Assembly (NCBI GenBank): GCA_014529675.2
Contig: CP076040.1
Span: 3,305,894-3,369,893, forward strand
Direction of reading: 5' to 3'
Length of the DNA: 64,000 nucleotides
DNA from: Opitutia bacterium ISCC 52
Lineage (GTDB): Bacteria > Verrucomicrobiota > Verrucomicrobiia > Opitutales > UBA2995
Shown here piece after piece: positions 1 through 64,000 of this stretch. Positions within the stretch are counted from its first letter, which is position 1. Each line of letters opens with the position of its first letter. The notes below the pieces were generated by a model. The model saw only the letters and a program-made list of their open reading frames with translations, made no database searches and was not told the DNA's origin. A program made the translations under genes and the position numbers.

Positions 1-600
1 CAAACCGGAACTTACCTGATCCCACGTAAGTGCATAATCCGTTCCTTGGATTAAAAGCACACAAATCAGCGTCGTGATCGTGAATGCCAGAACCATCCCT
101 GCTGAAACATTTTGCAGCAGCTTGTATTTCCCGAATCGATGTACGCAAATGGTAAAGACCATCATGAACACAGCCCATCCCCAGACGGGAATCGCCGGCA
201 CCAAAATATTCAGAACCATTGCCACACCTCCCAGCATAGCCCCCTGTTGCAACATAATCATGCAAAGGACCAGCATCCACCACCAGATAAACCAAGACGC
301 CTTATGTCGCGGTCCCGGAAGATCGTTGAATGCCTCTAAGGTGGTTTTGCCGGAATAGATAGCGTATCGTCCCAGCATCAGCTGAACGGCAACCTTAATC
401 ACACAGCTCACCAGGATCAGCCAAAGAGCAACGAAGCCCGCCTTGGCTCCCAAGCCTGTCGTAGCAATAAGCTCTCCCGATCCAACTACTCCGGCGGTCA
501 TGATCAGCCCTGGCCCCCAATAGCGCAACATGCACCCTAGTTTGGTTGGAGGATCTTGTATACCGGTGCTTTCGTTGGGTGGCGTTGAGTCTGGAGGCAT
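1..600 (-). CDS. Nramp-like membrane transporter, 3' end outside the window
   Basis: Reading the minus strand from ATG at 600 gives 200 residues without a stop, running off the left edge. The N-terminus is soluble and proline-rich, followed by a segment starting GPGLIMTAGVVGSGE and at least four more hydrophobic segments including WWWMLVLCMIM. The overall pattern matches the Nramp (SLC11) fold, a proton-coupled divalent-metal symporter of the inner membrane. The classical TM1 metal-binding motif DPGN is replaced by GSGE, so the substrate may not be Mn/Fe. Only about half of a normal Nramp is visible, so the TM6 motif cannot be checked. It is divergent from the sulfatase at 735 across 134 bp. 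Confidence 0.72.
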   Translation of the reverse strand, partial: MPPDSTPPNESTGIQDPPTKLGCMLRYWGPGLIMTAGVVGSGELIATTGLGAKAGFVALWLILVSCVIKVAVQLMLGRYAIYSGKTTLEAFNDLPGPRHKASWFIWWWMLVLCMIMLQQGAMLGGVAMVLNILVPAIPVWGWAVFMMVFTICVHRFGKYKLLQNVSAGMVLAFTITTLICVLLIQGTDYALTWDQVSSGL

Positions 601-734
601 TCTAATGGGGCTGACGGTTGGAGAAACTTCGAGTTATTTCATGGCGATGAGATTGAAGACCGTCAAAGTAAATTCATTAACTCCACATATCGTATTGTAG
701 TTAACGCCCTAAACCAGCTATGTAACACTAATCC

Positions 735-2186
735 ATGAATGCCACTGCTTCTAAACCAAACGTCCTCCTCATTGTGGCAGACGATATGGGGTATGGAGAT
801 TTCGGAACCTTCAACCCGGCCGTTCAAACCCCGAACCTGAATTCTCTGATAACTCAAGGCACCTGCTTCCGACAGCACTACTCCGCATCACCTATCTGTT
901 CACCTGCACGTGCCTCGCTTCTCACCGGGCGTGTGCCTCATCGCACCGGAGCGATTACCCAACACGAACTGCATGGACTTGACCGGATTGCACTAAGAGA
1001 AGTAACCATCGCGGACATGTTTCAGAATTCTGGATACACGACCGGCCTCGTGGGGAAGTGGCACAATGGAGCTCTCGATGCACGCTTTGAACCGAATGCC
1101 CGTGGATTCGAGGAGTTTGTCGGATTCTGTGGCGGTTGGTCGGACTACTACGATTACACCTTGCGGGTAAATGAATCCTACCAGAAGTCTGATGGATCGT
1201 ACCTGACGGATGTTTTTACCAATGAGGCACTATCTTTTATTGAGCGACATGAGAATGAGTCTTTCTTTATTCAGCTCGCCTACACCGCACCGCACGCACC
1301 CTTCCAAGCTCCCCAAGAAGTCATCAATAAGTATAAGGCCAAGGGATACGATCGTATCACTGCTACTACCTACGCCATGATCGAAATCATGGACCAGGGA
1401 ATCGGTCGCATTCTTCAACACCTGGAAGATACGCAGCTGGACGAGAATACCATTGTCCTATTCACCAGCGATAACGGGCCGGCGTTTTTCAATCCTTCCC
1501 GGCAACTCGAGCCAGGGGAAAAGAATTTCAACGAGCGGTTCAATTGCGGCATGCGTGGCAGCAAAGGCTGGATTTACGAAGGCGGCATCCGCGTTCCCAT
1601 GATTGTGCGTTATCCGGAACGTATTGCAGCCGGACAGCTGAACAACGATCTCGTTCATTTCACGGACTGGCTGCCAACGCTCATTGGGCTTTGCGGTATC
1701 GATCGACTCGAGGGCCCGGCCTTTGACGGCCACGATCTGTCCCCCATGCTCCTCGGAGGTAGTATCGATCTCGAACCGCGAAGGTTTTGGCAATGGAATT
1801 TCTATGTCCCGAACATCGGTACCAACGCCGCGATGCGTGATGGCGACTGGAAGCTGGTTCGTCCGATGATTTCAGGTACACGCTACTTTAGTAAGGAGCT
1901 CTATGTGAGCGAAGAAGACGAACTTCGAACCAAGGCTTTCAGCAAAGCCGACTCACAGCACAAACAGGATCCTCAATCCATCTCTGAGCTACTCCCTATA
2001 CCTCGTGTAAAACTACCAGATCCCGAACCGCCCGAGCTATACAATCTCGCGGACGATCCCGGCGAACAAACCGACCTGGCTCAGGACCAACCCGAAAAGA
2101 CCCGTAAAATGTTGGCAGAGTTGGAAACCTGGTTTGAAGAAGTGGAGGCCGATCGGCTGACTATTCCCGGAGCACTGAAGGATTAG
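735..2186 (+). CDS. Type I sulfatase (arylsulfatase family)
   Basis: A 483-residue alkaline-phosphatase-fold sulfatase that would hydrolyse a sulfate ester using a formylglycine made from Cys55. Visible motifs are VADDMGYGD near residue 14 (metal-binding Asp pair), CSPARASLLTGR at 55-66 (formylglycine signature, CxPxR type), GKWH near 107 and SDNGP near 248 (second metal-binding Asp/Asn). No signal peptide is visible: the frame starts MNATASKPNVLL, so unlike most sulfatases here it may be cytoplasmic, or its start may be misjudged. ATG follows CTAATCC with no Shine-Dalgarno. Its 3' end converges on the DUF5916 gene with 18 bp between them. The exact substrate cannot be read from the sequence. 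Confidence 0.93.
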   Translation: MNATASKPNVLLIVADDMGYGDFGTFNPAVQTPNLNSLITQGTCFRQHYSASPICSPARASLLTGRVPHRTGAITQHELHGLDRIALREVTIADMFQNSGYTTGLVGKWHNGALDARFEPNARGFEEFVGFCGGWSDYYDYTLRVNESYQKSDGSYLTDVFTNEALSFIERHENESFFIQLAYTAPHAPFQAPQEVINKYKAKGYDRITATTYAMIEIMDQGIGRILQHLEDTQLDENTIVLFTSDNGPAFFNPSRQLEPGEKNFNERFNCGMRGSKGWIYEGGIRVPMIVRYPERIAAGQLNNDLVHFTDWLPTLIGLCGIDRLEGPAFDGHDLSPMLLGGSIDLEPRRFWQWNFYVPNIGTNAAMRDGDWKLVRPMISGTRYFSKELYVSEEDELRTKAFSKADSQHKQDPQSISELLPIPRVKLPDPEPPELYNLADDPGEQTDLAQDQPEKTRKMLAELETWFEEVEADRLTIPGALKD

Positions 2187-2204
2187 ATATCCATTCCCTC
2201 CATA

Positions 2205-4466
2205 TCAAAACCGAAAGATCGAGCTCAACTTCAGCGTCGCATCCATTTGCTTGCGTACAAAACCGGACCGTTCATCCAGATAACTTTGGTTCAGCACTAA
2301 AAACACACGCTTTCCCGGTTGGTATTCCCAGACTAAGCGACTATTGATGCCCATGGTGTCAGAAACATTGTCGTACTGCACCAAGTTCGACCAGCTGAAG
2401 TCGGGGGTAAAATTGATCAGCGCAGTCAAGGAAGTCAGCTTGATGTCAAAATCACCCGTCGGCAACCCGACACTCTGCTTCGAGTAACTGAGAACGGTTC
2501 CAAAATGTTTAGAAGGAAGAAAGGTCAACTCGGATGTATTCTCAATTCGGGTACCATCATAAAAATCGCCAAAGGAAAAATCGTGGTTGAATTGAAGCTT
2601 TCGTTTGTCAGCCGATTGAAAGGCAATGATGCCACGCGTCCATGAATAATCCCCCGCCAGAATCGGCACGTCATTTTCATCTTCTTTCACATTGTAGATG
2701 GTGAAATCGTTTTCGGGCACATCCTCAGAGCTTTCTACTTCAACAATGAATTCGTCTCCCGACTCAAATAACAGTTGAAGAGGTGTGAAGATGTGGCTTG
2801 AGGATGCCAGTTTGTTTGAAAGGTCGGTGATGTATTCTCCCTCATAAGAGAAATACATCTGGCGCAGCCAATCCTTCGATTCAACGTAGGGTTTGTAGAC
2901 CATTCTTGTGTAATACCTGCGTACCCCCGTTCTAGGAGCAAACCCGAGCGCAGGATTAAAGTCCTCATCGACATGCATGAAAGCCATCTCAGCATCGAAT
3001 TCCGCAGCCGGTAGAATCGCACTCCCTCCTACCACAGGTGCCAAACCACTATTAAAATCCGGATGATCAGAGTCCGTGGCCATGGCAAAGGTATTCACTT
3101 CCAAACGGTATTGGTTGAGAAACTTGTTTGTCAGGTACTGGAAATCACTCCCGATCAAGAGGTTATCGAACTCGGAATTGGGATCGCCATGCGTTGCCAG
3201 AATCCCGACAGCTGACTGATCAAAGACCTGGCGGGTGATCCGCCCTACGAATGCGTTTTGGCTATCCAGATCTCCGTTCTCCTCGACTACCGCATTGATG
3301 ACGCCGATATTGTAGTCCCCAAATCGCCCGGACAGTTTGGCCGCGCCCACCAGAGGCACCACTTGCCCCGCATTACTCAAACCGATTCGTCGGCTAAAAT
3401 AAGGAAGGATAACCGGCGATGCTAGGGATCCCGTCCTTCGCCTGAATCGACCGGCCAATCCACCGTAGTTGAATACCCCGGCATCCTCGAGAAAGAAGCG
3501 GCGTTTTTCAGGAAAAAATAGCGAGAAACGAGTTAGATTGACTTGCCGTGCATCTGTTTCCGCAGCCGCAAAATCGGTATTGTAGCTCAGGGTCGCACTC
3601 ATCTTGGGTGTGATTCGATAGCGAAAGTCACCGCCCCATTCGAAATCGAAATCATCCGTTCCGAGGTCCTTGTCGTCGGATTGTTTACCCAGAATATAGG
3701 GATTAATCTCAAGTCCCAATCCCTGCTTGAGACCACTCAGCCCGTTTAGCTTTCCCGCCTCGGAGAAGTAGTAACTCCGTATACCGTCCCGTGGAGAAGA
3801 CCAAATGCCCCGTTGATCCAGACGCTTGATTCGCCTGGAAACATTGATTCCCCACTGGGAGGCTTCCGGATCAAAGCTGAGGGTGGTCAGCGGAATGGAT
3901 ACTTCAGCCTGCCAGCCGTAGTCGGTAATTTGTGTTTTTGCATTCCAGACACCATCCCACTGAGAGTTAAAGGTAACGTTGTTGATCCCGAGTGCGTCAT
4001 GCCTTGTGCCATTTGGATTCACAATAAACACATAACCATTCCGCTGATTGTTGAAGGTATCGAGAGATATACTAAACGAATCGTCTTCCCATAAGCGGTC
4101 ATCACGTCGCATGTAGCGTGCTACAATCTTATCCGGCTCCGTATCCCAACACCAAACCGCAACATAGAGGTGGTTGTCATCGTAGGCTACCCGAAAGAAC
4201 GTTTGCTGATCCATGTGCGTATAGGAGTGAGGTCGGTTCTGTAGTACAGGTCCAGCAAGGGGTGCCGTTTGCCAGACTTGCTCATCTAGATGGCCGTCAA
4301 TCTTAAGTGGAGTATCCACACGCACCGCCGTCGTTTCCGGCCGGTAGTCACGGTCCAACCGATACTCAGGTATGTCCTGCCGCTCAGGAATCGGAGAATC
4401 TGCACCCCAAAGCCCGCCTGCAAAAACGAGCAGGCTAAAATAGATTCTCAATGGGGTATTTAACAT
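2205..4466 (-). CDS. DUF5916 outer-membrane protein with N-terminal CBM9-like domain
   Basis: A 753-residue exported protein. Residues 1-21 form a signal peptide (MLNTPLRIYFSLLVFAGGLWG). Residues about 45-230 form a carbohydrate-binding-module-9-like beta-sandwich (KIDGHLDEQVWQ, then a region ending GWQAEVSIPL). The rest is the DUF5916 region, rich in alternating aromatic and polar strands, ending in SSIFRF with the terminal Phe typical of outer-membrane barrels. Its function is not established for the family; such proteins often sit beside glycan-degradation genes. It is divergent from the sulfatase lipoprotein at 4646 with 179 bp between them. Confidence 0.85.
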   Translation of the reverse strand: MLNTPLRIYFSLLVFAGGLWGADSPIPERQDIPEYRLDRDYRPETTAVRVDTPLKIDGHLDEQVWQTAPLAGPVLQNRPHSYTHMDQQTFFRVAYDDNHLYVAVWCWDTEPDKIVARYMRRDDRLWEDDSFSISLDTFNNQRNGYVFIVNPNGTRHDALGINNVTFNSQWDGVWNAKTQITDYGWQAEVSIPLTTLSFDPEASQWGINVSRRIKRLDQRGIWSSPRDGIRSYYFSEAGKLNGLSGLKQGLGLEINPYILGKQSDDKDLGTDDFDFEWGGDFRYRITPKMSATLSYNTDFAAAETDARQVNLTRFSLFFPEKRRFFLEDAGVFNYGGLAGRFRRRTGSLASPVILPYFSRRIGLSNAGQVVPLVGAAKLSGRFGDYNIGVINAVVEENGDLDSQNAFVGRITRQVFDQSAVGILATHGDPNSEFDNLLIGSDFQYLTNKFLNQYRLEVNTFAMATDSDHPDFNSGLAPVVGGSAILPAAEFDAEMAFMHVDEDFNPALGFAPRTGVRRYYTRMVYKPYVESKDWLRQMYFSYEGEYITDLSNKLASSSHIFTPLQLLFESGDEFIVEVESSEDVPENDFTIYNVKEDENDVPILAGDYSWTRGIIAFQSADKRKLQFNHDFSFGDFYDGTRIENTSELTFLPSKHFGTVLSYSKQSVGLPTGDFDIKLTSLTALINFTPDFSWSNLVQYDNVSDTMGINSRLVWEYQPGKRVFLVLNQSYLDERSGFVRKQMDATLKLSSIFRF

Positions 4467-4645
4467 AAATGGCGGCAGGTTACGCCTTTGGATAAAAGGT
4501 AGCGTTCATTACCAAACTGGTTACTATTGACGGGGGAGTCATTAATAAAATGAAGGCCTGACTATCTCTTACTGCTGGAACGGCAACAAATGGGATTGCC
4601 GTATATTTTTAAACGCCTTCACTATTAACTCCTAGCCACCCCATC

Positions 4646-6040
4646 ATGAGATATCTCGCTGTACCCTTACTCCTGGTTTCGCTGATCATTTTCGCTTGTA
4701 AACCAACGGAGGTTACTCGACCACCCAATTTCGTCATCATCATGACGGACGACCAAGGTTATGCCGACCTCAGCAGTTATGGTGGCACCCATGTTTCGAC
4801 ACCCCGTATCGATCAAATGGCAACTGAGGGCATGAAGCTCACTAGCTTCTATGTGGCAGCTGCCGTCTGCACACCATCCCGGGCTGCTTTGATGACAGGA
4901 AGCTATCCTCGAAGAGTAGACATGGCCTATGGCTCCAATTTTGGTGTGTTACTCGCCGGAGATCCCAAAGGGCTGAACACCGACGAGATTACCTTGGCCG
5001 AGATTCTTAAAACCGTGGGTTACAAAACCGGCATTTTTGGAAAGTGGCACCTGGGCGACCAGCCAGAATTCCTTCCGACTCGGCAGGGCTTCGACGACTA
5101 TTTCGGCATCCCCTATAGCCATGACATTCACCAACAACATCCACGTCAGGATCACTTCCAATTTCCCTCACTCCCGTTGTTAGACGGAGAGAAAGTCATC
5201 GAAATGGATCCTGATGCTGACTACCTGACTCAAAGAGTTACCGAGCGAGCGGTCGAATTTATCGAGAAGAACAAAGAGCATCCGTTCTTCCTTTATATCC
5301 CTCAACCCATTCCTCACAAACCGCTGCATGTTTCACCGCCCTATATGGAAAGTGTCTCAAACGAGATAAAGGAAACTCTCAAGAGCGAAAAGAACTCAAT
5401 CGATTACCCAACCCGGGACAAACTCTTCCGCCAGGCGATTGATGAAATTGATTGGTCGGTGGGTCGGATTCTAGACACTTTAAAAAACAACGGGCTCGAT
5501 AAAAATACCCTGGTCATGTTTTTCTCTGACAATGGGCCCGCGGTTGGCAAAGCGGATCCATTAAGAGGACGCAAAGGCAGTACCTTCGAAGGCGGTATGC
5601 GCGAGCCGACCGTGATCCGTTGGCCAGGAAAGATTCCAGTGGGGCAATCGAACGATGAGTTGATGACTGCCATGGATCTGCTGCCCACGTTTGCCAAGCT
5701 TGCAGGTGCCCAGGTCCCGACTGACCGAGTGATCGACGGCAAAGACATATGGGCCGTTCTTACTCAAGGTGCACCTACTCCACACGAGGCATTCTTCTAC
5801 AATAGCAGAAACGAGTTGAGGGCTGTTCGGTCCGGTAAATGGAAATTACATATTGGGGAAGGAATTCCCGAGGCACTTTACGATCTGGAAGCAGACATCG
5901 GTGAATCGCAGAATGTATTAGCTGAGCACAAGGCGATTGCTGAAAAACTTTTCAGCTACACAGAACCATACGAGGCAGACTTGGCACAGAACAGTCGTCC
6001 TGCCGGCTGGATCGACGACGCGGTTCCCCTTTCAAAATAA
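4646..6040 (+). CDS. Sulfatase, predicted lipoprotein
   Basis: A 464-residue type I sulfatase. The N-terminus is a lipoprotein signal: MRYLAVPLLLVSLIIFAC, with Cys18 as the likely lipidated residue, so the enzyme is probably membrane-anchored in the periplasm or on the outer membrane. Catalytic features are MTDDQGYAD (residues 33-41), CTPSRAALMTGS from Cys75 (formylglycine site), GKWHLG near 131, and SDNGPA near 294. C-terminal sequences (RSGKWKLHIGEG, LYDLEADIGE) fit the small C-terminal sulfatase subdomain. ATG follows CACCCCATC. It is followed by an intergenic palindromic repeat. The substrate is unknown. Confidence 0.94.
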   Translation: MRYLAVPLLLVSLIIFACKPTEVTRPPNFVIIMTDDQGYADLSSYGGTHVSTPRIDQMATEGMKLTSFYVAAAVCTPSRAALMTGSYPRRVDMAYGSNFGVLLAGDPKGLNTDEITLAEILKTVGYKTGIFGKWHLGDQPEFLPTRQGFDDYFGIPYSHDIHQQHPRQDHFQFPSLPLLDGEKVIEMDPDADYLTQRVTERAVEFIEKNKEHPFFLYIPQPIPHKPLHVSPPYMESVSNEIKETLKSEKNSIDYPTRDKLFRQAIDEIDWSVGRILDTLKNNGLDKNTLVMFFSDNGPAVGKADPLRGRKGSTFEGGMREPTVIRWPGKIPVGQSNDELMTAMDLLPTFAKLAGAQVPTDRVIDGKDIWAVLTQGAPTPHEAFFYNSRNELRAVRSGKWKLHIGEGIPEALYDLEADIGESQNVLAEHKAIAEKLFSYTEPYEADLAQNSRPAGWIDDAVPLSK

Positions 6041-6049
6041 TTCTATATA

Positions 6050-6159
6050 GGTAGGGCTAGAGCTTCCAGCTATGCCGTATTCCTGAGGACGAAGATTCGG
6101 CATAGCGGGGACCAGCCGTCGCCATAAGGCTGTGGCAAGGCACGCGCTATTGCCCTACC
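6050..6159. repeat. Intergenic palindromic repeat, GGTAGGGC family
   Basis: A 110-bp element bounded by perfect 8-bp inverted ends, GGTAGGGC at 6050-6057 and GCCCTACC at 6152-6159, with smaller internal complementarities (GCTATGCCG and CGGCATAGC). It lies between the sulfatase stop and the TIM-barrel gene. Related ends recur near 7134-7164, 49961-49968 and 60285-60315 in this window. Confidence 0.75.
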
Positions 6160-6241
6160 AGTTTATCTCCGATACCGAAATTTTAAACTGAATCACAAAC
6201 AGGATTGCCCAAACCTAAACGATCCTTTCATTATTTATTCC

Positions 6242-7111
6242 ATGCCAAACCCCTGGACCGGAATAGGAAACCCTTATACACGAACCGAAGTACTTGAACG
6301 ACTTCACGACACCCTGAGAAAGGGCGAGCCGATCATCGCGGCCGGTGCTGGCACCGGCATCAGTGCCAAGTTCATTGAGAAGGGAGGAGCCGACCTAATT
6401 ATCATCTATAACTCGGGACGCTTTCGTATGTCAGGCCATGGCTCCCTGGCCGGCCTCCAGTCCTACGGCGATGCCAATGCGGTGGCCATGGAAATTGGTG
6501 AGTTCGAAGTGCTCCCGGTCGTAGAGGAAACACCCGTGATCTGTGGCGTGCATGCGACTGATCCTCGTCGTCGCATGTGGCATTGGTTACTGCAGGTTAA
6601 AGATATGGGATTCAGCGGTATCAACAATTTCCCTACACACATGATTATCGACGGGATGCACCGTCAGATGCTCGAAGAAACCGGCATGGGTGTGCAGAAG
6701 GAATACGACTGTGTAGCCCTGGCACGAAAGATGGATATGTTCTCCATCGTCTATGTAGCTCAACCAGAGGAAGCCAAGAAGATGGCCGAGGCCGGCGCCG
6801 ATGTCATCATCGCCCACGTCGGTTGCACCGTAGGTGGTTCAATCGGCGTAACCGATGCCGCGATCGGTCTCGACGAAGCAGCCAAGCAAACCCAAGCCAT
6901 CATCGATGCCGGCAAATCCGTTCGCGACGATATCATTTACCTCAGTCATGGAGGACCCATTCTTTCCCCTCCAGACGCCGCCTATATCAATGAACGAACC
7001 GACGCGGTTGGTTTCGTGGGCGCCTCCAGCCTGGAACGCATCGCGGTGGAGCGTTCCCTGGTCGATATTACCCAGGAATTTAAATCCATACCGGTGCATA
7101 GAAAAAAATAA
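6242..7111 (+). CDS. PEP-hydrolase-like TIM-barrel protein
   Basis: A 289-residue cytoplasmic protein matching the phosphoenolpyruvate hydrolase-like/TIM-barrel signal-transduction family. Characteristic segments are IIAAGAGTGISAKFIEKGGAD (split here as an early strand-loop-helix unit), VICGVHATDP, GFSGINNFPTH and IAHVGCTVGGSIG. There is no signal peptide. The family's reaction is not firmly established. It sits 105 bp before a Tm-1-like gene; in plant Tm-1 proteins these two domains are fused in one chain, with the Tm-1-like part first, so the two bacterial products probably cooperate. A palindromic repeat lies between the two genes. ATG follows TTATTCC with no Shine-Dalgarno. Confidence 0.88.
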   Translation: MPNPWTGIGNPYTRTEVLERLHDTLRKGEPIIAAGAGTGISAKFIEKGGADLIIIYNSGRFRMSGHGSLAGLQSYGDANAVAMEIGEFEVLPVVEETPVICGVHATDPRRRMWHWLLQVKDMGFSGINNFPTHMIIDGMHRQMLEETGMGVQKEYDCVALARKMDMFSIVYVAQPEEAKKMAEAGADVIIAHVGCTVGGSIGVTDAAIGLDEAAKQTQAIIDAGKSVRDDIIYLSHGGPILSPPDAAYINERTDAVGFVGASSLERIAVERSLVDITQEFKSIPVHRKK

Positions 7112-7133
7112 GCGGCGGAGCAGGGATGCTCCC

Positions 7134-7164
7134 GCCCTACCAAAGTAAAACCAAAAGGTAGGGC
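7134..7164. repeat. Back-to-back ends of GGTAGGGC-family repeats
   Basis: GCCCTACC at 7134-7141 and GGTAGGGC at 7157-7164 form an inverted pair separated by 15 bp. They are flanked by GC-rich hairpin-forming sequence (GGAGCAGGGATGCTCC and CTGCGTCCCCGCAG). This fills the gap between the TIM-barrel gene and the Tm-1-like gene. Confidence 0.7.
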
Positions 7165-7216
7165 AACTGCGTCCCCGCAGTGCCGCAGTCACAAAACCCG
7201 AATCAATCATAACCCC

Positions 7217-8419
7217 ATGTCCACCATCGCCATCCTCGGAACCCTCGACTCTAAAGCAGACGAACACGGCTTTGTCGCCGAGCACATTCGTAAGCGTGGC
7301 CACCAAATACTCTATATAGACGTAGGCACTGGTAGTGAACCCAAGATCGATCCAGACTATAGCCGATACGAAGTGGCATCCGCGATAGGTCTAAACCTGG
7401 ATGAGCTGATCAAGCAACAAGACCGGGGGGCCTGTGTCAGTGCCATGTCGAAAGCAGCCCCTGCGTTTGTTACCAAGCTTGTCGAGGAAGGAAACATCGA
7501 CGGCATAATTACGCTAGGCGGTGGAGGCGGAACGGCCATTGGCACAGCAGCGATGCGAGCTCTGCCCATTGGGTTTCCCAAAGTAATGGTCTCTACCCTG
7601 GCCAGTGGTAATACCGCCCACTATGTCGGCACAAAAGATATCGTGATGATTCCAAGTGTAGTCGATGTGAATGGCCTTAACCGAATATCCCGCACGATCT
7701 TTACCCGAGCGGCCGGAGCCATCTGCGGCATGGTCGAAACACAATTGGACGGTGAAGGCGGTAAACCACTCATCGTCGCCAGTATGTTTGGTAACACTAC
7801 TACCTGCGTAAACATCGCCAAAGAATTGCTCGAAGAAGCCGGTTACGAAGTCCTTGTTTTTCACGCAACTGGCACCGGAGGAAAGGCCATGGAGAGCCTT
7901 ATTGAAAGCGGTATGATCGCCGGGGTGCTGGATATCACCACCACCGAATGGGCTGATGAAGTGGTGGGAGGCGTTCTGGCGGCTGGTCCCGAGCGCATGG
8001 ATGCGATGAGCAAAGCGAATATTCCAGCTGTCGTAGTTCCAGGCTGTGTGGACATGGTCAACTTCGGAGAACGGGATGCTGTGCCTGAACAATTCGAAGG
8101 CCGCAATTTGTACATACACAATCCTCAGATCACCTTGATGCGGACCACTCCTGAAGAGTGCAGCCAGATTGGGAAGATCATCGCTGAAAAGGCCAACGCC
8201 AATTCTGCTCCTGTGGCGATTCTCAACCCCTTAAAAGCAGTGAGTGAAATTAATGGCGAAGGAGGCACCTTTTACGACCCGGAAGCAGATAAGTCTCTGT
8301 TCAATGCCATTCGTCAACATGCACAAGTCGAGGTCATCGATATCGACGATACGATCAACAGTGCGACCTTTTCTAAAACCTGCGCTGAGAAGCTTTTGGC
8401 CTTACTGGAAAAAGCCTAA
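7217..8419 (+). CDS. Tm-1-like ATP-binding protein (UPF0261)
   Basis: A 400-residue cytoplasmic protein of the UPF0261/Tm-1-like family. It starts MSTIAILGTLDSKADEHGF, typical of the family, and carries LGGGGGTAIGTAAMRALP, MIPSVVDVNGLN and the later Rossmann-like segment SMFGNTTTCVN. The plant homologue binds ATP and a viral replicase; the bacterial role is unknown. It is the second gene of the pair with the TIM-barrel protein, together equivalent to one plant Tm-1 polypeptide in swapped gene order. ATG follows AACCCC directly, and no Shine-Dalgarno is visible. Confidence 0.9.
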   Translation: MSTIAILGTLDSKADEHGFVAEHIRKRGHQILYIDVGTGSEPKIDPDYSRYEVASAIGLNLDELIKQQDRGACVSAMSKAAPAFVTKLVEEGNIDGIITLGGGGGTAIGTAAMRALPIGFPKVMVSTLASGNTAHYVGTKDIVMIPSVVDVNGLNRISRTIFTRAAGAICGMVETQLDGEGGKPLIVASMFGNTTTCVNIAKELLEEAGYEVLVFHATGTGGKAMESLIESGMIAGVLDITTTEWADEVVGGVLAAGPERMDAMSKANIPAVVVPGCVDMVNFGERDAVPEQFEGRNLYIHNPQITLMRTTPEECSQIGKIIAEKANANSAPVAILNPLKAVSEINGEGGTFYDPEADKSLFNAIRQHAQVEVIDIDDTINSATFSKTCAEKLLALLEKA

Positions 8420-8506
8420 TCTGTGGATGTAGCAGGATCTGGCGCCCAATCCACTGACACTTTTCGACAGTAAAGAATCGAATTGCACACGCGCCAGGCG
8501 AAAATA

Positions 8507-8560
8507 GTATCGGTTATTGTCCAAAACGCAGTATACGGGACTCCTTAGGAATCGTATAAT
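8507..8560 (+). promoter_or_regulatory. Shared promoter element, copy A
   Basis: GTATC at 8507-8511, TTGTCC at 8517-8522, GTATAC at 8531-8536 and TATAAT at 8555-8560. The same motifs with identical internal spacing occur at 22007-22060 and 28730-28783. TATAAT has the form of a bacterial -10 box, and GTATAC sits where the -35 box would be, which fits an activator-dependent promoter. It lies 28 bp upstream of the sulfatase ATG at 8588. Confidence 0.7.
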
Positions 8561-8587
8561 TACGTCCGCTAGCTCCCTATTACCTTT

Positions 8588-10063
8588 ATGAAACACTCTT
8601 TGTTAATTCTTCTCTTCTTTTCGTCCCACTTCATCTTCGCAATAGCTGCAAACGCGGCGACTAAACCCAACATCATTCTCATCTTCACCGACGATCAGGG
8701 GTACAATGATCTGGGCTGCTTCGGCTCGCAAAAGATCAAGACGCCTCACTTGGATCGCATGGCAGAGGAAGGACTCATGCTCACCAGTTTTTACGCTCAG
8801 CCAGTCTGTGGAGTATCTCGCGGAGCGCTCATGACCGGATCCTACCCGATTCGCATTGCTGAACCGAATAATGTGAAGCTGCTCCACACGGTCCCCCATC
8901 CCAAGGAAGTTACCATGGCCGAGACGCTTAGAGAAGCGGGTTACGCGACTGCGCTAATCGGCAAATGGCATTTGGCCGGAAATCCGAAAGGCCCTGACAA
9001 TTCTTTTCAGACAGAGCTGATGCCCAACGCCCAAGGTTTCGATTACTTTTACGGCACGCCTCGTTTTAATGGGTTTACCACTTACGTTGAAGACACGCCT
9101 ATGCGCAGCAGAATAATGCGCAATGAGGAGGTGGTTGTGGAAGCCGTGGAAAGCTGGGACCATATCACCCAGGACTATACACGCGAATCACTGCAGTGGA
9201 TTGAGCAACACAAGGATCAGCCCTTCTTTCTCTATCTGGCTCACAATCTGCCACATGTTCCAGTTGGGGCTTCCGAAGGATTTAAAGGCAAATCTGAATA
9301 TGGACCTTACGGTGATACGATAGAAGAGATTGACTGGTCCAGTGGTCAAATACTGGCCAAGCTAAAAGAACTGGGAATCGACGAGAATACACTGGTGATA
9401 TTCACTTCCGACAACGGCCCCTGGATTGAACCTACTCATGCTCCTCGTGGAGCAGCGGCAGATGGAAAACCCTTTATTCCCTTAGACCATTCAGGAAGTG
9501 CCCTGCCCTTGCGCGGATGGAAAATGAGTGCCTGGGACGGTAGCTCACGCGTGCCCTTCATTGCCCGCTGGCCCGGTAAAATAGCGTCAGGGGGAAAGTC
9601 CGACCAACTACTCTCAACCATGGATCTTTTCCCCACCTTCGCCACATTGGCGAAAGCCAAACTCCCCAAATGGGAGATCGATGGACGGGATGCCACTAAC
9701 TTCCTCTTGGGACAAACGGATACCAGCCCCCGTGACGATTACTTTTATTATTCAGGCTGTTTGTTAACCGGAGTTCGTTCCGGAAAATGGAAACTGGTTT
9801 TACCACGTTCCGGAAATCCTGATGGCACCGGTTGGTGGGGTCGTTTGATTGAGGAAATTCCGGAAGTGCAATTATTCAACCTGGATCTCGATCCATCAGA
9901 AGCCTGGAACCTAGCAGCAGCACATCCCGATGTAGTTAAGTCTTTGATGAAGCGGATCGATTGGGCACGGGAAGAACTCGGAGATATTGATCAAAGCGGA
10001 TCAGGTGCCCGTTTCTTTGATAAAGGAGAGCGAAAGCTACAAGTGCCTCTCGCATCCAATTAG
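8588..10063 (+). CDS. Sulfatase-family protein with altered active-site motif (CGVSR)
   Basis: A 491-residue secreted sulfatase homologue; residues 1-23 (ending IAANA) form a signal peptide. The fold motifs are present: FTDDQGYND (33-41), GKWHLAG near 125, TSDNGPW near 279. The formylglycine motif reads VCGVSRGALMTG, with Cys74 followed by Gly-Val-Ser-Arg, so the conserved proline of CxPxR is replaced by Val76. That proline is part of the recognition signal for formylglycine-generating enzymes, so maturation may be poor or absent. It resembles the second domain of the double sulfatase at 22083 (SGSALPLRG, GDID near the end, GARFFD). It carries promoter element A, and the next sulfatase follows within 4 bp. 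Confidence 0.9.
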   Translation: MKHSLLILLFFSSHFIFAIAANAATKPNIILIFTDDQGYNDLGCFGSQKIKTPHLDRMAEEGLMLTSFYAQPVCGVSRGALMTGSYPIRIAEPNNVKLLHTVPHPKEVTMAETLREAGYATALIGKWHLAGNPKGPDNSFQTELMPNAQGFDYFYGTPRFNGFTTYVEDTPMRSRIMRNEEVVVEAVESWDHITQDYTRESLQWIEQHKDQPFFLYLAHNLPHVPVGASEGFKGKSEYGPYGDTIEEIDWSSGQILAKLKELGIDENTLVIFTSDNGPWIEPTHAPRGAAADGKPFIPLDHSGSALPLRGWKMSAWDGSSRVPFIARWPGKIASGGKSDQLLSTMDLFPTFATLAKAKLPKWEIDGRDATNFLLGQTDTSPRDDYFYYSGCLLTGVRSGKWKLVLPRSGNPDGTGWWGRLIEEIPEVQLFNLDLDPSEAWNLAAAHPDVVKSLMKRIDWAREELGDIDQSGSGARFFDKGERKLQVPLASN

Positions 10064-10067
10064 ACTG

Positions 10068-11549
10068 GTGAGGAAACTTCTTTTTTTATGCCTTAGCTCT
10101 ATAATAGCTTTCAGCGGAACTGCATACTCCGAGGACAGACCCAACCTCCTTTTTATCCTCATCGACGATCTCGGTTGGATGGACATGGGATACAATGGAA
10201 GCACCTTTCACGAGACGCCTCACCTCGATCAGTTTTCAAAGGATGCCATGCGCTTTGACTCGGCCTATACAGCGAGCCCAATGTGCTCGCCTACACGCGT
10301 GAGCATCATTACAGGTAAGAACCCTGCCCGGACAGGCATCACCCAATATCTTCCTGGTTGGTATTCGAAAAAGTTCCGAACCATTACGCCCATCAGCACG
10401 CAGTATATGTCTAAAGAGGAATATACGGTGGGCATGGCTTTCAAATACAACGGTTACAATACCGCATTCATCGGGAAATGGCACATGGGTCCTTTAGATT
10501 TCGGTGGTCCAGAGGCGCATGGCTTCGATACGACTGCAGCCATCATTGAAGCGAATCGATGCGAGATGTTTTTTCCCTTCCGTGGTGTCCCCTATTTTCC
10601 AGATGCAAAGGAAGGCGATTATTTCACCGATAAACTGACTGACACGGCCATCGATTATCTCAACGAACAGAAGGATACCGATCAGCCTTTCTTTATGTAT
10701 CTGGCGCATTTCGCGATGCATGCACCCATCGAGGCAAAACAGGAACTGTTTGAAAAATACGAAAAGAAACGAGCCCAGATTAAACAGGTTGAAGATCTCA
10801 AGGATCCTTACAGCCATAAGTTGCTCAAAGCACAACAGGATGATCCTCACTACGCAGGCGAATTGGAGAACCTGGACGAAAATATCGGTCGGGTGATCAA
10901 TGCACTCAAAAAGAACGGCCAATACGAAAACACCATCATTGTTTTTACTGGGGACAACGGAGGTCGGGTCAGTATCTGGACACAGAAGTATCCGACATCC
11001 AATCAACCCCTTAGAGCCGGCAAGACCTTTGTCTTCGAAGGTGGGATCAAAGTACCACTAATCATTCATTGGCCCGGAGTGACCAAACCCGGCATGACAT
11101 CGGATGTTCCCGTCAACAGTGCCGATTTCTATTCAACGTTTCTCAATATAGCCGGCATCGGCGAACGCAAACAAAAGAACATGGATGGAGTCAGCATAGC
11201 TCCCCTTCTCAAAGGCAAGAACCTTGACCGGGAGGAAATGGTTTGGCACTTTCCTCATTACCAGGGCGAAGGCGCTTACCCGTCTTCCGCGATCCGCCAA
11301 GGGCCCTACAAATTAATTCACAATTATCACTACGACAAAGACCTACTTTTCAATCTTGAGACCGATCCCTATGAGGAGCACAATCTACTCGATCAGAAAC
11401 CAGACTTGGCTTCAGCTATGAAATTCCGATTGTTTGAGTCATTGCATGCCGTGAGCGCCAAGATGCCCATTAAGAATCCATCTAAAGACCTGACCGAAGA
11501 AATCGGCCACAAGAACGGGATCAACGTAAAGCGCCCAAAACCGTTATAA
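10068..11549 (+). CDS. Sulfatase, secreted
   Basis: A 493-residue type I sulfatase. The chosen start is GTG at 10068, four bases after the previous stop, because it places a normal signal peptide (MRKLLFLCLSSIIAFSGTAYS) at the N-terminus. A longer frame from TTG at 9987 would overlap the preceding gene by 77 bp and push the signal peptide inside. Motifs are LIDDLGWMDMG (31-41), CSPTRVSIITGK from Cys73, GKWHMG near 137 and TGDNGG near 299. GDNGG is a less common form of the second metal site (usually SDNG). It is probably co-transcribed with the gene at 8588 from promoter element A. Confidence 0.9.
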   Translation: MRKLLFLCLSSIIAFSGTAYSEDRPNLLFILIDDLGWMDMGYNGSTFHETPHLDQFSKDAMRFDSAYTASPMCSPTRVSIITGKNPARTGITQYLPGWYSKKFRTITPISTQYMSKEEYTVGMAFKYNGYNTAFIGKWHMGPLDFGGPEAHGFDTTAAIIEANRCEMFFPFRGVPYFPDAKEGDYFTDKLTDTAIDYLNEQKDTDQPFFMYLAHFAMHAPIEAKQELFEKYEKKRAQIKQVEDLKDPYSHKLLKAQQDDPHYAGELENLDENIGRVINALKKNGQYENTIIVFTGDNGGRVSIWTQKYPTSNQPLRAGKTFVFEGGIKVPLIIHWPGVTKPGMTSDVPVNSADFYSTFLNIAGIGERKQKNMDGVSIAPLLKGKNLDREEMVWHFPHYQGEGAYPSSAIRQGPYKLIHNYHYDKDLLFNLETDPYEEHNLLDQKPDLASAMKFRLFESLHAVSAKMPIKNPSKDLTEEIGHKNGINVKRPKPL

Positions 11550-11608
11550 TTACAACACTAAAGAGTACCCATTATTCAAATACATTCATTAACTCACATA
11601 TTTCAAAA

Positions 11609-11722
11609 CTGCAGGAGCGGGTTTACCCCGCGATCTCATAAAGGCCTCCAAGCAATCGAAAGATTACCGAGCGCAGCGACACATCTACAAGCGAAGCGCA
11701 GAATAACAACCCCCTCCTACAG
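11609..11722. repeat. Intergenic palindromic repeat, CTGTAGGAG family
   Basis: Bounded by CTGCAGGAG at 11609-11617 and CTCCTACAG at 11714-11722, an inverted pair with one mismatch enclosing about 96 bp with further stems (GCGGGTTTACCCCGC). It is located between two sulfatase genes. Other members are at 33521-33594, 42978-43080 and a partial copy at 61125-61133. Confidence 0.72.
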
Positions 11723-11738
11723 TTAACATCATTACCCC

Positions 11739-13256
11739 GTGAAAAAACTCACTACACTTCTTCTACTTCTTACCTCCATATTCGGCTACTCGCAGAGCAA
11801 ACCCAACGTGGTTGTCATATTCGCCGATGATCTCGGCTACGGGGATCTAAGTTGCTATGGTGCCACATTATTGAACACGCCTAATATCGATCGTCTGGCG
11901 GAGGAAGGACGCCGATTCACCGACGGTCATTCAGCATCGGCCGTTTGCACACCTTCACGCTATTGCCTGATCACTGGGCGTTACGCTTACCGCATCAACA
12001 ACTTTGGGCCCGTATTCCTTAAAGTGGGTCTACTCATTGACGAAAATCGAACCACCATAGCTGACGTGATGAAGCGTGCGGGTTATGCAACATCCATTAT
12101 CGGGAAATGGCATCTGGGATTTGGAAAGGAAACGCCCGACTGGAATGGAGACCTTAAGCCAGGGCCGCTTGAACTTGGTTTCGACTACTACTTCGGTGTT
12201 CCAGTAGTAAATAGTCACCCACCCTTTGTGTATGTAGAAAACCACCGCGTGGTTGGGCTGGTTCCTGAAGATCCATTCATTTACGGCAAAATGGCTAAGA
12301 CCGAAATATTTCCTGAGAAAAGAAAACTCGATGACATTGGTGGTGCCGATGCAGCTCATGCTCTCTACAAAGATCGTGAAGTGGGAACGAAGCTAACTGA
12401 GAAATCAGTCGAATGGATTAAAGAGCAGAAGGACGAACCCTTTTTCATGGTCCTATCAACAACGAACATTCACCACCCGTTTACACCAGCGCCTCGGTTT
12501 GTTGGCACCAGTGAAGCTGGACGCTATGGTGACTATGTCCATGAGCTTGACTGGATGGTGGGTGAAGTGATGAACACACTGAAGGAAGAAGGCTTGGATG
12601 ATAACACGCTGGTTGTATTTACAAGTGACAACGGTGGCATGGCCAATGTGGGTGGACAGGATGCCTGGATGGCTGGACATCGATTGAATGGAAAGCTACT
12701 CGGCTTCAAATTCGGCGCTTGGGAAGGAGGACACCGCGTTCCTTTCATAGCCCGTTGGCCAGGCAAGATTCTGGCGGGCTCCGTCTCAGATCAGTTAGTC
12801 AGCAACATCGACTTGCTCGCCACGGTGGCAGCACTTACCGATCAACCATTGGGCGAGGATGAAGGTCCCGACAGTTTCAACGTCCTGGACGCACTTACCG
12901 GTTCACCCAAAAGCCAGATTCGGGATCACCTGGTTCTCAGCCCGTCAAGGAAAGCCAACATGTCCATCCGCAAAGGTAAATGGATGTACATCGACGCTCA
13001 AGGCAGCGGAGGATTCGGCGGAAAACTGGAAACCAAATACGAACGCGGCGGCCCAGGCACACTCCTCATGACCGGAGACAAAAACAGCGACATCGAAAAT
13101 GGCCGCTACAAAGCAGACGCCCCACCAGCCCAACTCTATGACCTCGAAGCAGACCCTTCCCAAACAACCAACCTGTATCGCAAACATCCTGAAAAAGTGA
13201 AGGAACTCCAAGCGCTACTGAAACACAGCCAAGAAGTGGCAAGAACAGCACCGTGA
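11739..13256 (+). CDS. Sulfatase, secreted (tandem paralogue 1)
   Basis: A 505-residue type I sulfatase with a signal peptide (MKKLTTLLLLLTSIFGYSQS) and a GTG start at 11739 directly after TTACCCC. Motifs are FADDLGYGD (28-36), CTPSRYCLITGR from Cys70, GKWHLG near 122 and TSDNGGM near 297. The downstream gene at 13452 encodes a closely similar protein with the same Cys70 position and long shared blocks (GRYGDYVHELDWMVGEVM against GRYGDFVHELDWMVGEVM). The pair is best explained by tandem duplication. The C-terminus (RSDP-like LYDLEADPSQTTNLY) is typical of the family. The substrate is unknown. Confidence 0.94.
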   Translation: MKKLTTLLLLLTSIFGYSQSKPNVVVIFADDLGYGDLSCYGATLLNTPNIDRLAEEGRRFTDGHSASAVCTPSRYCLITGRYAYRINNFGPVFLKVGLLIDENRTTIADVMKRAGYATSIIGKWHLGFGKETPDWNGDLKPGPLELGFDYYFGVPVVNSHPPFVYVENHRVVGLVPEDPFIYGKMAKTEIFPEKRKLDDIGGADAAHALYKDREVGTKLTEKSVEWIKEQKDEPFFMVLSTTNIHHPFTPAPRFVGTSEAGRYGDYVHELDWMVGEVMNTLKEEGLDDNTLVVFTSDNGGMANVGGQDAWMAGHRLNGKLLGFKFGAWEGGHRVPFIARWPGKILAGSVSDQLVSNIDLLATVAALTDQPLGEDEGPDSFNVLDALTGSPKSQIRDHLVLSPSRKANMSIRKGKWMYIDAQGSGGFGGKLETKYERGGPGTLLMTGDKNSDIENGRYKADAPPAQLYDLEADPSQTTNLYRKHPEKVKELQALLKHSQEVARTAP

Positions 13257-13274
13257 TCAGGCAATTAATTTTTG

Positions 13275-13407
13275 AAACCGCAAAAGGCACAAAAAGCACA
13301 TAAGCGACAACGGATCGAACAGTTAGGGTTTTATCAAACCAGTGAAGACAATATCGATTAATCAAATGATTGTTCTCCATTTTGTGTCTTTTGTGATTTT
13401 TGTGGTT
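13275..13407. repeat. Imperfect inverted repeat of A-rich AACCRCAAAA sequence
   Basis: The left arm at about 13275-13302 (AACCGCAAAAGGCACAAAA) and the right arm at about 13379-13407 (reverse complement begins AACCACAAAAATCACAAAA) face each other across about 76 bp, between the two tandem sulfatases. It could form a long A/T-rich hairpin. No gene is seen in it. Confidence 0.55.
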
Positions 13408-13451
13408 AAATCCAACTACAGAATTTTAAGATACCATCTTACGCTTACCCC

Positions 13452-14966
13452 ATGAAACATATCACAACTCTACTATTCTTCATTTCAACCATCCTCGGCT
13501 TCGCGCAGGACAAACCCAACGCCATCGTCATCTTTGCCGATGATCTTGGCTACGGTGACACGAGCGTCTACGGAGCCACCAAGATCCAGACACCCAACAT
13601 CGATAAGTTGGCGGCTCAAGGTCGACGCTTTACCGATGCCCACACCGCCTCGGCGGTTTGCACGCCCTCGCGGTATTGTTTACTGACCGGGGAGTATGCT
13701 TTCAGGGGCGAACATTGGTCACCGGTTTTCCTCAAGGTCGGACTTATAGTAGATCCTGATCAGAAAACGGTGGCAGATGTCATGAAAGATGCCGGTTATG
13801 CAACTGCTTGTATTGGGAAATGGCATTTAGGCTTTGGCGAGGAGACACCCAACTGGAATGGCGATCTAAAACCAGGCCCACTGGAATTGGGATTTGATTA
13901 CTACTTTGGTATGCCAGTGGTGAATAGCCACCCACCTTTCGTTTACGTCGAGAATCACCGGGTCGTGGATCACGATCCCAGCGATCCCTTTGTTTACGAT
14001 ACAGTGGCCAAGACTCACCCTTATCTGGAAAAGATGGGGATCGATCAAATCGGAGGAGCTGATGCTGCCCATGCAGCGTATGTCGACTCCATGGTAGGTA
14101 CCACTCTGGCTGGAAAAGCTGTTAGCTGGATCAAAGACCACAAAGACGAACCGTTCTTCCTTTATTTCCCAACCACTAATATCCACCACCCCTTTACACC
14201 GCATCCACAATTTCGTGGCACGAGTGAGGCCGGTCGCTACGGAGACTTCGTGCATGAGCTGGACTGGATGGTGGGCGAAGTCATGCGCACCTTGGAGGAG
14301 GAAGGTTTAGCCGATAATACCCTGGTTATTTTTACCAGTGACAATGGGGGCATGATCAATCTGGGCGGCCAAGATGCTTGGAGACTGGGTCACAAACAAA
14401 ATGGCGATCTTCTCGGATTTAAATTTGATGCCTGGGAAGGCGGTCACCGAGTTCCATTCATCGCTCGTTGGCCAGGTAAAATTCCTGCAGGTAGTGTTTC
14501 AGATCAACTTGTATCAAATGTCGATCTGATCGCTACGCTGGCCAATCTGACAGGACAGGAATTAAAAGACAACCAAGGTCCAGATAGCTTCAACATACTT
14601 CCAGCTCTCACAGGAGATATCTCACAACCCGTTCGTGATCATCTGGTCCTTGCACCATTCCGAAAAAGCCATCTCTCCCTTCGCGCGGGGGATTGGATGT
14701 ATATAAGCGGCGAAGCAGGTGGAGGATTTAGCAGCCCTCACTTAAACACACATGGTTTCGGGGGATACCCTGCTCTCCATTTCGCAGGAGAAGTGAATAG
14801 CAATATGGAAAACGGAAAACTGAAACCGGATGCACCTAAGGAACAGCTCTACAACCTAAGATCCGATCCATACCAGGCAACTAACGTAATTCGTGACAAC
14901 CCAGTCGTCGCTCAGACGATGCGTGAACATTTAGCAGCGATTGAAGCTGCCAAAGGAACGCGCTGA
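13452..14966 (+). CDS. Sulfatase, secreted (tandem paralogue 2)
   Basis: A 504-residue sulfatase and the tandem copy of the gene at 11739. It has a signal peptide (MKHITTLLFFISTILGFAQ), FADDLGYGD at 28-36, CTPSRYCLLTGE from Cys70, GKWHLG near 122 and TSDNGGM near 297. In the usual signature the block ends GR or GS; here it ends GE, a small deviation outside the CxPxR core. The C-terminal 60 residues differ most from the paralogue (SSPHLNTHGFGGYP insertion), so the two may act on different sulfated positions. ATG follows TTACCCC. It is the last gene before the rhodopsin region. Confidence 0.94.
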   Translation: MKHITTLLFFISTILGFAQDKPNAIVIFADDLGYGDTSVYGATKIQTPNIDKLAAQGRRFTDAHTASAVCTPSRYCLLTGEYAFRGEHWSPVFLKVGLIVDPDQKTVADVMKDAGYATACIGKWHLGFGEETPNWNGDLKPGPLELGFDYYFGMPVVNSHPPFVYVENHRVVDHDPSDPFVYDTVAKTHPYLEKMGIDQIGGADAAHAAYVDSMVGTTLAGKAVSWIKDHKDEPFFLYFPTTNIHHPFTPHPQFRGTSEAGRYGDFVHELDWMVGEVMRTLEEEGLADNTLVIFTSDNGGMINLGGQDAWRLGHKQNGDLLGFKFDAWEGGHRVPFIARWPGKIPAGSVSDQLVSNVDLIATLANLTGQELKDNQGPDSFNILPALTGDISQPVRDHLVLAPFRKSHLSLRAGDWMYISGEAGGGFSSPHLNTHGFGGYPALHFAGEVNSNMENGKLKPDAPKEQLYNLRSDPYQATNVIRDNPVVAQTMREHLAAIEAAKGTR

Positions 14967-15108
14967 CGTTCAACCGAAGTTCAGAGTCTCGAATCCAGGG
15001 ACGAAAGCTGGAAGTCCGCCAACAGACCGAAGTGCCTGGAGAAATTCCTCAGGGGTCTTGTTCGAGTGACACGTATACGAACTACTTTAAGTTGTTCATT
15101 ATCTATAC

Positions 15109-15140
15109 TGAATCATATTTGAATAAACTATTATGATTCA
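15109..15140. promoter_or_regulatory. Inverted repeat in the rhodopsin upstream region
   Basis: TGAATCATA (15109-15117) and TATGATTCA (15132-15140) are a perfect 9-bp inverted repeat with a 14-bp spacer, about 90 bp upstream of the rhodopsin ATG. Two more GATTC units follow at 15176-15180 and 15187-15191. The whole 14967-15227 stretch is AT-rich and has no gene. This is a plausible operator for a dimeric regulator, but no regulator can be named. Confidence 0.5.
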
Positions 15141-15227
15141 AAAATAAATTAAACTGTCCATGGATTGTATTATTAGATTCAATTGTGATTCTAAAATAGA
15201 CGTCCAAAATCACTAATCATAAAAATA

Positions 15228-16016
15228 ATGGAACAATTAACACTCGGCCAATACAACTTGGTCGCTAATTTCTTCTCATTCACCATTGCTGCAATGGGTG
15301 CTGCCACACTTTTCTTGTGGCTAAATCGCTCTCAGGTCGCACCACACTACCGTGCGGCGATCACCATCAGTGGTTTAGTAACTGCAATCGCTCTGTACCA
15401 CTATGTAAGAATTTACGCGAGTTGGGATGCCGCTTACTCCACGAAAGACGGTATCCTGGTAGCTACTGGGTATGCATTCAACGACGCATACCGCTATGTG
15501 GATTGGTTGCTAACGGTTCCTCTGTTGCTTGTCGAGCTGATCTTGGTCATGAGATTAGCAAAGGCCCAGGCTATCTCAAAAAGTTGGCGCCTTGGAGCGT
15601 TGGCCGCCATCATGGTCATATTGGGATATCCCGGCGAAATCGCAGCAGAGTCGGGTACTCGCTGGTTGTGGTGGATCCTAGCGATGGTTCCTTTTGTGTG
15701 GATCGTATTCGAGCTCTTCGTGGGTCTTAAAGATTCTATCGCAAATCAACCTGAAAGAGTAAGGCCGCTCGTTAATCGGGCCCGTTGGTTGACAGTCCTT
15801 TCCTGGTCCTTCTACCCGATTGTGTTTGTATTCCCGATGATCGGATTCACGGGCGGAGGCGCTGCCACTGCTGTGCAAGTGGGATACACCATCGCTGATG
15901 TGGTATCGAAAGCAGTGTTTGGAATCCTGATATATCAGATTGCTGTAGCAAAATCTACCGCTGAAGCAGAGGCGACTGACAAAGTAAATCTGCCCGAAGG
16001 AGCTGTAACAACTTAG
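15228..16016 (+). CDS. Proton-pumping microbial rhodopsin
   Basis: A 262-residue seven-helix retinal protein of the inner membrane. Helix C contains RYVDWLLTVPLLLVE: Asp92 (primary proton acceptor, Asp97 of proteorhodopsin), Thr96 and Glu103 (cytoplasmic proton donor, Glu108), the DTE pattern of outward H+ pumps. Lys228 in ADVVSKAVFG is the Schiff-base lysine and Asp224 the second counter-ion. His58 matches the proteorhodopsin helix-B histidine. Leu100 at the colour-tuning position predicts green absorption. Trp149 occupies the site that is Gly in xanthorhodopsin, arguing against a carotenoid antenna of that type. It is followed by a terminator, then the carotenoid/retinal genes that supply its chromophore. 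Confidence 0.95.
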   Translation: MEQLTLGQYNLVANFFSFTIAAMGAATLFLWLNRSQVAPHYRAAITISGLVTAIALYHYVRIYASWDAAYSTKDGILVATGYAFNDAYRYVDWLLTVPLLLVELILVMRLAKAQAISKSWRLGALAAIMVILGYPGEIAAESGTRWLWWILAMVPFVWIVFELFVGLKDSIANQPERVRPLVNRARWLTVLSWSFYPIVFVFPMIGFTGGGAATAVQVGYTIADVVSKAVFGILIYQIAVAKSTAEAEATDKVNLPEGAVTT

Positions 16017-16024
16017 GGAGCTGT

Positions 16025-16065
16025 GCCCTGGACTAGGATTACCTGGTCCAGGGCGACCCTTTTTT
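16025..16065 (+). terminator. Intrinsic terminator/attenuator between rhodopsin and crtE
   Basis: GCCCTGGAC (16025-16033) pairs perfectly with GTCCAGGGC (16046-16054), and four more inner pairs (one G-U) leave an ATTA loop. A six-T run follows at 16060-16065. The T-run ends four bases before the crtE ATG at 16070, so the hairpin also occupies the place of a ribosome-binding site. Confidence 0.85.
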
Positions 16066-16069
16066 CACA

Positions 16070-16963
16070 ATGACTACTCTCAACGAAGCTCGACCCTCGG
16101 TTAACTCCGGAAAGATTCTCACAAGCGATCAAATCGACGTCGCTATGTTGGCCAGATGCCGCAGTAGCTTGCCCGGAAACGATCCGCTGCTAATCGCGTT
16201 CAGTCACCACGTAAGAGCTGGTGGCGGTAGAACCCGCGCACGCCTAGCCTACCAAGCTAGCCTGTTATTGAACCTAACCGAAGAAGATGCACTCGAGCTA
16301 GCGACCGCAGTGGAGTTGGTGCACAATGCGTCTTTGGTCCAAGATGATTTTCAGGACCGCTCTGAAAACCGCCGGGGGCGATCTTCCGTGTGGTATACTT
16401 ACGGAATGGATACGGCGGTTTGTTTGACCGATCTGTTGCTGTCTTCCAGCTTCGCATCACTTTCTACAATTAGTCATACTTCCGTAGTTCCGCAATTGAT
16501 TAGCCACTTGCATCGCGCGGTCACCCAAACACTCAGAGGTCAACTTAATGATGTCTCTAGGGATGAGAACAGCACTATTGAGAATTACCTATCAATTGCC
16601 GAGCGCAAGTCAGGCCCCTTTTTCGCTCTCGCACTCGAACTTCCGTTGATCGTTGCCGGTCATCAAGGAAACGTCGTCGACGCCAGTCGTGCGGCTTCCC
16701 ACTTTGCTCTAGGCTACCAGATCATCGACGATATAGCAGACAAGGAGACTGACCGCTATTGTGAAGCAGGAGTTAACGCCTTTTTGATATTAGAACAGAA
16801 GCTAGGAGAAGAATTGGCACTCAGCAAAACTCTCGATCTTGCCCAAGAACAATTGGAGATTTCTCGAAGTTTTGTCGCCGAATTACCCAATGGTTTTCTG
16901 AGTTTGATCGAAGCACTCATAAAACCGCTTGAGGAAACTATAATCAATTACCGCCATGCCTAA
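16070..16963 (+). CDS. crtE: Geranylgeranyl diphosphate synthase
   Basis: A 297-residue polyprenyl synthase that condenses isoprenoid diphosphates to geranylgeranyl diphosphate, the precursor of phytoene. It has the first Asp-rich motif DDFQD at 92-96, followed by NRRGRSSVW, and the second, IIDDIADKETD, near residue 220. The assignment to C20 synthesis rests on its place in the carotenoid operon. The start ATG lies immediately after the terminator T-run; an alternative ATG at codon 26 would remove a poorly conserved N-terminus. It overlaps crtI by 8 bp, indicating translational coupling. Confidence 0.9.
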   Translation: MTTLNEARPSVNSGKILTSDQIDVAMLARCRSSLPGNDPLLIAFSHHVRAGGGRTRARLAYQASLLLNLTEEDALELATAVELVHNASLVQDDFQDRSENRRGRSSVWYTYGMDTAVCLTDLLLSSSFASLSTISHTSVVPQLISHLHRAVTQTLRGQLNDVSRDENSTIENYLSIAERKSGPFFALALELPLIVAGHQGNVVDASRAASHFALGYQIIDDIADKETDRYCEAGVNAFLILEQKLGEELALSKTLDLAQEQLEISRSFVAELPNGFLSLIEALIKPLEETIINYRHA

Positions 16964-18455
16964 GGCCATCGTAATGGGCGGGGGTTTCGGAGGTATCGCA
17001 GCCAGCTTGCGACTTCGCGCTAAGGGTTACGACACCACCATCATTGATCGTTGCTCCAGACTGGGAGGCCGGGCACAGGTGTTCGAGAAAGACGGGTTTC
17101 GGCATGATGCCGGACCGACCGTTATTACGGCTCCGTTCATGTTTGATGAGCTATTTTCTCTTTTTGGACGCAATCGGGCGGATTACATTCAGTTTGCACC
17201 GGTGGAGCCTTGGTATCGATTCCAATTTGCAGATGGCGAAACGTTTGACTACGGCGGCACCACCGAGGATACGTGTCGAGAAATTGCCCGCCTGAGCCCT
17301 GGAGATGACGAGGGTTATCGGAAATTGCTCAGTAAATCACGGGACATTTTTGAGGTTGGCTTTAAACAGTTATCAGATCAGCCGTTTGACTCCTTTTCTA
17401 CTATGCTGGCGCAAGTGCCAAACTTAGTAAAACTGGGATGTTATAAAACCGTATGGCAAATGGTGCGGATCCATTTAAAAGACGAAAGACTGCAGCGCGC
17501 CTTTTCAATCCAACCTTTGTTAGTAGGCGGCAACCCTCTCGACACCACTTGTATTTACAGCCTCATTCACTACTTAGAGCGCGAATGGGGTATCCATTTT
17601 GCGATGGGTGGGACTGGTGCTTTAGTAAGTGCCTTGGAACGTTTAATGCGAGAAGTAGGCATCCGGATCCGAACAGGGACCACTGTAGATCGTGTCCTGG
17701 TAGAAAATGGAGCTGCCTGCGGAATAGCACTCGAATCGGGCGAAACTGTAAAAGCCGACATCGTCATTTCTAACGTCGATCCAATGCATCTGTATTCTCG
17801 ATTGCTAGACTCCTCACATCAAAGTCGCTGGGCTCAAATGAAGCGGAAACGCGCAAAACTTTCTATGGGTCTTTTTGTGCTCTTTTTTGGCACACGGAAA
17901 CAATACCCAGATGTCGCACACCACACCATATGGATGGGTGATCGGTTCGAAGGCTTGTTGAAAGATATCTTTAAAGCTACTCACCTCCCCGATGACTTTT
18001 CACTTTACTTGCATCGCCCGACAGCAACCGATCCGAGTTTCGCTCCTAGCGGATGCGATTCATTTTATGTCCTGGCGCCGGTCCCGAACTTGAAGGCAAA
18101 CATCGACTGGAAAACCGAAGGGCCACGCTTACAAAAACGGATTGTTGATGCCCTAGACAAAACCCTGCTACCTGATCTCAAAAAAAACATCACCTCAGAT
18201 TTCTTCATGACCCCGAAGGACTTTGCTCACGACTACCTAAGCGCAGAGGGAGCCGGTTTTTCCGTCGCGCCCGTATTTAGCCAGTCCGCGTGGTTCCGCT
18301 TTCATAACAAGGCAGAAGGTCCCGACAATTTATACTTGGTCGGCGCCGGAACTCATCCCGGAGCAGGACTGCCCGGAGTACTATCATCCGCCAAAGTTAT
18401 GGATAAACTGGTTCCAGCGGCAGAAGTAACTCACGCAGAAAAAGGCGCCGCATGA
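16956..18455 (+). CDS. crtI: Phytoene desaturase
   Basis: A 499-residue FAD-dependent CrtI-type desaturase converting phytoene to lycopene. The N-terminal dinucleotide-binding motif is IVMGGGFGGIAASLRLRAKG, followed by LGGRAQVFEKDGFRHDAGPT, which is typical of CrtI. The C-terminal FAD-binding motif is GAGTHPGAGLPGVLSSAK. Length and motifs match the bacterial four-step enzyme. It starts inside the 3' end of crtE and ends in an ATGA overlap with crtB. Confidence 0.94.
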   Translation: MPKAIVMGGGFGGIAASLRLRAKGYDTTIIDRCSRLGGRAQVFEKDGFRHDAGPTVITAPFMFDELFSLFGRNRADYIQFAPVEPWYRFQFADGETFDYGGTTEDTCREIARLSPGDDEGYRKLLSKSRDIFEVGFKQLSDQPFDSFSTMLAQVPNLVKLGCYKTVWQMVRIHLKDERLQRAFSIQPLLVGGNPLDTTCIYSLIHYLEREWGIHFAMGGTGALVSALERLMREVGIRIRTGTTVDRVLVENGAACGIALESGETVKADIVISNVDPMHLYSRLLDSSHQSRWAQMKRKRAKLSMGLFVLFFGTRKQYPDVAHHTIWMGDRFEGLLKDIFKATHLPDDFSLYLHRPTATDPSFAPSGCDSFYVLAPVPNLKANIDWKTEGPRLQKRIVDALDKTLLPDLKKNITSDFFMTPKDFAHDYLSAEGAGFSVAPVFSQSAWFRFHNKAEGPDNLYLVGAGTHPGAGLPGVLSSAKVMDKLVPAAEVTHAEKGAA

Positions 18456-19399
18456 AACACGATACCTCGCAGTCGGATCCATTTCTATCGGGCGGAGCTA
18501 ACGACGATGCTATTGAGGTGCTATCGCGGCATGGTAAGACATTTCGCTTTGCAGGCATCTTCTTGGAAAAAAAGCAGCTGAAGAATAGCGCCCGGCTCTA
18601 CCGTTTTTGCCGTTTTGCTGATGATTTAGCGGATCACACCAGTCCGAGCCTGGCTGGGCCGAGGCTACGCCAAATCAAGACGGATCTCGAGATCGGAGCC
18701 AGCGAGATTCCCATGGTTCAGGATTTTTTAAACCTGACCACGGAGGAAAACATCGATCGGGGAGCCGCCATCGACCTGATCAATGGCCTGCAGATGGATC
18801 TCGGAATGGTTAGCATAGAAACAGATGAGGATTTGATCCAATATTGCTACCATGTTGCGGGAACCGTTGGCTTACTCATGTGCGGGGTACTGGGCGTCAC
18901 CCACTCGAAGGCCTACCAATTTGCGATCTATCTGGGCATCGCCATGCAGCTCACTAATATTGCCAGAGATATTGAAGAGGATGCGATTTCAAATCGTATT
19001 TACGTTCCCAACACCTGGGTAAACCACCACCACGTAGAAGAGTTTCTGGCAGGAGTAAATGAGGCAGCCGTTGAAACCGGATTTGCGATCAAAAAAATGT
19101 TAGACCTCGCTGACCGCTACTACCAGTCAGGAATATCCGGCCTCGGTTATCTACCAAGAAGAGCTAGATTTCCCATACTAGTAGCCGCCCGTCTTTATCA
19201 AGCCATAGGAACGGAGATCCGCAAACTGGGCTATGCTCATAATAAGGGTCGCTGTTATGTAGGAAAAAGCCGTAAAGTGTTTCTCACACTGAAATCACTG
19301 CAAGAATTTATCGCCAACGGCACCTTCGAAACCTTACCAAAGCAACATACCTCGGAGTTGCACCATCCCCTCAAAGACTATCCCTTGGCCTACAGCTGA
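18452..19399 (+). CDS. crtB: Phytoene synthase
   Basis: A 315-residue squalene/phytoene synthase family enzyme joining two geranylgeranyl diphosphates head to head. Asp-rich motifs are RFADDLAD (Asp57, Asp58, Asp61) and NIARDIEEDA near residue 170; YCYHVAGTVG is also characteristic. The ATGA overlap with crtI at 18452-18455 shows it belongs to the same operon. It is followed after 11 bp by crtY. Confidence 0.94.
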   Translation: MKHDTSQSDPFLSGGANDDAIEVLSRHGKTFRFAGIFLEKKQLKNSARLYRFCRFADDLADHTSPSLAGPRLRQIKTDLEIGASEIPMVQDFLNLTTEENIDRGAAIDLINGLQMDLGMVSIETDEDLIQYCYHVAGTVGLLMCGVLGVTHSKAYQFAIYLGIAMQLTNIARDIEEDAISNRIYVPNTWVNHHHVEEFLAGVNEAAVETGFAIKKMLDLADRYYQSGISGLGYLPRRARFPILVAARLYQAIGTEIRKLGYAHNKGRCYVGKSRKVFLTLKSLQEFIANGTFETLPKQHTSELHHPLKDYPLAYS

Positions 19400-19410
19400 A
19401 ATTGGATCTG

Positions 19411-20604
19411 ATGGACCACTGCGACTTAATCATCCTCGGTGGCGGTTGCGCCGGATTGTCCCTCGGCTATGAGTTAGCACAGGCCGAAACGAGGGGCCAA
19501 CACATCCCACGTACGATCATTGTAGAACCAAGAACAATTTATCATCATGATCGCACTTGGTGCTTTTGGTCGGACAATACCGAACGGTGGACAGATGTGA
19601 TTGCGAAATCGTGGTCCCGGTGGTCCTTCTCCGATGACAGTGAAACCTTCACACAGCAAAGCGACACCTGGTCCTACGTTTCGATACCAGCAGACCGATT
19701 TTATCTCAGTCGTTTGAGCATCATTGAATCGTCTCCTAGGATTGAACTCCGAAAAGGACTGAGTTCTCAGAGCATAAACAAGGATAGCTACGGACGCTTT
19801 ACTATAAGCACCGGAGAGGAGCAGATTTCCTGCGGCATGATTGTCGATACACGGCCACCTGCCGACCTTCAGGTGAGACAAAGCTATCTCTTCCAGGATT
19901 TCGCCGGTGTTGAAATAGAGCTGGAAAGCCCAGGATTTGACAGCCAAACAGCTAGTCTTATGGACGCCATGCAAGTCGATGAATGGGGTTTTCGCTTTGA
20001 TTACATCCTCCCACGGAGCGCCTCGCGCGCCCTTATCGAAGCCACTCGTTTTTCAAAACATCCAGTTGCTAAGAAACGATTAGCCGAAGACCTGGCAGAC
20101 AGTGTCAAACGCGCGACCAAAGGCATGCCCCATCAAGTCATCCGAGAGGAGTCTGGCTCGATTCCCATGGGTCTACCCTACGAAAGCACTTTCATAGAAC
20201 CGAATTGGGTTCGAGCAGGCACGGGCGGGAATGCCGTGCGGCCTTCCAGTGGATATGCTTTTCTTCGCATACAGGATTGGGCCAAACAATGTCGGCAACA
20301 TCTGATTAATAAGGGAACCGTGATTGGACATCCCAAAGACTCCCTATTAAGCCGAAAAATGGATGAGCTATTCTTAGGCGTACTTAGAAAACACCCAACT
20401 GATTCGGTCTCACTGTTTTCCTCACTCGCTTCGCAATTACCTCCCGATCGCTTTGCACGCTTCATGACAGGTACTCCACTGCTTGGGGATTATCTCGCTG
20501 TCATCAGATCGCTTCCTGCCAAACCCTTTATCGAAGAACTCATTCACAACACTCCTTTCAAAAGGAACAACCTCGAAACAACAACACAAGCCCTACAACC
20601 ATGA
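19411..20604 (+). CDS. crtY: Lycopene beta-cyclase
   Basis: A 397-residue flavoprotein of the CrtY family that cyclises lycopene to beta-carotene. It has an N-terminal LIILGGGCAGLSLGYELA nucleotide-binding motif, the HDRTWCFWSD block characteristic of CrtY/CrtL, and GTGGNAVRPSSGYAFLRIQ in the C-terminal half. ATG at 19411 is preferred over the in-frame TTG at 19402, which adds only three residues. It shares an ATGA overlap with blh. Confidence 0.9.
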   Translation: MDHCDLIILGGGCAGLSLGYELAQAETRGQHIPRTIIVEPRTIYHHDRTWCFWSDNTERWTDVIAKSWSRWSFSDDSETFTQQSDTWSYVSIPADRFYLSRLSIIESSPRIELRKGLSSQSINKDSYGRFTISTGEEQISCGMIVDTRPPADLQVRQSYLFQDFAGVEIELESPGFDSQTASLMDAMQVDEWGFRFDYILPRSASRALIEATRFSKHPVAKKRLAEDLADSVKRATKGMPHQVIREESGSIPMGLPYESTFIEPNWVRAGTGGNAVRPSSGYAFLRIQDWAKQCRQHLINKGTVIGHPKDSLLSRKMDELFLGVLRKHPTDSVSLFSSLASQLPPDRFARFMTGTPLLGDYLAVIRSLPAKPFIEELIHNTPFKRNNLETTTQALQP

Positions 20605-21476
20605 ATCTCGTTTGGCAGAGATACCTCTTTCAAATAAGTGCAGCCGGACTCATCACTCTTTCTGTAGTTGCTGGATCAATACCAATGATTATCCAGGTTA
20701 GCGTTCTGGCCATCTTGGTAGCTTTGTTTGGAATTCCGCATGGGGCGCTGGATCCCTTGGTGGCTTATGACATGCCCAGGTGGAAAAGCAAAATCGGCAT
20801 GGTGGGCTTTCTACTGTTCTATGTAATTCTGGCTGTTCTCGTTATTCTGATTTGGCACTCATTGCCTGGAATATCCCTCCTTATTTTTTTGCTCATCTCG
20901 GGCATTCACTTTTCAGGTGATTGGCGAGGAGCTCTTCCCTTTCTCTATCGACTTCCCCTTGGATTATTGATTGTAACAGGACCCGCTCTATTTCATCGCA
21001 CCGAAGTCGAATCTCTATTTTCGATGCTTTCAACACCTGCAGCAGGAGTGGCGATCACACAATGGATGAGCTATCTCGGGGTTTTGGTGATACCTGCTTG
21101 TTTATTACCACTCCTGAAGATCAGCAGGAAAGGCTTCTGGGACATGCTGGAAATTGCTCTGCTTCTTCTTTCAGTTATCCTTCTAACACCATTGCTTTTC
21201 TTTGTTCTCTATTTTTGCGGACTCCACAGCCCCCGTCATTTTTGTAGCACCCTCAAAGAGCATCAGAAAACTTTGGCGTGGCTGGTCTGTGTATTGATTA
21301 CCGGTGTCACCTTACTCGGAGCTGTCACCTTTTATTTTTATCTTCCTTCGATCTCTCTTAGCCAGTCGCTTATTCAAATAACATTTATTGGCTTAGCTGC
21401 CCTGACCGTACCGCACATGCTTCTGATAGAATACGCATCGGCCTCCAAAGTCTCCGAAACCGCTGTGTATTCCTAG
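20601..21476 (+). CDS. blh: Beta-carotene 15,15'-dioxygenase (Brp/Blh family)
   Basis: A 291-residue integral membrane protein that cleaves beta-carotene into two retinal molecules, the rhodopsin chromophore. Family signatures are FGIPHGALDP near residue 46, SGIHFSGDW, CGLHSPRHF and TVPHMLLIE, which supply the conserved histidines for iron. Many hydrophobic helices are visible. It is the last gene of the crtE-I-B-Y-blh operon and starts within crtY by an ATGA overlap. Confidence 0.93.
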   Translation: MNLVWQRYLFQISAAGLITLSVVAGSIPMIIQVSVLAILVALFGIPHGALDPLVAYDMPRWKSKIGMVGFLLFYVILAVLVILIWHSLPGISLLIFLLISGIHFSGDWRGALPFLYRLPLGLLIVTGPALFHRTEVESLFSMLSTPAAGVAITQWMSYLGVLVIPACLLPLLKISRKGFWDMLEIALLLLSVILLTPLLFFVLYFCGLHSPRHFCSTLKEHQKTLAWLVCVLITGVTLLGAVTFYFYLPSISLSQSLIQITFIGLAALTVPHMLLIEYASASKVSETAVYS

Positions 21477-22006
21477 CCCAGACAGCTATTTCATCGAACC
21501 AACAGCGCTCTTTGGCTAAGAAACCCGCAGAGAATAAGGGCTGCACAACTGCCATCAGATCCTAGAATCTTGAGGAATCAGATGAGAATACTTTGATTTC
21601 GACTACAGGCTTTCCCGTTCGCTCCCTTGCGACAAACGCTGGACTTTCTGCAACTCGTGGTCTTTGCTCTGAACCATCTCAATGAGGAATACCTAGTATT
21701 TATCGGACTCAGACTTCTTCTGGGCAGAGCAGACAGCTTTTCTCGTTGAGCTCCTAAAAAGAACATCTTCGCCCTTGAATTACCACACCGCCGCAAGCGG
21801 TCGACTTCGTCGATTGCGGAGCACCGCAACGGAGTATCCACGGCAATCCAAGCCTTCGGACTTCGAGCCTTGATGAATCGCAGAAATCAGCGACGCCGCA
21901 AGCGGCGGGGAATTTACCCGCTGAGATTCATTTTCTGTTTCGACTCTATATCTGGCACTCTTTATTCCTATTTTAGAATGAAAGTATTTCAATATGGGAG
22001 AAAATA
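21477..22006. other. Long gene-free stretch after the carotenoid operon
   Basis: About 530 bp with no convincing gene; short minus-strand frames here have no recognisable domain and no hydrophobic pattern. CCGCAAGCGG occurs twice, near 21791 and 21894, with GC-rich hairpin potential (TCGACTTCGTCGA). Its compositional patchiness suggests a decayed repeat or mobile remnant, but no transposase fragment is seen. The shared promoter element copy B follows directly. Confidence 0.45.
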
Positions 22007-22060
22007 GTATCACTATTTGTCCGAATCACGGTATCCAAGTCCGCATAGATAAGGTATCGT
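22007..22060 (+). promoter_or_regulatory. Shared promoter element, copy B
   Basis: GTATC at 22007-22011, TTGTCC at 22017-22022, GTATCC at 22031-22036 and TATCGT at 22055-22060, with spacing identical to copies at 8507 and 28730. The preceding bases AAAATA are also identical to copy A. It lies 22 bp upstream of the double sulfatase ATG. Confidence 0.68.
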
Positions 22061-22082
22061 CTAACCATCTTAATATCATCCC

Positions 22083-24857
22083 ATGAATCGAACGCCCTAC
22101 ATACTAGTTACCTTCCTGGTGTTTTCGTTTTCAATTGTTGCCCCACAGTCAGCAATTGATGCTGCAGAGAAGCCCAACATCATCCTAATCCTAACCGATG
22201 ACCTTGGTTATGGGGATTTGAGTTGTTACGGTTCTGAGTTCATCAAAACGCCACGTATCGATAAGATGGCCTCGATGGGGGTGCGAGCCAAAGAGTATCG
22301 AGTCGCAGCCAACATCTGTACGCCTTCACGCGCGGCACTACTGACTGGTTCTTATCCTCAACGCGCAGGTATTCCCAACGGGATCAGTCCGAAGCGTCCA
22401 GAACATCGGCACCTGGGCTTGCACCCGAATGAGTTTACCATCGCCGAACTTTTAAAAACTCAGGCCTATGCAACTGCCATGATTGGCAAATGGCACCTCG
22501 GGTTCGACGACGTCTTCCATCCACTCAATTATGGATTTGATAGTTACTACGGGTTACCTACCAACTACAGCCACGATAAAAGGTTCTTTGATGACAAGCA
22601 AGTGATTGAGGAGGATACGGATCTTTCGATGCTGACCTCACGCTACACTGACAAAGCGGTGGAGTTTATAACCAACAACAGCGCAAAACCGTTCTTTCTC
22701 TATCTGGCTCACAACTACCCACATGTTCCTCTGAAACCTAATCCCGCATTTGCAGGTAAGTCCAAAGCCGGTGATTATGGAGATATCATAGAGGAACTGG
22801 ACGCTAGCACCGGAAGCATTCTCGATACCTTGAATGAATTGGAGATCGCCGAGAATACCCTGATCATCTTTACCAGCGACAACGGTCCACTTCCCAGATA
22901 CGCAGATGAATTTGGTTCGGCCGGATCATTTCGTGGCAGCAAATATGTCACCTTTGAAGGTGGTCACCGCGTGCCCGCCATTTTCTATTGGCCAGATCGA
23001 CTTCCATCCGAACAGGTCTGTGAAGTGCCTATTAGTTCGATGGATGTTTTGCCAACCATTGCAGGAATTCTTGGCGCTCGATTACCGGATGATCGTATTT
23101 TGGACGGAAGAAACATTTGGCCGATTTTAACCGGTGATTCAAAAACGCCACCAAGAGAGATCGATTACTATTACAACGACAATAACCTGCAGGCTATCAG
23201 AAGGCAGGATTGGAAAATACATCTTCCTCGCACCATGGACGACCTTCCTTTCTGGCACCGCAACGGAAATAAGGAATTCCAGGAACTGGCGGAACCCTAC
23301 CTGGTTAACCTGAACAACGACATCGGTGAATCCGAAAATATCGCCAGCAAGAATACGAGCGTCGTCAATGAGTTACTCTCTGAAGCCCAAACAACCCGCC
23401 AGGAGCTCGGAAGTTCCAAATCCAGAGGAACCGCACAACGACCTATTGGAGATTCCAGGGAATTAGCAATTGCCTCACGCACAGCTTCCAAGCCACCGAA
23501 CATCATTCTCATTTTTACTGATGACCAAGGCTATCAGGACATCGGTGTTTACGGATCACCCAATATCAAAACACCTCATCTAGATCGCATGACTGAGGAA
23601 GGTATGCGCTTTACTGACTTCTATGCCCAAACCGTTTGCGGGCCTTCGCGAGCTGCATTGATGACCGGTAGTTATCCTCTTCGCATCGCAACCAAAGGAA
23701 ACCGAGTGGATGTACATCCGTATATGCACACTAAAGAAATTACGATCGCGGAAGTGCTAAAGCCTCTGGGATACAAAACGGCTGCCTTTGGAAAATGGGA
23801 TCTGGCTGGTCATACCCAGGACCCCAAACGCTATGCCCCGGAGTTGATGCCTACGCATCAAGGATTCGATTATTACTTTGGAACCTCGAGTAGCAACGAC
23901 AGCAAAGCTCATCTAATTCGTAACGAAACCGTCATTGAGATGGAAGCTGACATGAGTCAGTTGACGCGCCGCTATACGGATGAGGCCATAGGTTTTATCA
24001 AGCGAAGTAAGGATAGTCCTTTCTTCATCTACATGCCACACACCATGCCTCATATTCGTTTGGAACGTTCCGCCCAGTTTGAAGGCAAATCCAAAGGCGG
24101 CATCTACGGGGATGTAATTGAAGAGATCGACTGGAACGTCGGCCGAATCTTTGAAACCTTAAAGGAAGAAGGCCTCGATGATTCCACCTATGTGTTCTAC
24201 ATGAGTGACAACGGGCCCTGGTACCTGGGAAGCAGCAAAGGGCACCTGGATCGCATAGGCCCGGACGCAGAAGCTCATGGTGGATCTGCCCTCCCGCTTC
24301 GGGGAGCCAAGACTGCCACCTGGGAAGGTGGCTTGCGCGTGCCTTGCATTATGTGGGCACCCGGTCAGATCCCCGCCGGAACTGTTTGCTCTGAAATTGC
24401 CTCAACCATGGACATGCTACCCACCATCGCAAAACTCGCCGGCGGAGAAGCTCCCACCGACCGCGTCATCGACGGACACGATATCTCAGACTTACTACAT
24501 GGAATTCAAGGCACAAGAAGTCCCACCCAAGCATTTTATTATTACGCACGCACTCAACTCCGTGCCGTTCGCTCCGGTCCATGGAAACTGCATCTACCCT
24601 TAAAGTCCGATCAGTTCTGGGCCCGCTATAGTAAACCGGAAGACGTGATCGACTTCTCAAAGCCGCTCCTTTATAATTTAGAATCCGATCTCAGCGAAAC
24701 AATCGATGTCTCTAATCAACATCCAGCCGTAGTCAAAAAGCTACTACAACTCGTAGAAGATGCACGGAATGACATTGGCGATATTGACAAGATTGGAGCA
24801 AACGCGCGCTTCTTCGATGACGATCCGAAAAGACCGGACATAGTGGCAGGAAATTAA
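22083..24857 (+). CDS. Fused double-domain sulfatase
   Basis: A 924-residue secreted protein holding two complete sulfatase domains. A signal peptide ends near residue 27. Domain 1 (about 30-450) has LTDDLGYGD, CTPSRAALLTGS from Cys79 and GKWHLG. A linker of about 25 residues (KSRGTAQRPIGD) leads to domain 2 (about 474-910) with FTDDQGYQD, CGPSRAALMTGS from Cys519 and MSDNGPW. In domain 2 the usual GKWH reads GKWD: the conserved active-site histidine is Asp573. Domain 2 is closest to the sulfatase at 8588, domain 1 to ordinary sulfatases, so the gene may be a fusion of neighbours like those at 8588/10068. Substrate channelling is possible but unproven. It is preceded by promoter element B. 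Confidence 0.93.
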   Translation: MNRTPYILVTFLVFSFSIVAPQSAIDAAEKPNIILILTDDLGYGDLSCYGSEFIKTPRIDKMASMGVRAKEYRVAANICTPSRAALLTGSYPQRAGIPNGISPKRPEHRHLGLHPNEFTIAELLKTQAYATAMIGKWHLGFDDVFHPLNYGFDSYYGLPTNYSHDKRFFDDKQVIEEDTDLSMLTSRYTDKAVEFITNNSAKPFFLYLAHNYPHVPLKPNPAFAGKSKAGDYGDIIEELDASTGSILDTLNELEIAENTLIIFTSDNGPLPRYADEFGSAGSFRGSKYVTFEGGHRVPAIFYWPDRLPSEQVCEVPISSMDVLPTIAGILGARLPDDRILDGRNIWPILTGDSKTPPREIDYYYNDNNLQAIRRQDWKIHLPRTMDDLPFWHRNGNKEFQELAEPYLVNLNNDIGESENIASKNTSVVNELLSEAQTTRQELGSSKSRGTAQRPIGDSRELAIASRTASKPPNIILIFTDDQGYQDIGVYGSPNIKTPHLDRMTEEGMRFTDFYAQTVCGPSRAALMTGSYPLRIATKGNRVDVHPYMHTKEITIAEVLKPLGYKTAAFGKWDLAGHTQDPKRYAPELMPTHQGFDYYFGTSSSNDSKAHLIRNETVIEMEADMSQLTRRYTDEAIGFIKRSKDSPFFIYMPHTMPHIRLERSAQFEGKSKGGIYGDVIEEIDWNVGRIFETLKEEGLDDSTYVFYMSDNGPWYLGSSKGHLDRIGPDAEAHGGSALPLRGAKTATWEGGLRVPCIMWAPGQIPAGTVCSEIASTMDMLPTIAKLAGGEAPTDRVIDGHDISDLLHGIQGTRSPTQAFYYYARTQLRAVRSGPWKLHLPLKSDQFWARYSKPEDVIDFSKPLLYNLESDLSETIDVSNQHPAVVKKLLQLVEDARNDIGDIDKIGANARFFDDDPKRPDIVAGN

Positions 24858-24971
24858 CAAAACTCATACATCACACATTCTTCTAAGAGTCCCGATAGGA
24901 ACTGTTTAACTGTTCTTTGTTCCTGATCCACTTTTCTATAGAATCCCTACTTCCAAGTATTTAGAACAACC

Positions 24972-26225
24972 ATGGAGAAAGATATAATCAGAGTTGGTAT
25001 CATTGGAACCGGTGGTCGCGGAATTACCTGCATCGGAAGACAGATCGCTGAACAGGCCTCTGAATTGAGCATGAACATAACGGCGTTTTCTAATCGGACG
25101 GAAAGTCGCATGCATGTCGCGCTGGAAGATGTAAATGCGGTGGCGAAGGCCGCTGGAAATGAACCCTTTGCGCCGACCTTCTATACCCAAGCCACAGATT
25201 TAATCGAAGACGATCAGGTCGACGTCATCGTCATAACGACTCCAACCAACGCCCATCTCGAAGCAGCGATTCCCGCCTTAAGAAGCGGCAAGAAAGTCTA
25301 CCTGGACAAGCCGATTGCTCACACTCTCGAAGACTCTATCGCAATCCGGCAAGCTGAACATGAGTCAGGCAACTCCATGATCATGGGCTTTACCCGAAGG
25401 TATGAAAAACCTTGGATCGATTGCAAAACCCTTGTGAAAAGTGGAGCGATTGGAGATCTGAAAATGATGCTGGTACGCGCGGTCCTACCCTATGCATTTT
25501 ATTTCCAAACCTGGCACCGATCTCGAGCAGTGAGTGGCGGTGCATTAAACGACAAAGGTTCCCACTACACGGACGTGTTTAATTGGTTTGCTGAAGGACG
25601 TGCTGTGCGAGTCAACGCCTTTGGCGGAAGAAATGTATTTCAAGAAGAAGAGGATGCTCCAGAATTTTGTTCCGAGTGCGATCGCGATTGCCCTTACCGA
25701 GCTGACCAGATTCGCCCCGATACTCAGGACCAGGTGAAGGGTGCGGTTGATGCCAGCTTCGCTCAAGAAACGGATCCAATGAAACGGAAAGACAACTGTG
25801 TCTATAAAAAAGGTGCCGATATCTACGACCATGCAGCTATCAATTATCAGTATGATAATGGGATTGTCGCATCGATTTTCTATACAATTTACGGCCCCCA
25901 AGCAGAAGATGAAGAAACCCTGGAGCTTGTAGGCACCAAAGGTCGAATCATTCTGACGCGCTTACGTGGTGAGATTGATCTTGTGACCGACTATGGCGAA
26001 AAGAAGCATGAAGTGATTTCCTGCAAAGCAGAGTATTTTGAATCATCCCACTTCGGAGCCGACCGCAAACTCGTTCAGGAAATCGCGGCCCATGCAAGAG
26101 GTGGACTCTCACCCGTCGATGGCTGGTACGGTATGGAAGCCACCCGAATGGTGGTTGGTGCTTTGAAGTCTCTCGATACAGGCGGACAAACGGTTCGCAT
26201 GGCCGACCTTGCAGACGGATCCTAA
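24972..26225 (+). CDS. Gfo/Idh/MocA family oxidoreductase
   Basis: A 417-residue NAD(P)-dependent sugar oxidoreductase-like protein. The Rossmann motif VGIIGTGGRGITCIG is at 8-22; the catalytic-lysine motif reads YLDKPIAHT (family EKP); GGALNDKGSHYTDVFNWF carries the conserved His near the active site. A Cys-rich insert, FCSECDRDCPYR, near residue 235 could bind a metal. There is no signal peptide, so it is probably cytoplasmic. It lies 114 bp after the double sulfatase and 50 bp before a DUF1080 gene, so it may process a released sugar. Confidence 0.9.
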   Translation: MEKDIIRVGIIGTGGRGITCIGRQIAEQASELSMNITAFSNRTESRMHVALEDVNAVAKAAGNEPFAPTFYTQATDLIEDDQVDVIVITTPTNAHLEAAIPALRSGKKVYLDKPIAHTLEDSIAIRQAEHESGNSMIMGFTRRYEKPWIDCKTLVKSGAIGDLKMMLVRAVLPYAFYFQTWHRSRAVSGGALNDKGSHYTDVFNWFAEGRAVRVNAFGGRNVFQEEEDAPEFCSECDRDCPYRADQIRPDTQDQVKGAVDASFAQETDPMKRKDNCVYKKGADIYDHAAINYQYDNGIVASIFYTIYGPQAEDEETLELVGTKGRIILTRLRGEIDLVTDYGEKKHEVISCKAEYFESSHFGADRKLVQEIAAHARGGLSPVDGWYGMEATRMVVGALKSLDTGGQTVRMADLADGS

Positions 26226-26275
26226 AACCACACGAATAACCTATCCCACCCAACAGTTCTGTTTAGTTATTTTCG

Positions 26276-26959
26276 ATGAAAGAACATTTCCCTCTAAACG
26301 CTTGGCATATCAACAATTCAGATACGAAAGAAACCGCAGATTGGACAACAACGAAAAGTGTCCAGATAAATAAACAAGACCTCAAACGACTCCACTATTC
26401 GGCAAACAAAGGAAACATCCTCATCAATGGTCCCACCGGTAAGACTGAGCATATACTTACCAAAGAAGAATATGGAGATATTGAACTGCACCTTGAGTTC
26501 ATGATCTCAGAAGAATCGAACTCGGGCATCTATTTCATGGGTCGCTACGAAATTCAGATCAAGGATAGCTGGAAGGACGAAGAACCGGGACCTCACACAA
26601 GTGGAGCCGTCTACCCACGATGGGACACATCTCAACCTGAAGGGCAAGAAGGCTACGACGGTCACATACCACGCGTAAACGCCAGTCGAAAACCAGGCGA
26701 ATGGGAGGTCTTCAATATTACTTTTCGTGCGCCCAGATTCGACCAACAAGGAAACAAGACTCAGGATGCTGAATTTGTTAAGGTGGTGCAGAACGGAACC
26801 CTCGTTCACGAACACGCCTCCATTTCTGGACCTACACGAGGCGCAATATTTGAAGATGAAGGACCGACCGGACCACTCCTATTACAAGGGGACCATGGTC
26901 CGGTAGCTTATAAAAACATCTGGGTGACAACTACTTCCCCCACTCCTGCCACGGAGTAA
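26276..26959 (+). CDS. DUF1080 (3-keto-disaccharide hydrolase-like) protein
   Basis: A 227-residue DUF1080 domain, a concanavalin-like beta-sandwich. Family sequence includes YGDIELHLEFMISEESNSGIYFMGRYEIQI, here seen as EESNSGIYFMGRYE, then PGEWEVFNITFRAPRFD and LLLQGDHGPVAYKNIWV. No signal peptide is visible, so it could be cytoplasmic. Some relatives hydrolyse 3-keto-glycosides; its position right after a Gfo/Idh/MocA oxidoreductase fits an oxidation-then-cleavage route, which is inference. Its last 29 bp overlap the convergent broken lipoprotein gene. Confidence 0.85.
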   Translation: MKEHFPLNAWHINNSDTKETADWTTTKSVQINKQDLKRLHYSANKGNILINGPTGKTEHILTKEEYGDIELHLEFMISEESNSGIYFMGRYEIQIKDSWKDEEPGPHTSGAVYPRWDTSQPEGQEGYDGHIPRVNASRKPGEWEVFNITFRAPRFDQQGNKTQDAEFVKVVQNGTLVHEHASISGPTRGAIFEDEGPTGPLLLQGDHGPVAYKNIWVTTTSPTPATE

Positions 26960-27584
26960 AGGCCTGTGAATCACGAGGAGGGCCATCACCATTGTAGTTA
27001 CCAGCACCGGAATAATGCCTTTCATAGTCCGCATAACTACCTCTCTTCTGAGACGACGAATTCACAATATGCACACCCGCGCCTTCTGCGTTGTGAATTA
27101 TCCTTCGGGTCCATTCAAAATCGACCGGTGCCATAGCGGGAACTGATTTTGACGCAAGTAGCTCCGATAGAGCATTTAATTGAGCCATATCGACCGTATC
27201 AATGTAACAACGATAGGGAAGAATGACGTATCTATTTTCACCATGCACGAGCTGGACAAATGGACCTTCCATGGAAACTCCCTCAATATCTGAGATAAGA
27301 ATGCGAACGACCTCATCCTCTGTAATCGAATTGGCTGCTCCTTCTGCCAGGATTAACTCCAATGACGTCACCGCCACCGCTCCCGTCTTATCAGCCACCA
27401 CTTTTTCGGTCCTATCCTGAATCTAAGCGAATACGGCGTGATTGAAGTATTGCAGGTCCTTAGAGTCGGCCCCCAATAACGGAGCCAGCTGACGACTACC
27501 TTTATCGAGGGTGAGGGATTGTCTGCCACAACCCGTTACAACGAGGACCGCGACCAGGGCAGCAAAAAGGAGGGTTACCTTCAT
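26931..27584 (-). pseudogene. Lipoprotein gene interrupted by an in-frame TAG
   Basis: From ATG at 27584 the minus strand reads MKVTLLFAALVAVLVVTGC, a lipoprotein signal with Cys19, then continues to an amber codon at 27425-27423 after 53 residues. The same frame stays open beyond the stop to 26931 for about 164 more codons, with coherent protein-like sequence (EDEVVRILISDIEG, YVILPYRCYIDTVD). The simplest reading is one gene of 218 codons with a nonsense mutation. Alternatives are sequencing error, or two genes with the second starting at GTG 27401. The protein family is not recognised. Confidence 0.6.
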
Positions 27585-27767
27585 GGTTGGATAAACTATG
27601 GTTCATTGAACCAACGGTCAAATACAGAAGTCATGGGGGATACCCCTCAGTTGAAGTCCGCAAATCATTAAGCGGCCAAGCATGAAAGTCTTAAAGGAAG
27701 GCAATGAAAGCAATAATGCTATTAACCACTAGGTAACTCAGAAACCGATTAGCCATAGCCGCGAACC

Positions 27768-28664
27768 CTAGCTCACTAACTTGGTCTGGTACTGCTTGCG
27801 AAACTCCTTGGGCGACATCCCTTTCCGCTCTTTGAACTGACGATTGAAGTTGGACAAGTTGTTAAAGCCGGAGGCGTAACAGATTTCAGACACGCTGGCC
27901 TCACTTTGCATCAGCTTTCGACACGCTAAGCCAACCCGTAATTCATTGGTGTATTGAATGAACGCTTTGCCCGTATTCTTTTTGAAAAAACGGGAGAAAG
28001 ACTTCGGACTCATTCGCGCTACCTTCGCCACGCCCTCCAAACGGATAATCTGATCGAGGTTGTGCAGGATCCAGTTTTTCACCCGATCAATAAGTTCAAC
28101 GTTTTGTTCATTTAGGGAAGGTGCATAAATCTGACTGACAAGTGGCACACGATCGGTTTCGGGTGCCGATGCCAGTGTATCCAGTATCAAGATAAACTGG
28201 GCAAACTGTTGCCCCGGGTTCTGATCGACCATCCCCAACATTAACTTTTCAACTTGGACGCGTGTCGCTCCAAGGAATTCAAATGACCGGCCCGTGGTAT
28301 CAATGAAGCTTCGAATGCGATCCATCTCGAGTTTGGCCAAGAAATCTTCTCCAAGAGACTCGGTGGAGAATTGAATCACCAACATGGCCGGTTTGTCAGG
28401 GTCACCTTCTGGAGCTTCATTGGGATGAAAGGCGTGAGGAACATTTGAGCCATTCAGGAGCAAAGTGCCCGGTTTAAGGTCTCCCATAAAGTCTCCGGTG
28501 ATGTGATAACCCGTATTCTTGAGAGTCAGCAGAATATCAATCTCAGGATGATAGTGCCAGGCTGTCCAAATATCCGTATCGGCTTTGAAGGAAAACAATT
28601 GATTCTCCTGAGAAATAATTTCTCGTTGGGCTTCACGACCTTTGACTGGCTCAATTTTGGGCAT
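27768..28664 (-). CDS. AraC-family transcriptional regulator
   Basis: A 298-residue regulator. Residues 1-170 form a cupin-like sensor (WTAWHYHPEIDILLTL, GTLLLNGSNVPHAF), and the C-terminal 100 residues hold two helix-turn-helix motifs (LEGVAKVARMSPKSFSRFFK and VSEICYASGFNNLSNFNRQF). The second ends in the conserved PKEFRKQY block. It probably binds a sugar or glycoside and activates transcription. It is divergent from the cytochrome/DUF1553 operon; the 159-bp gap holds promoter element copy C, so it is the best local candidate for the regulator of that element. Confidence 0.92.
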   Translation of the reverse strand: MPKIEPVKGREAQREIISQENQLFSFKADTDIWTAWHYHPEIDILLTLKNTGYHITGDFMGDLKPGTLLLNGSNVPHAFHPNEAPEGDPDKPAMLVIQFSTESLGEDFLAKLEMDRIRSFIDTTGRSFEFLGATRVQVEKLMLGMVDQNPGQQFAQFILILDTLASAPETDRVPLVSQIYAPSLNEQNVELIDRVKNWILHNLDQIIRLEGVAKVARMSPKSFSRFFKKNTGKAFIQYTNELRVGLACRKLMQSEASVSEICYASGFNNLSNFNRQFKERKGMSPKEFRKQYQTKLVS

Positions 28665-28689
28665 TCTCGTTACTTCTGATGCTATTAGA

Positions 28690-28743
28690 ACAATTTATAG
28701 AACGATTGTTAGCAATTGTTGTAGAAATTGTATCAGGAATTGT
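28690..28743 (+). promoter_or_regulatory. Iterated ATTGT boxes in the divergent AraC promoter region
   Basis: ATTGT occurs at 28705-28709, 28715-28719, 28727-28731 and 28739-28743, spaced 10, 12 and 12 bp, with the inverse ACAAT at 28690-28694. The last two boxes overlap promoter element C. Spacing near one helical turn suggests a protein docking array. Confidence 0.5.
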
Positions 28744-28783
28744 CCATAAAGCAGTATACGAAAATCAGATAATCAAGTATACC
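28730..28783 (+). promoter_or_regulatory. Shared promoter element, copy C
   Basis: GTATC at 28730-28734, TTGTCC at 28740-28745, GTATAC at 28754-28759 and TATACC at 28778-28783, with the same offsets as copies A and B. It lies in the divergent gap between the AraC regulator and the cytochrome/DUF1553 gene that it would drive (ATG at 28824). Confidence 0.68.
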
Positions 28784-28823
28784 TATAGACTGAGACCCAG
28801 GTCTCAAACTCGCTACCCCGGGA

Positions 28824-31800
28824 ATGGAAGGAATTTTTAAGAAAATCACGCTATCAATCGTCCTTACGCAGGCCGGCCTATCGCTGTATGGCGAAGAACT
28901 GGAACCAGCTGATCTGGAGTATTTCGAAGCGAAGGTTCGCCCACTCCTGGTCGAACATTGCTACAAATGCCACGCATCGGACTCTGAAAGAATTCGAGGC
29001 GGATTTCTGCTCGATTCAAAACCAGCAATGCTGCGAGGAGGTGATAGTGGGTCAGCCATAACCCCTGGAGATGCTGAAAACAGCCGCTTGGTAAACATGA
29101 TTCGCCAGTTGCCTGAATTTGAGTCCATGCCACCGAAATATAAAATGGCAGCCAACGAGATCGAAACACTCGTCACATGGATCAATCAAGGAGCGCCAGA
29201 TCCTAGAACAGAAGAAATTCAAACTGATGCGCTGGCTTCTGAATTCAATCTGGAGGAACGAAAGCAATGGTGGTCCCTTCAACCCGTCGAAAATCACCAG
29301 CCACCCAAAACAGAAGATGGCGACTGGCCCTCCAATGAGATCGATCAATTTATCCTGGCAAAGCTGGAAGAGCGAGACTGGCAACCCGCCGAAGCCGCCG
29401 ATAGGCGCACCCTGCTCCGCCGCCTAAGCTTTGACTTGATCGGACTGGCTCCAACTCCAGAGGAGCTCGATGAATTTGTAAATGACCGGTCGAAGAATGC
29501 TTATCAGAAACAGGTCGATCGCCTATTAGCTTCTCCCCACTTTGGAGAGAAATGGGCGCGGCACTGGATGGATCTCACACGCTATGCGGAGAGCAAATCC
29601 TTTGAACAGGATTACACCATGGCCTTCACTTGGCGTTACAGGGACTACTTGATTCAAGCTCTCAACGAAGATCTACCTTACGATCAATTTGTCCTGGAAT
29701 CACTTGCGGGTGACCTCCTCAAGAATCCACGGCACCATCCGGAAACAGGTGAGAACGAATCCGTCAAAGGTCCTGGGTTCATTTATCTAACCGATGGACA
29801 ACACGGTCCGCCGGATATACACGAAGATGAAGCACGTATCTTCGACGGCATGATCGACACGGTGAGTAAGGCTTTCCTGGGAACGACGGTAGCTTGCGCT
29901 CGTTGTCACGATCATAAGTTTGATGCGGTTACCACGGCCGACTATTATTCCATGTATGGGCTACTCCGGAGTTCTCGCTTTGCTCATCACAATACCATTC
30001 CGGAAGTTCAGCAAAAAAGAACACTCAAACGCCTTCCCTCAAAACAACGGTCCCTCCGCGCAGCTGTTTTCGATGCAGCCAAAAATGATGTGGAGAATGC
30101 AGCAGCTTATCTGGAAGCAGCCAAAGGCCTTCAGACCAATCAGAAATTCACAGCCGCATTGGCGTCATTAGAATCTGAATACCCCCAAAACAAACGAAAC
30201 AAAAACGAAGAGGCCTACGAGAAAGCCAAACGAAAAGTTATAAGCTCTTTTTCGACAGCTTCTGCTGAGCTAGACCCAGATCTTCTTGCTAACTGGATTG
30301 CACTGACCAGTGACCAGGAAGAGCAAGAACGCTGGCCAGAACTATTTGGCATACACGGTCATCTGGAAAATTCTGAGGATGAAGAAACAAGCCATGTATT
30401 TACAGAGCTAAGCCAATCGTTAGAGGACTGGATGCCACAAGGATTAGGTTTTGAGCATCAGCCCTCCAAGCCAGGTAGCCTGATCGTGAGCGGAGAAGGA
30501 AGCCAAATGGTTCAAGCCATCATTGGCGACACTCTGGTAGGCGGACCCCTCACCGCTCGCGTGAGTGGAGTTTATCGCTCTCCCGACTTTATTCTAGATG
30601 GCAAACCGATTGAACTGGAAGCTAAAGGTCAACATGGCGCTGTCCGTTTAGTGGTTCGCAATTATGAGCTAACAGGACGAGGTCCTACCACTGCCAAACT
30701 TTACCAGGCAGTAGAAGGCAATCATTGGCAGAAAATTAAAATGGAGACCTATCTTTGGGAAGGTCAGCCAGCTTACTTCGAGGTATTACAATACGGAGCG
30801 GCTACTCACTCGGTCAAACCGAAGGAGTCCGAACCCACCCCGAATGATAATGCCTACATCACAGTCAGATTCGATGGAGGACCCGATTGGAAATCTTTTT
30901 GGAATGACCAGGAGAAAGTTGCAGCTGCTCTACAAACACTTTGGGAAAAAGGTCGACGCAATCGATTAAATGCAACAGAAGCGGAACTGCTAAGCGCATT
31001 TTTTGGAGCGGGCCTCATATCGGCTGATTCCTCAAAACATGAAAAGCTCGACCGAGCTCTCACCACCTATCGATCGCTTGCCCACCAGATACCGGCCCCG
31101 CGATTCGTCCGGAGTTTAACCGATGGTGATCCAAAAGATGAGCCCGTTTACATTCGCGGCCTCCACACCAACGCCAGCAAGGAACCGAATCCACGTCGTT
31201 GGCTCGACGGTCTAGATGGCCCCATTCTAAAAACCAAAGGAAGCGGACGCTTGGAATGGGCGCAACATGTTGTGGATCCCGACAACCCGCTCACAAGCCG
31301 GGTACTCGTCAATCGTCTCTGGAAACACATCTTTGGAGCGGGACTCGTCTTTACCGTGAATGACTTTGGTCAAATGGGTCGCGCACCCACCCACCCAGAA
31401 CTACTCGATTACCTGGCTCAGGAACTGGTTAAAAATGATTGGTCCGTAAAATCAATCATTCGTGAGCTGGTCCTATCCAGCACTTATCAAATGTCTTCCT
31501 CCCCCAGCCAAGCATCCCTCTCGGAGGATCCTGCCAATCAGTTATTGCAACACATGTCAGTCAGGCGACTGGAGGCTGAAGCCATCCGTGACCACATCCT
31601 TGCCTCTAGTGGTGAACTGAACACCCAGATGTTTGGTCCCAGCGCTGAGGCCTATGTAGCCGACTTGCCTGACAGCAGAGCAAAACCAAATCCCGGTCCA
31701 CTGGACGGTGACGGTCGTCGTTCTGTCTACCTGGAGTTGCGACGCAGCTTTTTACCGACTTTTCTCCGTGCGTTCGATATGCCCAACGCGACCGAATCGA

Positions 31801-32108
31801 CAGGTGCCCGACAAGTTACCAACGTCCCCGCTCAATCACTGGCCCTGATGAATGCCCCCTTTGTGCATGAGCAAGCGGAAGCCTGGGCCAAACGGATTAC
31901 CACTTCCGATCTTTCAATCGACGACCGCATCCAACAACTCCATATCACCGCCTTCAGTCGACCAGCCACAGAAAAGGAGATTACTTGGGCAAACCAGGTG
32001 CTTCAATCCATAGCTGGAGATTACAAAACGGACCCGAACGATCTACGCGTTTGGACAGACCTCTGTCACTTGATGTTCAACCGAAAAGACTTTATCTATT
32101 TGTTCTGA
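28824..32108 (+). CDS. Planctomycete-type cytochrome c / DUF1549 / DUF1553 protein
   Basis: A 1094-residue exported multidomain protein. Residues 1-23 are signal-like. A PSCyt1 haem domain holds CYKCH (Cys46, Cys49, His50). DUF1549 starts near 190 (RRTLLRRLSFDLIGLAPTP) and contains a second CARCH near 358. A middle region may be a carbohydrate-binding beta-sandwich. DUF1553 closes the chain (RVLVNRLWKHIFGAGLV, RELVLSSTYQMS, SVYLELRRSFLP). The biochemical role of this family is not settled; a redox or surface glycan-degradation role is proposed from context. It overlaps the next gene by one base (TGATG), the usual pairing with DUF1501. Confidence 0.93.
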   Translation: MEGIFKKITLSIVLTQAGLSLYGEELEPADLEYFEAKVRPLLVEHCYKCHASDSERIRGGFLLDSKPAMLRGGDSGSAITPGDAENSRLVNMIRQLPEFESMPPKYKMAANEIETLVTWINQGAPDPRTEEIQTDALASEFNLEERKQWWSLQPVENHQPPKTEDGDWPSNEIDQFILAKLEERDWQPAEAADRRTLLRRLSFDLIGLAPTPEELDEFVNDRSKNAYQKQVDRLLASPHFGEKWARHWMDLTRYAESKSFEQDYTMAFTWRYRDYLIQALNEDLPYDQFVLESLAGDLLKNPRHHPETGENESVKGPGFIYLTDGQHGPPDIHEDEARIFDGMIDTVSKAFLGTTVACARCHDHKFDAVTTADYYSMYGLLRSSRFAHHNTIPEVQQKRTLKRLPSKQRSLRAAVFDAAKNDVENAAAYLEAAKGLQTNQKFTAALASLESEYPQNKRNKNEEAYEKAKRKVISSFSTASAELDPDLLANWIALTSDQEEQERWPELFGIHGHLENSEDEETSHVFTELSQSLEDWMPQGLGFEHQPSKPGSLIVSGEGSQMVQAIIGDTLVGGPLTARVSGVYRSPDFILDGKPIELEAKGQHGAVRLVVRNYELTGRGPTTAKLYQAVEGNHWQKIKMETYLWEGQPAYFEVLQYGAATHSVKPKESEPTPNDNAYITVRFDGGPDWKSFWNDQEKVAAALQTLWEKGRRNRLNATEAELLSAFFGAGLISADSSKHEKLDRALTTYRSLAHQIPAPRFVRSLTDGDPKDEPVYIRGLHTNASKEPNPRRWLDGLDGPILKTKGSGRLEWAQHVVDPDNPLTSRVLVNRLWKHIFGAGLVFTVNDFGQMGRAPTHPELLDYLAQELVKNDWSVKSIIRELVLSSTYQMSSSPSQASLSEDPANQLLQHMSVRRLEAEAIRDHILASSGELNTQMFGPSAEAYVADLPDSRAKPNPGPLDGDGRRSVYLELRRSFLPTFLRAFDMPNATESTGARQVTNVPAQSLALMNAPFVHEQAEAWAKRITTSDLSIDDRIQQLHITAFSRPATEKEITWANQVLQSIAGDYKTDPNDLRVWTDLCHLMFNRKDFIYLF

Positions 32109-33499
32109 TGTTTACCCGCAGAGATTTTTTAAAGAAGAGCGCCATGGGCTTTGGCACCATGGCCCTTTCCGGGGTCATGCAAAAAGACCTGTTGGGAAAC
32201 ACGAGTTCACCACTCTATCCAAAGACACCGGATTTTGCACCCAAAGCGCGGAGTGTCATTTTCCTCTACATGGATGGCGGAGTCTCTCAAGTCGATAGCT
32301 TTGATCCAAAACCCCAGTTGGCTAAAGAAAATGGTCAAGCGCCCAAGTTTAAAGTCGATGCCACGGTATTTAACAACAATGGCAACATCCTGAAAAGCCC
32401 CTGGGATTTTCATCACTATGGCGAGAGCGGCATACCCATCAGTGATCTATTTCCTCACATTGGTTCCTGTGCTGACGATCTGTGCATCATGCGTTCAATG
32501 ACGGCATTTTCGCCCAACCACCCGAATGCCAATTACGCGCTTCATTGCGGCCATGTGCTCTCCGGTCGACCAAGTATGGGCGCCTGGGTCTCTTATGGTT
32601 TGGGAACACTCAGTCAGGACTTACCGAGCTATGTAGTCATTCACGGCGGCCAAGTTCCAGCTGGAGGCATGCAAGCCTTCGGTAGCGGATTTCTTCCCGC
32701 CAATCATTCCGGCTCCATCTTCCTCCCTGATCATCCTGTCCTCAACAATACTACTTTCAAGGAAAGTTCAGCTGAGGTTCAGAAAAAGAAACTCGATTTC
32801 CTTCATGACATTGATGGAGATTTGAATGCCCGCATGGCTCATGCCGAGGCCATTGAGTCGGCCATTCAAAACTATGAGCTCGCATTTAAAATGCAGATGG
32901 AAGTGCCCGACGTGGCAAACATCGACAATGAGAGCGAGGCCACTAAAAAACTTTATGGCTTAGATGCGCCCTACGAAAATACGCGTGCTTATGCCGGTCA
33001 ATGTCTCATGGCCAGACGACTCGTAGAAAGAGGCGTCCGCTTCGTGGAACTGACCATCAATCCTGGCAACGGAGACCGTTGGGACCAGCACAGTAAGCTC
33101 ATCGATGGTCACCAGAAAAATGCTATGGCTGTGGACCAACCGATTGCTGGCCTGATCAAAGACCTCAAATCTCGCGGCCTGCTCGACAGCACTCTCTTGG
33201 TGTTTAGCGGAGAATTTGGCCGAACCCCATTTGCCCAAGGAACCAACGGCCGCGACCACAACCCACAAGGCTTCTCCATGTGGATGGCCGGAGGCGGTAT
33301 CAAGGGAGGCACCATTTACGGTGCGACCGATGAATATGGATATCGTGTAGTTGCCAATAAAATGACGGTGCATGACATGCACGCCAACATGCTCCATCTT
33401 TTAGGAATAGATTTTCACAACCTTACTTACCGCTACAGCGGTCGCGACATTCGCCTGACCGATGTTCATGGTGAAATCATCCCCGAGATTTTGGCGTAA
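32108..33499 (+). CDS. DUF1501 protein with Tat-type signal
   Basis: A 463-residue DUF1501 (alkaline-phosphatase-fold) protein. The ATG at 32108 overlaps the previous TGA and gives MFTRRDFLKKSAMGFGTMAL, a twin-arginine signal, so it is preferred over a longer frame from 31985 inside the previous gene. Family segments are VIFLYMDGGVSQVDSFDPKP, LMARRLVERGVRFVELT, VFSGEFGRTPFAQG and GRDHNPQGFSMWMAGGG. The Tat signal implies export folded, perhaps with a metal. It is translationally coupled to the DUF1553 partner upstream and, by TAATG, to the gene downstream. Confidence 0.93.
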   Translation: MFTRRDFLKKSAMGFGTMALSGVMQKDLLGNTSSPLYPKTPDFAPKARSVIFLYMDGGVSQVDSFDPKPQLAKENGQAPKFKVDATVFNNNGNILKSPWDFHHYGESGIPISDLFPHIGSCADDLCIMRSMTAFSPNHPNANYALHCGHVLSGRPSMGAWVSYGLGTLSQDLPSYVVIHGGQVPAGGMQAFGSGFLPANHSGSIFLPDHPVLNNTTFKESSAEVQKKKLDFLHDIDGDLNARMAHAEAIESAIQNYELAFKMQMEVPDVANIDNESEATKKLYGLDAPYENTRAYAGQCLMARRLVERGVRFVELTINPGNGDRWDQHSKLIDGHQKNAMAVDQPIAGLIKDLKSRGLLDSTLLVFSGEFGRTPFAQGTNGRDHNPQGFSMWMAGGGIKGGTIYGATDEYGYRVVANKMTVHDMHANMLHLLGIDFHNLTYRYSGRDIRLTDVHGEIIPEILA

Positions 33500-35484
33500 T
33501 GAATTTGATCAATTTGAAAACTGTAGGAGAGGCTTTATGCCTCGGTTCCGCGATAAAGCCTCAAAACAATCGGGGCGTAAAGCCCCTCCTACAGCTGACT
33601 AAAAAGGTAGGGATTGATCGCCGTTCCAAGGCGAAGCCGACATTCCTTACGAGCCGATTTCTTACTGCTTTTACTCTCATCTTTTCAGTCTCAAGCCTTT
33701 CCGCTGCCTATGATTACGACGACGACATCGCTCCCCTATTAGAGAAATACTGCGTCCAATGCCACGGCCCGGATAAGCAGAAGAGCGGCTACCGGCTAGA
33801 CACCTATGAACACCTACTAACTCCAGGAAGCAGCGACGAGAAACCGATTGCCAAATTCTATCCCATGCAAAGCCCCTTGGTGGAGTACCTGCTTCTTCCC
33901 AAAGAGGATGAGTATGCGATGCCCCCGGAGGATGAAGAAACACCCACAGCGGAAGAGGTTCTTAAAATCGTCCACTGGATCTATGAAGGAGCTCCCAGTA
34001 AAATGGCTGAGCAGGCTGCCCTTCCCATCGATCAAATGCTCGAAGAGGCACAACTCGCTGCGGTGAATATTCTCCGTAGCAAAGGGGCGATCATTCACAA
34101 ACAAGGAAAGAAAGACAGCACCCTGGTAGCAGATCTTCAGCAACTAAAGAATCCGAGAGAACCAGAATGCATCCAGGCGCTCAATGCTCTCGCCCCATTG
34201 ATTGCCGTTTTACGCCTACCAGGCCATTCTGAAGTTGACTCGATATTAAAAGCGATCGACGAACTTCCAAAACTCGTGCAGCTCGACATCCGAATGAGTG
34301 ATGCAAGCGATTCCGTTGTCGACCGCATCAACCAGATGGAGTCACTCCAATCCTTAAATTTATCGGGTACCCGAATCACAGATACAGGGCTCACCAGTCT
34401 ACAAGTTCCCGCTCAAGGTAAATTGTTTACCGGGCATTCCCCCATCTCATCTATGGGCTTGAAAAGATTTGAGGAACGTTACCCGGATGTCCAAATAACG
34501 GGCAATGTTAACCTGGATGCGGTCCGCAGGATCACCGAATTGGCAAAGCAAAACTCCACGACCTTTGATCCGGAAGCCAAGGACAATCTCAAGAAGATCG
34601 ATGAGAACCAAATCCCCAATGGCATTCAAGTGAGCGACTCTGGTATTCGTCACTCCTTTCTCGTGTGCGGGAGGGTGACCGCGATCTTTAACGAAGATAG
34701 CGAAGTCGTCTGGTCGACTCCTGGTAACGCTCGTGATGGCATGGTCTTAGAAAACGGGAATATTTTACTCTCAATTAATAACATAGCCAAAGAATTTCGT
34801 AAAGGCACCCAGGAAGTTGTATGGTCGTATGCGCTCGATCCGCAAAACAAGGAACTGGGGACGGTCAATCGTCTTCCCAACGGCAATACGCTGGTCATCG
34901 AGCGAGGAATCCTACCACGACTCCTTGAGGCAGACCCAAAAGGTGAAATCGTGATCGATGTGCCTCTGCAACCTGAGACCGAGAACAATCACATGCAAAC
35001 CCGCATGGCCCGGAAGCTCGAAAATGGAAACTACCTTGTGCCTCACCTGCTCGCTTTCAAAGTCAAAGAATACACCCCAACAGGGGAAGTGGTAAATGTG
35101 ATTCACACGGATCTGCCCGAGCTGGGTGGCCTCGAAGCTGAAAACTGGCCTTTTACCGCCATTCGCCTGCCCAACGGGAATACCGTCGTCAATCTTACCC
35201 ATGGAAACAAAACAGCGGAATTTGCTCCGGATGGATCCGTGGTTTGGGTCTGCGACAATAACGACGCAGAAGGCCGATTTGCAGATCCCTGTGGAGGCCA
35301 ACGACTCCCCAATGGAAACACGCTCATCTCCAGCTACGGTCAAAGAAATCCGCAAAGGGTAAAACTCTTCGAAGTTAATGAAGAGAAGGAAGTGGTTTGG
35401 GAATTCTTTCATCCCACGGTAAAAGGGCATCAGGTGCATGTGCTTACTACGAACGGAAAGTCGGTGGACCCCCTTTATCGTTAA
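33499..35484 (+). CDS. Exported cytochrome c - LRR - beta-propeller protein
   Basis: A protein of up to 661 residues. After an internal signal-like segment (FLTAFTLIFSVSSLSA, near residues 56-71) come a PSCyt1 haem domain (YCVQCHGPD), a leucine-rich-repeat-like stretch (SLQSLNLSGTRITDTGLTSL) and a C-terminal beta-propeller of repeated LPNGNTL units (RLPNGNTLV, RLPNGNTVV, RLPNGNTLI), similar to arylsulfotransferase/PQQ-type propellers. The TAATG at 33497-33501 would start translation by coupling, but the first about 32 codons lie in a CTGTAGGAG palindromic repeat, giving an odd leader before the signal peptide. In-frame CTG 33595 or ATT 33613 are possible rare starts. It is probably periplasmic; its function is unknown. 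Confidence 0.82.
   Translation: MNLINLKTVGEALCLGSAIKPQNNRGVKPLLQLTKKVGIDRRSKAKPTFLTSRFLTAFTLIFSVSSLSAAYDYDDDIAPLLEKYCVQCHGPDKQKSGYRLDTYEHLLTPGSSDEKPIAKFYPMQSPLVEYLLLPKEDEYAMPPEDEETPTAEEVLKIVHWIYEGAPSKMAEQAALPIDQMLEEAQLAAVNILRSKGAIIHKQGKKDSTLVADLQQLKNPREPECIQALNALAPLIAVLRLPGHSEVDSILKAIDELPKLVQLDIRMSDASDSVVDRINQMESLQSLNLSGTRITDTGLTSLQVPAQGKLFTGHSPISSMGLKRFEERYPDVQITGNVNLDAVRRITELAKQNSTTFDPEAKDNLKKIDENQIPNGIQVSDSGIRHSFLVCGRVTAIFNEDSEVVWSTPGNARDGMVLENGNILLSINNIAKEFRKGTQEVVWSYALDPQNKELGTVNRLPNGNTLVIERGILPRLLEADPKGEIVIDVPLQPETENNHMQTRMARKLENGNYLVPHLLAFKVKEYTPTGEVVNVIHTDLPELGGLEAENWPFTAIRLPNGNTVVNLTHGNKTAEFAPDGSVVWVCDNNDAEGRFADPCGGQRLPNGNTLISSYGQRNPQRVKLFEVNEEKEVVWEFFHPTVKGHQVHVLTTNGKSVDPLYR
33521..33594. 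repeat. CTGTAGGAG-family palindromic repeat inside a coding frame
   Basis: Perfect 9-bp inverted ends, CTGTAGGAG (33521-33529) and CTCCTACAG (33586-33594), with inner stems GAGGCTTTATGCCTC and GGGGCGTAAAGCCCC. The element lies wholly inside the open frame of the cytochrome-propeller gene and contributes no stop codon in that frame. Confidence 0.8.
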
Positions 35485-35591
35485 CTCCCTAGACGGTAAT
35501 GTTAATGGCCAGTGGGTAGGTTAAACTCCCTTCTTGATTCGGAGCGCCTCCTCACATTGTATGGCTCTAATCAATCATTACTCCATTCTTT

Positions 35592-36587
35592 ATGATAAAA
35601 AATACCTTTCTTCTCACCTCATTACTCCTGATCGCTGGTTGTGGCGGTGGTTCCTCCAGCAGCGACAAAGTCAGTTTTGCCTTCGTGTCTAATGGAGTAG
35701 ATCCATTTTGGACGATTGCCGAAAGCGGAGTGAAAGCCGCATCTGCTGACCTGGGGGTGCATGCCGATGTCTTAATGCCTGCCGCTGGAGCAGTGGAACA
35801 GAAAAGCATGTTGGAGGATCTGATGACCCGCGGAACTACCGGAATCGCAGTCTCACCGATCGACTCAGCAAACCAGACCGATTTTCTAAATCAAGTGGCC
35901 GCCCAAACCATTTTGATCACTCAAGATTCAGATGCACCTGAATCGGACCGACAGGTTTATATCGGCATGGACAACTACGATGCCGGACGGGAATGCGGAA
36001 AGCTCGTGGTAGAGGCCCTTCCGGATGGCGGATCAGTCATGATTCTAATTGGCAGAATGGAGCAGGATAATGCGCGTCGCAGACGCCAGGGAGTCATTGA
36101 CGAGGTTCTCGGACGCTCACACGACCCTTCTCGCTTCGACCCACCAGGCAGTCCAATCACCGCAAACGGCTATACCATTCTTGGGACCCTGACCGATCAG
36201 TTTGACCGAGCGAAAGCTAAAGCAAACGCCGAGGACACACTGGCCCGCAATCCAGACGTCGGTGCCATGGTAGGACTCTTTGCCTACAACCCACCGCTCA
36301 TTATTGAAGCCCTGGAACAGGCGGGTCGCCTCAAAGACGTTCAGGTTATCGGTTTTGATGAAGCCGAACTCACCTTGCAGGGCATCATTGACGGCGACGT
36401 GCACGGAACGGTAGTCCAGAACCCTTACATGTATGGCTACAAATCGATTGAGGTGCTCAAGGCCCTTCACGAAGGTCGCGACACAGGAGCCGGACCAGAC
36501 AATTTTATCAACATCGACGCCAGGCAAATTAAGAAACACAACGTTGAGGAATTCTGGGCCGACCTGAAGGTCAAGCTTGGCAAGTAA
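35592..36587 (+). CDS. Sugar-type ABC transporter substrate-binding lipoprotein
   Basis: A 331-residue periplasmic binding protein (RbsB/type I fold). The lipoprotein signal MIKNTFLLTSLLLIAGC places the lipid on Cys17. The mature part begins VSFAFVSNGVDPFWTIAE and contains YIGMDNYDAGRECGKLV and VIGFDEAELTLQGIIDGDVHG (split as VIGFDEAE near 262), all typical of pentose/hexose binding proteins. It is the first gene of a three-gene importer; the ATPase gene starts at the next base after its stop. The ligand is unknown. Confidence 0.92.
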   Translation: MIKNTFLLTSLLLIAGCGGGSSSSDKVSFAFVSNGVDPFWTIAESGVKAASADLGVHADVLMPAAGAVEQKSMLEDLMTRGTTGIAVSPIDSANQTDFLNQVAAQTILITQDSDAPESDRQVYIGMDNYDAGRECGKLVVEALPDGGSVMILIGRMEQDNARRRRQGVIDEVLGRSHDPSRFDPPGSPITANGYTILGTLTDQFDRAKAKANAEDTLARNPDVGAMVGLFAYNPPLIIEALEQAGRLKDVQVIGFDEAELTLQGIIDGDVHGTVVQNPYMYGYKSIEVLKALHEGRDTGAGPDNFINIDARQIKKHNVEEFWADLKVKLGK

Positions 36588-38102
36588 GTGAGCTCTGATA
36601 CTTCAAAACAGCTTCTCGAAGTACGCGGCATTGGAAAAAGTTTTCCAGGCGTTCGAGCACTGAATAATGTAAACCTGCAATTAAAGGGTGGCGAAGTCCT
36701 CGCCCTTCTGGGTGAAAACGGTGCGGGAAAAAGCACCTTAATGAAAATCCTGGCGGGCGTTCAGCCAGCGGATGAAGGGCAAATTCTCTTAGACAGTGAG
36801 TCCGTTGAGATTAAAGGTGTTCAAGATGCACTCGAACACGGAATCGCTTTGATCCACCAGGAACTTAATATGGCAACCAACCTCAGTGTGGGCGCCAACA
36901 TTTTCTTAGGCCGCGAACCTAAGAAACGAGGATTGATCGATGAAGCCACTATCTACGAAAGGTCAAAATGCTATCTGGAGATGGTGGGTCTGAATGTGGA
37001 TCCTAATATCATCGTAGGCGATTTAACCATTGGCCGTCAGCAGCTCGTTGAGATTGCCAAAGCACTATCGGTGGATGCTCGTGTCCTCATCATGGACGAA
37101 CCCACCTCCAGCTTGTCTCAAAAGGAAACAGAGACGCTGTTCGATGTGATTAAGGACCTGAGGAAACGCGGGGTAAGCGTTATCTATATTTCCCATCGCT
37201 TAGGTGAAGCAAAAGAGTTAGCGGACCGCGTGAGCGTACTACGAGATGGGGAAAATGCGGGTGACCTTCCGCGGGAGGACATCAATCACGATTCCATGGT
37301 CAAACTTATGGTCGGACGCGACATCTCACAATTTTACTCAAGAACCATTCACAAACCTGGCGAGGTGGCCTTAGAGGTTAAGAATCTTCGCTCTCCGGTT
37401 CACCCAACCCATGAATTGAATTTTTCATTAAGAGCCGGAGAGATTGTTGGGATGGCTGGATTGGTCGGAGCCGGCAGAACTGAATTGTTGGCTACCCTAT
37501 TTGGAGTGACACCGAATGTAGGAGGAGAGGTTCTGATTTCTGGCAAAAGCATCGATGCTCAATCTCCAGAGGAAGCCATCAATGCCGGAATGTCCCTCGT
37601 CCCGGAAGATCGGAAGCTGCAGGGTCTTATTCTTGAAATGTCAGTCCGTGCAAACATGGGATTAGCGAGTCTCAAACGCGAAAGCCCCAATGGCATTTTC
37701 ATGAACGACGCACGTGAGGGAGAAATCACCCAACTCATGATTCAGCAAATGCGAGTAAAGACCCCCAGTGAAAAACAAGTCGTTCGATACCTATCTGGCG
37801 GTAACCAACAAAAGGTTGTCATTGGAAAGTGGCTCGCAATGGAACCACGGGTCCTACTACTCGATGAACCCACTCGCGGTATCGACGTAGGAGCGAAACA
37901 GGAAATCTACGGACTCATGGAAGACCTCGCGAAAAGCGGAGTCGCCATACTATTTGTATCAAGCGAACTGGAGGAAATCATGGGAATGTCCGACCGCACA
38001 CTCGTCATGCACGAAGGACAAATGACAGGTGAACTCACCCGCGAACAACTCAGCGAGGAAGCCATCATGCAACTCGCAACCGGTAACACAGAAGCTGCCT
38101 AA
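36588..38102 (+). CDS. Sugar ABC transporter ATP-binding protein (RbsA type)
   Basis: A 504-residue protein with two fused ATPase domains. Domain 1: Walker [15 protein letters not shown], signature [15 protein letters not shown], Walker [12 protein letters not shown]. Domain 2 has the degenerate Walker [17 protein letters not shown] usual for this family, signature [15 protein letters not shown] and Walker [21 protein letters not shown]. The start is GTG at 36588, immediately after the TAA of the binding-protein gene. It energises uptake of a monosaccharide or related compound. Confidence 0.95.
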
Positions 38103-38123
38103 CAAAACAATCACTTTAAAACT

Positions 38124-39155
38124 ATGAAGACCTTCTTCTCAAAGTTGATCGGATCCCAAAGCGAAGGGATGAAACGTGTCCTCGGCATTTTTGTGCTACT
38201 CATGGTGGTCTATATCATCACCGCAATTATCAACCCGAACTTTGTTGGTGCCTACAATCAAGAGAATCTAATTCGTCGAACCTCGTTGTTCGGCATCTTG
38301 GGAATAGGAGTCGCTCTAGTCATCATCACAGGTGGAATCGACCTATCGCTCGGCTCAGTTGTCTGCCTGGTAGGCGTCGGAGTACCATGGCTCATTACGG
38401 ATCAAGGTTGGTCACCCTGGATTGTCCTCATCTTGGCAATTGTCATTTCCATGCTGATTGGACTTAGTCACGGTCTTCTCATCACCAAGCTCAGACTCCA
38501 ACCCTTTATCGTTACGCTCTGCGGACTGCTCATTTATCGAGGTGTCACACGAGGGTTCACCGGCGACCAAACCGCTGGATTCGGAAATGATCTGAAAGGT
38601 CTGCGCTGGATAGCTACCGGTGAGATTCCACTCTTTCCTGGATTCGGAATCCCCTTCCCGGCTGTCATCCTTATCGTCATCGCGATCGCCGTAGGCATCT
38701 TCTTAAATCGCACCATTTATGGCCGCTACCTCCTAGCCTTAGGCAACAACGAGGAAGCAGCCAAGTTCAGCGGTATCAATACCGACCGTATGATCACGCT
38801 GGCCTATGTTATTTGCTCTGGCTTGGCCGGTCTGGCAGGACTCCTTTTTGTATTGGATCTCAATCTGGCTCAGCCCGTTGACTTCGGAAACTTCTACGAA
38901 CTCTACGCCATCGCAGCAGCCGTGCTTGGTGGTTGCAGCCTTCGAGGAGGATCGGGAACCATCATCGGTGTCATCATCGGCACTGCCCTACTCCGCGTCC
39001 TGCGGAACATGATGAACATGGCCTTCCTCGGTTTTCAACGGGCCGAGTTTGCCGTCATTGGTGCGGTGATCCTTGGCGGTGTCATTGTCGACGAGTTGGC
39101 TAAACGAGCGGTTGCCCGAAAGCGGGCGGCTCAGAAGCAGAAACAAGAGGGATAG
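38124..39155 (+). CDS. Sugar ABC transporter permease (RbsC type)
   Basis: A 343-residue inner-membrane permease with about eight to ten hydrophobic segments. Family segments are GILGIGVALVIITGGIDLSL, LGNNEEAAKFSGINTDR and AIAAAVLGGCSLRGGSGTI. It follows the ATPase gene by 21 bp and completes the importer. A basic, Arg/Lys-rich cytoplasmic tail ends the protein. It converges on the sulfatase at 39165 with 9 bp between them, leaving little room for a terminator. Confidence 0.95.
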   Translation: MKTFFSKLIGSQSEGMKRVLGIFVLLMVVYIITAIINPNFVGAYNQENLIRRTSLFGILGIGVALVIITGGIDLSLGSVVCLVGVGVPWLITDQGWSPWIVLILAIVISMLIGLSHGLLITKLRLQPFIVTLCGLLIYRGVTRGFTGDQTAGFGNDLKGLRWIATGEIPLFPGFGIPFPAVILIVIAIAVGIFLNRTIYGRYLLALGNNEEAAKFSGINTDRMITLAYVICSGLAGLAGLLFVLDLNLAQPVDFGNFYELYAIAAAVLGGCSLRGGSGTIIGVIIGTALLRVLRNMMNMAFLGFQRAEFAVIGAVILGGVIVDELAKRAVARKRAAQKQKQEG

Positions 39156-39164
39156 GACTGTATT

Positions 39165-40556
39165 CTAATAATCCTTCCCGTTCAGACTCTGCATCACTGA
39201 AGTCTGCCAGGCTTTCAAGGAATCCTCCATACGCCTAACACGGTCGCTGTTGTCCAGTGACACGTTAGTCGTTTCCTCCGGATCAGATTCTAAGTTATAG
39301 AGTTCAAAGTGCTGGCTATCCCCATTAACGATCCGGTGTAGTTTCCAAGGAAACTCTAACCAGGCAGCATGGCCCGGGAATTGGTCTTCTGGAAAAACTT
39401 CTTTAATCTCAGCTGCATCCAAGTCGAGTCGACCCTCAGGATCGAACTCATGGCCAGCTTCTTGTGCTTTCATAAGAGCGATCATCATCCGATCGGCGTA
39501 GGTGAGTCGCCCCGGGTATGGGTATCGCCAGAAACCAATACCGGACTCTCGCTTTTTCATTTTCCCATAGATCAAGTCAACGAGACTGATTCCATCGAGT
39601 GGATACTGATTATCAACCTGGGCTCCTGTCAGCTCAACCAGGGTTGGATAAATATCAGAGCTAAAGCTAACCACATCGGTGATTCTACTTTTGGGTAATC
39701 GTGCTGGCCATTCGATCATGGCAGGAACTCGAAGGCCCCCTTCATAAATCGAACCCTTTTTCATCCGGCCTCCGGACGTTTCTTCATTCAGTCCTCCGTT
39801 ATCGCTTGTGTACCAAAGCAACGTATTTTCAGCGATACCCAGAGTTTTAAGTTCATTCCGCAATTTCCCAAACGCTCGATCCATCGCTGTTATTTCGCGA
39901 TAGTATTCAGCCATGTGTTCACCGTTGTATAACTGTTTGTCGCCTTCCAGCGCATCAAAGGGACTGTGCGGCGAACCAAACCAGACAATACTGAAAAAGG
40001 GGGTGCCGTCAGAAGCATGCTGACGGATAAAGTCCAAGGCTGCTTCTATCGCAATCATCGAGCTCTCCCCTTTCAGCTGCTCAGCAATACCATTACGACT
40101 CATTACCGGATCGAGATCATAGAAGTTGGGCGTGGATAGCCAGGTATCGAAACCACTGTTAGTGGGATTGACCGGACTGGTAGGTTGGCAAGACCCCACA
40201 TGCCATTTGCCAAAGTGACCCGTGGCATACCCCACTGTTTTCAACGCCTCGGCAATCGTCGTTTCCTGAGGTCGCATCGAACGGCCATGATTGAGGACAT
40301 TTACACGATTGGGATTTCGTCCTGTCAGAACAGCTGCACGGGTCGGCGAACAAACAGGGGCCGACGCATAAAATCGATCAAACCTGAGTGAGTTCCTCGA
40401 CATATCGTCGAAGTTCGGCGTCTTTACATAGGGATGGTCGTAGTAGCCCATATCACCCCACCCCTGGTCGTCCGCCATGACGATAATGATGTTGGGCTTG
40501 TCCGCTGCTACCAAGGAACTCGCGAGACAGAGAAGCAATACAAGTAATCTAATCAT
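39165..40556 (-). CDS. Sulfatase, secreted
   Basis: A 463-residue type I sulfatase. ATG at 40556 is chosen because it gives a signal peptide (MIRLLVLLLCLASSLVA) and overlaps the preceding PHP gene by only 8 bp; a frame from 40616 adds a 20-residue non-signal leader. Motifs are MADDQGWGD (27-35), CSPTRAAVLTGR from Cys69, GKWHVG near 121 and TSDNGG near 248. The C-terminal region is ELYNLESDPEET. It is probably co-transcribed with the PHP lipoprotein gene on the same strand. Confidence 0.93.
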   Translation of the reverse strand: MIRLLVLLLCLASSLVAADKPNIIIVMADDQGWGDMGYYDHPYVKTPNFDDMSRNSLRFDRFYASAPVCSPTRAAVLTGRNPNRVNVLNHGRSMRPQETTIAEALKTVGYATGHFGKWHVGSCQPTSPVNPTNSGFDTWLSTPNFYDLDPVMSRNGIAEQLKGESSMIAIEAALDFIRQHASDGTPFFSIVWFGSPHSPFDALEGDKQLYNGEHMAEYYREITAMDRAFGKLRNELKTLGIAENTLLWYTSDNGGLNEETSGGRMKKGSIYEGGLRVPAMIEWPARLPKSRITDVVSFSSDIYPTLVELTGAQVDNQYPLDGISLVDLIYGKMKKRESGIGFWRYPYPGRLTYADRMMIALMKAQEAGHEFDPEGRLDLDAAEIKEVFPEDQFPGHAAWLEFPWKLHRIVNGDSQHFELYNLESDPEETTNVSLDNSDRVRRMEDSLKAWQTSVMQSLNGKDY

Positions 40557-41619
40557 GGTCGTAATGTTGCCTGCCATCGGTGAAGACGGGCTGGGTCCAA
40601 CAATAAAAGTTTTCAAAACCGTCGGTGGATTTCCGAGTAAAGGTTATCTTAGCACGGGTATAAGAACTAGCGGACGAAACCTCAGAAGAAGCGCTAACAC
40701 CCTTGACCTCTTTCAAAACCTCGCCCCCGTCACCGATAAACTCGATTACGTAACCCGCTTCTCCTTCGTCTACTTTGTGACCACTTACAAAAGTACTTTC
40801 GAGTTCACGGTTGGTCGCCTCTTCATCCACAGTTACAGAAATCCCTCCTTGGCCGGAATCCAATTGGCTCAGCATCACTCCACTCGTCGCATAAAAGTCT
40901 CCGTGATACATGGCCTCCGCAATCGCGTCGGGAGTCAGCGAACCTGACCGAACCATCACCCAACCGCGACCGGGATTCGAAACATCAGGGCCTAGCTTCA
41001 GGAAGTTGTGCGCGTCATCTGAGGACACACCGTAAATCAACATTCCGTCGGACAATAATTGATCCCACATCACCTCAATTGAGATGTGCTCATCATTGCC
41101 AAAATTGTTTACCTGGGGATGTCCATTAAAGAGCTCAAACATATGAAGGCCCTGGACCGGACGAATGTCCTCGGTCGTATTCATATAGCGAAAGTTCGGG
41201 TGATTCAAAATAGCATGACCATGCTGTTCAATGGTTCCATCCACATGATCTTGAATAACCTCCGTTTTAGAAGCCCCCTCACGTTGCTCCAGTGCAGGAT
41301 CAACAAGTCCGACCGTATTGAGAGCGGTTGTGTGTGCGTGGCCTCCTCCAGTTACTTCCTCGCCAGGAATGAGTATAAAGTCATCCCGCTTGTTATCCGG
41401 CATTTTCACATCCGCCGGATCGATAAAGATATTGTGCTCGGAAAGCACAAGAAAGTTGTACCCGCGATCGTGGTACCACTTGGTAACTGCCTCAGGCGTC
41501 GAATCGGCATGTCCGCAGAGAACCGTATGCGTATGTGTATTCCCCTTATACCACTCTTTTTTTTGAGAACAGCCAAAGAAAGAGAGAACAAGGAGCAGAG
41601 TTATTAGAGATCGGATCAT
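40549..41619 (-). CDS. PHP-domain metallohydrolase (CehA/McbA-like), lipoprotein
   Basis: A 356-residue predicted lipoprotein. ATG at 41619 gives MIRSLITLLLVLSFFGC with lipid Cys17; the frame is open 33 bp further upstream, but this start matches a signal. The PHP metal-binding motifs are GNTHTHTVLCGHAD (His29, His31), LSEHN, LNHPNF and YGVSSDDAHNF. Members of this family cleave phosphoester or carbamate-type bonds; the substrate is unknown. It is the first gene of a two-gene unit with the sulfatase at 39165, so the two enzymes may act on the same molecule. Confidence 0.88.
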   Translation of the reverse strand: MIRSLITLLLVLSFFGCSQKKEWYKGNTHTHTVLCGHADSTPEAVTKWYHDRGYNFLVLSEHNIFIDPADVKMPDNKRDDFILIPGEEVTGGGHAHTTALNTVGLVDPALEQREGASKTEVIQDHVDGTIEQHGHAILNHPNFRYMNTTEDIRPVQGLHMFELFNGHPQVNNFGNDEHISIEVMWDQLLSDGMLIYGVSSDDAHNFLKLGPDVSNPGRGWVMVRSGSLTPDAIAEAMYHGDFYATSGVMLSQLDSGQGGISVTVDEEATNRELESTFVSGHKVDEGEAGYVIEFIGDGGEVLKEVKGVSASSEVSSASSYTRAKITFTRKSTDGFENFYCWTQPVFTDGRQHYDHD

Positions 41620-41805
41620 AGAATTGCTTAGAGGTTCAGTAAGGTAACTCAATCATTCCGCATTTGGAATATCAACCAGGGAATAAGAAACACACTATCA
41701 AATGACAAAGGTCCGGCCAGTCTTTAGACCATGAATATTGAATAGCCTACCCATTAGAAAAGACTGAACATTGACTACCCCATTCAAGGATAAGACACTT
41801 TTCCT

Positions 41806-42936
41806 ATGAGCAAATCATCAAATTCGTCATTTCCACTGGCAGCAAACAAAGCATCCCTGCCCACAAAATTGAACCGCCGCTCATTTCTCGGATTTCTTTC
41901 CGCAGGGCTAGCCTCAACAGCATTTGCTCGAAGCTACAATGCCGAGGCACCTCCCGTACGTTACCCGGATCCACACGTAGTCGCAATCGATCCTCGCTTC
42001 GGCAAATACAAGCTAGGCACGACTCATATCCAGCGCCTTTATCACAGTGAAGACATGCTCTGGGCAGAAGGCCCGGCTTGGAACGGCGTCGGTCGCTACC
42101 TCGTCTGGAGTGATATCCCAAACAATATCCAACTGCGTTGGCTGGAGGAAAATGGAGAAGTCAGCAACTTCAGACACCCGAGTGAAAACAGTAACGGGAA
42201 TACCTTCGATTACCAGGGCCGCCAGATTTCATGCCAGCATGGCACCCGACGAGTGGTTCGCTACGAGTACGATGGCAGCGTCACCACCCTGGCAGAAAGC
42301 TATAAAGGGAAATCGCTCAATGCTCCCAACGATGCCGTGGTGCATCCAAACGGCGACATCTGGTTCACGGATCCAGGCTATGGCGGTCTCATGAACTATG
42401 AAGGCACCCGCATGAACACCGGATCGATACAACCTATGCAAAAGGAAGCGGTCTATCGTATCGATGGAAAGTCGGGGGAATTGACCCAGGTTACGGATGA
42501 GATATTTAAACCCAACGGCCTCTGCTTCTCCCCGGATTACAAGAAGCTCTACGTAGCTGATTCAGGTGTCAGTCATTACGAAGACGCGAAGGGAGAAATC
42601 AAAGTCTGGGATGTGGTTGATTCCAAAAGCCTATCAAATGGGCGCACCTTTGCTTCTATGGAAATGGAATTAAATGGCGAAACGGTATCCGGCATCGCAG
42701 ACGGTATCCGCGCCGATGAGGACGGTAACATCTGGTCGAGTGCCGGCTGGGTCGGTGACGGCTATGATGGAGTCCACATTTTCGCACCCGATGGAGATCG
42801 CATAGGACAAATCATTCTACCAGAAATCTGCAGCAACGTCTGCTTCGGAGGCACCAAGCGCAACCGCCTGTTTATGACCGGAAGCACCTCGCTCTATTCG
42901 GTCTATGTGGAAACCAAAGGGGCACATATCGCGTAG
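41806..42936 (+). CDS. SMP-30/gluconolactonase-like protein with Tat signal
   Basis: A 376-residue beta-propeller of the SMP-30/gluconolactonase/LRE family, probably a metal-dependent sugar lactonase. The twin-arginine signal NRRSFLGFLSAGLAS is at about 23-37 after an unusually long polar N-region. Metal-site segments are WAEGPAWNG, APNDAVVHPNGDIWFTDPG, PNGLCFSPD and IADGIRADEDGNIW. A second member of the family lies at 44856. It is followed by a palindromic repeat. Confidence 0.9.
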   Translation: MSKSSNSSFPLAANKASLPTKLNRRSFLGFLSAGLASTAFARSYNAEAPPVRYPDPHVVAIDPRFGKYKLGTTHIQRLYHSEDMLWAEGPAWNGVGRYLVWSDIPNNIQLRWLEENGEVSNFRHPSENSNGNTFDYQGRQISCQHGTRRVVRYEYDGSVTTLAESYKGKSLNAPNDAVVHPNGDIWFTDPGYGGLMNYEGTRMNTGSIQPMQKEAVYRIDGKSGELTQVTDEIFKPNGLCFSPDYKKLYVADSGVSHYEDAKGEIKVWDVVDSKSLSNGRTFASMEMELNGETVSGIADGIRADEDGNIWSSAGWVGDGYDGVHIFAPDGDRIGQIILPEICSNVCFGGTKRNRLFMTGSTSLYSVYVETKGAHIA

Positions 42937-42977
42937 CAAGCACTCGCCGGCAGGAAACTCTGCACATTATATCTTTC

Positions 42978-43080
42978 TGTAGGAGCAAACTTGTTCGCGA
43001 CCTGGAATGCTTGTAGTTTTCGAGTCGCGATTTTACCGAGCCGTCAGGCGACAGCGAAGCGAACAACAATTGCTCCTACA
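42978..43080. repeat. CTGTAGGAG-family palindromic repeat
   Basis: TGTAGGAGC (42978-42986) and GCTCCTACA (43072-43080) are perfect inverted ends. The complementarity extends inward (GCAAACTTGTTCGC against GCGAACAACAATTGC) to arms of about 20 bp. It lies between convergent lactonase and sulfatase genes and could act as a transcription terminator for both. Confidence 0.8.
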
Positions 43081-43086
43081 AATAAT

Positions 43087-44688
43087 TTAGCGCTTCGGCA
43101 CTGCCGCCTTCCAACCTGCATTGAATTGTTTTAACAACGTTTCCACCACCTTCGGTCGTCTGTCTGCGATGTTCTTCGTCTCAGAAGGATCATTCTTATG
43201 GTCGTACAGTTCCATAAAGAGTGGTTCCGCACTTGGATCCAGGTAGTCCTTCCAGATTACAAAGCGGTACCGATTCGTTCGCATCGCATAACCCATCAAA
43301 TCATTCTCAAACAACTCGCGATCCCATTTGTCACCCTGTTGCTGAATGATCCTCGCTTCCACTTTTTCAATGAGTGGTCCAAAGAAGGTTTCTCGCGTTC
43401 CCTGGGAAAGTGGATTGGCAGCCCACTCGCGTAGGGCAGGATTTGGAAACTGGCTGAAGGCTGCTTTCTTCCAAGCACGATCCGGTTTTTCAATCAATGG
43501 GACAAAACTGGTACCTTCCAAATGACTTGGAAGGTCAACCCCTGTGAGCTCGCACAAGGTCGGATACATATCAATGAGCTCAACCAGGGCATCGGTCTTT
43601 TTGCCTCTGTTTTCATCAGACATGTCTGGTGTCGAAATCATGAGGGGCACACGAGTACCGATTTCGTAATTGGTGGCCTTCCCCCACACGCCCATATCTC
43701 CCAGGTGCCACCCATGATCTCCCCAAAAGATGATAATGGTATTATCTCGAACACCTGCTTCTTCCAGTGCATCTATCATGAGCCCTACCTGCGCATCGAT
43801 ATAGCTGGTGCAAGCGAGGTAGGCATGTCGAAGGGTGCGTGAGAGCTCCGGACCAATGGGACCATCCTTGGGTATGCCATGACGCACACGGAGTTCAAAC
43901 GAGGCATGTAAGCCCATGGCCGCTCCATTCTTCGGCGCTTCCTGATGCTCAGCTAATTCGATGTCCTCGGCATCATAGTAGTCCCAATACTTTTGGGGAG
44001 CGATCCAGTTCAGGTGCGGCTTTTTGAAACCCAGCCCGAGGAAGAAAGGTTTATCATTTTTAACCATTTCCTTCATGGTCGCGATCGCCCGCAGCGTATC
44101 GTAACCATCGGTATAGGCATGATCAGGTACGTCACCCGCTTCATAGGCCGGTCCGTTGCCCAGGCCCTGGCGCGCCTTCTCATCGTAATTGGCGGCTGCA
44201 TCTGCCCGGTTCTTAGCCGCAATCTCTACATTCTCCTTCTTTGCGTAAGATACCGGACGTTTGATGCCTGGCAGATTCTTAACAGCTTCGCGACTCCAAG
44301 AGAGGTCCGGATCGTTGAATCTTCCATGATAAATTTTACCAGCGTAAGTGGTTTCGTAACCGTTAGCGATCAGGTGCTGGGGAAGCGTCAGGATATCGGG
44401 ATTGGCATCCCGGAAATAGGTGTAGTTTTCAATCACACCAATCGTATCAGGCCGTGCACCTGTCATGAGACTGGCTCGCGAAGGACTACAAATCGCTTCC
44501 TGGCAATAGGCGCGATTGAACAGAAGCCCCTCTGCAGCCAGGGCATCCAGATTCGGTGTTATCGCTATGTCCGATCCATAACAACCTAGTTCCGGTCGTA
44601 AGTCATCAGCAGCGATAAATAGGATATTGGGCTTACTAGAAGCAAACGCGCTAGAAGCGCATAAGAAATAGAGGAAGAATATCCTCAT
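43087..44688 (-). CDS. Sulfatase, iduronate-2-sulfatase-like
   Basis: A 533-residue secreted sulfatase from ATG 44688 (signal peptide MRIFFLYFLCASSAFA); the frame upstream to 44733 adds a 15-residue leader. Motifs are AADDLRPELGCYG (27-38), CSPSRASLMTGARPD from Cys67, GKIYHG near 121 in place of GKWH, and WGDHGWHLGDMGVWGK near 345. AADDLRPELGCYG, GKIxHG and GDHGWHLG are the hallmarks of the iduronate-2-sulfatase subgroup. The activity on uronate 2-sulfates is inferred from that subgroup only. It is divergent from the lactonase at 44856. Confidence 0.92.
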   Translation of the reverse strand: MRIFFLYFLCASSAFASSKPNILFIAADDLRPELGCYGSDIAITPNLDALAAEGLLFNRAYCQEAICSPSRASLMTGARPDTIGVIENYTYFRDANPDILTLPQHLIANGYETTYAGKIYHGRFNDPDLSWSREAVKNLPGIKRPVSYAKKENVEIAAKNRADAAANYDEKARQGLGNGPAYEAGDVPDHAYTDGYDTLRAIATMKEMVKNDKPFFLGLGFKKPHLNWIAPQKYWDYYDAEDIELAEHQEAPKNGAAMGLHASFELRVRHGIPKDGPIGPELSRTLRHAYLACTSYIDAQVGLMIDALEEAGVRDNTIIIFWGDHGWHLGDMGVWGKATNYEIGTRVPLMISTPDMSDENRGKKTDALVELIDMYPTLCELTGVDLPSHLEGTSFVPLIEKPDRAWKKAAFSQFPNPALREWAANPLSQGTRETFFGPLIEKVEARIIQQQGDKWDRELFENDLMGYAMRTNRYRFVIWKDYLDPSAEPLFMELYDHKNDPSETKNIADRRPKVVETLLKQFNAGWKAAVPKR

Positions 44689-44855
44689 GGTATGAGTCTT
44701 AAGGAAACGATTGGTGAATATTGCGGTACTCATAACCTTACCAGCAATAGAAATCGGAATCTATACACATTTCGACGGAGAGCGTTTCAATTCAGTGTTG
44801 GAGATGAATCTTGCGGAGCTTGACCGTCCACTCAGCGATCCCTTAGTCCTAATCC

Positions 44856-45857
44856 ATGTTTTCTCGATTCGCTGCTCTATTCGCGCTGATTTCTTTCCCC
44901 TTTACAAACCAGGCTGCCACCGAAGAAACGGTCATGGCAGCAGGAGACAATTCCGGATTGAAGGTGGAAGGGAATGTTGCATTCACCGAAGGGCCCGCGT
45001 GGCATGCGCCCTCAAAAAGTGTGTTCTTCACCGATGTATTGAATAACCGCATCATGCGTCGCGATGCTTCGGGGGCGGTGCAAGTCTATCGCAGTCCATC
45101 GATGCATGCCAACGGACTGGCCTTCGACAATGAGAATAGACTCATTGCCTGTCAGGGTGGCATTGCAGACAGCGTTCGAGGCATTACGCGAACCGAAGCT
45201 GATGGAACCATTGTTTACCTGACCGACAACTATCAAGGAAATCGCTATAACGCGCCCAACGACCTAGCCATCGACTCGAAGGGACGTATCTTTTTTACCG
45301 ACCCCCGTTACGGCCCGCAGGCCGGCAAGGAGATCTTTGACAAGGATGGGAAATCCATTGAAGGGGTTTACCGAATCGATCCGGATGGATCGGTCACACA
45401 AATTCTGACGCACGAAATTGATCGTCCCAACGGGATTGCGATTTCATCCGATGAAAAGTTTCTCTTCGTTGCAGACAACGCCGGAGGCATGCCCAAAGGG
45501 AATCGTAAGCTGTGGCGGTTTGCTTTAAAAAAGAATGGGGATCTGGATACCTCTACCCAGAAGCAGCTCTTTGATTGGCGAAGCAGTCTTGGAATTGACC
45601 GTGGTCCTGATGGCATGGCAGTCGGTAAGGATGGAAACCTCTATGTGACAGCCGGTTGGAACTTCAACCATGCACCCGTTCCCGAACCACGTAAATACAA
45701 GGCCGGTATTTATGTAATCGATCCGAACGGAAAAGGACTGCAGCGCTTTATACCGATCCCACAGGATAACATTACCAACTGCACCTTCGGGGGCGAAGAT
45801 GGGAACACACTGTTTATTACGGCAGGACAACGGTTGTTCAGTATAGAGATTGAGTAG
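44856..45857 (+). CDS. SMP-30/gluconolactonase-like protein, secreted
   Basis: A 333-residue six-bladed propeller. The signal peptide is MFSRFAALFALISFPFTNQA. Metal and active-site segments are FTEGPAWHAP, APNDLAIDSKGRIFFTDPRYG, RPNGIAISSDEKFLFVADN and GPDGMAVGKDGNLYVTAGW. It is a likely sugar-lactone hydrolase in the periplasm. It is shorter than the Tat-type relative at 41806 and uses a Sec signal instead. It is divergent from the iduronate-2-sulfatase-like gene, so the pair may share regulation. Confidence 0.9.
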   Translation: MFSRFAALFALISFPFTNQAATEETVMAAGDNSGLKVEGNVAFTEGPAWHAPSKSVFFTDVLNNRIMRRDASGAVQVYRSPSMHANGLAFDNENRLIACQGGIADSVRGITRTEADGTIVYLTDNYQGNRYNAPNDLAIDSKGRIFFTDPRYGPQAGKEIFDKDGKSIEGVYRIDPDGSVTQILTHEIDRPNGIAISSDEKFLFVADNAGGMPKGNRKLWRFALKKNGDLDTSTQKQLFDWRSSLGIDRGPDGMAVGKDGNLYVTAGWNFNHAPVPEPRKYKAGIYVIDPNGKGLQRFIPIPQDNITNCTFGGEDGNTLFITAGQRLFSIEIE

Positions 45858-46173
45858 GCGGTTTATATAAAATTCGACGGTGTCACCACCGTCGCTACTT
45901 GGAGTCAGAAAGAAAACGTCCCAACTGTAGTCACGGTCCATAGACCGTGGAATGCTCAGATCCATTGGACGGACGCCTCGGCGATGCGTCCCTACCACCG
46001 CTGGCCATACAATAAAAAGGAAGGTAGAGAACGATCGCCGAGCGGTCCGGATCAAGTAATAGCCCATTTGACACACCAGTGTCAAAAAATGTAACTATTG
46101 CTCTACCATACGGAGTAACCCTAACGAAAGACGCCGCTCAGCGACGTTTGTCTCCACTAAGCAATTACCCTAT
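45858..46173. repeat. Hairpin cluster in a gene-free gap
   Basis: A 316-bp gap with no gene. CGACGGTG/CACCGTCG at 45875-45894 (loop TCAC), CACGGTC/GACCGTG at 45932-45949 (loop CATA), GGACGC/GCGTCC near 45971-45991, and TTTGACAC/GTGTCAAA at 46067-46086 (loop ACCA) are all perfect stems. CCCTACC at the middle resembles the GGTAGGGC repeat family. The last hairpin is nearest the DUF1552 start and could be an operator. Confidence 0.6.
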
Positions 46174-47439
46174 ATGAACATCAATCGACGCACGTTTTTG
46201 AAAGGTATGGGTGGCGCCCTTGCGCTACCGATGCTCGATTCCTTTTCTTTCGGTAGCAGCGCAGCTGCTCAAGCCCCTACCCGCTTCCTGGTAGTTGGAA
46301 ATCCGCTGGGTGCACATCCAGAAAATTTCTTTCCTCGCGAATTTGGACAGGACTATACCATGTCCAAGACCTTGAAGTCTTTGGAATGGATCCGAGATCG
46401 ATTGACCATCCTTTCCCACACCGACCATGGCATGGTCAGTGGGCATGGACGGGAGATTGCATTCTTGAATGGGATTCTTCCTGAGACCGCCGGAGCCTAT
46501 CCGGAAAAGAACATTTCGATCGATCAATTGATTGCCCGTAGAACCAGTTCCCAAGTCCGCTTCCCCTATATCAACGCCGCCCTCGAACGTGGCATTCGTA
46601 TGAGCTGGAATTCCAATGGCGTAGAGGTCAAACCTTACACGGATCCACAAAAACTCTTCGATCACCTCTTCCTCAATCTCACAACGAAGGAACGCAAAAC
46701 ACGACGGGAACTCATTGAACGCAACGGAAGTATTCTAGATGCGGTGGGTGATCAATTATCGACCCTGAAGCGCAACGGATCCAATACTGACAAGGAACGA
46801 CTCGACCAATACGAAACGTCCGTGCGCGAATTGGAAGGAGCATTCTCAGATCGAGCCAATTGGATTGATAAGGACAAACCCGAGTACGATATTTCCGAGC
46901 ATTTTAACAGTTACGAGGTCACGGTGAAAAATCGCTACAGCGCCATCTTCGACATGATCGGCTATGCGTTCCAAACGGACCTGACCCGGGTAGCCACCGT
47001 GGCATTTCCGAATGAGTTGAGTTACACCGACGTCGATGGCGTAACACGTGGTTACCACGCTTGTACTCACAATGGGAAGAAGCAGGAAGTGATCGACGAA
47101 CTGGTCGCCATCGAATCGTTCCAAGTTTCTCAGCTCAGCCGTCTAATGAAAAGACTGGATGAGATCAAAGAGCCCAATGCGGATGGAACGATGCTCGATC
47201 ATACCGTCATTCTCTTTGGAAGTGGTATGGGTTATGGAGGCACTCACTCGAATCGCAATCTTCCTATCCTGGTCGCTGGAGGCGGATTCAAGCACAAGGG
47301 CCATGTCGACACACGCAACAGCGCTGGTAAGAACATGCCGCTCTGTAATCTTTACGTCACCCTGCAGCAACGCTTCGGCATCGAACAGGACGAATTCAAC
47401 ACCAGCACTGGTGCTTTCGACCTTCCCTCCAATGCCTAA
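46174..47439 (+). CDS. DUF1552 protein with Tat-type signal
   Basis: A 421-residue DUF1552 protein. NRRTFLKGMGGALALPML at 4-21 is a twin-arginine signal. Family segments are SHTDHGMVSGHGREIAFLNG, SIDQLIA and DHTVILFGSGMGYGGTHSNR. Function is not established; the family nearly always precedes a DUF1592-type cytochrome, as here. ATG follows TTACCCTAT. It shares an 8-bp overlap with the next gene (start 47432). Confidence 0.92.
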   Translation: MNINRRTFLKGMGGALALPMLDSFSFGSSAAAQAPTRFLVVGNPLGAHPENFFPREFGQDYTMSKTLKSLEWIRDRLTILSHTDHGMVSGHGREIAFLNGILPETAGAYPEKNISIDQLIARRTSSQVRFPYINAALERGIRMSWNSNGVEVKPYTDPQKLFDHLFLNLTTKERKTRRELIERNGSILDAVGDQLSTLKRNGSNTDKERLDQYETSVRELEGAFSDRANWIDKDKPEYDISEHFNSYEVTVKNRYSAIFDMIGYAFQTDLTRVATVAFPNELSYTDVDGVTRGYHACTHNGKKQEVIDELVAIESFQVSQLSRLMKRLDEIKEPNADGTMLDHTVILFGSGMGYGGTHSNRNLPILVAGGGFKHKGHVDTRNSAGKNMPLCNLYVTLQQRFGIEQDEFNTSTGAFDLPSNA

Positions 47440-49951
47440 GTCTATTTTACCATTTGTGCTGGTTGCTTCCATAGCCACCAGCTCCACGACTCTAGCCAAT
47501 GAGGCTCTCATGGAGACCCATTGCGGCAAATGTCACAATGATGAGGATCTCAAAGGTGACCTCAGTCTGAACTATTTGGGTAAGAGCCCGGACTACGACA
47601 ATTTTTTCCTCTGGGAGGACAGTTTGGACTTCGTAACCACCAACGAGATGCCTCCCCCTGAAAAGAGCGAGCTCTCGGAAGCTGATCGTGAGCGCTTGAT
47701 ACTGTTTCTGAGGCAAAAGATAAGAGATTACCACGAACAAGACTCTGCGCCACACCGCTCTTCGCCACGCCGTCTCAACAACCGGGAGCTGGCAAACAGC
47801 GTGGCCCACGTGTTGCTCATCGAAGATGTCGGGACTCATCAACCGGTCGCCAACCTTCTGGGTGATACCTTGGAAGATGGATTCGACACCAATCCCGACG
47901 CATTAGGATTAAGCCAGTATCATCTAGAGCAATACATCACCTCCCTTCGTCGCATCCTGGACGCCACGCTTTTTGAAGGCCCTCAACCTAAGACTCAAAA
48001 ATACACGGTTGGTGTTGAGCATCTCAAGGTCACAAACCCGTCCCAAAGAAACCGCTACCAACGCGACAATCGTACTGAGGATAGTATTGAGATTTTGGAT
48101 ATCAGGCTCCGCGCCTTCTTTGAAAATTTCAAGACCATACCAGAATCGGGTCGCTACCGCATCAAGATCCAGGCAGCAGGCATAGATCGAGGCATTTACG
48201 ATGCCGAAGAAACCGGTATGTATCACGGAGATCCCATTCAACTTGGCGTGGAACTCGGGGACAGGAATCACACATTCGACCTGCGAGATGGGACAGCAGG
48301 GACCTACGAAATCGATGAGTGGCTCGCCGAAGGTACAAGGTTATTGCTCTCCCATAAGACGGACGGCCTACGCATGAGGGGCAATGGTAACTTCAAGTTT
48401 CAATATCGAATCGCACACGACTTCCTCAAAGAGACAAACAAGGACCTCTATAACTATGTCGTTAGCGAAGAAGTGCCCGTTGCAAAATCCAGAAAGGACG
48501 TTCCAAGCCATTGGGTACACTGGATGGACTACTGGCAGGGACCGCGCCCTCGTCTTTTTGGCGCAGAAATCGAAGGCCCTCTCTATGAAAGCTGGCCGCC
48601 CAAACGCCATATCGCAATCCTTGGGAAGAACCCAACGATTGAAAATGCGGAAACCATTTTACGTCCCATTGCCGAACGGGCCTGGCGCCGAGAGGTACGC
48701 GAGGGTGAACTCAATGCCATAATAGGTCTGGTCCAATCCAGTGCCAAAAACCTGGGTACCATTGGTGCTTTCAAGGAAGGCATCGTGGCCATCCTGGTCT
48801 CTCCCTCTTTTCTCCTTGTCAATTCGGAAGACGGAGAAGCTGCCGAACGATTTGCATCCAAATTCAGCTACTTCCTTAAGAGCACCATCCCCAATGAACG
48901 GACTCTCGCTTCTGCCCGTAAAGGAGGTCTCGACAGTTATCGAGAAGTGCGTAACGAGGTCAAACGCCAGTTCCGTAAAAACGAAGCCGAAGAATTCTTA
49001 AAGGAATTTTCACAGGCCTGGCTACAACTGGATCGCATCAACTTCATGGCTCCGGATCCGGAACATTTCCCACTCTACGATCGCAAACGCGTCAGCCAGG
49101 ATATGGTGGATGAGGCCGTGGCCTTTTTCGAACATGCGATCGATAAGAATATTCCGATACCAGAATTTCTGTCGGCCAACTATTCATTCATCAATGCCGA
49201 CTTAGCCAAGGTCTACGATGTTCAAGGGGTTCCTCAAGATTCCAAGTTACGTAAATACACGTTTAAGGATGGACGTCGTGGCGGACTGCTCGGCATGGGT
49301 GCCTTCCTGACGCTAACCGCCGACAGTCTGGGCACCTCCCCCATTCACCGAGCCATCTACGTAATGGAAAACTTGTTGGGTATTCATCCGAATCCCCCAC
49401 CGGCTGATGTAAACATTCAGGAGCCTGATGTACGGCAGGCAAAGACCATCAAAGAGATTCTGGCCGCTCACACGGCTGATGAAACCTGCGCATCCTGCCA
49501 CCGAGCCATTGATCCTTACGGTTACGCGTTTGAGAACTTCGATCCTATGGGAGCCTGGCGTGACACGTACACCATGCAAATCGCGGAACGCCCTTCTGAG
49601 AAAGAACTCGAGAAAATTGCGGAAGAAGACAAACGCCTGGCATCTCTGGGTCTGCCACCCGTTCCCAAACCTTGGGAAAACGAGCCCATCCCCGTTGATT
49701 CCTCCGAGAAATTTCGCAATGGCACCGAGTATAAGGATATTATCGAATACCGTGCCTTGATGTCCTCGGAGGCCAATCGCGATCGCTTTGTCCGCTGTTT
49801 CATTTCCAAGCTCCTCACCTACGCCAATGGCGAAGAACCCAATAACTACTGGGAGCTCGAGAAGATTCTAGCGAAGTCAGCTGAAAACGATTATCGTATC
49901 GTCGACACGATTGCGGCCGTGGCGCACAGTCCGCTGTTCCGGGAGGAATGA
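47432..49951 (+). CDS. DUF1592-family planctomycete-type cytochrome protein
   Basis: An 839-residue exported protein. ATG at 47432 overlaps the DUF1552 gene by 8 bp and gives a Sec signal (MPKSILPFVLVASIATSSTTLA); a longer frame from 47159 lies in the DUF1552 gene and is discarded. CGKCH at 31-35 is the haem motif of the PSCyt1-like domain. DUF1587 (RLNNRELANSVAHVL), DUF1592, DUF1588 with a second CASCH in ETCASCHRAIDPYGYAFENF, and DUF1585 at the C-terminus follow in the usual order. It is a partner of DUF1552; the role is unknown but probably redox-linked at the cell surface. Confidence 0.93.
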   Translation: MPKSILPFVLVASIATSSTTLANEALMETHCGKCHNDEDLKGDLSLNYLGKSPDYDNFFLWEDSLDFVTTNEMPPPEKSELSEADRERLILFLRQKIRDYHEQDSAPHRSSPRRLNNRELANSVAHVLLIEDVGTHQPVANLLGDTLEDGFDTNPDALGLSQYHLEQYITSLRRILDATLFEGPQPKTQKYTVGVEHLKVTNPSQRNRYQRDNRTEDSIEILDIRLRAFFENFKTIPESGRYRIKIQAAGIDRGIYDAEETGMYHGDPIQLGVELGDRNHTFDLRDGTAGTYEIDEWLAEGTRLLLSHKTDGLRMRGNGNFKFQYRIAHDFLKETNKDLYNYVVSEEVPVAKSRKDVPSHWVHWMDYWQGPRPRLFGAEIEGPLYESWPPKRHIAILGKNPTIENAETILRPIAERAWRREVREGELNAIIGLVQSSAKNLGTIGAFKEGIVAILVSPSFLLVNSEDGEAAERFASKFSYFLKSTIPNERTLASARKGGLDSYREVRNEVKRQFRKNEAEEFLKEFSQAWLQLDRINFMAPDPEHFPLYDRKRVSQDMVDEAVAFFEHAIDKNIPIPEFLSANYSFINADLAKVYDVQGVPQDSKLRKYTFKDGRRGGLLGMGAFLTLTADSLGTSPIHRAIYVMENLLGIHPNPPPADVNIQEPDVRQAKTIKEILAAHTADETCASCHRAIDPYGYAFENFDPMGAWRDTYTMQIAERPSEKELEKIAEEDKRLASLGLPPVPKPWENEPIPVDSSEKFRNGTEYKDIIEYRALMSSEANRDRFVRCFISKLLTYANGEEPNNYWELEKILAKSAENDYRIVDTIAAVAHSPLFREE

Positions 49952-49960
49952 GAATAGGCA

Positions 49961-49985
49961 GGTAGGGCCATAGCATCCTTGCTAT
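49961..49985. repeat. GGTAGGGC-family repeat, single end
   Basis: GGTAGGGC at 49961-49968 followed by CATAGCATCCTTGCTATG, a 6-bp stem hairpin. It lies in the short gap between the DUF1592 gene and the lactonase gene. The same layout (GGTAGGGC then a hairpin ending in TGCCG) is found at 60308. Confidence 0.65.
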
Positions 49986-50038
49986 GCCGCAATTTCATCT
50001 GAAAAATGTTCAGGAATTAACCACGAATACCGTTAATT

Positions 50039-51175
50039 ATGTATTACCTTAGATCTCTTCTCTTTATATTCGTGTCCATTCTAAGACTGTCGGCAAACCT
50101 CGGTAGTGTCCATTGTCAGGCCTTCTCGCTATCGCTCGTGATGTGGTTAATTTTTTCCATTATTCCACTTCCCGCTCATGCGAGTCGTGTTTTCGTTTCA
50201 ACATCGAATCCCAACCAACTGAAGGTCTACGCGCTCGACGAACAATCGGGAACACTGAGCCTCGAAAACAACATTCCTACCAGCGGGCCTCCGGGATGTT
50301 TTAGTTTTAACGAAGCTGGTGACCGCCTCTATGTATCCATTCGGCAATTGGGCAAGATCACTGCTTACGCGCTGGACGAAAACGGGCAGGCAACTCAGCT
50401 CAATGAAGTAAGTGCAGAATCCTATCCGGGTTACGTCCGAGTCCACGAATCTGGAAAGTTTTTATTCTGCTCTTACTACCAAGCCGGGCAGGTCAATGTA
50501 TACGGTATCCATGAAGACGGTACGCTTTCACAAGACCCAATCCAAACGATCAAGACCGATGCCAATGCCCACGCAGTGGTAACGGATCCCAAGGGCGAAT
50601 ATCTTTTTGTCCCACACACGCGGCCCAATAAAATCTTTCAATTCAAGATCAATACCCGGACCGGTAATTTGACACCAACCAATCCACCATTTCTTCAACG
50701 AGCAGCGAGCACGGGGCCACGACACCTCTGGTTTCATCCTACTTCCAGCATAGCTTATGGGAGTAATGAGCAAGGCAGTAGCATTAGCACCTACTCGCTG
50801 GATACGAGAGACGGCACTTTCTCGACCATCGAAACCTTATCCAGCCTTCCCACCGAATTTTCAGACAACAACTCCACGGCGGATATCGAAGTCCACCCCT
50901 CCGGCGAATTTGTATACATCGCCAACCGAGGACATAACTCTATCGCCAGTTATGCGATCGATGAAATAGATGGTACTCTGAGTTTCATTCAGCACACATT
51001 CGTGGAACCAGTTCCGCGTTCGTTCAACATCACACCCGATGGAGACTTTTTAATCGCGGCGGGGCAGCAATCCGGGAAACTCCGGGTTTTTCGCATCGAC
51101 GAGAAGGGACAGCTCAAACACACGCAGACCCTCAACACAGAAGGCGCGCCCTGGTGGGTGGTCAGTCAACCATGA
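50039..51175 (+). CDS. Lactonase family seven-bladed propeller protein
   Basis: A 378-residue 6-phosphogluconolactonase-type (YbhE-like) beta-propeller. It has a secretory N-terminus; two starts are possible, ATG 50039 (MYYLRSLLFIFVSILRLS) and the in-frame ATG at codon 35 (MWLIFSIIPLPAHA), each giving a hydrophobic leader. Repeat units include YALDEQSGTLSLE, YALDENGQATQLNE, YGIHEDGTLSQD and YAIDEIDGTLSF. It may hydrolyse a sugar lactone in the periplasm. It overlaps the HAD gene by ATGA and so heads a small operon with the two dehalogenase-like genes. Confidence 0.85.
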   Translation: MYYLRSLLFIFVSILRLSANLGSVHCQAFSLSLVMWLIFSIIPLPAHASRVFVSTSNPNQLKVYALDEQSGTLSLENNIPTSGPPGCFSFNEAGDRLYVSIRQLGKITAYALDENGQATQLNEVSAESYPGYVRVHESGKFLFCSYYQAGQVNVYGIHEDGTLSQDPIQTIKTDANAHAVVTDPKGEYLFVPHTRPNKIFQFKINTRTGNLTPTNPPFLQRAASTGPRHLWFHPTSSIAYGSNEQGSSISTYSLDTRDGTFSTIETLSSLPTEFSDNNSTADIEVHPSGEFVYIANRGHNSIASYAIDEIDGTLSFIQHTFVEPVPRSFNITPDGDFLIAAGQQSGKLRVFRIDEKGQLKHTQTLNTEGAPWWVVSQP

Positions 51176-51882
51176 ATCAAGTAAAAGCTATACTCTTTGA
51201 TGTCTTCGGAACCATAGTGGACTGGCGTGGATCCATCATTCGCGAAGTTTCTAAGGTCGGTAACAGACTAGGGATATCTGGTGATTGGGGCCGCTTTGCA
51301 GACCGTTGGAGAGATGGCTACTATACCGGCACTCAAGACGTGGTGAACGGAAAGCGAGAATGGGTATCAGCAGACGCACTACACCTGGAGCGGCTCGAGA
51401 GTCTTAAACCCGAGTTTGGATTGGATGATCTCAACGAAGAGGAAACCATCCAGTTGAACAAAGCCTGGCATCGACTCGACCCGTGGCGTGATTCGGTTGA
51501 AGGCCTAACACGCCTTAAACAGAAATTCATCATTGGCAGCCTTTCCAACGGTAACATTGGACTGCTGGTGAATCTGGCAAAGCATGCCGGACTACCCTGG
51601 GACATCGTTCTGAGCGGAGAAAACTATCGGTCATACAAACCCGATGCGAGTGTGTATCTGGGAGCCGTTGAAACCCTGGGACTCAAAGCTTATGAAGTGA
51701 TGATTGCCGCGGCTCACTTAACGGATCTGCAAAATGCAAAGAAGAACGGTCTATCGACAGCCTTTATAGCTCGCCCAGATGAATTCGGAGACGGTGAATA
51801 CAAACCGGATCTCGAAACTGATGAGAGCGTAGATGTGAATGCATCCGATTTCCTCAATCTGGCTGAGCAACTTCGAGTCTGA
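51172..51882 (+). CDS. HAD hydrolase, haloacid dehalogenase type II-like
   Basis: A 236-residue HAD-superfamily enzyme. ATG 51172 overlaps the lactonase stop (ATGA). ILFDVFGTIVDW carries the nucleophile Asp10; WRDGYY has Arg47, equivalent to the halide-binding Arg of L-2-haloacid dehalogenases; SLSNGNIG is the Ser/Asn motif; SYKPDASVY holds the conserved Lys. At the last motif characterised enzymes have SSNxWD, while here it is AAAHLTD, so the Ser and Asn are lost. A haloacid dehalogenase role is therefore uncertain; a phosphatase or other HAD activity is possible. A DehI-like gene follows after 8 bp. Confidence 0.85.
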   Translation: MNQVKAILFDVFGTIVDWRGSIIREVSKVGNRLGISGDWGRFADRWRDGYYTGTQDVVNGKREWVSADALHLERLESLKPEFGLDDLNEEETIQLNKAWHRLDPWRDSVEGLTRLKQKFIIGSLSNGNIGLLVNLAKHAGLPWDIVLSGENYRSYKPDASVYLGAVETLGLKAYEVMIAAAHLTDLQNAKKNGLSTAFIARPDEFGDGEYKPDLETDESVDVNASDFLNLAEQLRV

Positions 51883-51890
51883 ATGATGCC

Positions 51891-52721
51891 ATGTCTGCTG
51901 AACACGGTCACGACCCCGTAAACGCCATTTCAGAAGCTGCAGCTACTGGCAGGACAGCGGAGATTTTTGCCGAGATCCGAGAAGTCATGCAGATTCCTCT
52001 CGTCACGTCTATCTGGCGAACTCTAGATGCCATTGAGGGTGGACTTGAAGCAGCTTGGGCAGCGACAAAGCCGATTTACCTGTCAGGTCAACCCGATGCG
52101 TTGCTCAAACAATTAAGAGCAGACATACACCTCCCTATTCCAAAAGCGATCACCACTAATGAGTTGATGTCTGCTGGTATTAACGAGGCAGATCTTCGAC
52201 CGATCAGCTCAATTCTCGCCGCGTACAATCGTTCAAACAGTCTGAATCTGATCGCGCTTACCGCACTCGTTCGTAAAGGAAGCTATAGACAAGGTGACCC
52301 CGTTAAATTACCAACGGTTCAATGGCCAGAATTACCACCCTTGCTTTCGAAAGCGGAAATCGATCTCGAAAATTGGTCTTTGTTGGAGCGGACCATAGCA
52401 TTGGGCGTTAATCTCCCGACGACTGCCCTCCCCACACTGTGGAGACATTTAATTCATTGGCCCGGTTTCATCGAGCTCATGCTGAAGCACTATCAACCTC
52501 TGCATGACAGCGGGGAACTTTTTAACATGGTCGGCAAAATCACTAAGTACGTGGAAACGCACGCTCCAGAAATGTCGAACTTTCGAGACACCTCCGTAGA
52601 CGTACCCGAAGCGGCGGTACAAATGATAGAAGACTACATCGGTGCGCCCCCTTCGGTTAGCCGTATGACTAGCCTGGGGTCCAGCGTGGAAAAATGGTTT
52701 AGGGCAAACATGGGATTGTAG
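51891..52721 (+). CDS. DehI-like (group I haloacid dehalogenase fold) protein
   Basis: A 276-residue, mainly helical protein with two sequence-related halves, as in DehI/DL-2-haloacid dehalogenases: EIREVMQIPLVTSIWRTLDA, AGINEADLRPISSILAAYN, LIALTAL and the later LWRHLIHWPGFIEL. From a by-eye comparison with Pseudomonas DehI, Asn113 matches the conserved Asn but the catalytic Asp189 position is Leu183 (PTLW). If that alignment holds, it is not a standard dehalogenase. The C-terminal tail is antisense to the tail of the convergent MFS gene and may be a chimeric end. It is an operon partner of the HAD gene. Confidence 0.7.
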   Translation: MSAEHGHDPVNAISEAAATGRTAEIFAEIREVMQIPLVTSIWRTLDAIEGGLEAAWAATKPIYLSGQPDALLKQLRADIHLPIPKAITTNELMSAGINEADLRPISSILAAYNRSNSLNLIALTALVRKGSYRQGDPVKLPTVQWPELPPLLSKAEIDLENWSLLERTIALGVNLPTTALPTLWRHLIHWPGFIELMLKHYQPLHDSGELFNMVGKITKYVETHAPEMSNFRDTSVDVPEAAVQMIEDYIGAPPSVSRMTSLGSSVEKWFRANMGL

Positions 52722-53934
52722 TCGGTGATCCGCGTCGCTTCACCATTAATCAATTCAATAGTAGAAAAGTGATCCAACAGGGGACCCACCACCAGGGGCG
52801 TAGAAAGAGCGCCGATATTTCCGGTCATATTAACCATACTAAAGCCGTCGCAGGATGCTTTCCGCCAATATCCGTACATGTACCAATCATCGTCGGCAGA
52901 GACCAATCGGCGAAAAACTTTACACAAAACAATCCCCAAGCCAATCCAGCCACACTACTTTGCTTTATGGCGAAAAACAAAATAAGAGCCGCGGTACCTT
53001 TTCCCATGATCCCCATGATACTTCGACCCCAGCGCCGACTGCCTGTGGTCTTGATCATCACATCATTGAGAATACCTCCTACAAAACCACCAATAGCACC
53101 TCCAAATAATGGCATACTGGCATAGATTCCCATTTCCGTTATCGTAATGCCTTTAGACAGAAACAGGCTTCCCAGAACGGACGTGTAAACAATATCTGCA
53201 CCTGCGTTACAGTATTGCTGAAAAATAAGCAGTTGAAAGTTGCGTCGACTCAATGCCTTCTTGAACGACATCACCCTCGTGGCCGCTTTTTGCGTCTCTT
53301 CACCTTTCCGGATCAATTTTACTTCGGACTCATTGACCCGTTTATCTTCTTCGGGTCGGTTTCTGACAATGACGAAGAACAGGGCTGCGAATACAATACC
53401 CAAACCTGCCATGGCGATGAGCGCAGTCCTCCAATTCATTCCAAAATATCCCATCAAAACCGTGGCCATGAGGATCGGTGCCAAGGCTCCGCCCATACGT
53501 CCAGACGTCCCTGCGATAAATCCTTGTACCGACGTTCGGGAAGATACGGGAAACCAGTTTTTGGTGATGCTGGTCAAACTTGGATAGGCACCCCCCTGAG
53601 CGAGTCCGAAGAAGAGCCGCAATCCACCAAACGCCCAAAAGGAGCCTGCCAGGGCAAACCCGATCAAACAGGCCGACCAGGCGAAGATGATAGAGCTCAA
53701 GAACACATGCGCCCCAAAAAGATCAGCCACAATTCCACCAGGAAGATTCCCGAACGCATAGGTAAAGTTGAACATGGTAAATATATGCTCCAATTGTGTA
53801 TTGGAAAAACCATACTCGCGTTCCAGTTCAGGTCGGATAATCGCCCAGGTGTAACGATGCAGGTACAACATCAACGAGGTCATTGAAGCTAAAGCAAAGA
53901 TGGTCCAACGTACGTTGGTGGGGCGGTTGTTCAT
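52700..53934 (-). pseudogene. MFS transporter gene, frameshifted and 3'-truncated
   Basis: From ATG 53934 the minus strand encodes 369 residues of an MFS transporter (anion:cation symporter type: YLHRYTWAIIRPELEREYG, GFSNTQLEHIFTMFNFTYAFG, here TYAFGNLPGGIVADLFG, and GLAQGGAYPSLTSITKNWFP). It stops after HPATALVWLI at 52825. The expected continuation, FSMVNMTGNIGALSTPLVVG, is present in another frame; one missing T in a T-run at 52840-52843 explains the shift. The second frame loses hydrophobicity after YNPMFAL, where the DehI-like gene begins on the other strand, so the twelfth helix is missing. It could be a real pseudogene, or partly a sequencing error. Confidence 0.75.
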
Positions 53935-54050
53935 GGGGAGAAGATAAACTCAGGTGAGTCTCACCAGCATTCGGAACCAATCGAATAGAGCAACGCCTAA
54001 TCTATTCTGATGGGTATCGGATAGTTACTGAAGAAATTCCTCTTATCGAT

Positions 54051-55385
54051 CTACGGCAATGGAACAGAAAACAGAGTCGTAAAAATGTATTCTGACCCTA
54101 GGCCAAAAAGCAGAGCCATCTGAACAATCGAAACAAGTTTGGGCCGTTGCCAGCCGGCCAGAGTTCCACCAAGAAGGAAGAGAGCCGGGGATGTTACCAA
54201 TCCATAAGGCAGACCGAACTGCAAGCAAGTGATGTAAAAGATCATGATCATGCCGGCCACCAAGGCGATCCTGCCTTCACCAGTCCCGGCCTCATTGGAG
54301 TCCGGTTTGCGAATCTTGCCAATAATGATCGAGATGCCCAGAACCACCACAATGGCGATGACCCACTTTGGAAAATTGGGCACGTCGGCTGGCTCTTCAG
54401 ATTCCAATCCTCCCAGGCCTTGTTTTTTATCACTTAGAAATTTAACGAGCTCGTCTCCCTTACGAAACGCAATTCCGATCGATTGCTGCTCGAGCTCGGC
54501 CAATACCGTGGGGTCTTCCAAGGTACGCTCAAAGTAACCGGCCAGCTTTTCGACCACCGGTTGTGGCGTACCTTTAGGCGCCAACCAGTAGTAGGCGTTA
54601 CCCGAATAAATAGGGATCCCCTGCTCAGTCGCAGTAGGAATGTCCGGATAAAAACGACTGCGCTCACCATCGAGTACGGCAATCGCCTTGATGTTCTGAT
54701 CTGGAGGCGTTCCGTCCGAAGCACGGTAACTGTTGTACTCTCCCAAGGAAAATATCGCCGCATCCAGGTGTCCGCCGAGTAGCTGGGTAAACCGTTTCTG
54801 ACCACCGCCACTGGAGATGTAATTTAATTCGGCGCCTGGACGGGATCCTTCGATCACTTTAGAGTTAAAAAAGGCCGGAGACCCAACATCCGCTCCCATA
54901 CGTAAACTCTTAGGGTTGGCTTCCGCTTCATCGAGAAAGTCAGATAGATTCTTGAAGGGTGCATCTTCTCGAACCACCACCATGGTCGTGAGATTTCCAG
55001 TCTGGGCAACTGGAGTGAAATCTTCCGGACCATAGTTGACCGTTCCAGATAATTCAGTGGTGATCACCACATCATTGATGCAAAGTAAGCGATAGCCGTC
55101 CGGCCGAGACCCCAAAACAAAGCGCGATCCAATAGTCCCAACTCCACCGGGTTGATTGATGATCACAACCGGTTGAGGAAGGCTCTCTCGGGCGTTGATC
55201 GACTTTTGTAAGGTCCGCGCGAATACATCGGTTCCACCGCCCGCTGCATAAGGCACGACGATCTGGAGCGGTTGATTAGGGAACTCGGTCATCCCACTTC
55301 CCGAAATATTCGACAGCCGCCACACTAGCAGCAGACAAATGAGGATCGATAGCACAACCGTTATGACAAGGCGGGGAAATTTCAC
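54051..55385 (-). CDS. TctC-TctB fusion of a tripartite tricarboxylate transporter
   Basis: A 444-residue protein. Residues 1-22 are a membrane anchor/signal. Residues about 35-325 are a Bug/TctC-type binding protein (QIVVPYAAGGGTDVFARTLQ, INQPGGVGTIGSRFV, GHLDAAIFSLGEYNSYR, YPDIPTATEQG). After about 350 come four hydrophobic segments (WVIAIVVVLGISIIIG, VAGMIMIFYITCLQFG, LVTSPALFLLGGTLAG, LFGLGSEYIFTTLF) like the small membrane subunit TctB. Normally these are separate proteins, with TctC free in the periplasm. It overlaps the tctA gene by 4 bp. The substrate is a carboxylate, not identified. Confidence 0.87.
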   Translation of the reverse strand: MKFPRLVITVVLSILICLLLVWRLSNISGSGMTEFPNQPLQIVVPYAAGGGTDVFARTLQKSINARESLPQPVVIINQPGGVGTIGSRFVLGSRPDGYRLLCINDVVITTELSGTVNYGPEDFTPVAQTGNLTTMVVVREDAPFKNLSDFLDEAEANPKSLRMGADVGSPAFFNSKVIEGSRPGAELNYISSGGGQKRFTQLLGGHLDAAIFSLGEYNSYRASDGTPPDQNIKAIAVLDGERSRFYPDIPTATEQGIPIYSGNAYYWLAPKGTPQPVVEKLAGYFERTLEDPTVLAELEQQSIGIAFRKGDELVKFLSDKKQGLGGLESEEPADVPNFPKWVIAIVVVLGISIIIGKIRKPDSNEAGTGEGRIALVAGMIMIFYITCLQFGLPYGLVTSPALFLLGGTLAGWQRPKLVSIVQMALLFGLGSEYIFTTLFSVPLP

Positions 55386-56866
55386 GAGGCTGTTGGGGTT
55401 GCAGTTTTAGAGAGTCGCCTCCGGATCATGGGCAGGAACAACATGGTCAGCGCAACCAGGAGAAAGATGAGCGGAATGGGTCGCGTGATGAGAGGCAACC
55501 AGGAACCATTCGTGGAAATCAGACCGGAGGTAAGATTCTCTTCCGCGATAGGGCCGAGAACGAACCCGATAACGAACGGTGCCAATGGAATTTTATTGGA
55601 CTCCAAAATAAATCCCAGCGCCCCAAAGCCAAGCATGACCCATACGTCGAAGAGGCGATTAGAAAGCGCGAAGGAACCGATGACACAAAAGATGAGAATC
55701 ACCGGCAGCATGTAGGTCCGCGGGATCTTGGAGATCTTGGCCAGGCCGCGCATGGAAAACCGCATGATGATGACCATGGCGATATTCGCCATAAGCATGG
55801 CGCCCATGATCGTGTATACCATCACTGGATGCTCATCAAATAGTCGTGGCCCCGGTTGCAATCCGTGTATGACCAACGCCCCTAGCAGTACCGCTTCCAC
55901 GACTGATCCGGGAAGCCCCATGGAAATCAATGGGATCAGCGCACCACCAACCGTTGCGTTATTGGCGGCCTCGCCCGCGACGACTCCTTCATCGTGACCA
56001 GTGCCGAATTTTTCAGGTGTTTTGGAGGAGCTTTTCGCAACGGTGTAGGCAGTCACAGAACCGATGTTTGCACCAATACCCGGAAGCAAACCGATCCAGG
56101 TTCCGATAACAGACGATCGAACGAGATTAAATCCATGATCGACGAGGTCCTTGAACCTTATTGAAACACCTTTGGTTTCAATGGCCTCAATCTTGCTCTC
56201 GTTCTTGATATCCATGATATCCCGAAAGATCTGATTCACTGCGAAGAGACCTATAAGAACGGGCAGCAATTTAAATCCATCGATCAGACTTGGTATCCCA
56301 AAGGTCAAACGAGTCTGCCCTGTTGCCACCGCGATACCCGGCATGGATAACAAAATTCCTAGAAAGCCGGAGAACAAGGACCGAGGAATCGACTTACCTC
56401 CGATGCTCGCGATCAAGACCAGGGCCATCATAACCAGGCTGAAATACTCGAAGGGGCCAAACTTGGTCGATAAAAGCGCGATCGGACGTGCGAGCAGCAC
56501 TAGGAACACCCAGGAAATAAGTCCCCCGAAAAAGGAAGCCATGACCCCGAGCCCAAGAGCCCGTTCCGCCTGACCGTTCTGAGCCATGGGAAAACCATCA
56601 AAAGTAGTCACGATCGACGCCGGTGTGCCCGGCATACGGAGCAAAATCGAAGTGATCATTCCCCCACTGATCGCACCCACGTATACACTGATCAGCAGGG
56701 TAAGCGCATACTGCGGATCCGCCCCGTATGTCAGCGGCAAGATCAACGCTAAGAGCATCGTCCCGGTCAACCCCGGCACCGCTCCCACAAAGATTCCGAG
56801 AGACGTCCCCAGTACAATGAGAAACAATCCCATGGGGGTAAACAGCTGTTGAATGGCTTCCTGCAC
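55382..56866 (-). CDS. Tripartite tricarboxylate transporter large permease (TctA)
   Basis: A 494-residue inner-membrane protein with about twelve hydrophobic segments. Family signatures are GTSLGIFVGAVPGLTGTMLL, AISGGMITSILLRMPGTPAS, TAYTVAKSSSKTPEKFG and PLISMGLPGSVVEAVLLGAL. It forms the channel part of a TctABC-type carboxylate importer. Its ATG at 56866 opens a two-gene operon; the following gene is a TctC-TctB fusion, so all three functions are encoded by two genes. Confidence 0.94.
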   Translation of the reverse strand: MQEAIQQLFTPMGLFLIVLGTSLGIFVGAVPGLTGTMLLALILPLTYGADPQYALTLLISVYVGAISGGMITSILLRMPGTPASIVTTFDGFPMAQNGQAERALGLGVMASFFGGLISWVFLVLLARPIALLSTKFGPFEYFSLVMMALVLIASIGGKSIPRSLFSGFLGILLSMPGIAVATGQTRLTFGIPSLIDGFKLLPVLIGLFAVNQIFRDIMDIKNESKIEAIETKGVSIRFKDLVDHGFNLVRSSVIGTWIGLLPGIGANIGSVTAYTVAKSSSKTPEKFGTGHDEGVVAGEAANNATVGGALIPLISMGLPGSVVEAVLLGALVIHGLQPGPRLFDEHPVMVYTIMGAMLMANIAMVIIMRFSMRGLAKISKIPRTYMLPVILIFCVIGSFALSNRLFDVWVMLGFGALGFILESNKIPLAPFVIGFVLGPIAEENLTSGLISTNGSWLPLITRPIPLIFLLVALTMLFLPMIRRRLSKTATPTAS

Positions 56867-57040
56867 GTGTAGTTAGTTAGAGAATTGTCACCACAGTTCA
56901 GGTACGACTACTGGGAGAAGCAAGGTATTTGAAGAATAGATCATACAAATAGAGACGCTTGAAGAAGTCTACTCCCCTAATTCAGGCAAAATTGGAGCAG
57001 AAGGCACGCCCAGAAGCACCCATAGATGCGGAAAGGAAAC

Positions 57041-58063
57041 CTAGTCCTTAATCACCGGCGCCAAGTAGATGTCCCGGTATTTTACCGAGGTGTGATCCCC
57101 TTGCAGGTGAATCGGCCCAGGCATCGTCGGGTCGGTATTGATAGCCCCACCTGTCGGTCCTTCAACCGGTTGGTTATCAATGACGGTCACACCATTCAGA
57201 ACAACGGTCACATGGCGATCAACCAAGGTCAGGTCATAGGTCTGCCACTCACCGGGTAATCTGCCTGCATTTACAGAAGGGGCGATGCGGCTAAAGATGG
57301 CACCGACACCCTGCAGTCCTTGCATGCGACTATCGCGGTCCACGACTTGGGCTTCATACATACCGCGGAGGTAAACACCGCTGTTTCGATTTGCTTCAAT
57401 GAGAAACTCGATGTGCAACCAGAAGTCTTCAAAATTTTCGACGGTTTGAATGTTTCCGTAAGATCCGGTGGAACCAAAATCGGTCTTGGGTGAAACGTTT
57501 ACGAGCATTCCATCCTCTGCTCGCCACCCGTTTTTCTTCTCGGGATTGTCGATTACCCATCCGGTCAGATCCTTTCCATTGAATAAGGTCTTAGGTTTAC
57601 CAAACCGTACTTTTGAAAGATCGGGTTTAGAAGGCATGGGCGGATATTTCTTACCCGTAAAGGTGATCCGGTTGAATTTCTTTTCATCCCAGTCTCCCAT
57701 GATGAGTCCATCCAGCTTCCCATTTTTAAGACCGACTGAAACGGTATTGGCCTTCGTTTGCGGTCCTCCCTCCCCTACTTCGCGTTTGATCTTCATATCG
57801 AAGGTGATGCGACCGTTTTTAAACTCCGTGATCTTGTGGGGTCCAGCTGATTGAACATGAACCCGCATGTGAACGACTGGCTCGCCATCCACCTCTTCCA
57901 CTTTCAACCAGGCAGGTTCGTTAGATGTCAGATAAAGAGTCCAGTCACCGATAAGACCTTTGGGAACCGACTCCGCTTGCGATATACATGGGCTGGAGAT
58001 TAATGCGACTAAGCCAAATGATAAAATTCGAACAAGAGGAACAAATATTAAGTTGTGCTTCAT
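57041..58063 (-). CDS. DUF1080 protein with N-terminal extra domain, secreted
   Basis: A 340-residue exported protein from ATG 58063 (signal MKHNLIFVPLVRILSFG...SQA). Residues about 35-125 form a separate beta-rich domain (LIGDWTLYL, GPHKITEFKNGRITFDMKI). Residues about 145-340 are DUF1080 (LFNGKDLTGWVID, EFLIEANRNSGVYLRGMYE, GPIHLQGDHTSVKYRDIYL). It probably acts on glycosides in the periplasm; members include 3-keto-disaccharide hydrolases. It is divergent from the AraC regulator at 58286, which may control it. Confidence 0.9.
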   Translation of the reverse strand: MKHNLIFVPLVRILSFGLVALISSPCISQAESVPKGLIGDWTLYLTSNEPAWLKVEEVDGEPVVHMRVHVQSAGPHKITEFKNGRITFDMKIKREVGEGGPQTKANTVSVGLKNGKLDGLIMGDWDEKKFNRITFTGKKYPPMPSKPDLSKVRFGKPKTLFNGKDLTGWVIDNPEKKNGWRAEDGMLVNVSPKTDFGSTGSYGNIQTVENFEDFWLHIEFLIEANRNSGVYLRGMYEAQVVDRDSRMQGLQGVGAIFSRIAPSVNAGRLPGEWQTYDLTLVDRHVTVVLNGVTVIDNQPVEGPTGGAINTDPTMPGPIHLQGDHTSVKYRDIYLAPVIKD

Positions 58064-58285
58064 TTTTGAAATAGGGAAGAATTTGGAGGCCCGATTCAGT
58101 TCAAGAGCCAACACAGTTTAGTTCTCGAAGCAACTACTATGCATTCAAATGGGAGGTAAGATCCACCTCCAAACGCGTAAACGTAATTTTAGATATGTCT
58201 TTGGTTGGGGAGATATGCCCTAATCTTCGACCGAATTCATCGATCGCTGAAAGCTCAGCATGCTCTGAGTGAATAGAAGTCAGCT

Positions 58286-59347
58286 ATGCAATCCATAACA
58301 TTTGAAAGATGCACCGTCCCATTAAATAACTTGAGTTCCCCAATCCTGCAGAAAGACTTGTTTCCGAAACCGAATAACTTCGAAACTCAATTAACCCCAC
58401 CCATATCGATGCCAGCCCATCAGGAGGAAATAGATCACATCGACTTTCCCATTGGCTGGAACGATGCGAACTACCGAGTTGTATCAAAAACACGGCGCAA
58501 CACGGAAGAGCCCTATCGGATCTCTTTGAAACCTTATTTTCTGGGTTTTAATGAGGTCGCCATCGATGCACCTACCAGGCATCCTTCGCATCGTCATTCC
58601 AGTTATGAACTGATCGTGGTAAGCAAAGGGCCTTATAAAACCCGCTTAAATGGGACCGCTATCAGTTTGGACTCGCCGCAATGCCTACTGGTCAAACCCG
58701 GGGACTTACATGAAGTGGACTGCGAAACAGGACAACGCCACTTTGTCCTGCAATTCGACCTGGGGGGAGGTTCCTTGAAACAAGGGGATCACTACCGGAT
58801 CTTCACTGATGATCTGGATCCAGCTATGCAGGTATTCACCGCACCCACTAAGGAAATCAAACCGCTTCTCAATGCCATCAGTACGGAGTCAAAGTCGGAC
58901 CATCGATTCTCATCTGAAATCCAAGACTGCCTGGTGGAGCACATCTGCTGGATACTCCTCAACCATATCCCCAAGAACCGTCTTGCCCCAGCCTTTAGAA
59001 AAATTTCTGACGATCAACGCTTCATGAGCCGCATGGAACGATTCGCCCGCAGAAACTTATCCAACCGAACTTCGATCGAAGAGCTGGCCGAGTTCATGGA
59101 ACTAAGTAAGTCGACCCTTTCCAAGCACTGCTCCGAACTCTTTGGCGAATCTCCCGGCAGCTACCTGACCCGCTACAAGGTCAACGTCGCAAGAGAGCTT
59201 CTCGATTCAACCCGCAAGAGCATCAAGGAAATCAGTTTCGATCTCGGATTTAAAAACCCCTATCACTTCTCAAGGGTTTTTAAGCGCATCACGGGACACT
59301 CCCCAACCCAACAGAGGGAGACCCCTTCCCTAGATAATAAACCCTAA
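58286..59347 (+). CDS. AraC-family transcriptional regulator
   Basis: A regulator of up to 353 residues. A cupin-like sensor (HPSHRHSSYELIVVSKGPY, LVKPGDLHEVDCETGQRHF) is followed by a two-helix-turn-helix C-terminus (IEELAEFMELSKSTLSKHCS, IKEISFDLGFKNPYHFSRVF, GHSPTQQRE). The first 41 residues are poorly conserved-looking; the in-frame ATG at 58409 may be the true start. The esterase gene follows after 5 bp and a DUF1080 gene is divergent, so these are likely targets or partners. The ligand is unknown. Confidence 0.9.
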   Translation: MQSITFERCTVPLNNLSSPILQKDLFPKPNNFETQLTPPISMPAHQEEIDHIDFPIGWNDANYRVVSKTRRNTEEPYRISLKPYFLGFNEVAIDAPTRHPSHRHSSYELIVVSKGPYKTRLNGTAISLDSPQCLLVKPGDLHEVDCETGQRHFVLQFDLGGGSLKQGDHYRIFTDDLDPAMQVFTAPTKEIKPLLNAISTESKSDHRFSSEIQDCLVEHICWILLNHIPKNRLAPAFRKISDDQRFMSRMERFARRNLSNRTSIEELAEFMELSKSTLSKHCSELFGESPGSYLTRYKVNVARELLDSTRKSIKEISFDLGFKNPYHFSRVFKRITGHSPTQQRETPSLDNKP

Positions 59348-59352
59348 ACTTC

Positions 59353-60207
59353 ATGAACTCTACTCGCATGACAAAAACCGTTTCCACCTTAGCACTCATT
59401 CTCCTTGCCCATAGCCTGACAGCAGGCGTTGAGCGTATCCTGGATATCATTTATCACAAAACCGAGGGTGTTGCCCTCACCATGGATGTGTTCATCCCGG
59501 AGAAACCCAATGGGGCCGCCGTCATCAAGATCGTCAGTGGGGGCTGGAAATCGAGTCACGCCAGGGTCAATGACAATTACTCAGCTCCGTATACAAATAG
59601 TGGATACACCGTATTCTCAATAGTACATGGGTCACAACCCCGCGACAAAGTGCGGGACATCATCAGCTTTATGCATAGGGCGGTGCGCTACATTCGCTTC
59701 AACGCCGATCAATGGAATATCGATCCTGACAGGATCGGAGCAACTGGCGCCAGTGCAGGGGGCCACTTGAGTTTGATTCTTGCAACAAAAGGTGCCCCTG
59801 GCGATCCCGATGCTGAGGATCCAATCGATCGGGCCAGCAGTGAAGTTCAGGCCGCCGCTGTCTTTTACCCACCTACTGATTATCGTAAGTGGGCAGAGCC
59901 AGGCGACATGGCTGTAGGTGTGGGTAAGCAAGCTCGATGGCAACCGGCATTCGGTCCCGAGTCGGAAACGGCTGAAGGACGCATAGAGCTCGGCCATGCA
60001 ATGTCTTCCATATACCACATCAACCGGGAAACCGCTCCGGTTTACATTATCCATGGTGACATGGATAATGTCGTCCCACTCTTTCAGGCTGAAAGCTTTG
60101 GAAGGCAGGCAGAACGCTTCGGAGTCCGCTTCGAACTGGTGGTGAAAAAAGGTGCCAAGCACGGCTGGAAGAACCGGATCGATGACGAGCCACAGTTTGT
60201 AGCGTAG
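59353..60207 (+). CDS. Alpha/beta-hydrolase (esterase-like), secreted
   Basis: A 284-residue serine hydrolase. The signal peptide ends near residue 24 (LILLAHSLTAG). The nucleophile elbow is GASAGGHLSL, the acid is in IHGDMDNVVPLF, and the base is in KGAKHGW. The oxyanion region reads VSGGW instead of the usual HGGGW. The protein resembles BD-FAE/acetyl-esterase-type enzymes that remove ester groups from polysaccharides, but the substrate is not known. It is co-oriented with and 5 bp after the AraC gene, probably one transcription unit. Confidence 0.87.
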   Translation: MNSTRMTKTVSTLALILLAHSLTAGVERILDIIYHKTEGVALTMDVFIPEKPNGAAVIKIVSGGWKSSHARVNDNYSAPYTNSGYTVFSIVHGSQPRDKVRDIISFMHRAVRYIRFNADQWNIDPDRIGATGASAGGHLSLILATKGAPGDPDAEDPIDRASSEVQAAAVFYPPTDYRKWAEPGDMAVGVGKQARWQPAFGPESETAEGRIELGHAMSSIYHINRETAPVYIIHGDMDNVVPLFQAESFGRQAERFGVRFELVVKKGAKHGWKNRIDDEPQFVA

Positions 60208-60284
60208 TTTGATAAATACTTGGCGGAGTAGTCTGATGGTCGAACATATAAAATTCGAAAAACCGGCACTGCGAGGACGCAGTA

Positions 60285-60333
60285 GCCCTACCTCTCTATG
60301 GCGTATTGGTAGGGCAAGAGCATCCCTGCTCTG
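60285..60333. repeat. GGTAGGGC-family palindromic repeat pair
   Basis: GCCCTACC at 60285-60292 and GGTAGGGC at 60308-60315 form an inverted pair around 15 bp. The left side carries CTGCGAGGACGCAG and the right GAGCATCCCTGCTC, both hairpins. It is arranged like the pair at 7134-7164 and lies between the esterase and DUF1080 genes. Confidence 0.7.
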
Positions 60334-60366
60334 CCGTGATTTTATTGAGAAAAACATTCATTAGGC

Positions 60367-61032
60367 ATGAGAGCTAATAATATTCTTTTACTTGTCATCT
60401 TAATCGGATTCACAACGCCAGTTTTTTCAGATGGTAAATGGCAGTCGTTGTTCAACGGCAAAGACCTGAACGGCTGGAAAGCAAATATTCTGCCCGAGTC
60501 TTTCACCGTTGAGAACGGGCTGCTCAAGGCTCACTGCAAAGACCCTGCCAAGCGGAAGTCTCACCTTTTCTTTGTGGGGAATCAGGAGAACGAATTCATT
60601 CTCTTTAAGAATTTTGAGTTTGAAGCCTCTGTTCTTTGTAAGGCCGACTCGAATTCCGGTGTGTTCATTCACACCGATGAGGAGATTCGTGATGACAAGT
60701 ATCACCTGAAAAACGGTTACGAAGTCCAGATAAACAGCAAAGCCAGTGAAAAGAGAAAGACGGGCAGTCTCTATGAAATAGTGGACATACCTGAATCACC
60801 CGTCAAAGAAGCGGAGTGGTTCAAACTGAACATCAAGGTGGTAGATAAACAGATCACGGTTTCGATCAATGGCACTCAACTGGTTGACTATACCGAACCA
60901 GAAAAGCCAGAACGTTCCGAGAAACGTTTAGGCCGAGTCCTACGAACTGAAGGAGGTGCCATCGCCTTGCAAGGTCACGATCCCGATAGCATTGTTTACT
61001 TTGAGGACATTCGAGTCCGTCGTTTAGATTGA
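60367..61032 (+). CDS. DUF1080 protein, secreted
   Basis: A 221-residue DUF1080 protein with a signal peptide (MRANNILLLVILIGFTTPVFS) and the core segments SLFNGKDLNGWKANILPESF, KNFEFEASVLCKADSNSGVF, NGYEVQI and GGAIALQGHDPDSIVYFEDI. It is a single-domain member, shorter than the one at 57041. The likely place is the periplasm. It is the third DUF1080 gene in the window. An SDR gene follows after 115 bp. Confidence 0.9.
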   Translation: MRANNILLLVILIGFTTPVFSDGKWQSLFNGKDLNGWKANILPESFTVENGLLKAHCKDPAKRKSHLFFVGNQENEFILFKNFEFEASVLCKADSNSGVFIHTDEEIRDDKYHLKNGYEVQINSKASEKRKTGSLYEIVDIPESPVKEAEWFKLNIKVVDKQITVSINGTQLVDYTEPEKPERSEKRLGRVLRTEGGAIALQGHDPDSIVYFEDIRVRRLD

Positions 61033-61080
61033 CGCTATGATTTACAACTCCTTTCAGAGTGACTTTGAATCAAACTTGCT

Positions 61081-61133
61081 GCCAAGCTGGAGCTTGGCGT
61101 TTCCAGGAGATCGCAGCTAAAGCAGCTCCTACA
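61081..61133. repeat. Hairpin plus partial CTGTAGGAG-family end
   Basis: GCCAAGCT/AGCTTGGC at 61081-61098 is a perfect 8-bp stem. GCTCCTACA at 61125-61133 equals one end of the repeat at 42978-43080. It lies just upstream of the SDR gene. Confidence 0.6.
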
Positions 61134-61147
61134 ACTCATATAGAATT

Positions 61148-61924
61148 ATGCCTTCTCTTCCCAATTTCTCTTTAGATAATCAGGTGGTCATTGTCACCGG
61201 AGCCGGCCGCGGGCTTGGTCGTGTCATGGCTACCGACGCTTTCAAGTCAGGAGCAAAACTGGCTGTTGGTAGCCGAACCACAGCTGAGTTGGAGACCTTG
61301 GCCATTGAAATCGGAAACGCCGGCGGAGAATGCTTTTTTCATCCGGTCGATGTTACCAATGTCGATTCCATCCAAGCATTCATCAAGGCAGTGATCGATC
61401 ACTACGGCCGTATTGATGTCCTCATCAACAATGCCGGCTATAACAAGCTGGCGAAGATCATCGACTACGATGAAGCGCAGTACGATCTCATTGTAGATGC
61501 AAATTTAAAGAATGTATTCTTCTGCGGTCAGGCAGCAGCCAAACAAATGATGACTCAGAAAGACGGTGGTGTGATTATCAATATCACTTCCCAGGCAGGC
61601 GTGATAGGTGCGCCCGAACGAGGCCCCTACAGTGGAGCCAAAGCGGGCGTCAATAACCTGACTAAGACCATGGCGGCAGAATGGGCTGAGTTTGGAATTC
61701 GTGTTAACGCAGTCGCCCCTACCGTGACGCGCTCCCCGTTGGCGGAGCAAGCCATGAAGGACAGCGAAACCTTTTCAGAGGCCATCAAACAGAATAATCT
61801 CATTCGAAGAGGCCTGGCAGAACCGGAAGAGATTTCAGCACCCGTAATTTTCCTAGCCTCAGAGGCAGCGTCGATGATCACTGGACATACCCTCGTTGTT
61901 GACGGCGGTTGGACCATCGTCTAG
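61148..61924 (+). CDS. Short-chain dehydrogenase/reductase
   Basis: A 258-residue cytoplasmic SDR. The cofactor motif TGAGRGLG is near residue 18, NNAG near 96, the catalytic Ser in NITSQAG and YSGAK holding the Tyr and Lys; the C-terminus GHTLVVDGGWTIV is typical of classical SDRs such as gluconate/sugar-alcohol dehydrogenases. It is likely involved in oxidising a sugar or sugar acid released by the neighbouring hydrolases. It is followed after 33 bp by a sulfatase gene in the same direction. Confidence 0.92.
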   Translation: MPSLPNFSLDNQVVIVTGAGRGLGRVMATDAFKSGAKLAVGSRTTAELETLAIEIGNAGGECFFHPVDVTNVDSIQAFIKAVIDHYGRIDVLINNAGYNKLAKIIDYDEAQYDLIVDANLKNVFFCGQAAAKQMMTQKDGGVIINITSQAGVIGAPERGPYSGAKAGVNNLTKTMAAEWAEFGIRVNAVAPTVTRSPLAEQAMKDSETFSEAIKQNNLIRRGLAEPEEISAPVIFLASEAASMITGHTLVVDGGWTIV

Positions 61925-61957
61925 TTCATTTCTCCCTACCCCGAGAACACAAACGAA

Positions 61958-63460
61958 ATGAAATACCCTACCCGGGCATTGGCCCTACTCTGTTTTGCGC
62001 TTGTCACTTTCCTGTTTTTGCAATCGGGAAGCTGGGCGAAGTCTTCTCCTGAACAGCCCAACATTATCTTCCTCCTCGCCGATGACATGGGCTATGGCGA
62101 TCTGGGTAGTTTCGGTTCCAAGATCATTCAATCGCCCAACTTGGATCGGATGGCTTCCGAAGGCATGAAGCTGACTCAGTGCTATGCCGCAAGTCCGAAT
62201 TGTTCTCCTGCTCGCACGGGAATGCTAACGGGTCGCACACCCTATCGAGTCGGCATGTATGACTTTGCCCGTTTCGAAACCCTCCATGTCCCAACCGATG
62301 AAACCACAGTAGCTGAGAAGCTCAAGACTGCCGGTTATCAAACCATGTTTGCTGGAAAATGGCACCTCTCAGGTGACTTCTATTCAGGCAAACAACCCTA
62401 CCCAGGAGATCATGGTTTCGATCATTGGCTAGCCCATGAAAGTAACTTTGGGAAAGACGCCAAAGGTTTCCTGAGGAACGGAAAGCCAGTCGAGCAAGTC
62501 GAAGGCTGGATGAGCGAAGTGGTTGTGAACGAGACAATGGATTGGTTGGACCAACGGGATGAAGATAAACCGTTTTACGCCAACCTTTGGTTCAGCGAAC
62601 CCCACACACCGGTTCTAGCTGCGGATGAATTTCGGACCCTTTATCCCAAAGAGAAAATAGCTTCTCACCTCGAGTATCTAAAAGTATCGGGCGGCCCAAC
62701 GGTCAAACGTAGAGACGTACTCAAAGCCCCTGACCTTTACTTTGGTTGCGTAACCATGCTCGACCACCACATCGGTCGACTCCTCAAATACCTTGATGAA
62801 AAAGGGCTCACAGAAAACACTCTAATAGTTTTCACTTCCGACAACGGCCCCGAACACCGGACACCCACTGCCTTCGGTAGCTCGGCCAACTTGAGCGGCG
62901 CCAAGGGGCACATGCACGAAGGCGGGATCCGCGTTCCCGGCATCGTCCGTTGGCCCGGCCGAGTCGAAGCGGGAAGCGTCAACGATGAACCTATAAACGG
63001 AACAGATTGGCTTCCCACCTTCTGTGCAGCAGCAGGCATCAATCCTACTTCCGAAAAACCTCTCGATGGCACCAACACGCTCCCGGCTCTAGTTGATCAA
63101 AAGGAACTCGACCGTGAGGTCCCCCTCTTCTGGTGGCTCTGGCACGCTCGCGGTGGATTTGAAACCGCTATGCGCATAGGCGACTACAAGCTGCTCGCGA
63201 CCATGGTTCCCCAAAAAGACCCCGGAAGCAGCAATGACGCTGTTCATCCCGAGGGATGGTCTATTTTGAAATTTATTAAAGAAGCTGAGCTCTCTCGCTT
63301 TACACTCTACAATCTCGAGAAAGATCCGGCAGAGCAAAACAACCTGGCGACTAAGCAAGCAAAACGATTCGAACGCCTCAAGAACCGCATGGTGGGGCTA
63401 TACGAGGAGATCCAAGCCGAAGGCCCGGACATAGACATGTATCGGAAGCAGAGAAATTAA
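61958..63460 (+). CDS. Sulfatase, secreted
   Basis: A 500-residue type I sulfatase with an N-terminal signal segment (ALALLCFALVTFLFLQSGSWA). Motifs are LADDMGYGD near 40-48, CSPARTGMLTGR from Cys82, GKWHLS near 131 and TSDNGPEH near 291. GAKGHMHEGGIRVPGIVRWP and LYNLEKDPAEQNNLA complete the family pattern. The CSPAR motif is like that of the sulfatase at 735. It is possibly co-transcribed with the SDR gene. The substrate is unknown. Confidence 0.94.
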   Translation: MKYPTRALALLCFALVTFLFLQSGSWAKSSPEQPNIIFLLADDMGYGDLGSFGSKIIQSPNLDRMASEGMKLTQCYAASPNCSPARTGMLTGRTPYRVGMYDFARFETLHVPTDETTVAEKLKTAGYQTMFAGKWHLSGDFYSGKQPYPGDHGFDHWLAHESNFGKDAKGFLRNGKPVEQVEGWMSEVVVNETMDWLDQRDEDKPFYANLWFSEPHTPVLAADEFRTLYPKEKIASHLEYLKVSGGPTVKRRDVLKAPDLYFGCVTMLDHHIGRLLKYLDEKGLTENTLIVFTSDNGPEHRTPTAFGSSANLSGAKGHMHEGGIRVPGIVRWPGRVEAGSVNDEPINGTDWLPTFCAAAGINPTSEKPLDGTNTLPALVDQKELDREVPLFWWLWHARGGFETAMRIGDYKLLATMVPQKDPGSSNDAVHPEGWSILKFIKEAELSRFTLYNLEKDPAEQNNLATKQAKRFERLKNRMVGLYEEIQAEGPDIDMYRKQRN

Positions 63461-63548
63461 TAGGCGTATCCAAATTTTCTGGTCGAAGACTCGAACCCGT
63501 TCTTGCAGTTCTAGTGCGACATCCCCATAAAAGGATCAGAATCGCGCA

Positions 63549-64000
63549 ATGGACACGACACAGGACAACAAACTCATCTATGTACTCCTGGCTATCTCAT
63601 CTGCACTGGGGCTGATCCTTATCTTCATCGGATTTGCCGAGCCGGTTGCGGATCCTGGAGGCACTAACCACCCGAGTATAGCCAGCATGAAAATCGGCGG
63701 GGATGGGGCTGCGCGCATAGCCTTTATCGGCCACTATGGGTTCGCGTTTATATCTCTGGTCTTTCTGATGATCGTTAGCCTGGCCGCTTTTGGTGTGTCC
63801 CCCAAAAAGAGGACCCGAGAGTTCTGGATTTATGCAGGCGCAGCGTTTGCGTTCACGATGCTGGTTTCCTGGAAGCTTTTCATGAGTCATCAGGCATTTC
63901 TCGAAAGCGGTGAAACCACCTATTCATTCGGGTTCCCTACACCTACTGCCTGGCAGCTATATGGAACCTGGCTGTGCGCTATTCCGTTGGTAGCCATTTA
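63549..64000 (+). CDS. Unrecognised membrane protein, 3' end outside the window
   Basis: ATG at 63549 opens a frame that continues past the right edge (150 codons visible). It begins MDTTQDNKLIYVLLAISS and has about four hydrophobic segments (ALGLILIFIGFAEPV, YGFAFISLVFLMIVSLAAFG, FWIYAGAAFAFTMLVSW, YGTWLCAIPLVAI). A conserved-looking soluble loop HPSIASMKIGGDGAARIAF separates the first two. The family is not recognised; it may be a small transporter subunit. Confidence 0.7.
   Translation, partial: MDTTQDNKLIYVLLAISSALGLILIFIGFAEPVADPGGTNHPSIASMKIGGDGAARIAFIGHYGFAFISLVFLMIVSLAAFGVSPKKRTREFWIYAGAAFAFTMLVSWKLFMSHQAFLESGETTYSFGFPTPTAWQLYGTWLCAIPLVAI

Follow-up and report, generated by a model that had tools for sequence, protein, structure and literature searches.

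The gene at position 22,083 of the analyzed window (a stretch of 64,000 nucleotides of contig CP076040.1 from Opitutia bacterium ISCC 52) encodes two type I (S1) sulfatases in one chain, and the second of them, D2, carries an aspartate (Asp573) at the place of the histidine of the GKWH motif. Judged from alignments and trees, this aspartate is conserved throughout an entire lineage of these enzymes and is not a sign of decay, and D2 is probably a working enzyme rather than a dead binding domain. In what follows, genomes and loci are given by our handles (G and L numbers).

Two sulfatase domains in one uninterrupted chain

The reading of two sulfatases in one chain, made in the initial annotation, is borne out by a single uninterrupted open frame and by two PF00884 and two Sulfatase_C stretches in the encoded protein (Pfam; 397 bits to PF00884 over the whole protein, above the curated cut-off). 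An NCBIfam scan of the double sulfatase gave no match above cut-off. Alignment places the active-site residues of D1 at D39/D40, C79 (CTPSR), R83, K136, H138, H214, D266/N267 and K287. D1, which had been taken for fully catalytic, thus has the complete S1 set: the C/S-x-P/A-S-R motif, the DD and DN metal ligands, the lysine and histidine of GKWH, the APH histidine and the distal lysine.

The equivalent residues of D2 are D480/D481, C519 (CGPSR), R523, K571, D573, H657, D709/N710 and K743, confirming both the intact CGPSR and the numbering of Asp573 given earlier. D2 has the PF00884 match, the S1 fold, the formylglycine (FGly) motif and the metal ligands D480, D481, D709 and N710, and the GKWH histidine is its only difference from the standard S1 catalytic set.

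Judged by eye, D1 begins with what resembles a signal peptide and D2 lacks one, so that both domains would leave the cell as one chain. One FGE homologue was found in the source genome, a single contig of 4.8 Mb that contains at least 150 matches to sulfatases.

The search for fused homologues proposed with the initial annotation found the same fusion in a sister species of the same genus (G001; 923 aa, L096 9050-11821; 71% identity in D1, 86% in D2) and, cut at its 5' end by the end of the contig, in G002 (L099 3971-6349). The linker aligns across all three fusions; that of the window protein is 64% identical to each of the other two. This recurrence and the one-contig genome exclude an assembly join; given also the uninterrupted frame and the similar linkers, we found no point in favor of an assembly or frameshift artefact and regard its probability as negligible.

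Table 1. Features of the fused sulfatase gene and of related genes and elements in the window.
Feature	Position	Strand	Basis
Fused double sulfatase, 924 aa (P0001)	22083..24857	+	same fusion in G001, G002
Domain D1 (aa 30-452), S1 sulfatase, CTPSR at C79, GKWH138	22170..23438	+	Pfam, residue alignment, D1 clade
Inter-domain linker (aa 443-468)	23409..23486	+	alignment with G001, G002 fusions
Domain D2 (aa 469-924), arylsulfatase-A type S1 fold	23487..24854	+	structure model
FGly motif CGPSR of D2 (C519-R523)	23637..23651	+	alignment
GKWD of D2 (G570-D573)	23790..23801	+	alignment; position equivalence from PMC4014121
Element copy, ends 60 bp before the 22083 start codon	22000..22022	+	exact pattern match
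Element copy upstream of the 8588 sulfatase	8500..8522	+	exact pattern match
Third element copy, between divergent AraC-type regulator and PSCyt/PSD1 gene	28723..28745	+	3 mismatches
AraC-family regulator (HTH_18, HTH_AraC), candidate reader of the element	27768..28664	-	Pfam
PSCyt1-PSCyt2(DUF1549)-PSD1(DUF1553) protein; third of the genes preceded by an element	28824..32108	+	Pfam
Sister-clade sulfatase (CGVSR, GKWH)	8588..10063	+	tree; orthologue directly after fused gene in G002
Gfo/Idh/MocA oxidoreductase directly downstream of fused gene	24972..26225	+	Pfam
PF06439 (3-keto-disaccharide hydrolase) protein downstream of fused gene	26276..26959	+	Pfam

Asp573 marks a conserved sulfatase lineage

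In a first set of 166 sulfatases, ten carry an aspartate at the GKWx column; all ten read CGPSR and have all other catalytic residues where their sequence covers them. A larger set, drawn from more genomes, contains 27 GKWD proteins among 219 aligned sulfatases. The aspartate is invariant in all 27, and no GKWD protein that covers the position departs from D480, D481, C519, R523, K571, H657, D709, N710 or K743. Further columns specific to GKWD proteins are Q516, G520, H545, Y703, A759 and D854, of which H545 is invariant in the group.

Domain-wise phylogeny unites D2 and the 8588 protein in one clade (SH-aLRT 100), in agreement with their earlier assignment to the same subfamily. Within it, 26 of the 27 GKWD proteins form a supported clade of their own, sister to the GKWH clade of the 8588 protein: they lie on one side of a branch with 100/98 support, opposite the GKWH group, and another tree recovers a GKWD clade of 27 rows. 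The long-branched GKWD paralogue of the source genome itself (L122) falls in the wider clade.

D1 has a dN of 0.187 between G000 and G001, against 0.087 in D2 (dS about 1.9 or saturated); by these substitution rates, D2 is the slower-evolving domain and under stronger constraint than D1. The structure prediction likewise proposed with the initial annotation yields a complete sulfatase fold for D2 (pLDDT 93.3, pTM 0.94), which superimposes on arylsulfatase A (1e33) with a Z-score of 45.3 and an rmsd of 1.8 Å over 402 residues. The full-length model has a pTM of 0.54, so its inter-domain geometry is unreliable. A decaying D2 is excluded by the clade-wide conservation of residues together with its slower rate relative to D1.

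Most GKWD members are stand-alone enzymes. There are also other architectures: at L163 10011-12032 the GKWD domain follows an SGNH/GDSL hydrolase domain in the same chain, and further GKWD domains are fused behind an N-terminal part of ~570 aa (L164 756-3779 and 7932-10970, L166 10809-13829, L167 3001-6054, L168 5917-9027). A Pfam scan of these N-terminal parts in L164 and L168 gave no match worth reporting, and comparison of those of L167 and L168 with PDB sequences gave no significant match. Separately, a 1419-aa protein (L185 4358-8617) has a D1-like sulfatase match (43%) over part of its chain. A literature search for GKWH or GKWD with sulfatase, with most subscription journals outside its coverage, found no paper naming GKWD.

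What the GKWH histidine contributes

In the favored S1 mechanism, the second FGly hydroxyl is deprotonated by His115 (PAS numbering) and sulfate is expelled (PMC5066984, PMC4014121). The position of Asp573 is equivalent to this His115 and to His125 of ARSA; in the phosphonate monoester hydrolase BcPMH it is occupied by Thr107 (PMC4014121), with Tyr105 where D2 has Lys571. The description of GKWH as the motif of nearly all sulfatases was overstated, since the position is a histidine in 81% of S1 sulfatases (PMC5066984), a trait that is common but does not define the family. In choline sulfatase, the H104A mutant still turns over, with kcat reduced ~70-fold (2.4 to 0.035 per second) and kcat/KM ~1800-fold, whereas the K102L and H201A mutants have activity at the detection limit or close to it (PMC5870055). 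BT1636, an active 3S-galactose sulfatase (PMC13383068), reads GKWA at this site (7an1 and 7oqd, one sequence). The frequency of the histidine, the residual turnover of H104A and the activity of BT1636 together make an aspartate at this site compatible with catalysis. Asp573 itself may be the catalytic base.

D1-type and GKWD genes often lie close together

The relatives of D1 form one clade (13 rows, support 100). Of the eight Verrucomicrobiota genomes recorded with both kinds, seven have a D1-clade gene no more than 20 kb from a GKWD gene, a count that omits G024 and G042, where the two genes are on short separate contigs. Under uniform placement, 20,000 draws gave a maximum of four genomes; sulfatases cluster in these genomes, so that the true significance is lower. 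Adjacent D1-type and GKWD genes are separated by 72 bp in L163 and by 26 bp in L171, where the D1 type comes first as in the fusion; in L170 the two genes overlap, again with the D1 type first. Separate orthologues of D1 (71%, G329) and of D2 (80%, G006) also occur. D1-clade and GKWD genes thus neighbor each other in unfused relatives as well, and the fusion unites a pair that is frequently found side by side, which usually points to a common function.

A single fusion inherited intact in all three species is rejected on the D2 tree: in G002, D2 falls in a different GKWD subclade, and a topology uniting the three D2s fails the AU test (p 3e-5). The D1 and linker of G002 agree with those of the other fusions. 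These relationships suggest that in G002 a different GKWD domain has taken the place of D2, with D1 and the linker conserved; alternatively, the contig of this 75%-complete MAG is chimeric.

A shared upstream element and a candidate AraC regulon

A promoter element common to the 8588 and 22083 genes had been proposed, and we recover it: the pattern GAAAATAGTATCN5TTGTCC matches exactly at 8500 and 22000 and with 3 mismatches at 28723 (0.03 expected by chance). A search of the 4.8-Mb genome with its core, AAATWGTATCN5TTGTCC (16 fixed bases, one mismatch allowed), gives three sites, each of them inside the window, and the reversed control has no match in the genome; as the core was derived from these same three copies, the genome search shows rarity and not prediction. 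Element copies recur in G001, G004 and G005, the third being kept in G005, and in another family (G329) the element, with 3 mismatches, lies beside an AraC/PSCyt pair. As in an AraC regulon, the site is shared by the upstream regions of the member genes and is found beside the regulator gene. The simplest reading of these sequences is a small putative AraC-type regulon that includes the double sulfatase and its 8588 cousin.

The window (27768-35484) has an AraC regulator, the element and a series of PSCyt/PSD1, DUF1501 and PSCyt1 genes; the corresponding loci are L101 and L183, with the element and size-matched genes recurring in G005 and the whole series in the other family (G329).

Two active sites or one

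The initial annotation had read the missing histidine as pointing to a binding or specificity function for D2, and our results do not support this step. In its full form, D2 would be a pseudoenzyme, a module that binds sulfated glycan or confers specificity in the service of an active D1. The replacement of His by Asp at 573 speaks for it, as do the fusions of GKWD domains to other putative enzymes (the SGNH/GDSL esterase domain and the orphan ~570 aa domain). However, the FGly cysteine and its arginine, the Ca ligands, Lys571, His657 and Lys743 are retained clade-wide, most members are unfused, D2 is more constrained than D1, and active S1 enzymes without this histidine exist, BT1636 with its alanine among them. 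We consider a pseudoenzyme unlikely. Since the GKWD clade keeps its other residues, D2 evolves more slowly than D1, its model is that of a sulfatase and BT1636 is active, two functioning active sites are likelier, and a role for D2 in binding or specificity is less well supported.

We favor, with reasonable though not high confidence, a secreted bifunctional sulfatase with both domains active, which would remove two sulfates from one glycan under AraC-type induction. Both domains would be matured to formylglycine, D1 and D2 would take different sulfates off the same glycan, and the fusion would set a 1:1 ratio of the two steps. In D2, the histidine base for expulsion of sulfate from the FGly-sulfate intermediate would be replaced by Asp573, water or another residue, and the set would be induced by the regulator at 27768. 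Genes near the loci of relatives encode GH116-like, GH43-like and SGNH proteins, which do not fix a glycan. As a counterpoint to a working D2, the cost in kcat/KM of H104A in choline sulfatase means, by analogy, that the aspartate might leave D2 slow.

The altered base also leaves room for a catalytic D2 with chemistry unlike that of D1, such as slow elimination with sulfate transfer to an acceptor, or hydrolysis of a phosphate or phosphonate ester. The variability of the position in related hydrolases (the threonine of BcPMH) and the other GKWD-specific columns fit such a change, but Lys571 is kept where BcPMH has a tyrosine and the genomic setting is one of sulfatase islands, so we hold it to be quite improbable. 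Slimmer still is the chance that both domains are ordinary sulfatases and that the aspartate is a mechanistically neutral, lineage-specific swap that a nearby group makes up for and that confers nothing new: the alanine of active BT1636 and the invariant H545 would agree with it, whereas the absolute conservation of the aspartate over 27 diverged members would not. More speculatively, and with a modest chance of being right, the whole GKWD clade may be an S1 variant in which the aspartate takes over from the histidine in resolving FGly-sulfate, the substrate or acceptor being changed as well (sulfate transfer is one option), and which serves as a recurrent partner module fused to different enzymes that act on one sulfated glycan.

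Relation to known sulfatases

With the S1 (FGly, type I) sulfatases of SulfAtlas and human arylsulfatase A (1auk, 1e33), D2 shares the fold, the C-x-P-S-R motif, the Ca ligands and the active-site lysine and histidine; it differs in the aspartate at the His115/His125 position and in the presence of two domains per chain. BT1636 (S1_20), like D2, is an S1 enzyme without histidine at GKWx, but it has alanine and a single domain, and its identity to D2 is only 32%. The planctomycetes P1 and P2 from Porphyra also have one gene made of two unrelated, apparently once adjacent sulfatases, although by description its 3' domain is of iduronate-2-sulfatase/choline-sulfatase type and GKWD is not mentioned (PMC4807772). 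Freshwater Verrucomicrobia likewise have sulfatase genes beside PSCyt/PSD genes (PMC5615132), whereas in the present case three genes are linked by a specific upstream element and a candidate AraC-type regulator. S1 sulfatases, a two-sulfatase gene and sulfatase/PSCyt neighborhoods are thus already known.

Sulfatases that lack a catalytic residue are often called inactive, and the GKWD lineage, with its otherwise intact site, indicates that such calls can err. Its fused, adjacent and separate copies make testable both the role of the GKWH histidine in sulfate elimination and the order of desulfation by the D1/GKWD pair, and the three-gene element offers an inducible handle for finding the substrate.

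The 8588 sulfatase and neighboring genes

In G002, the fused gene, the 8588 orthologue and a further sulfatase follow in succession. All six 8588 orthologues (window 8588-10063; L102, L103, L100, L099, L009) read CGVSR, with valine where the FGly motif needs proline or alanine, while cousins of the group in L172 and L177 read CGPSR. Judged by its motif, the active site of the 8588 protein may be odder than that of the fused gene. Just upstream of the fused gene, at 15228-21476, lies a gene series that by eye resembles a carotenoid pathway, with genes of the phytoene synthase type and of the lycopene cyclase type.
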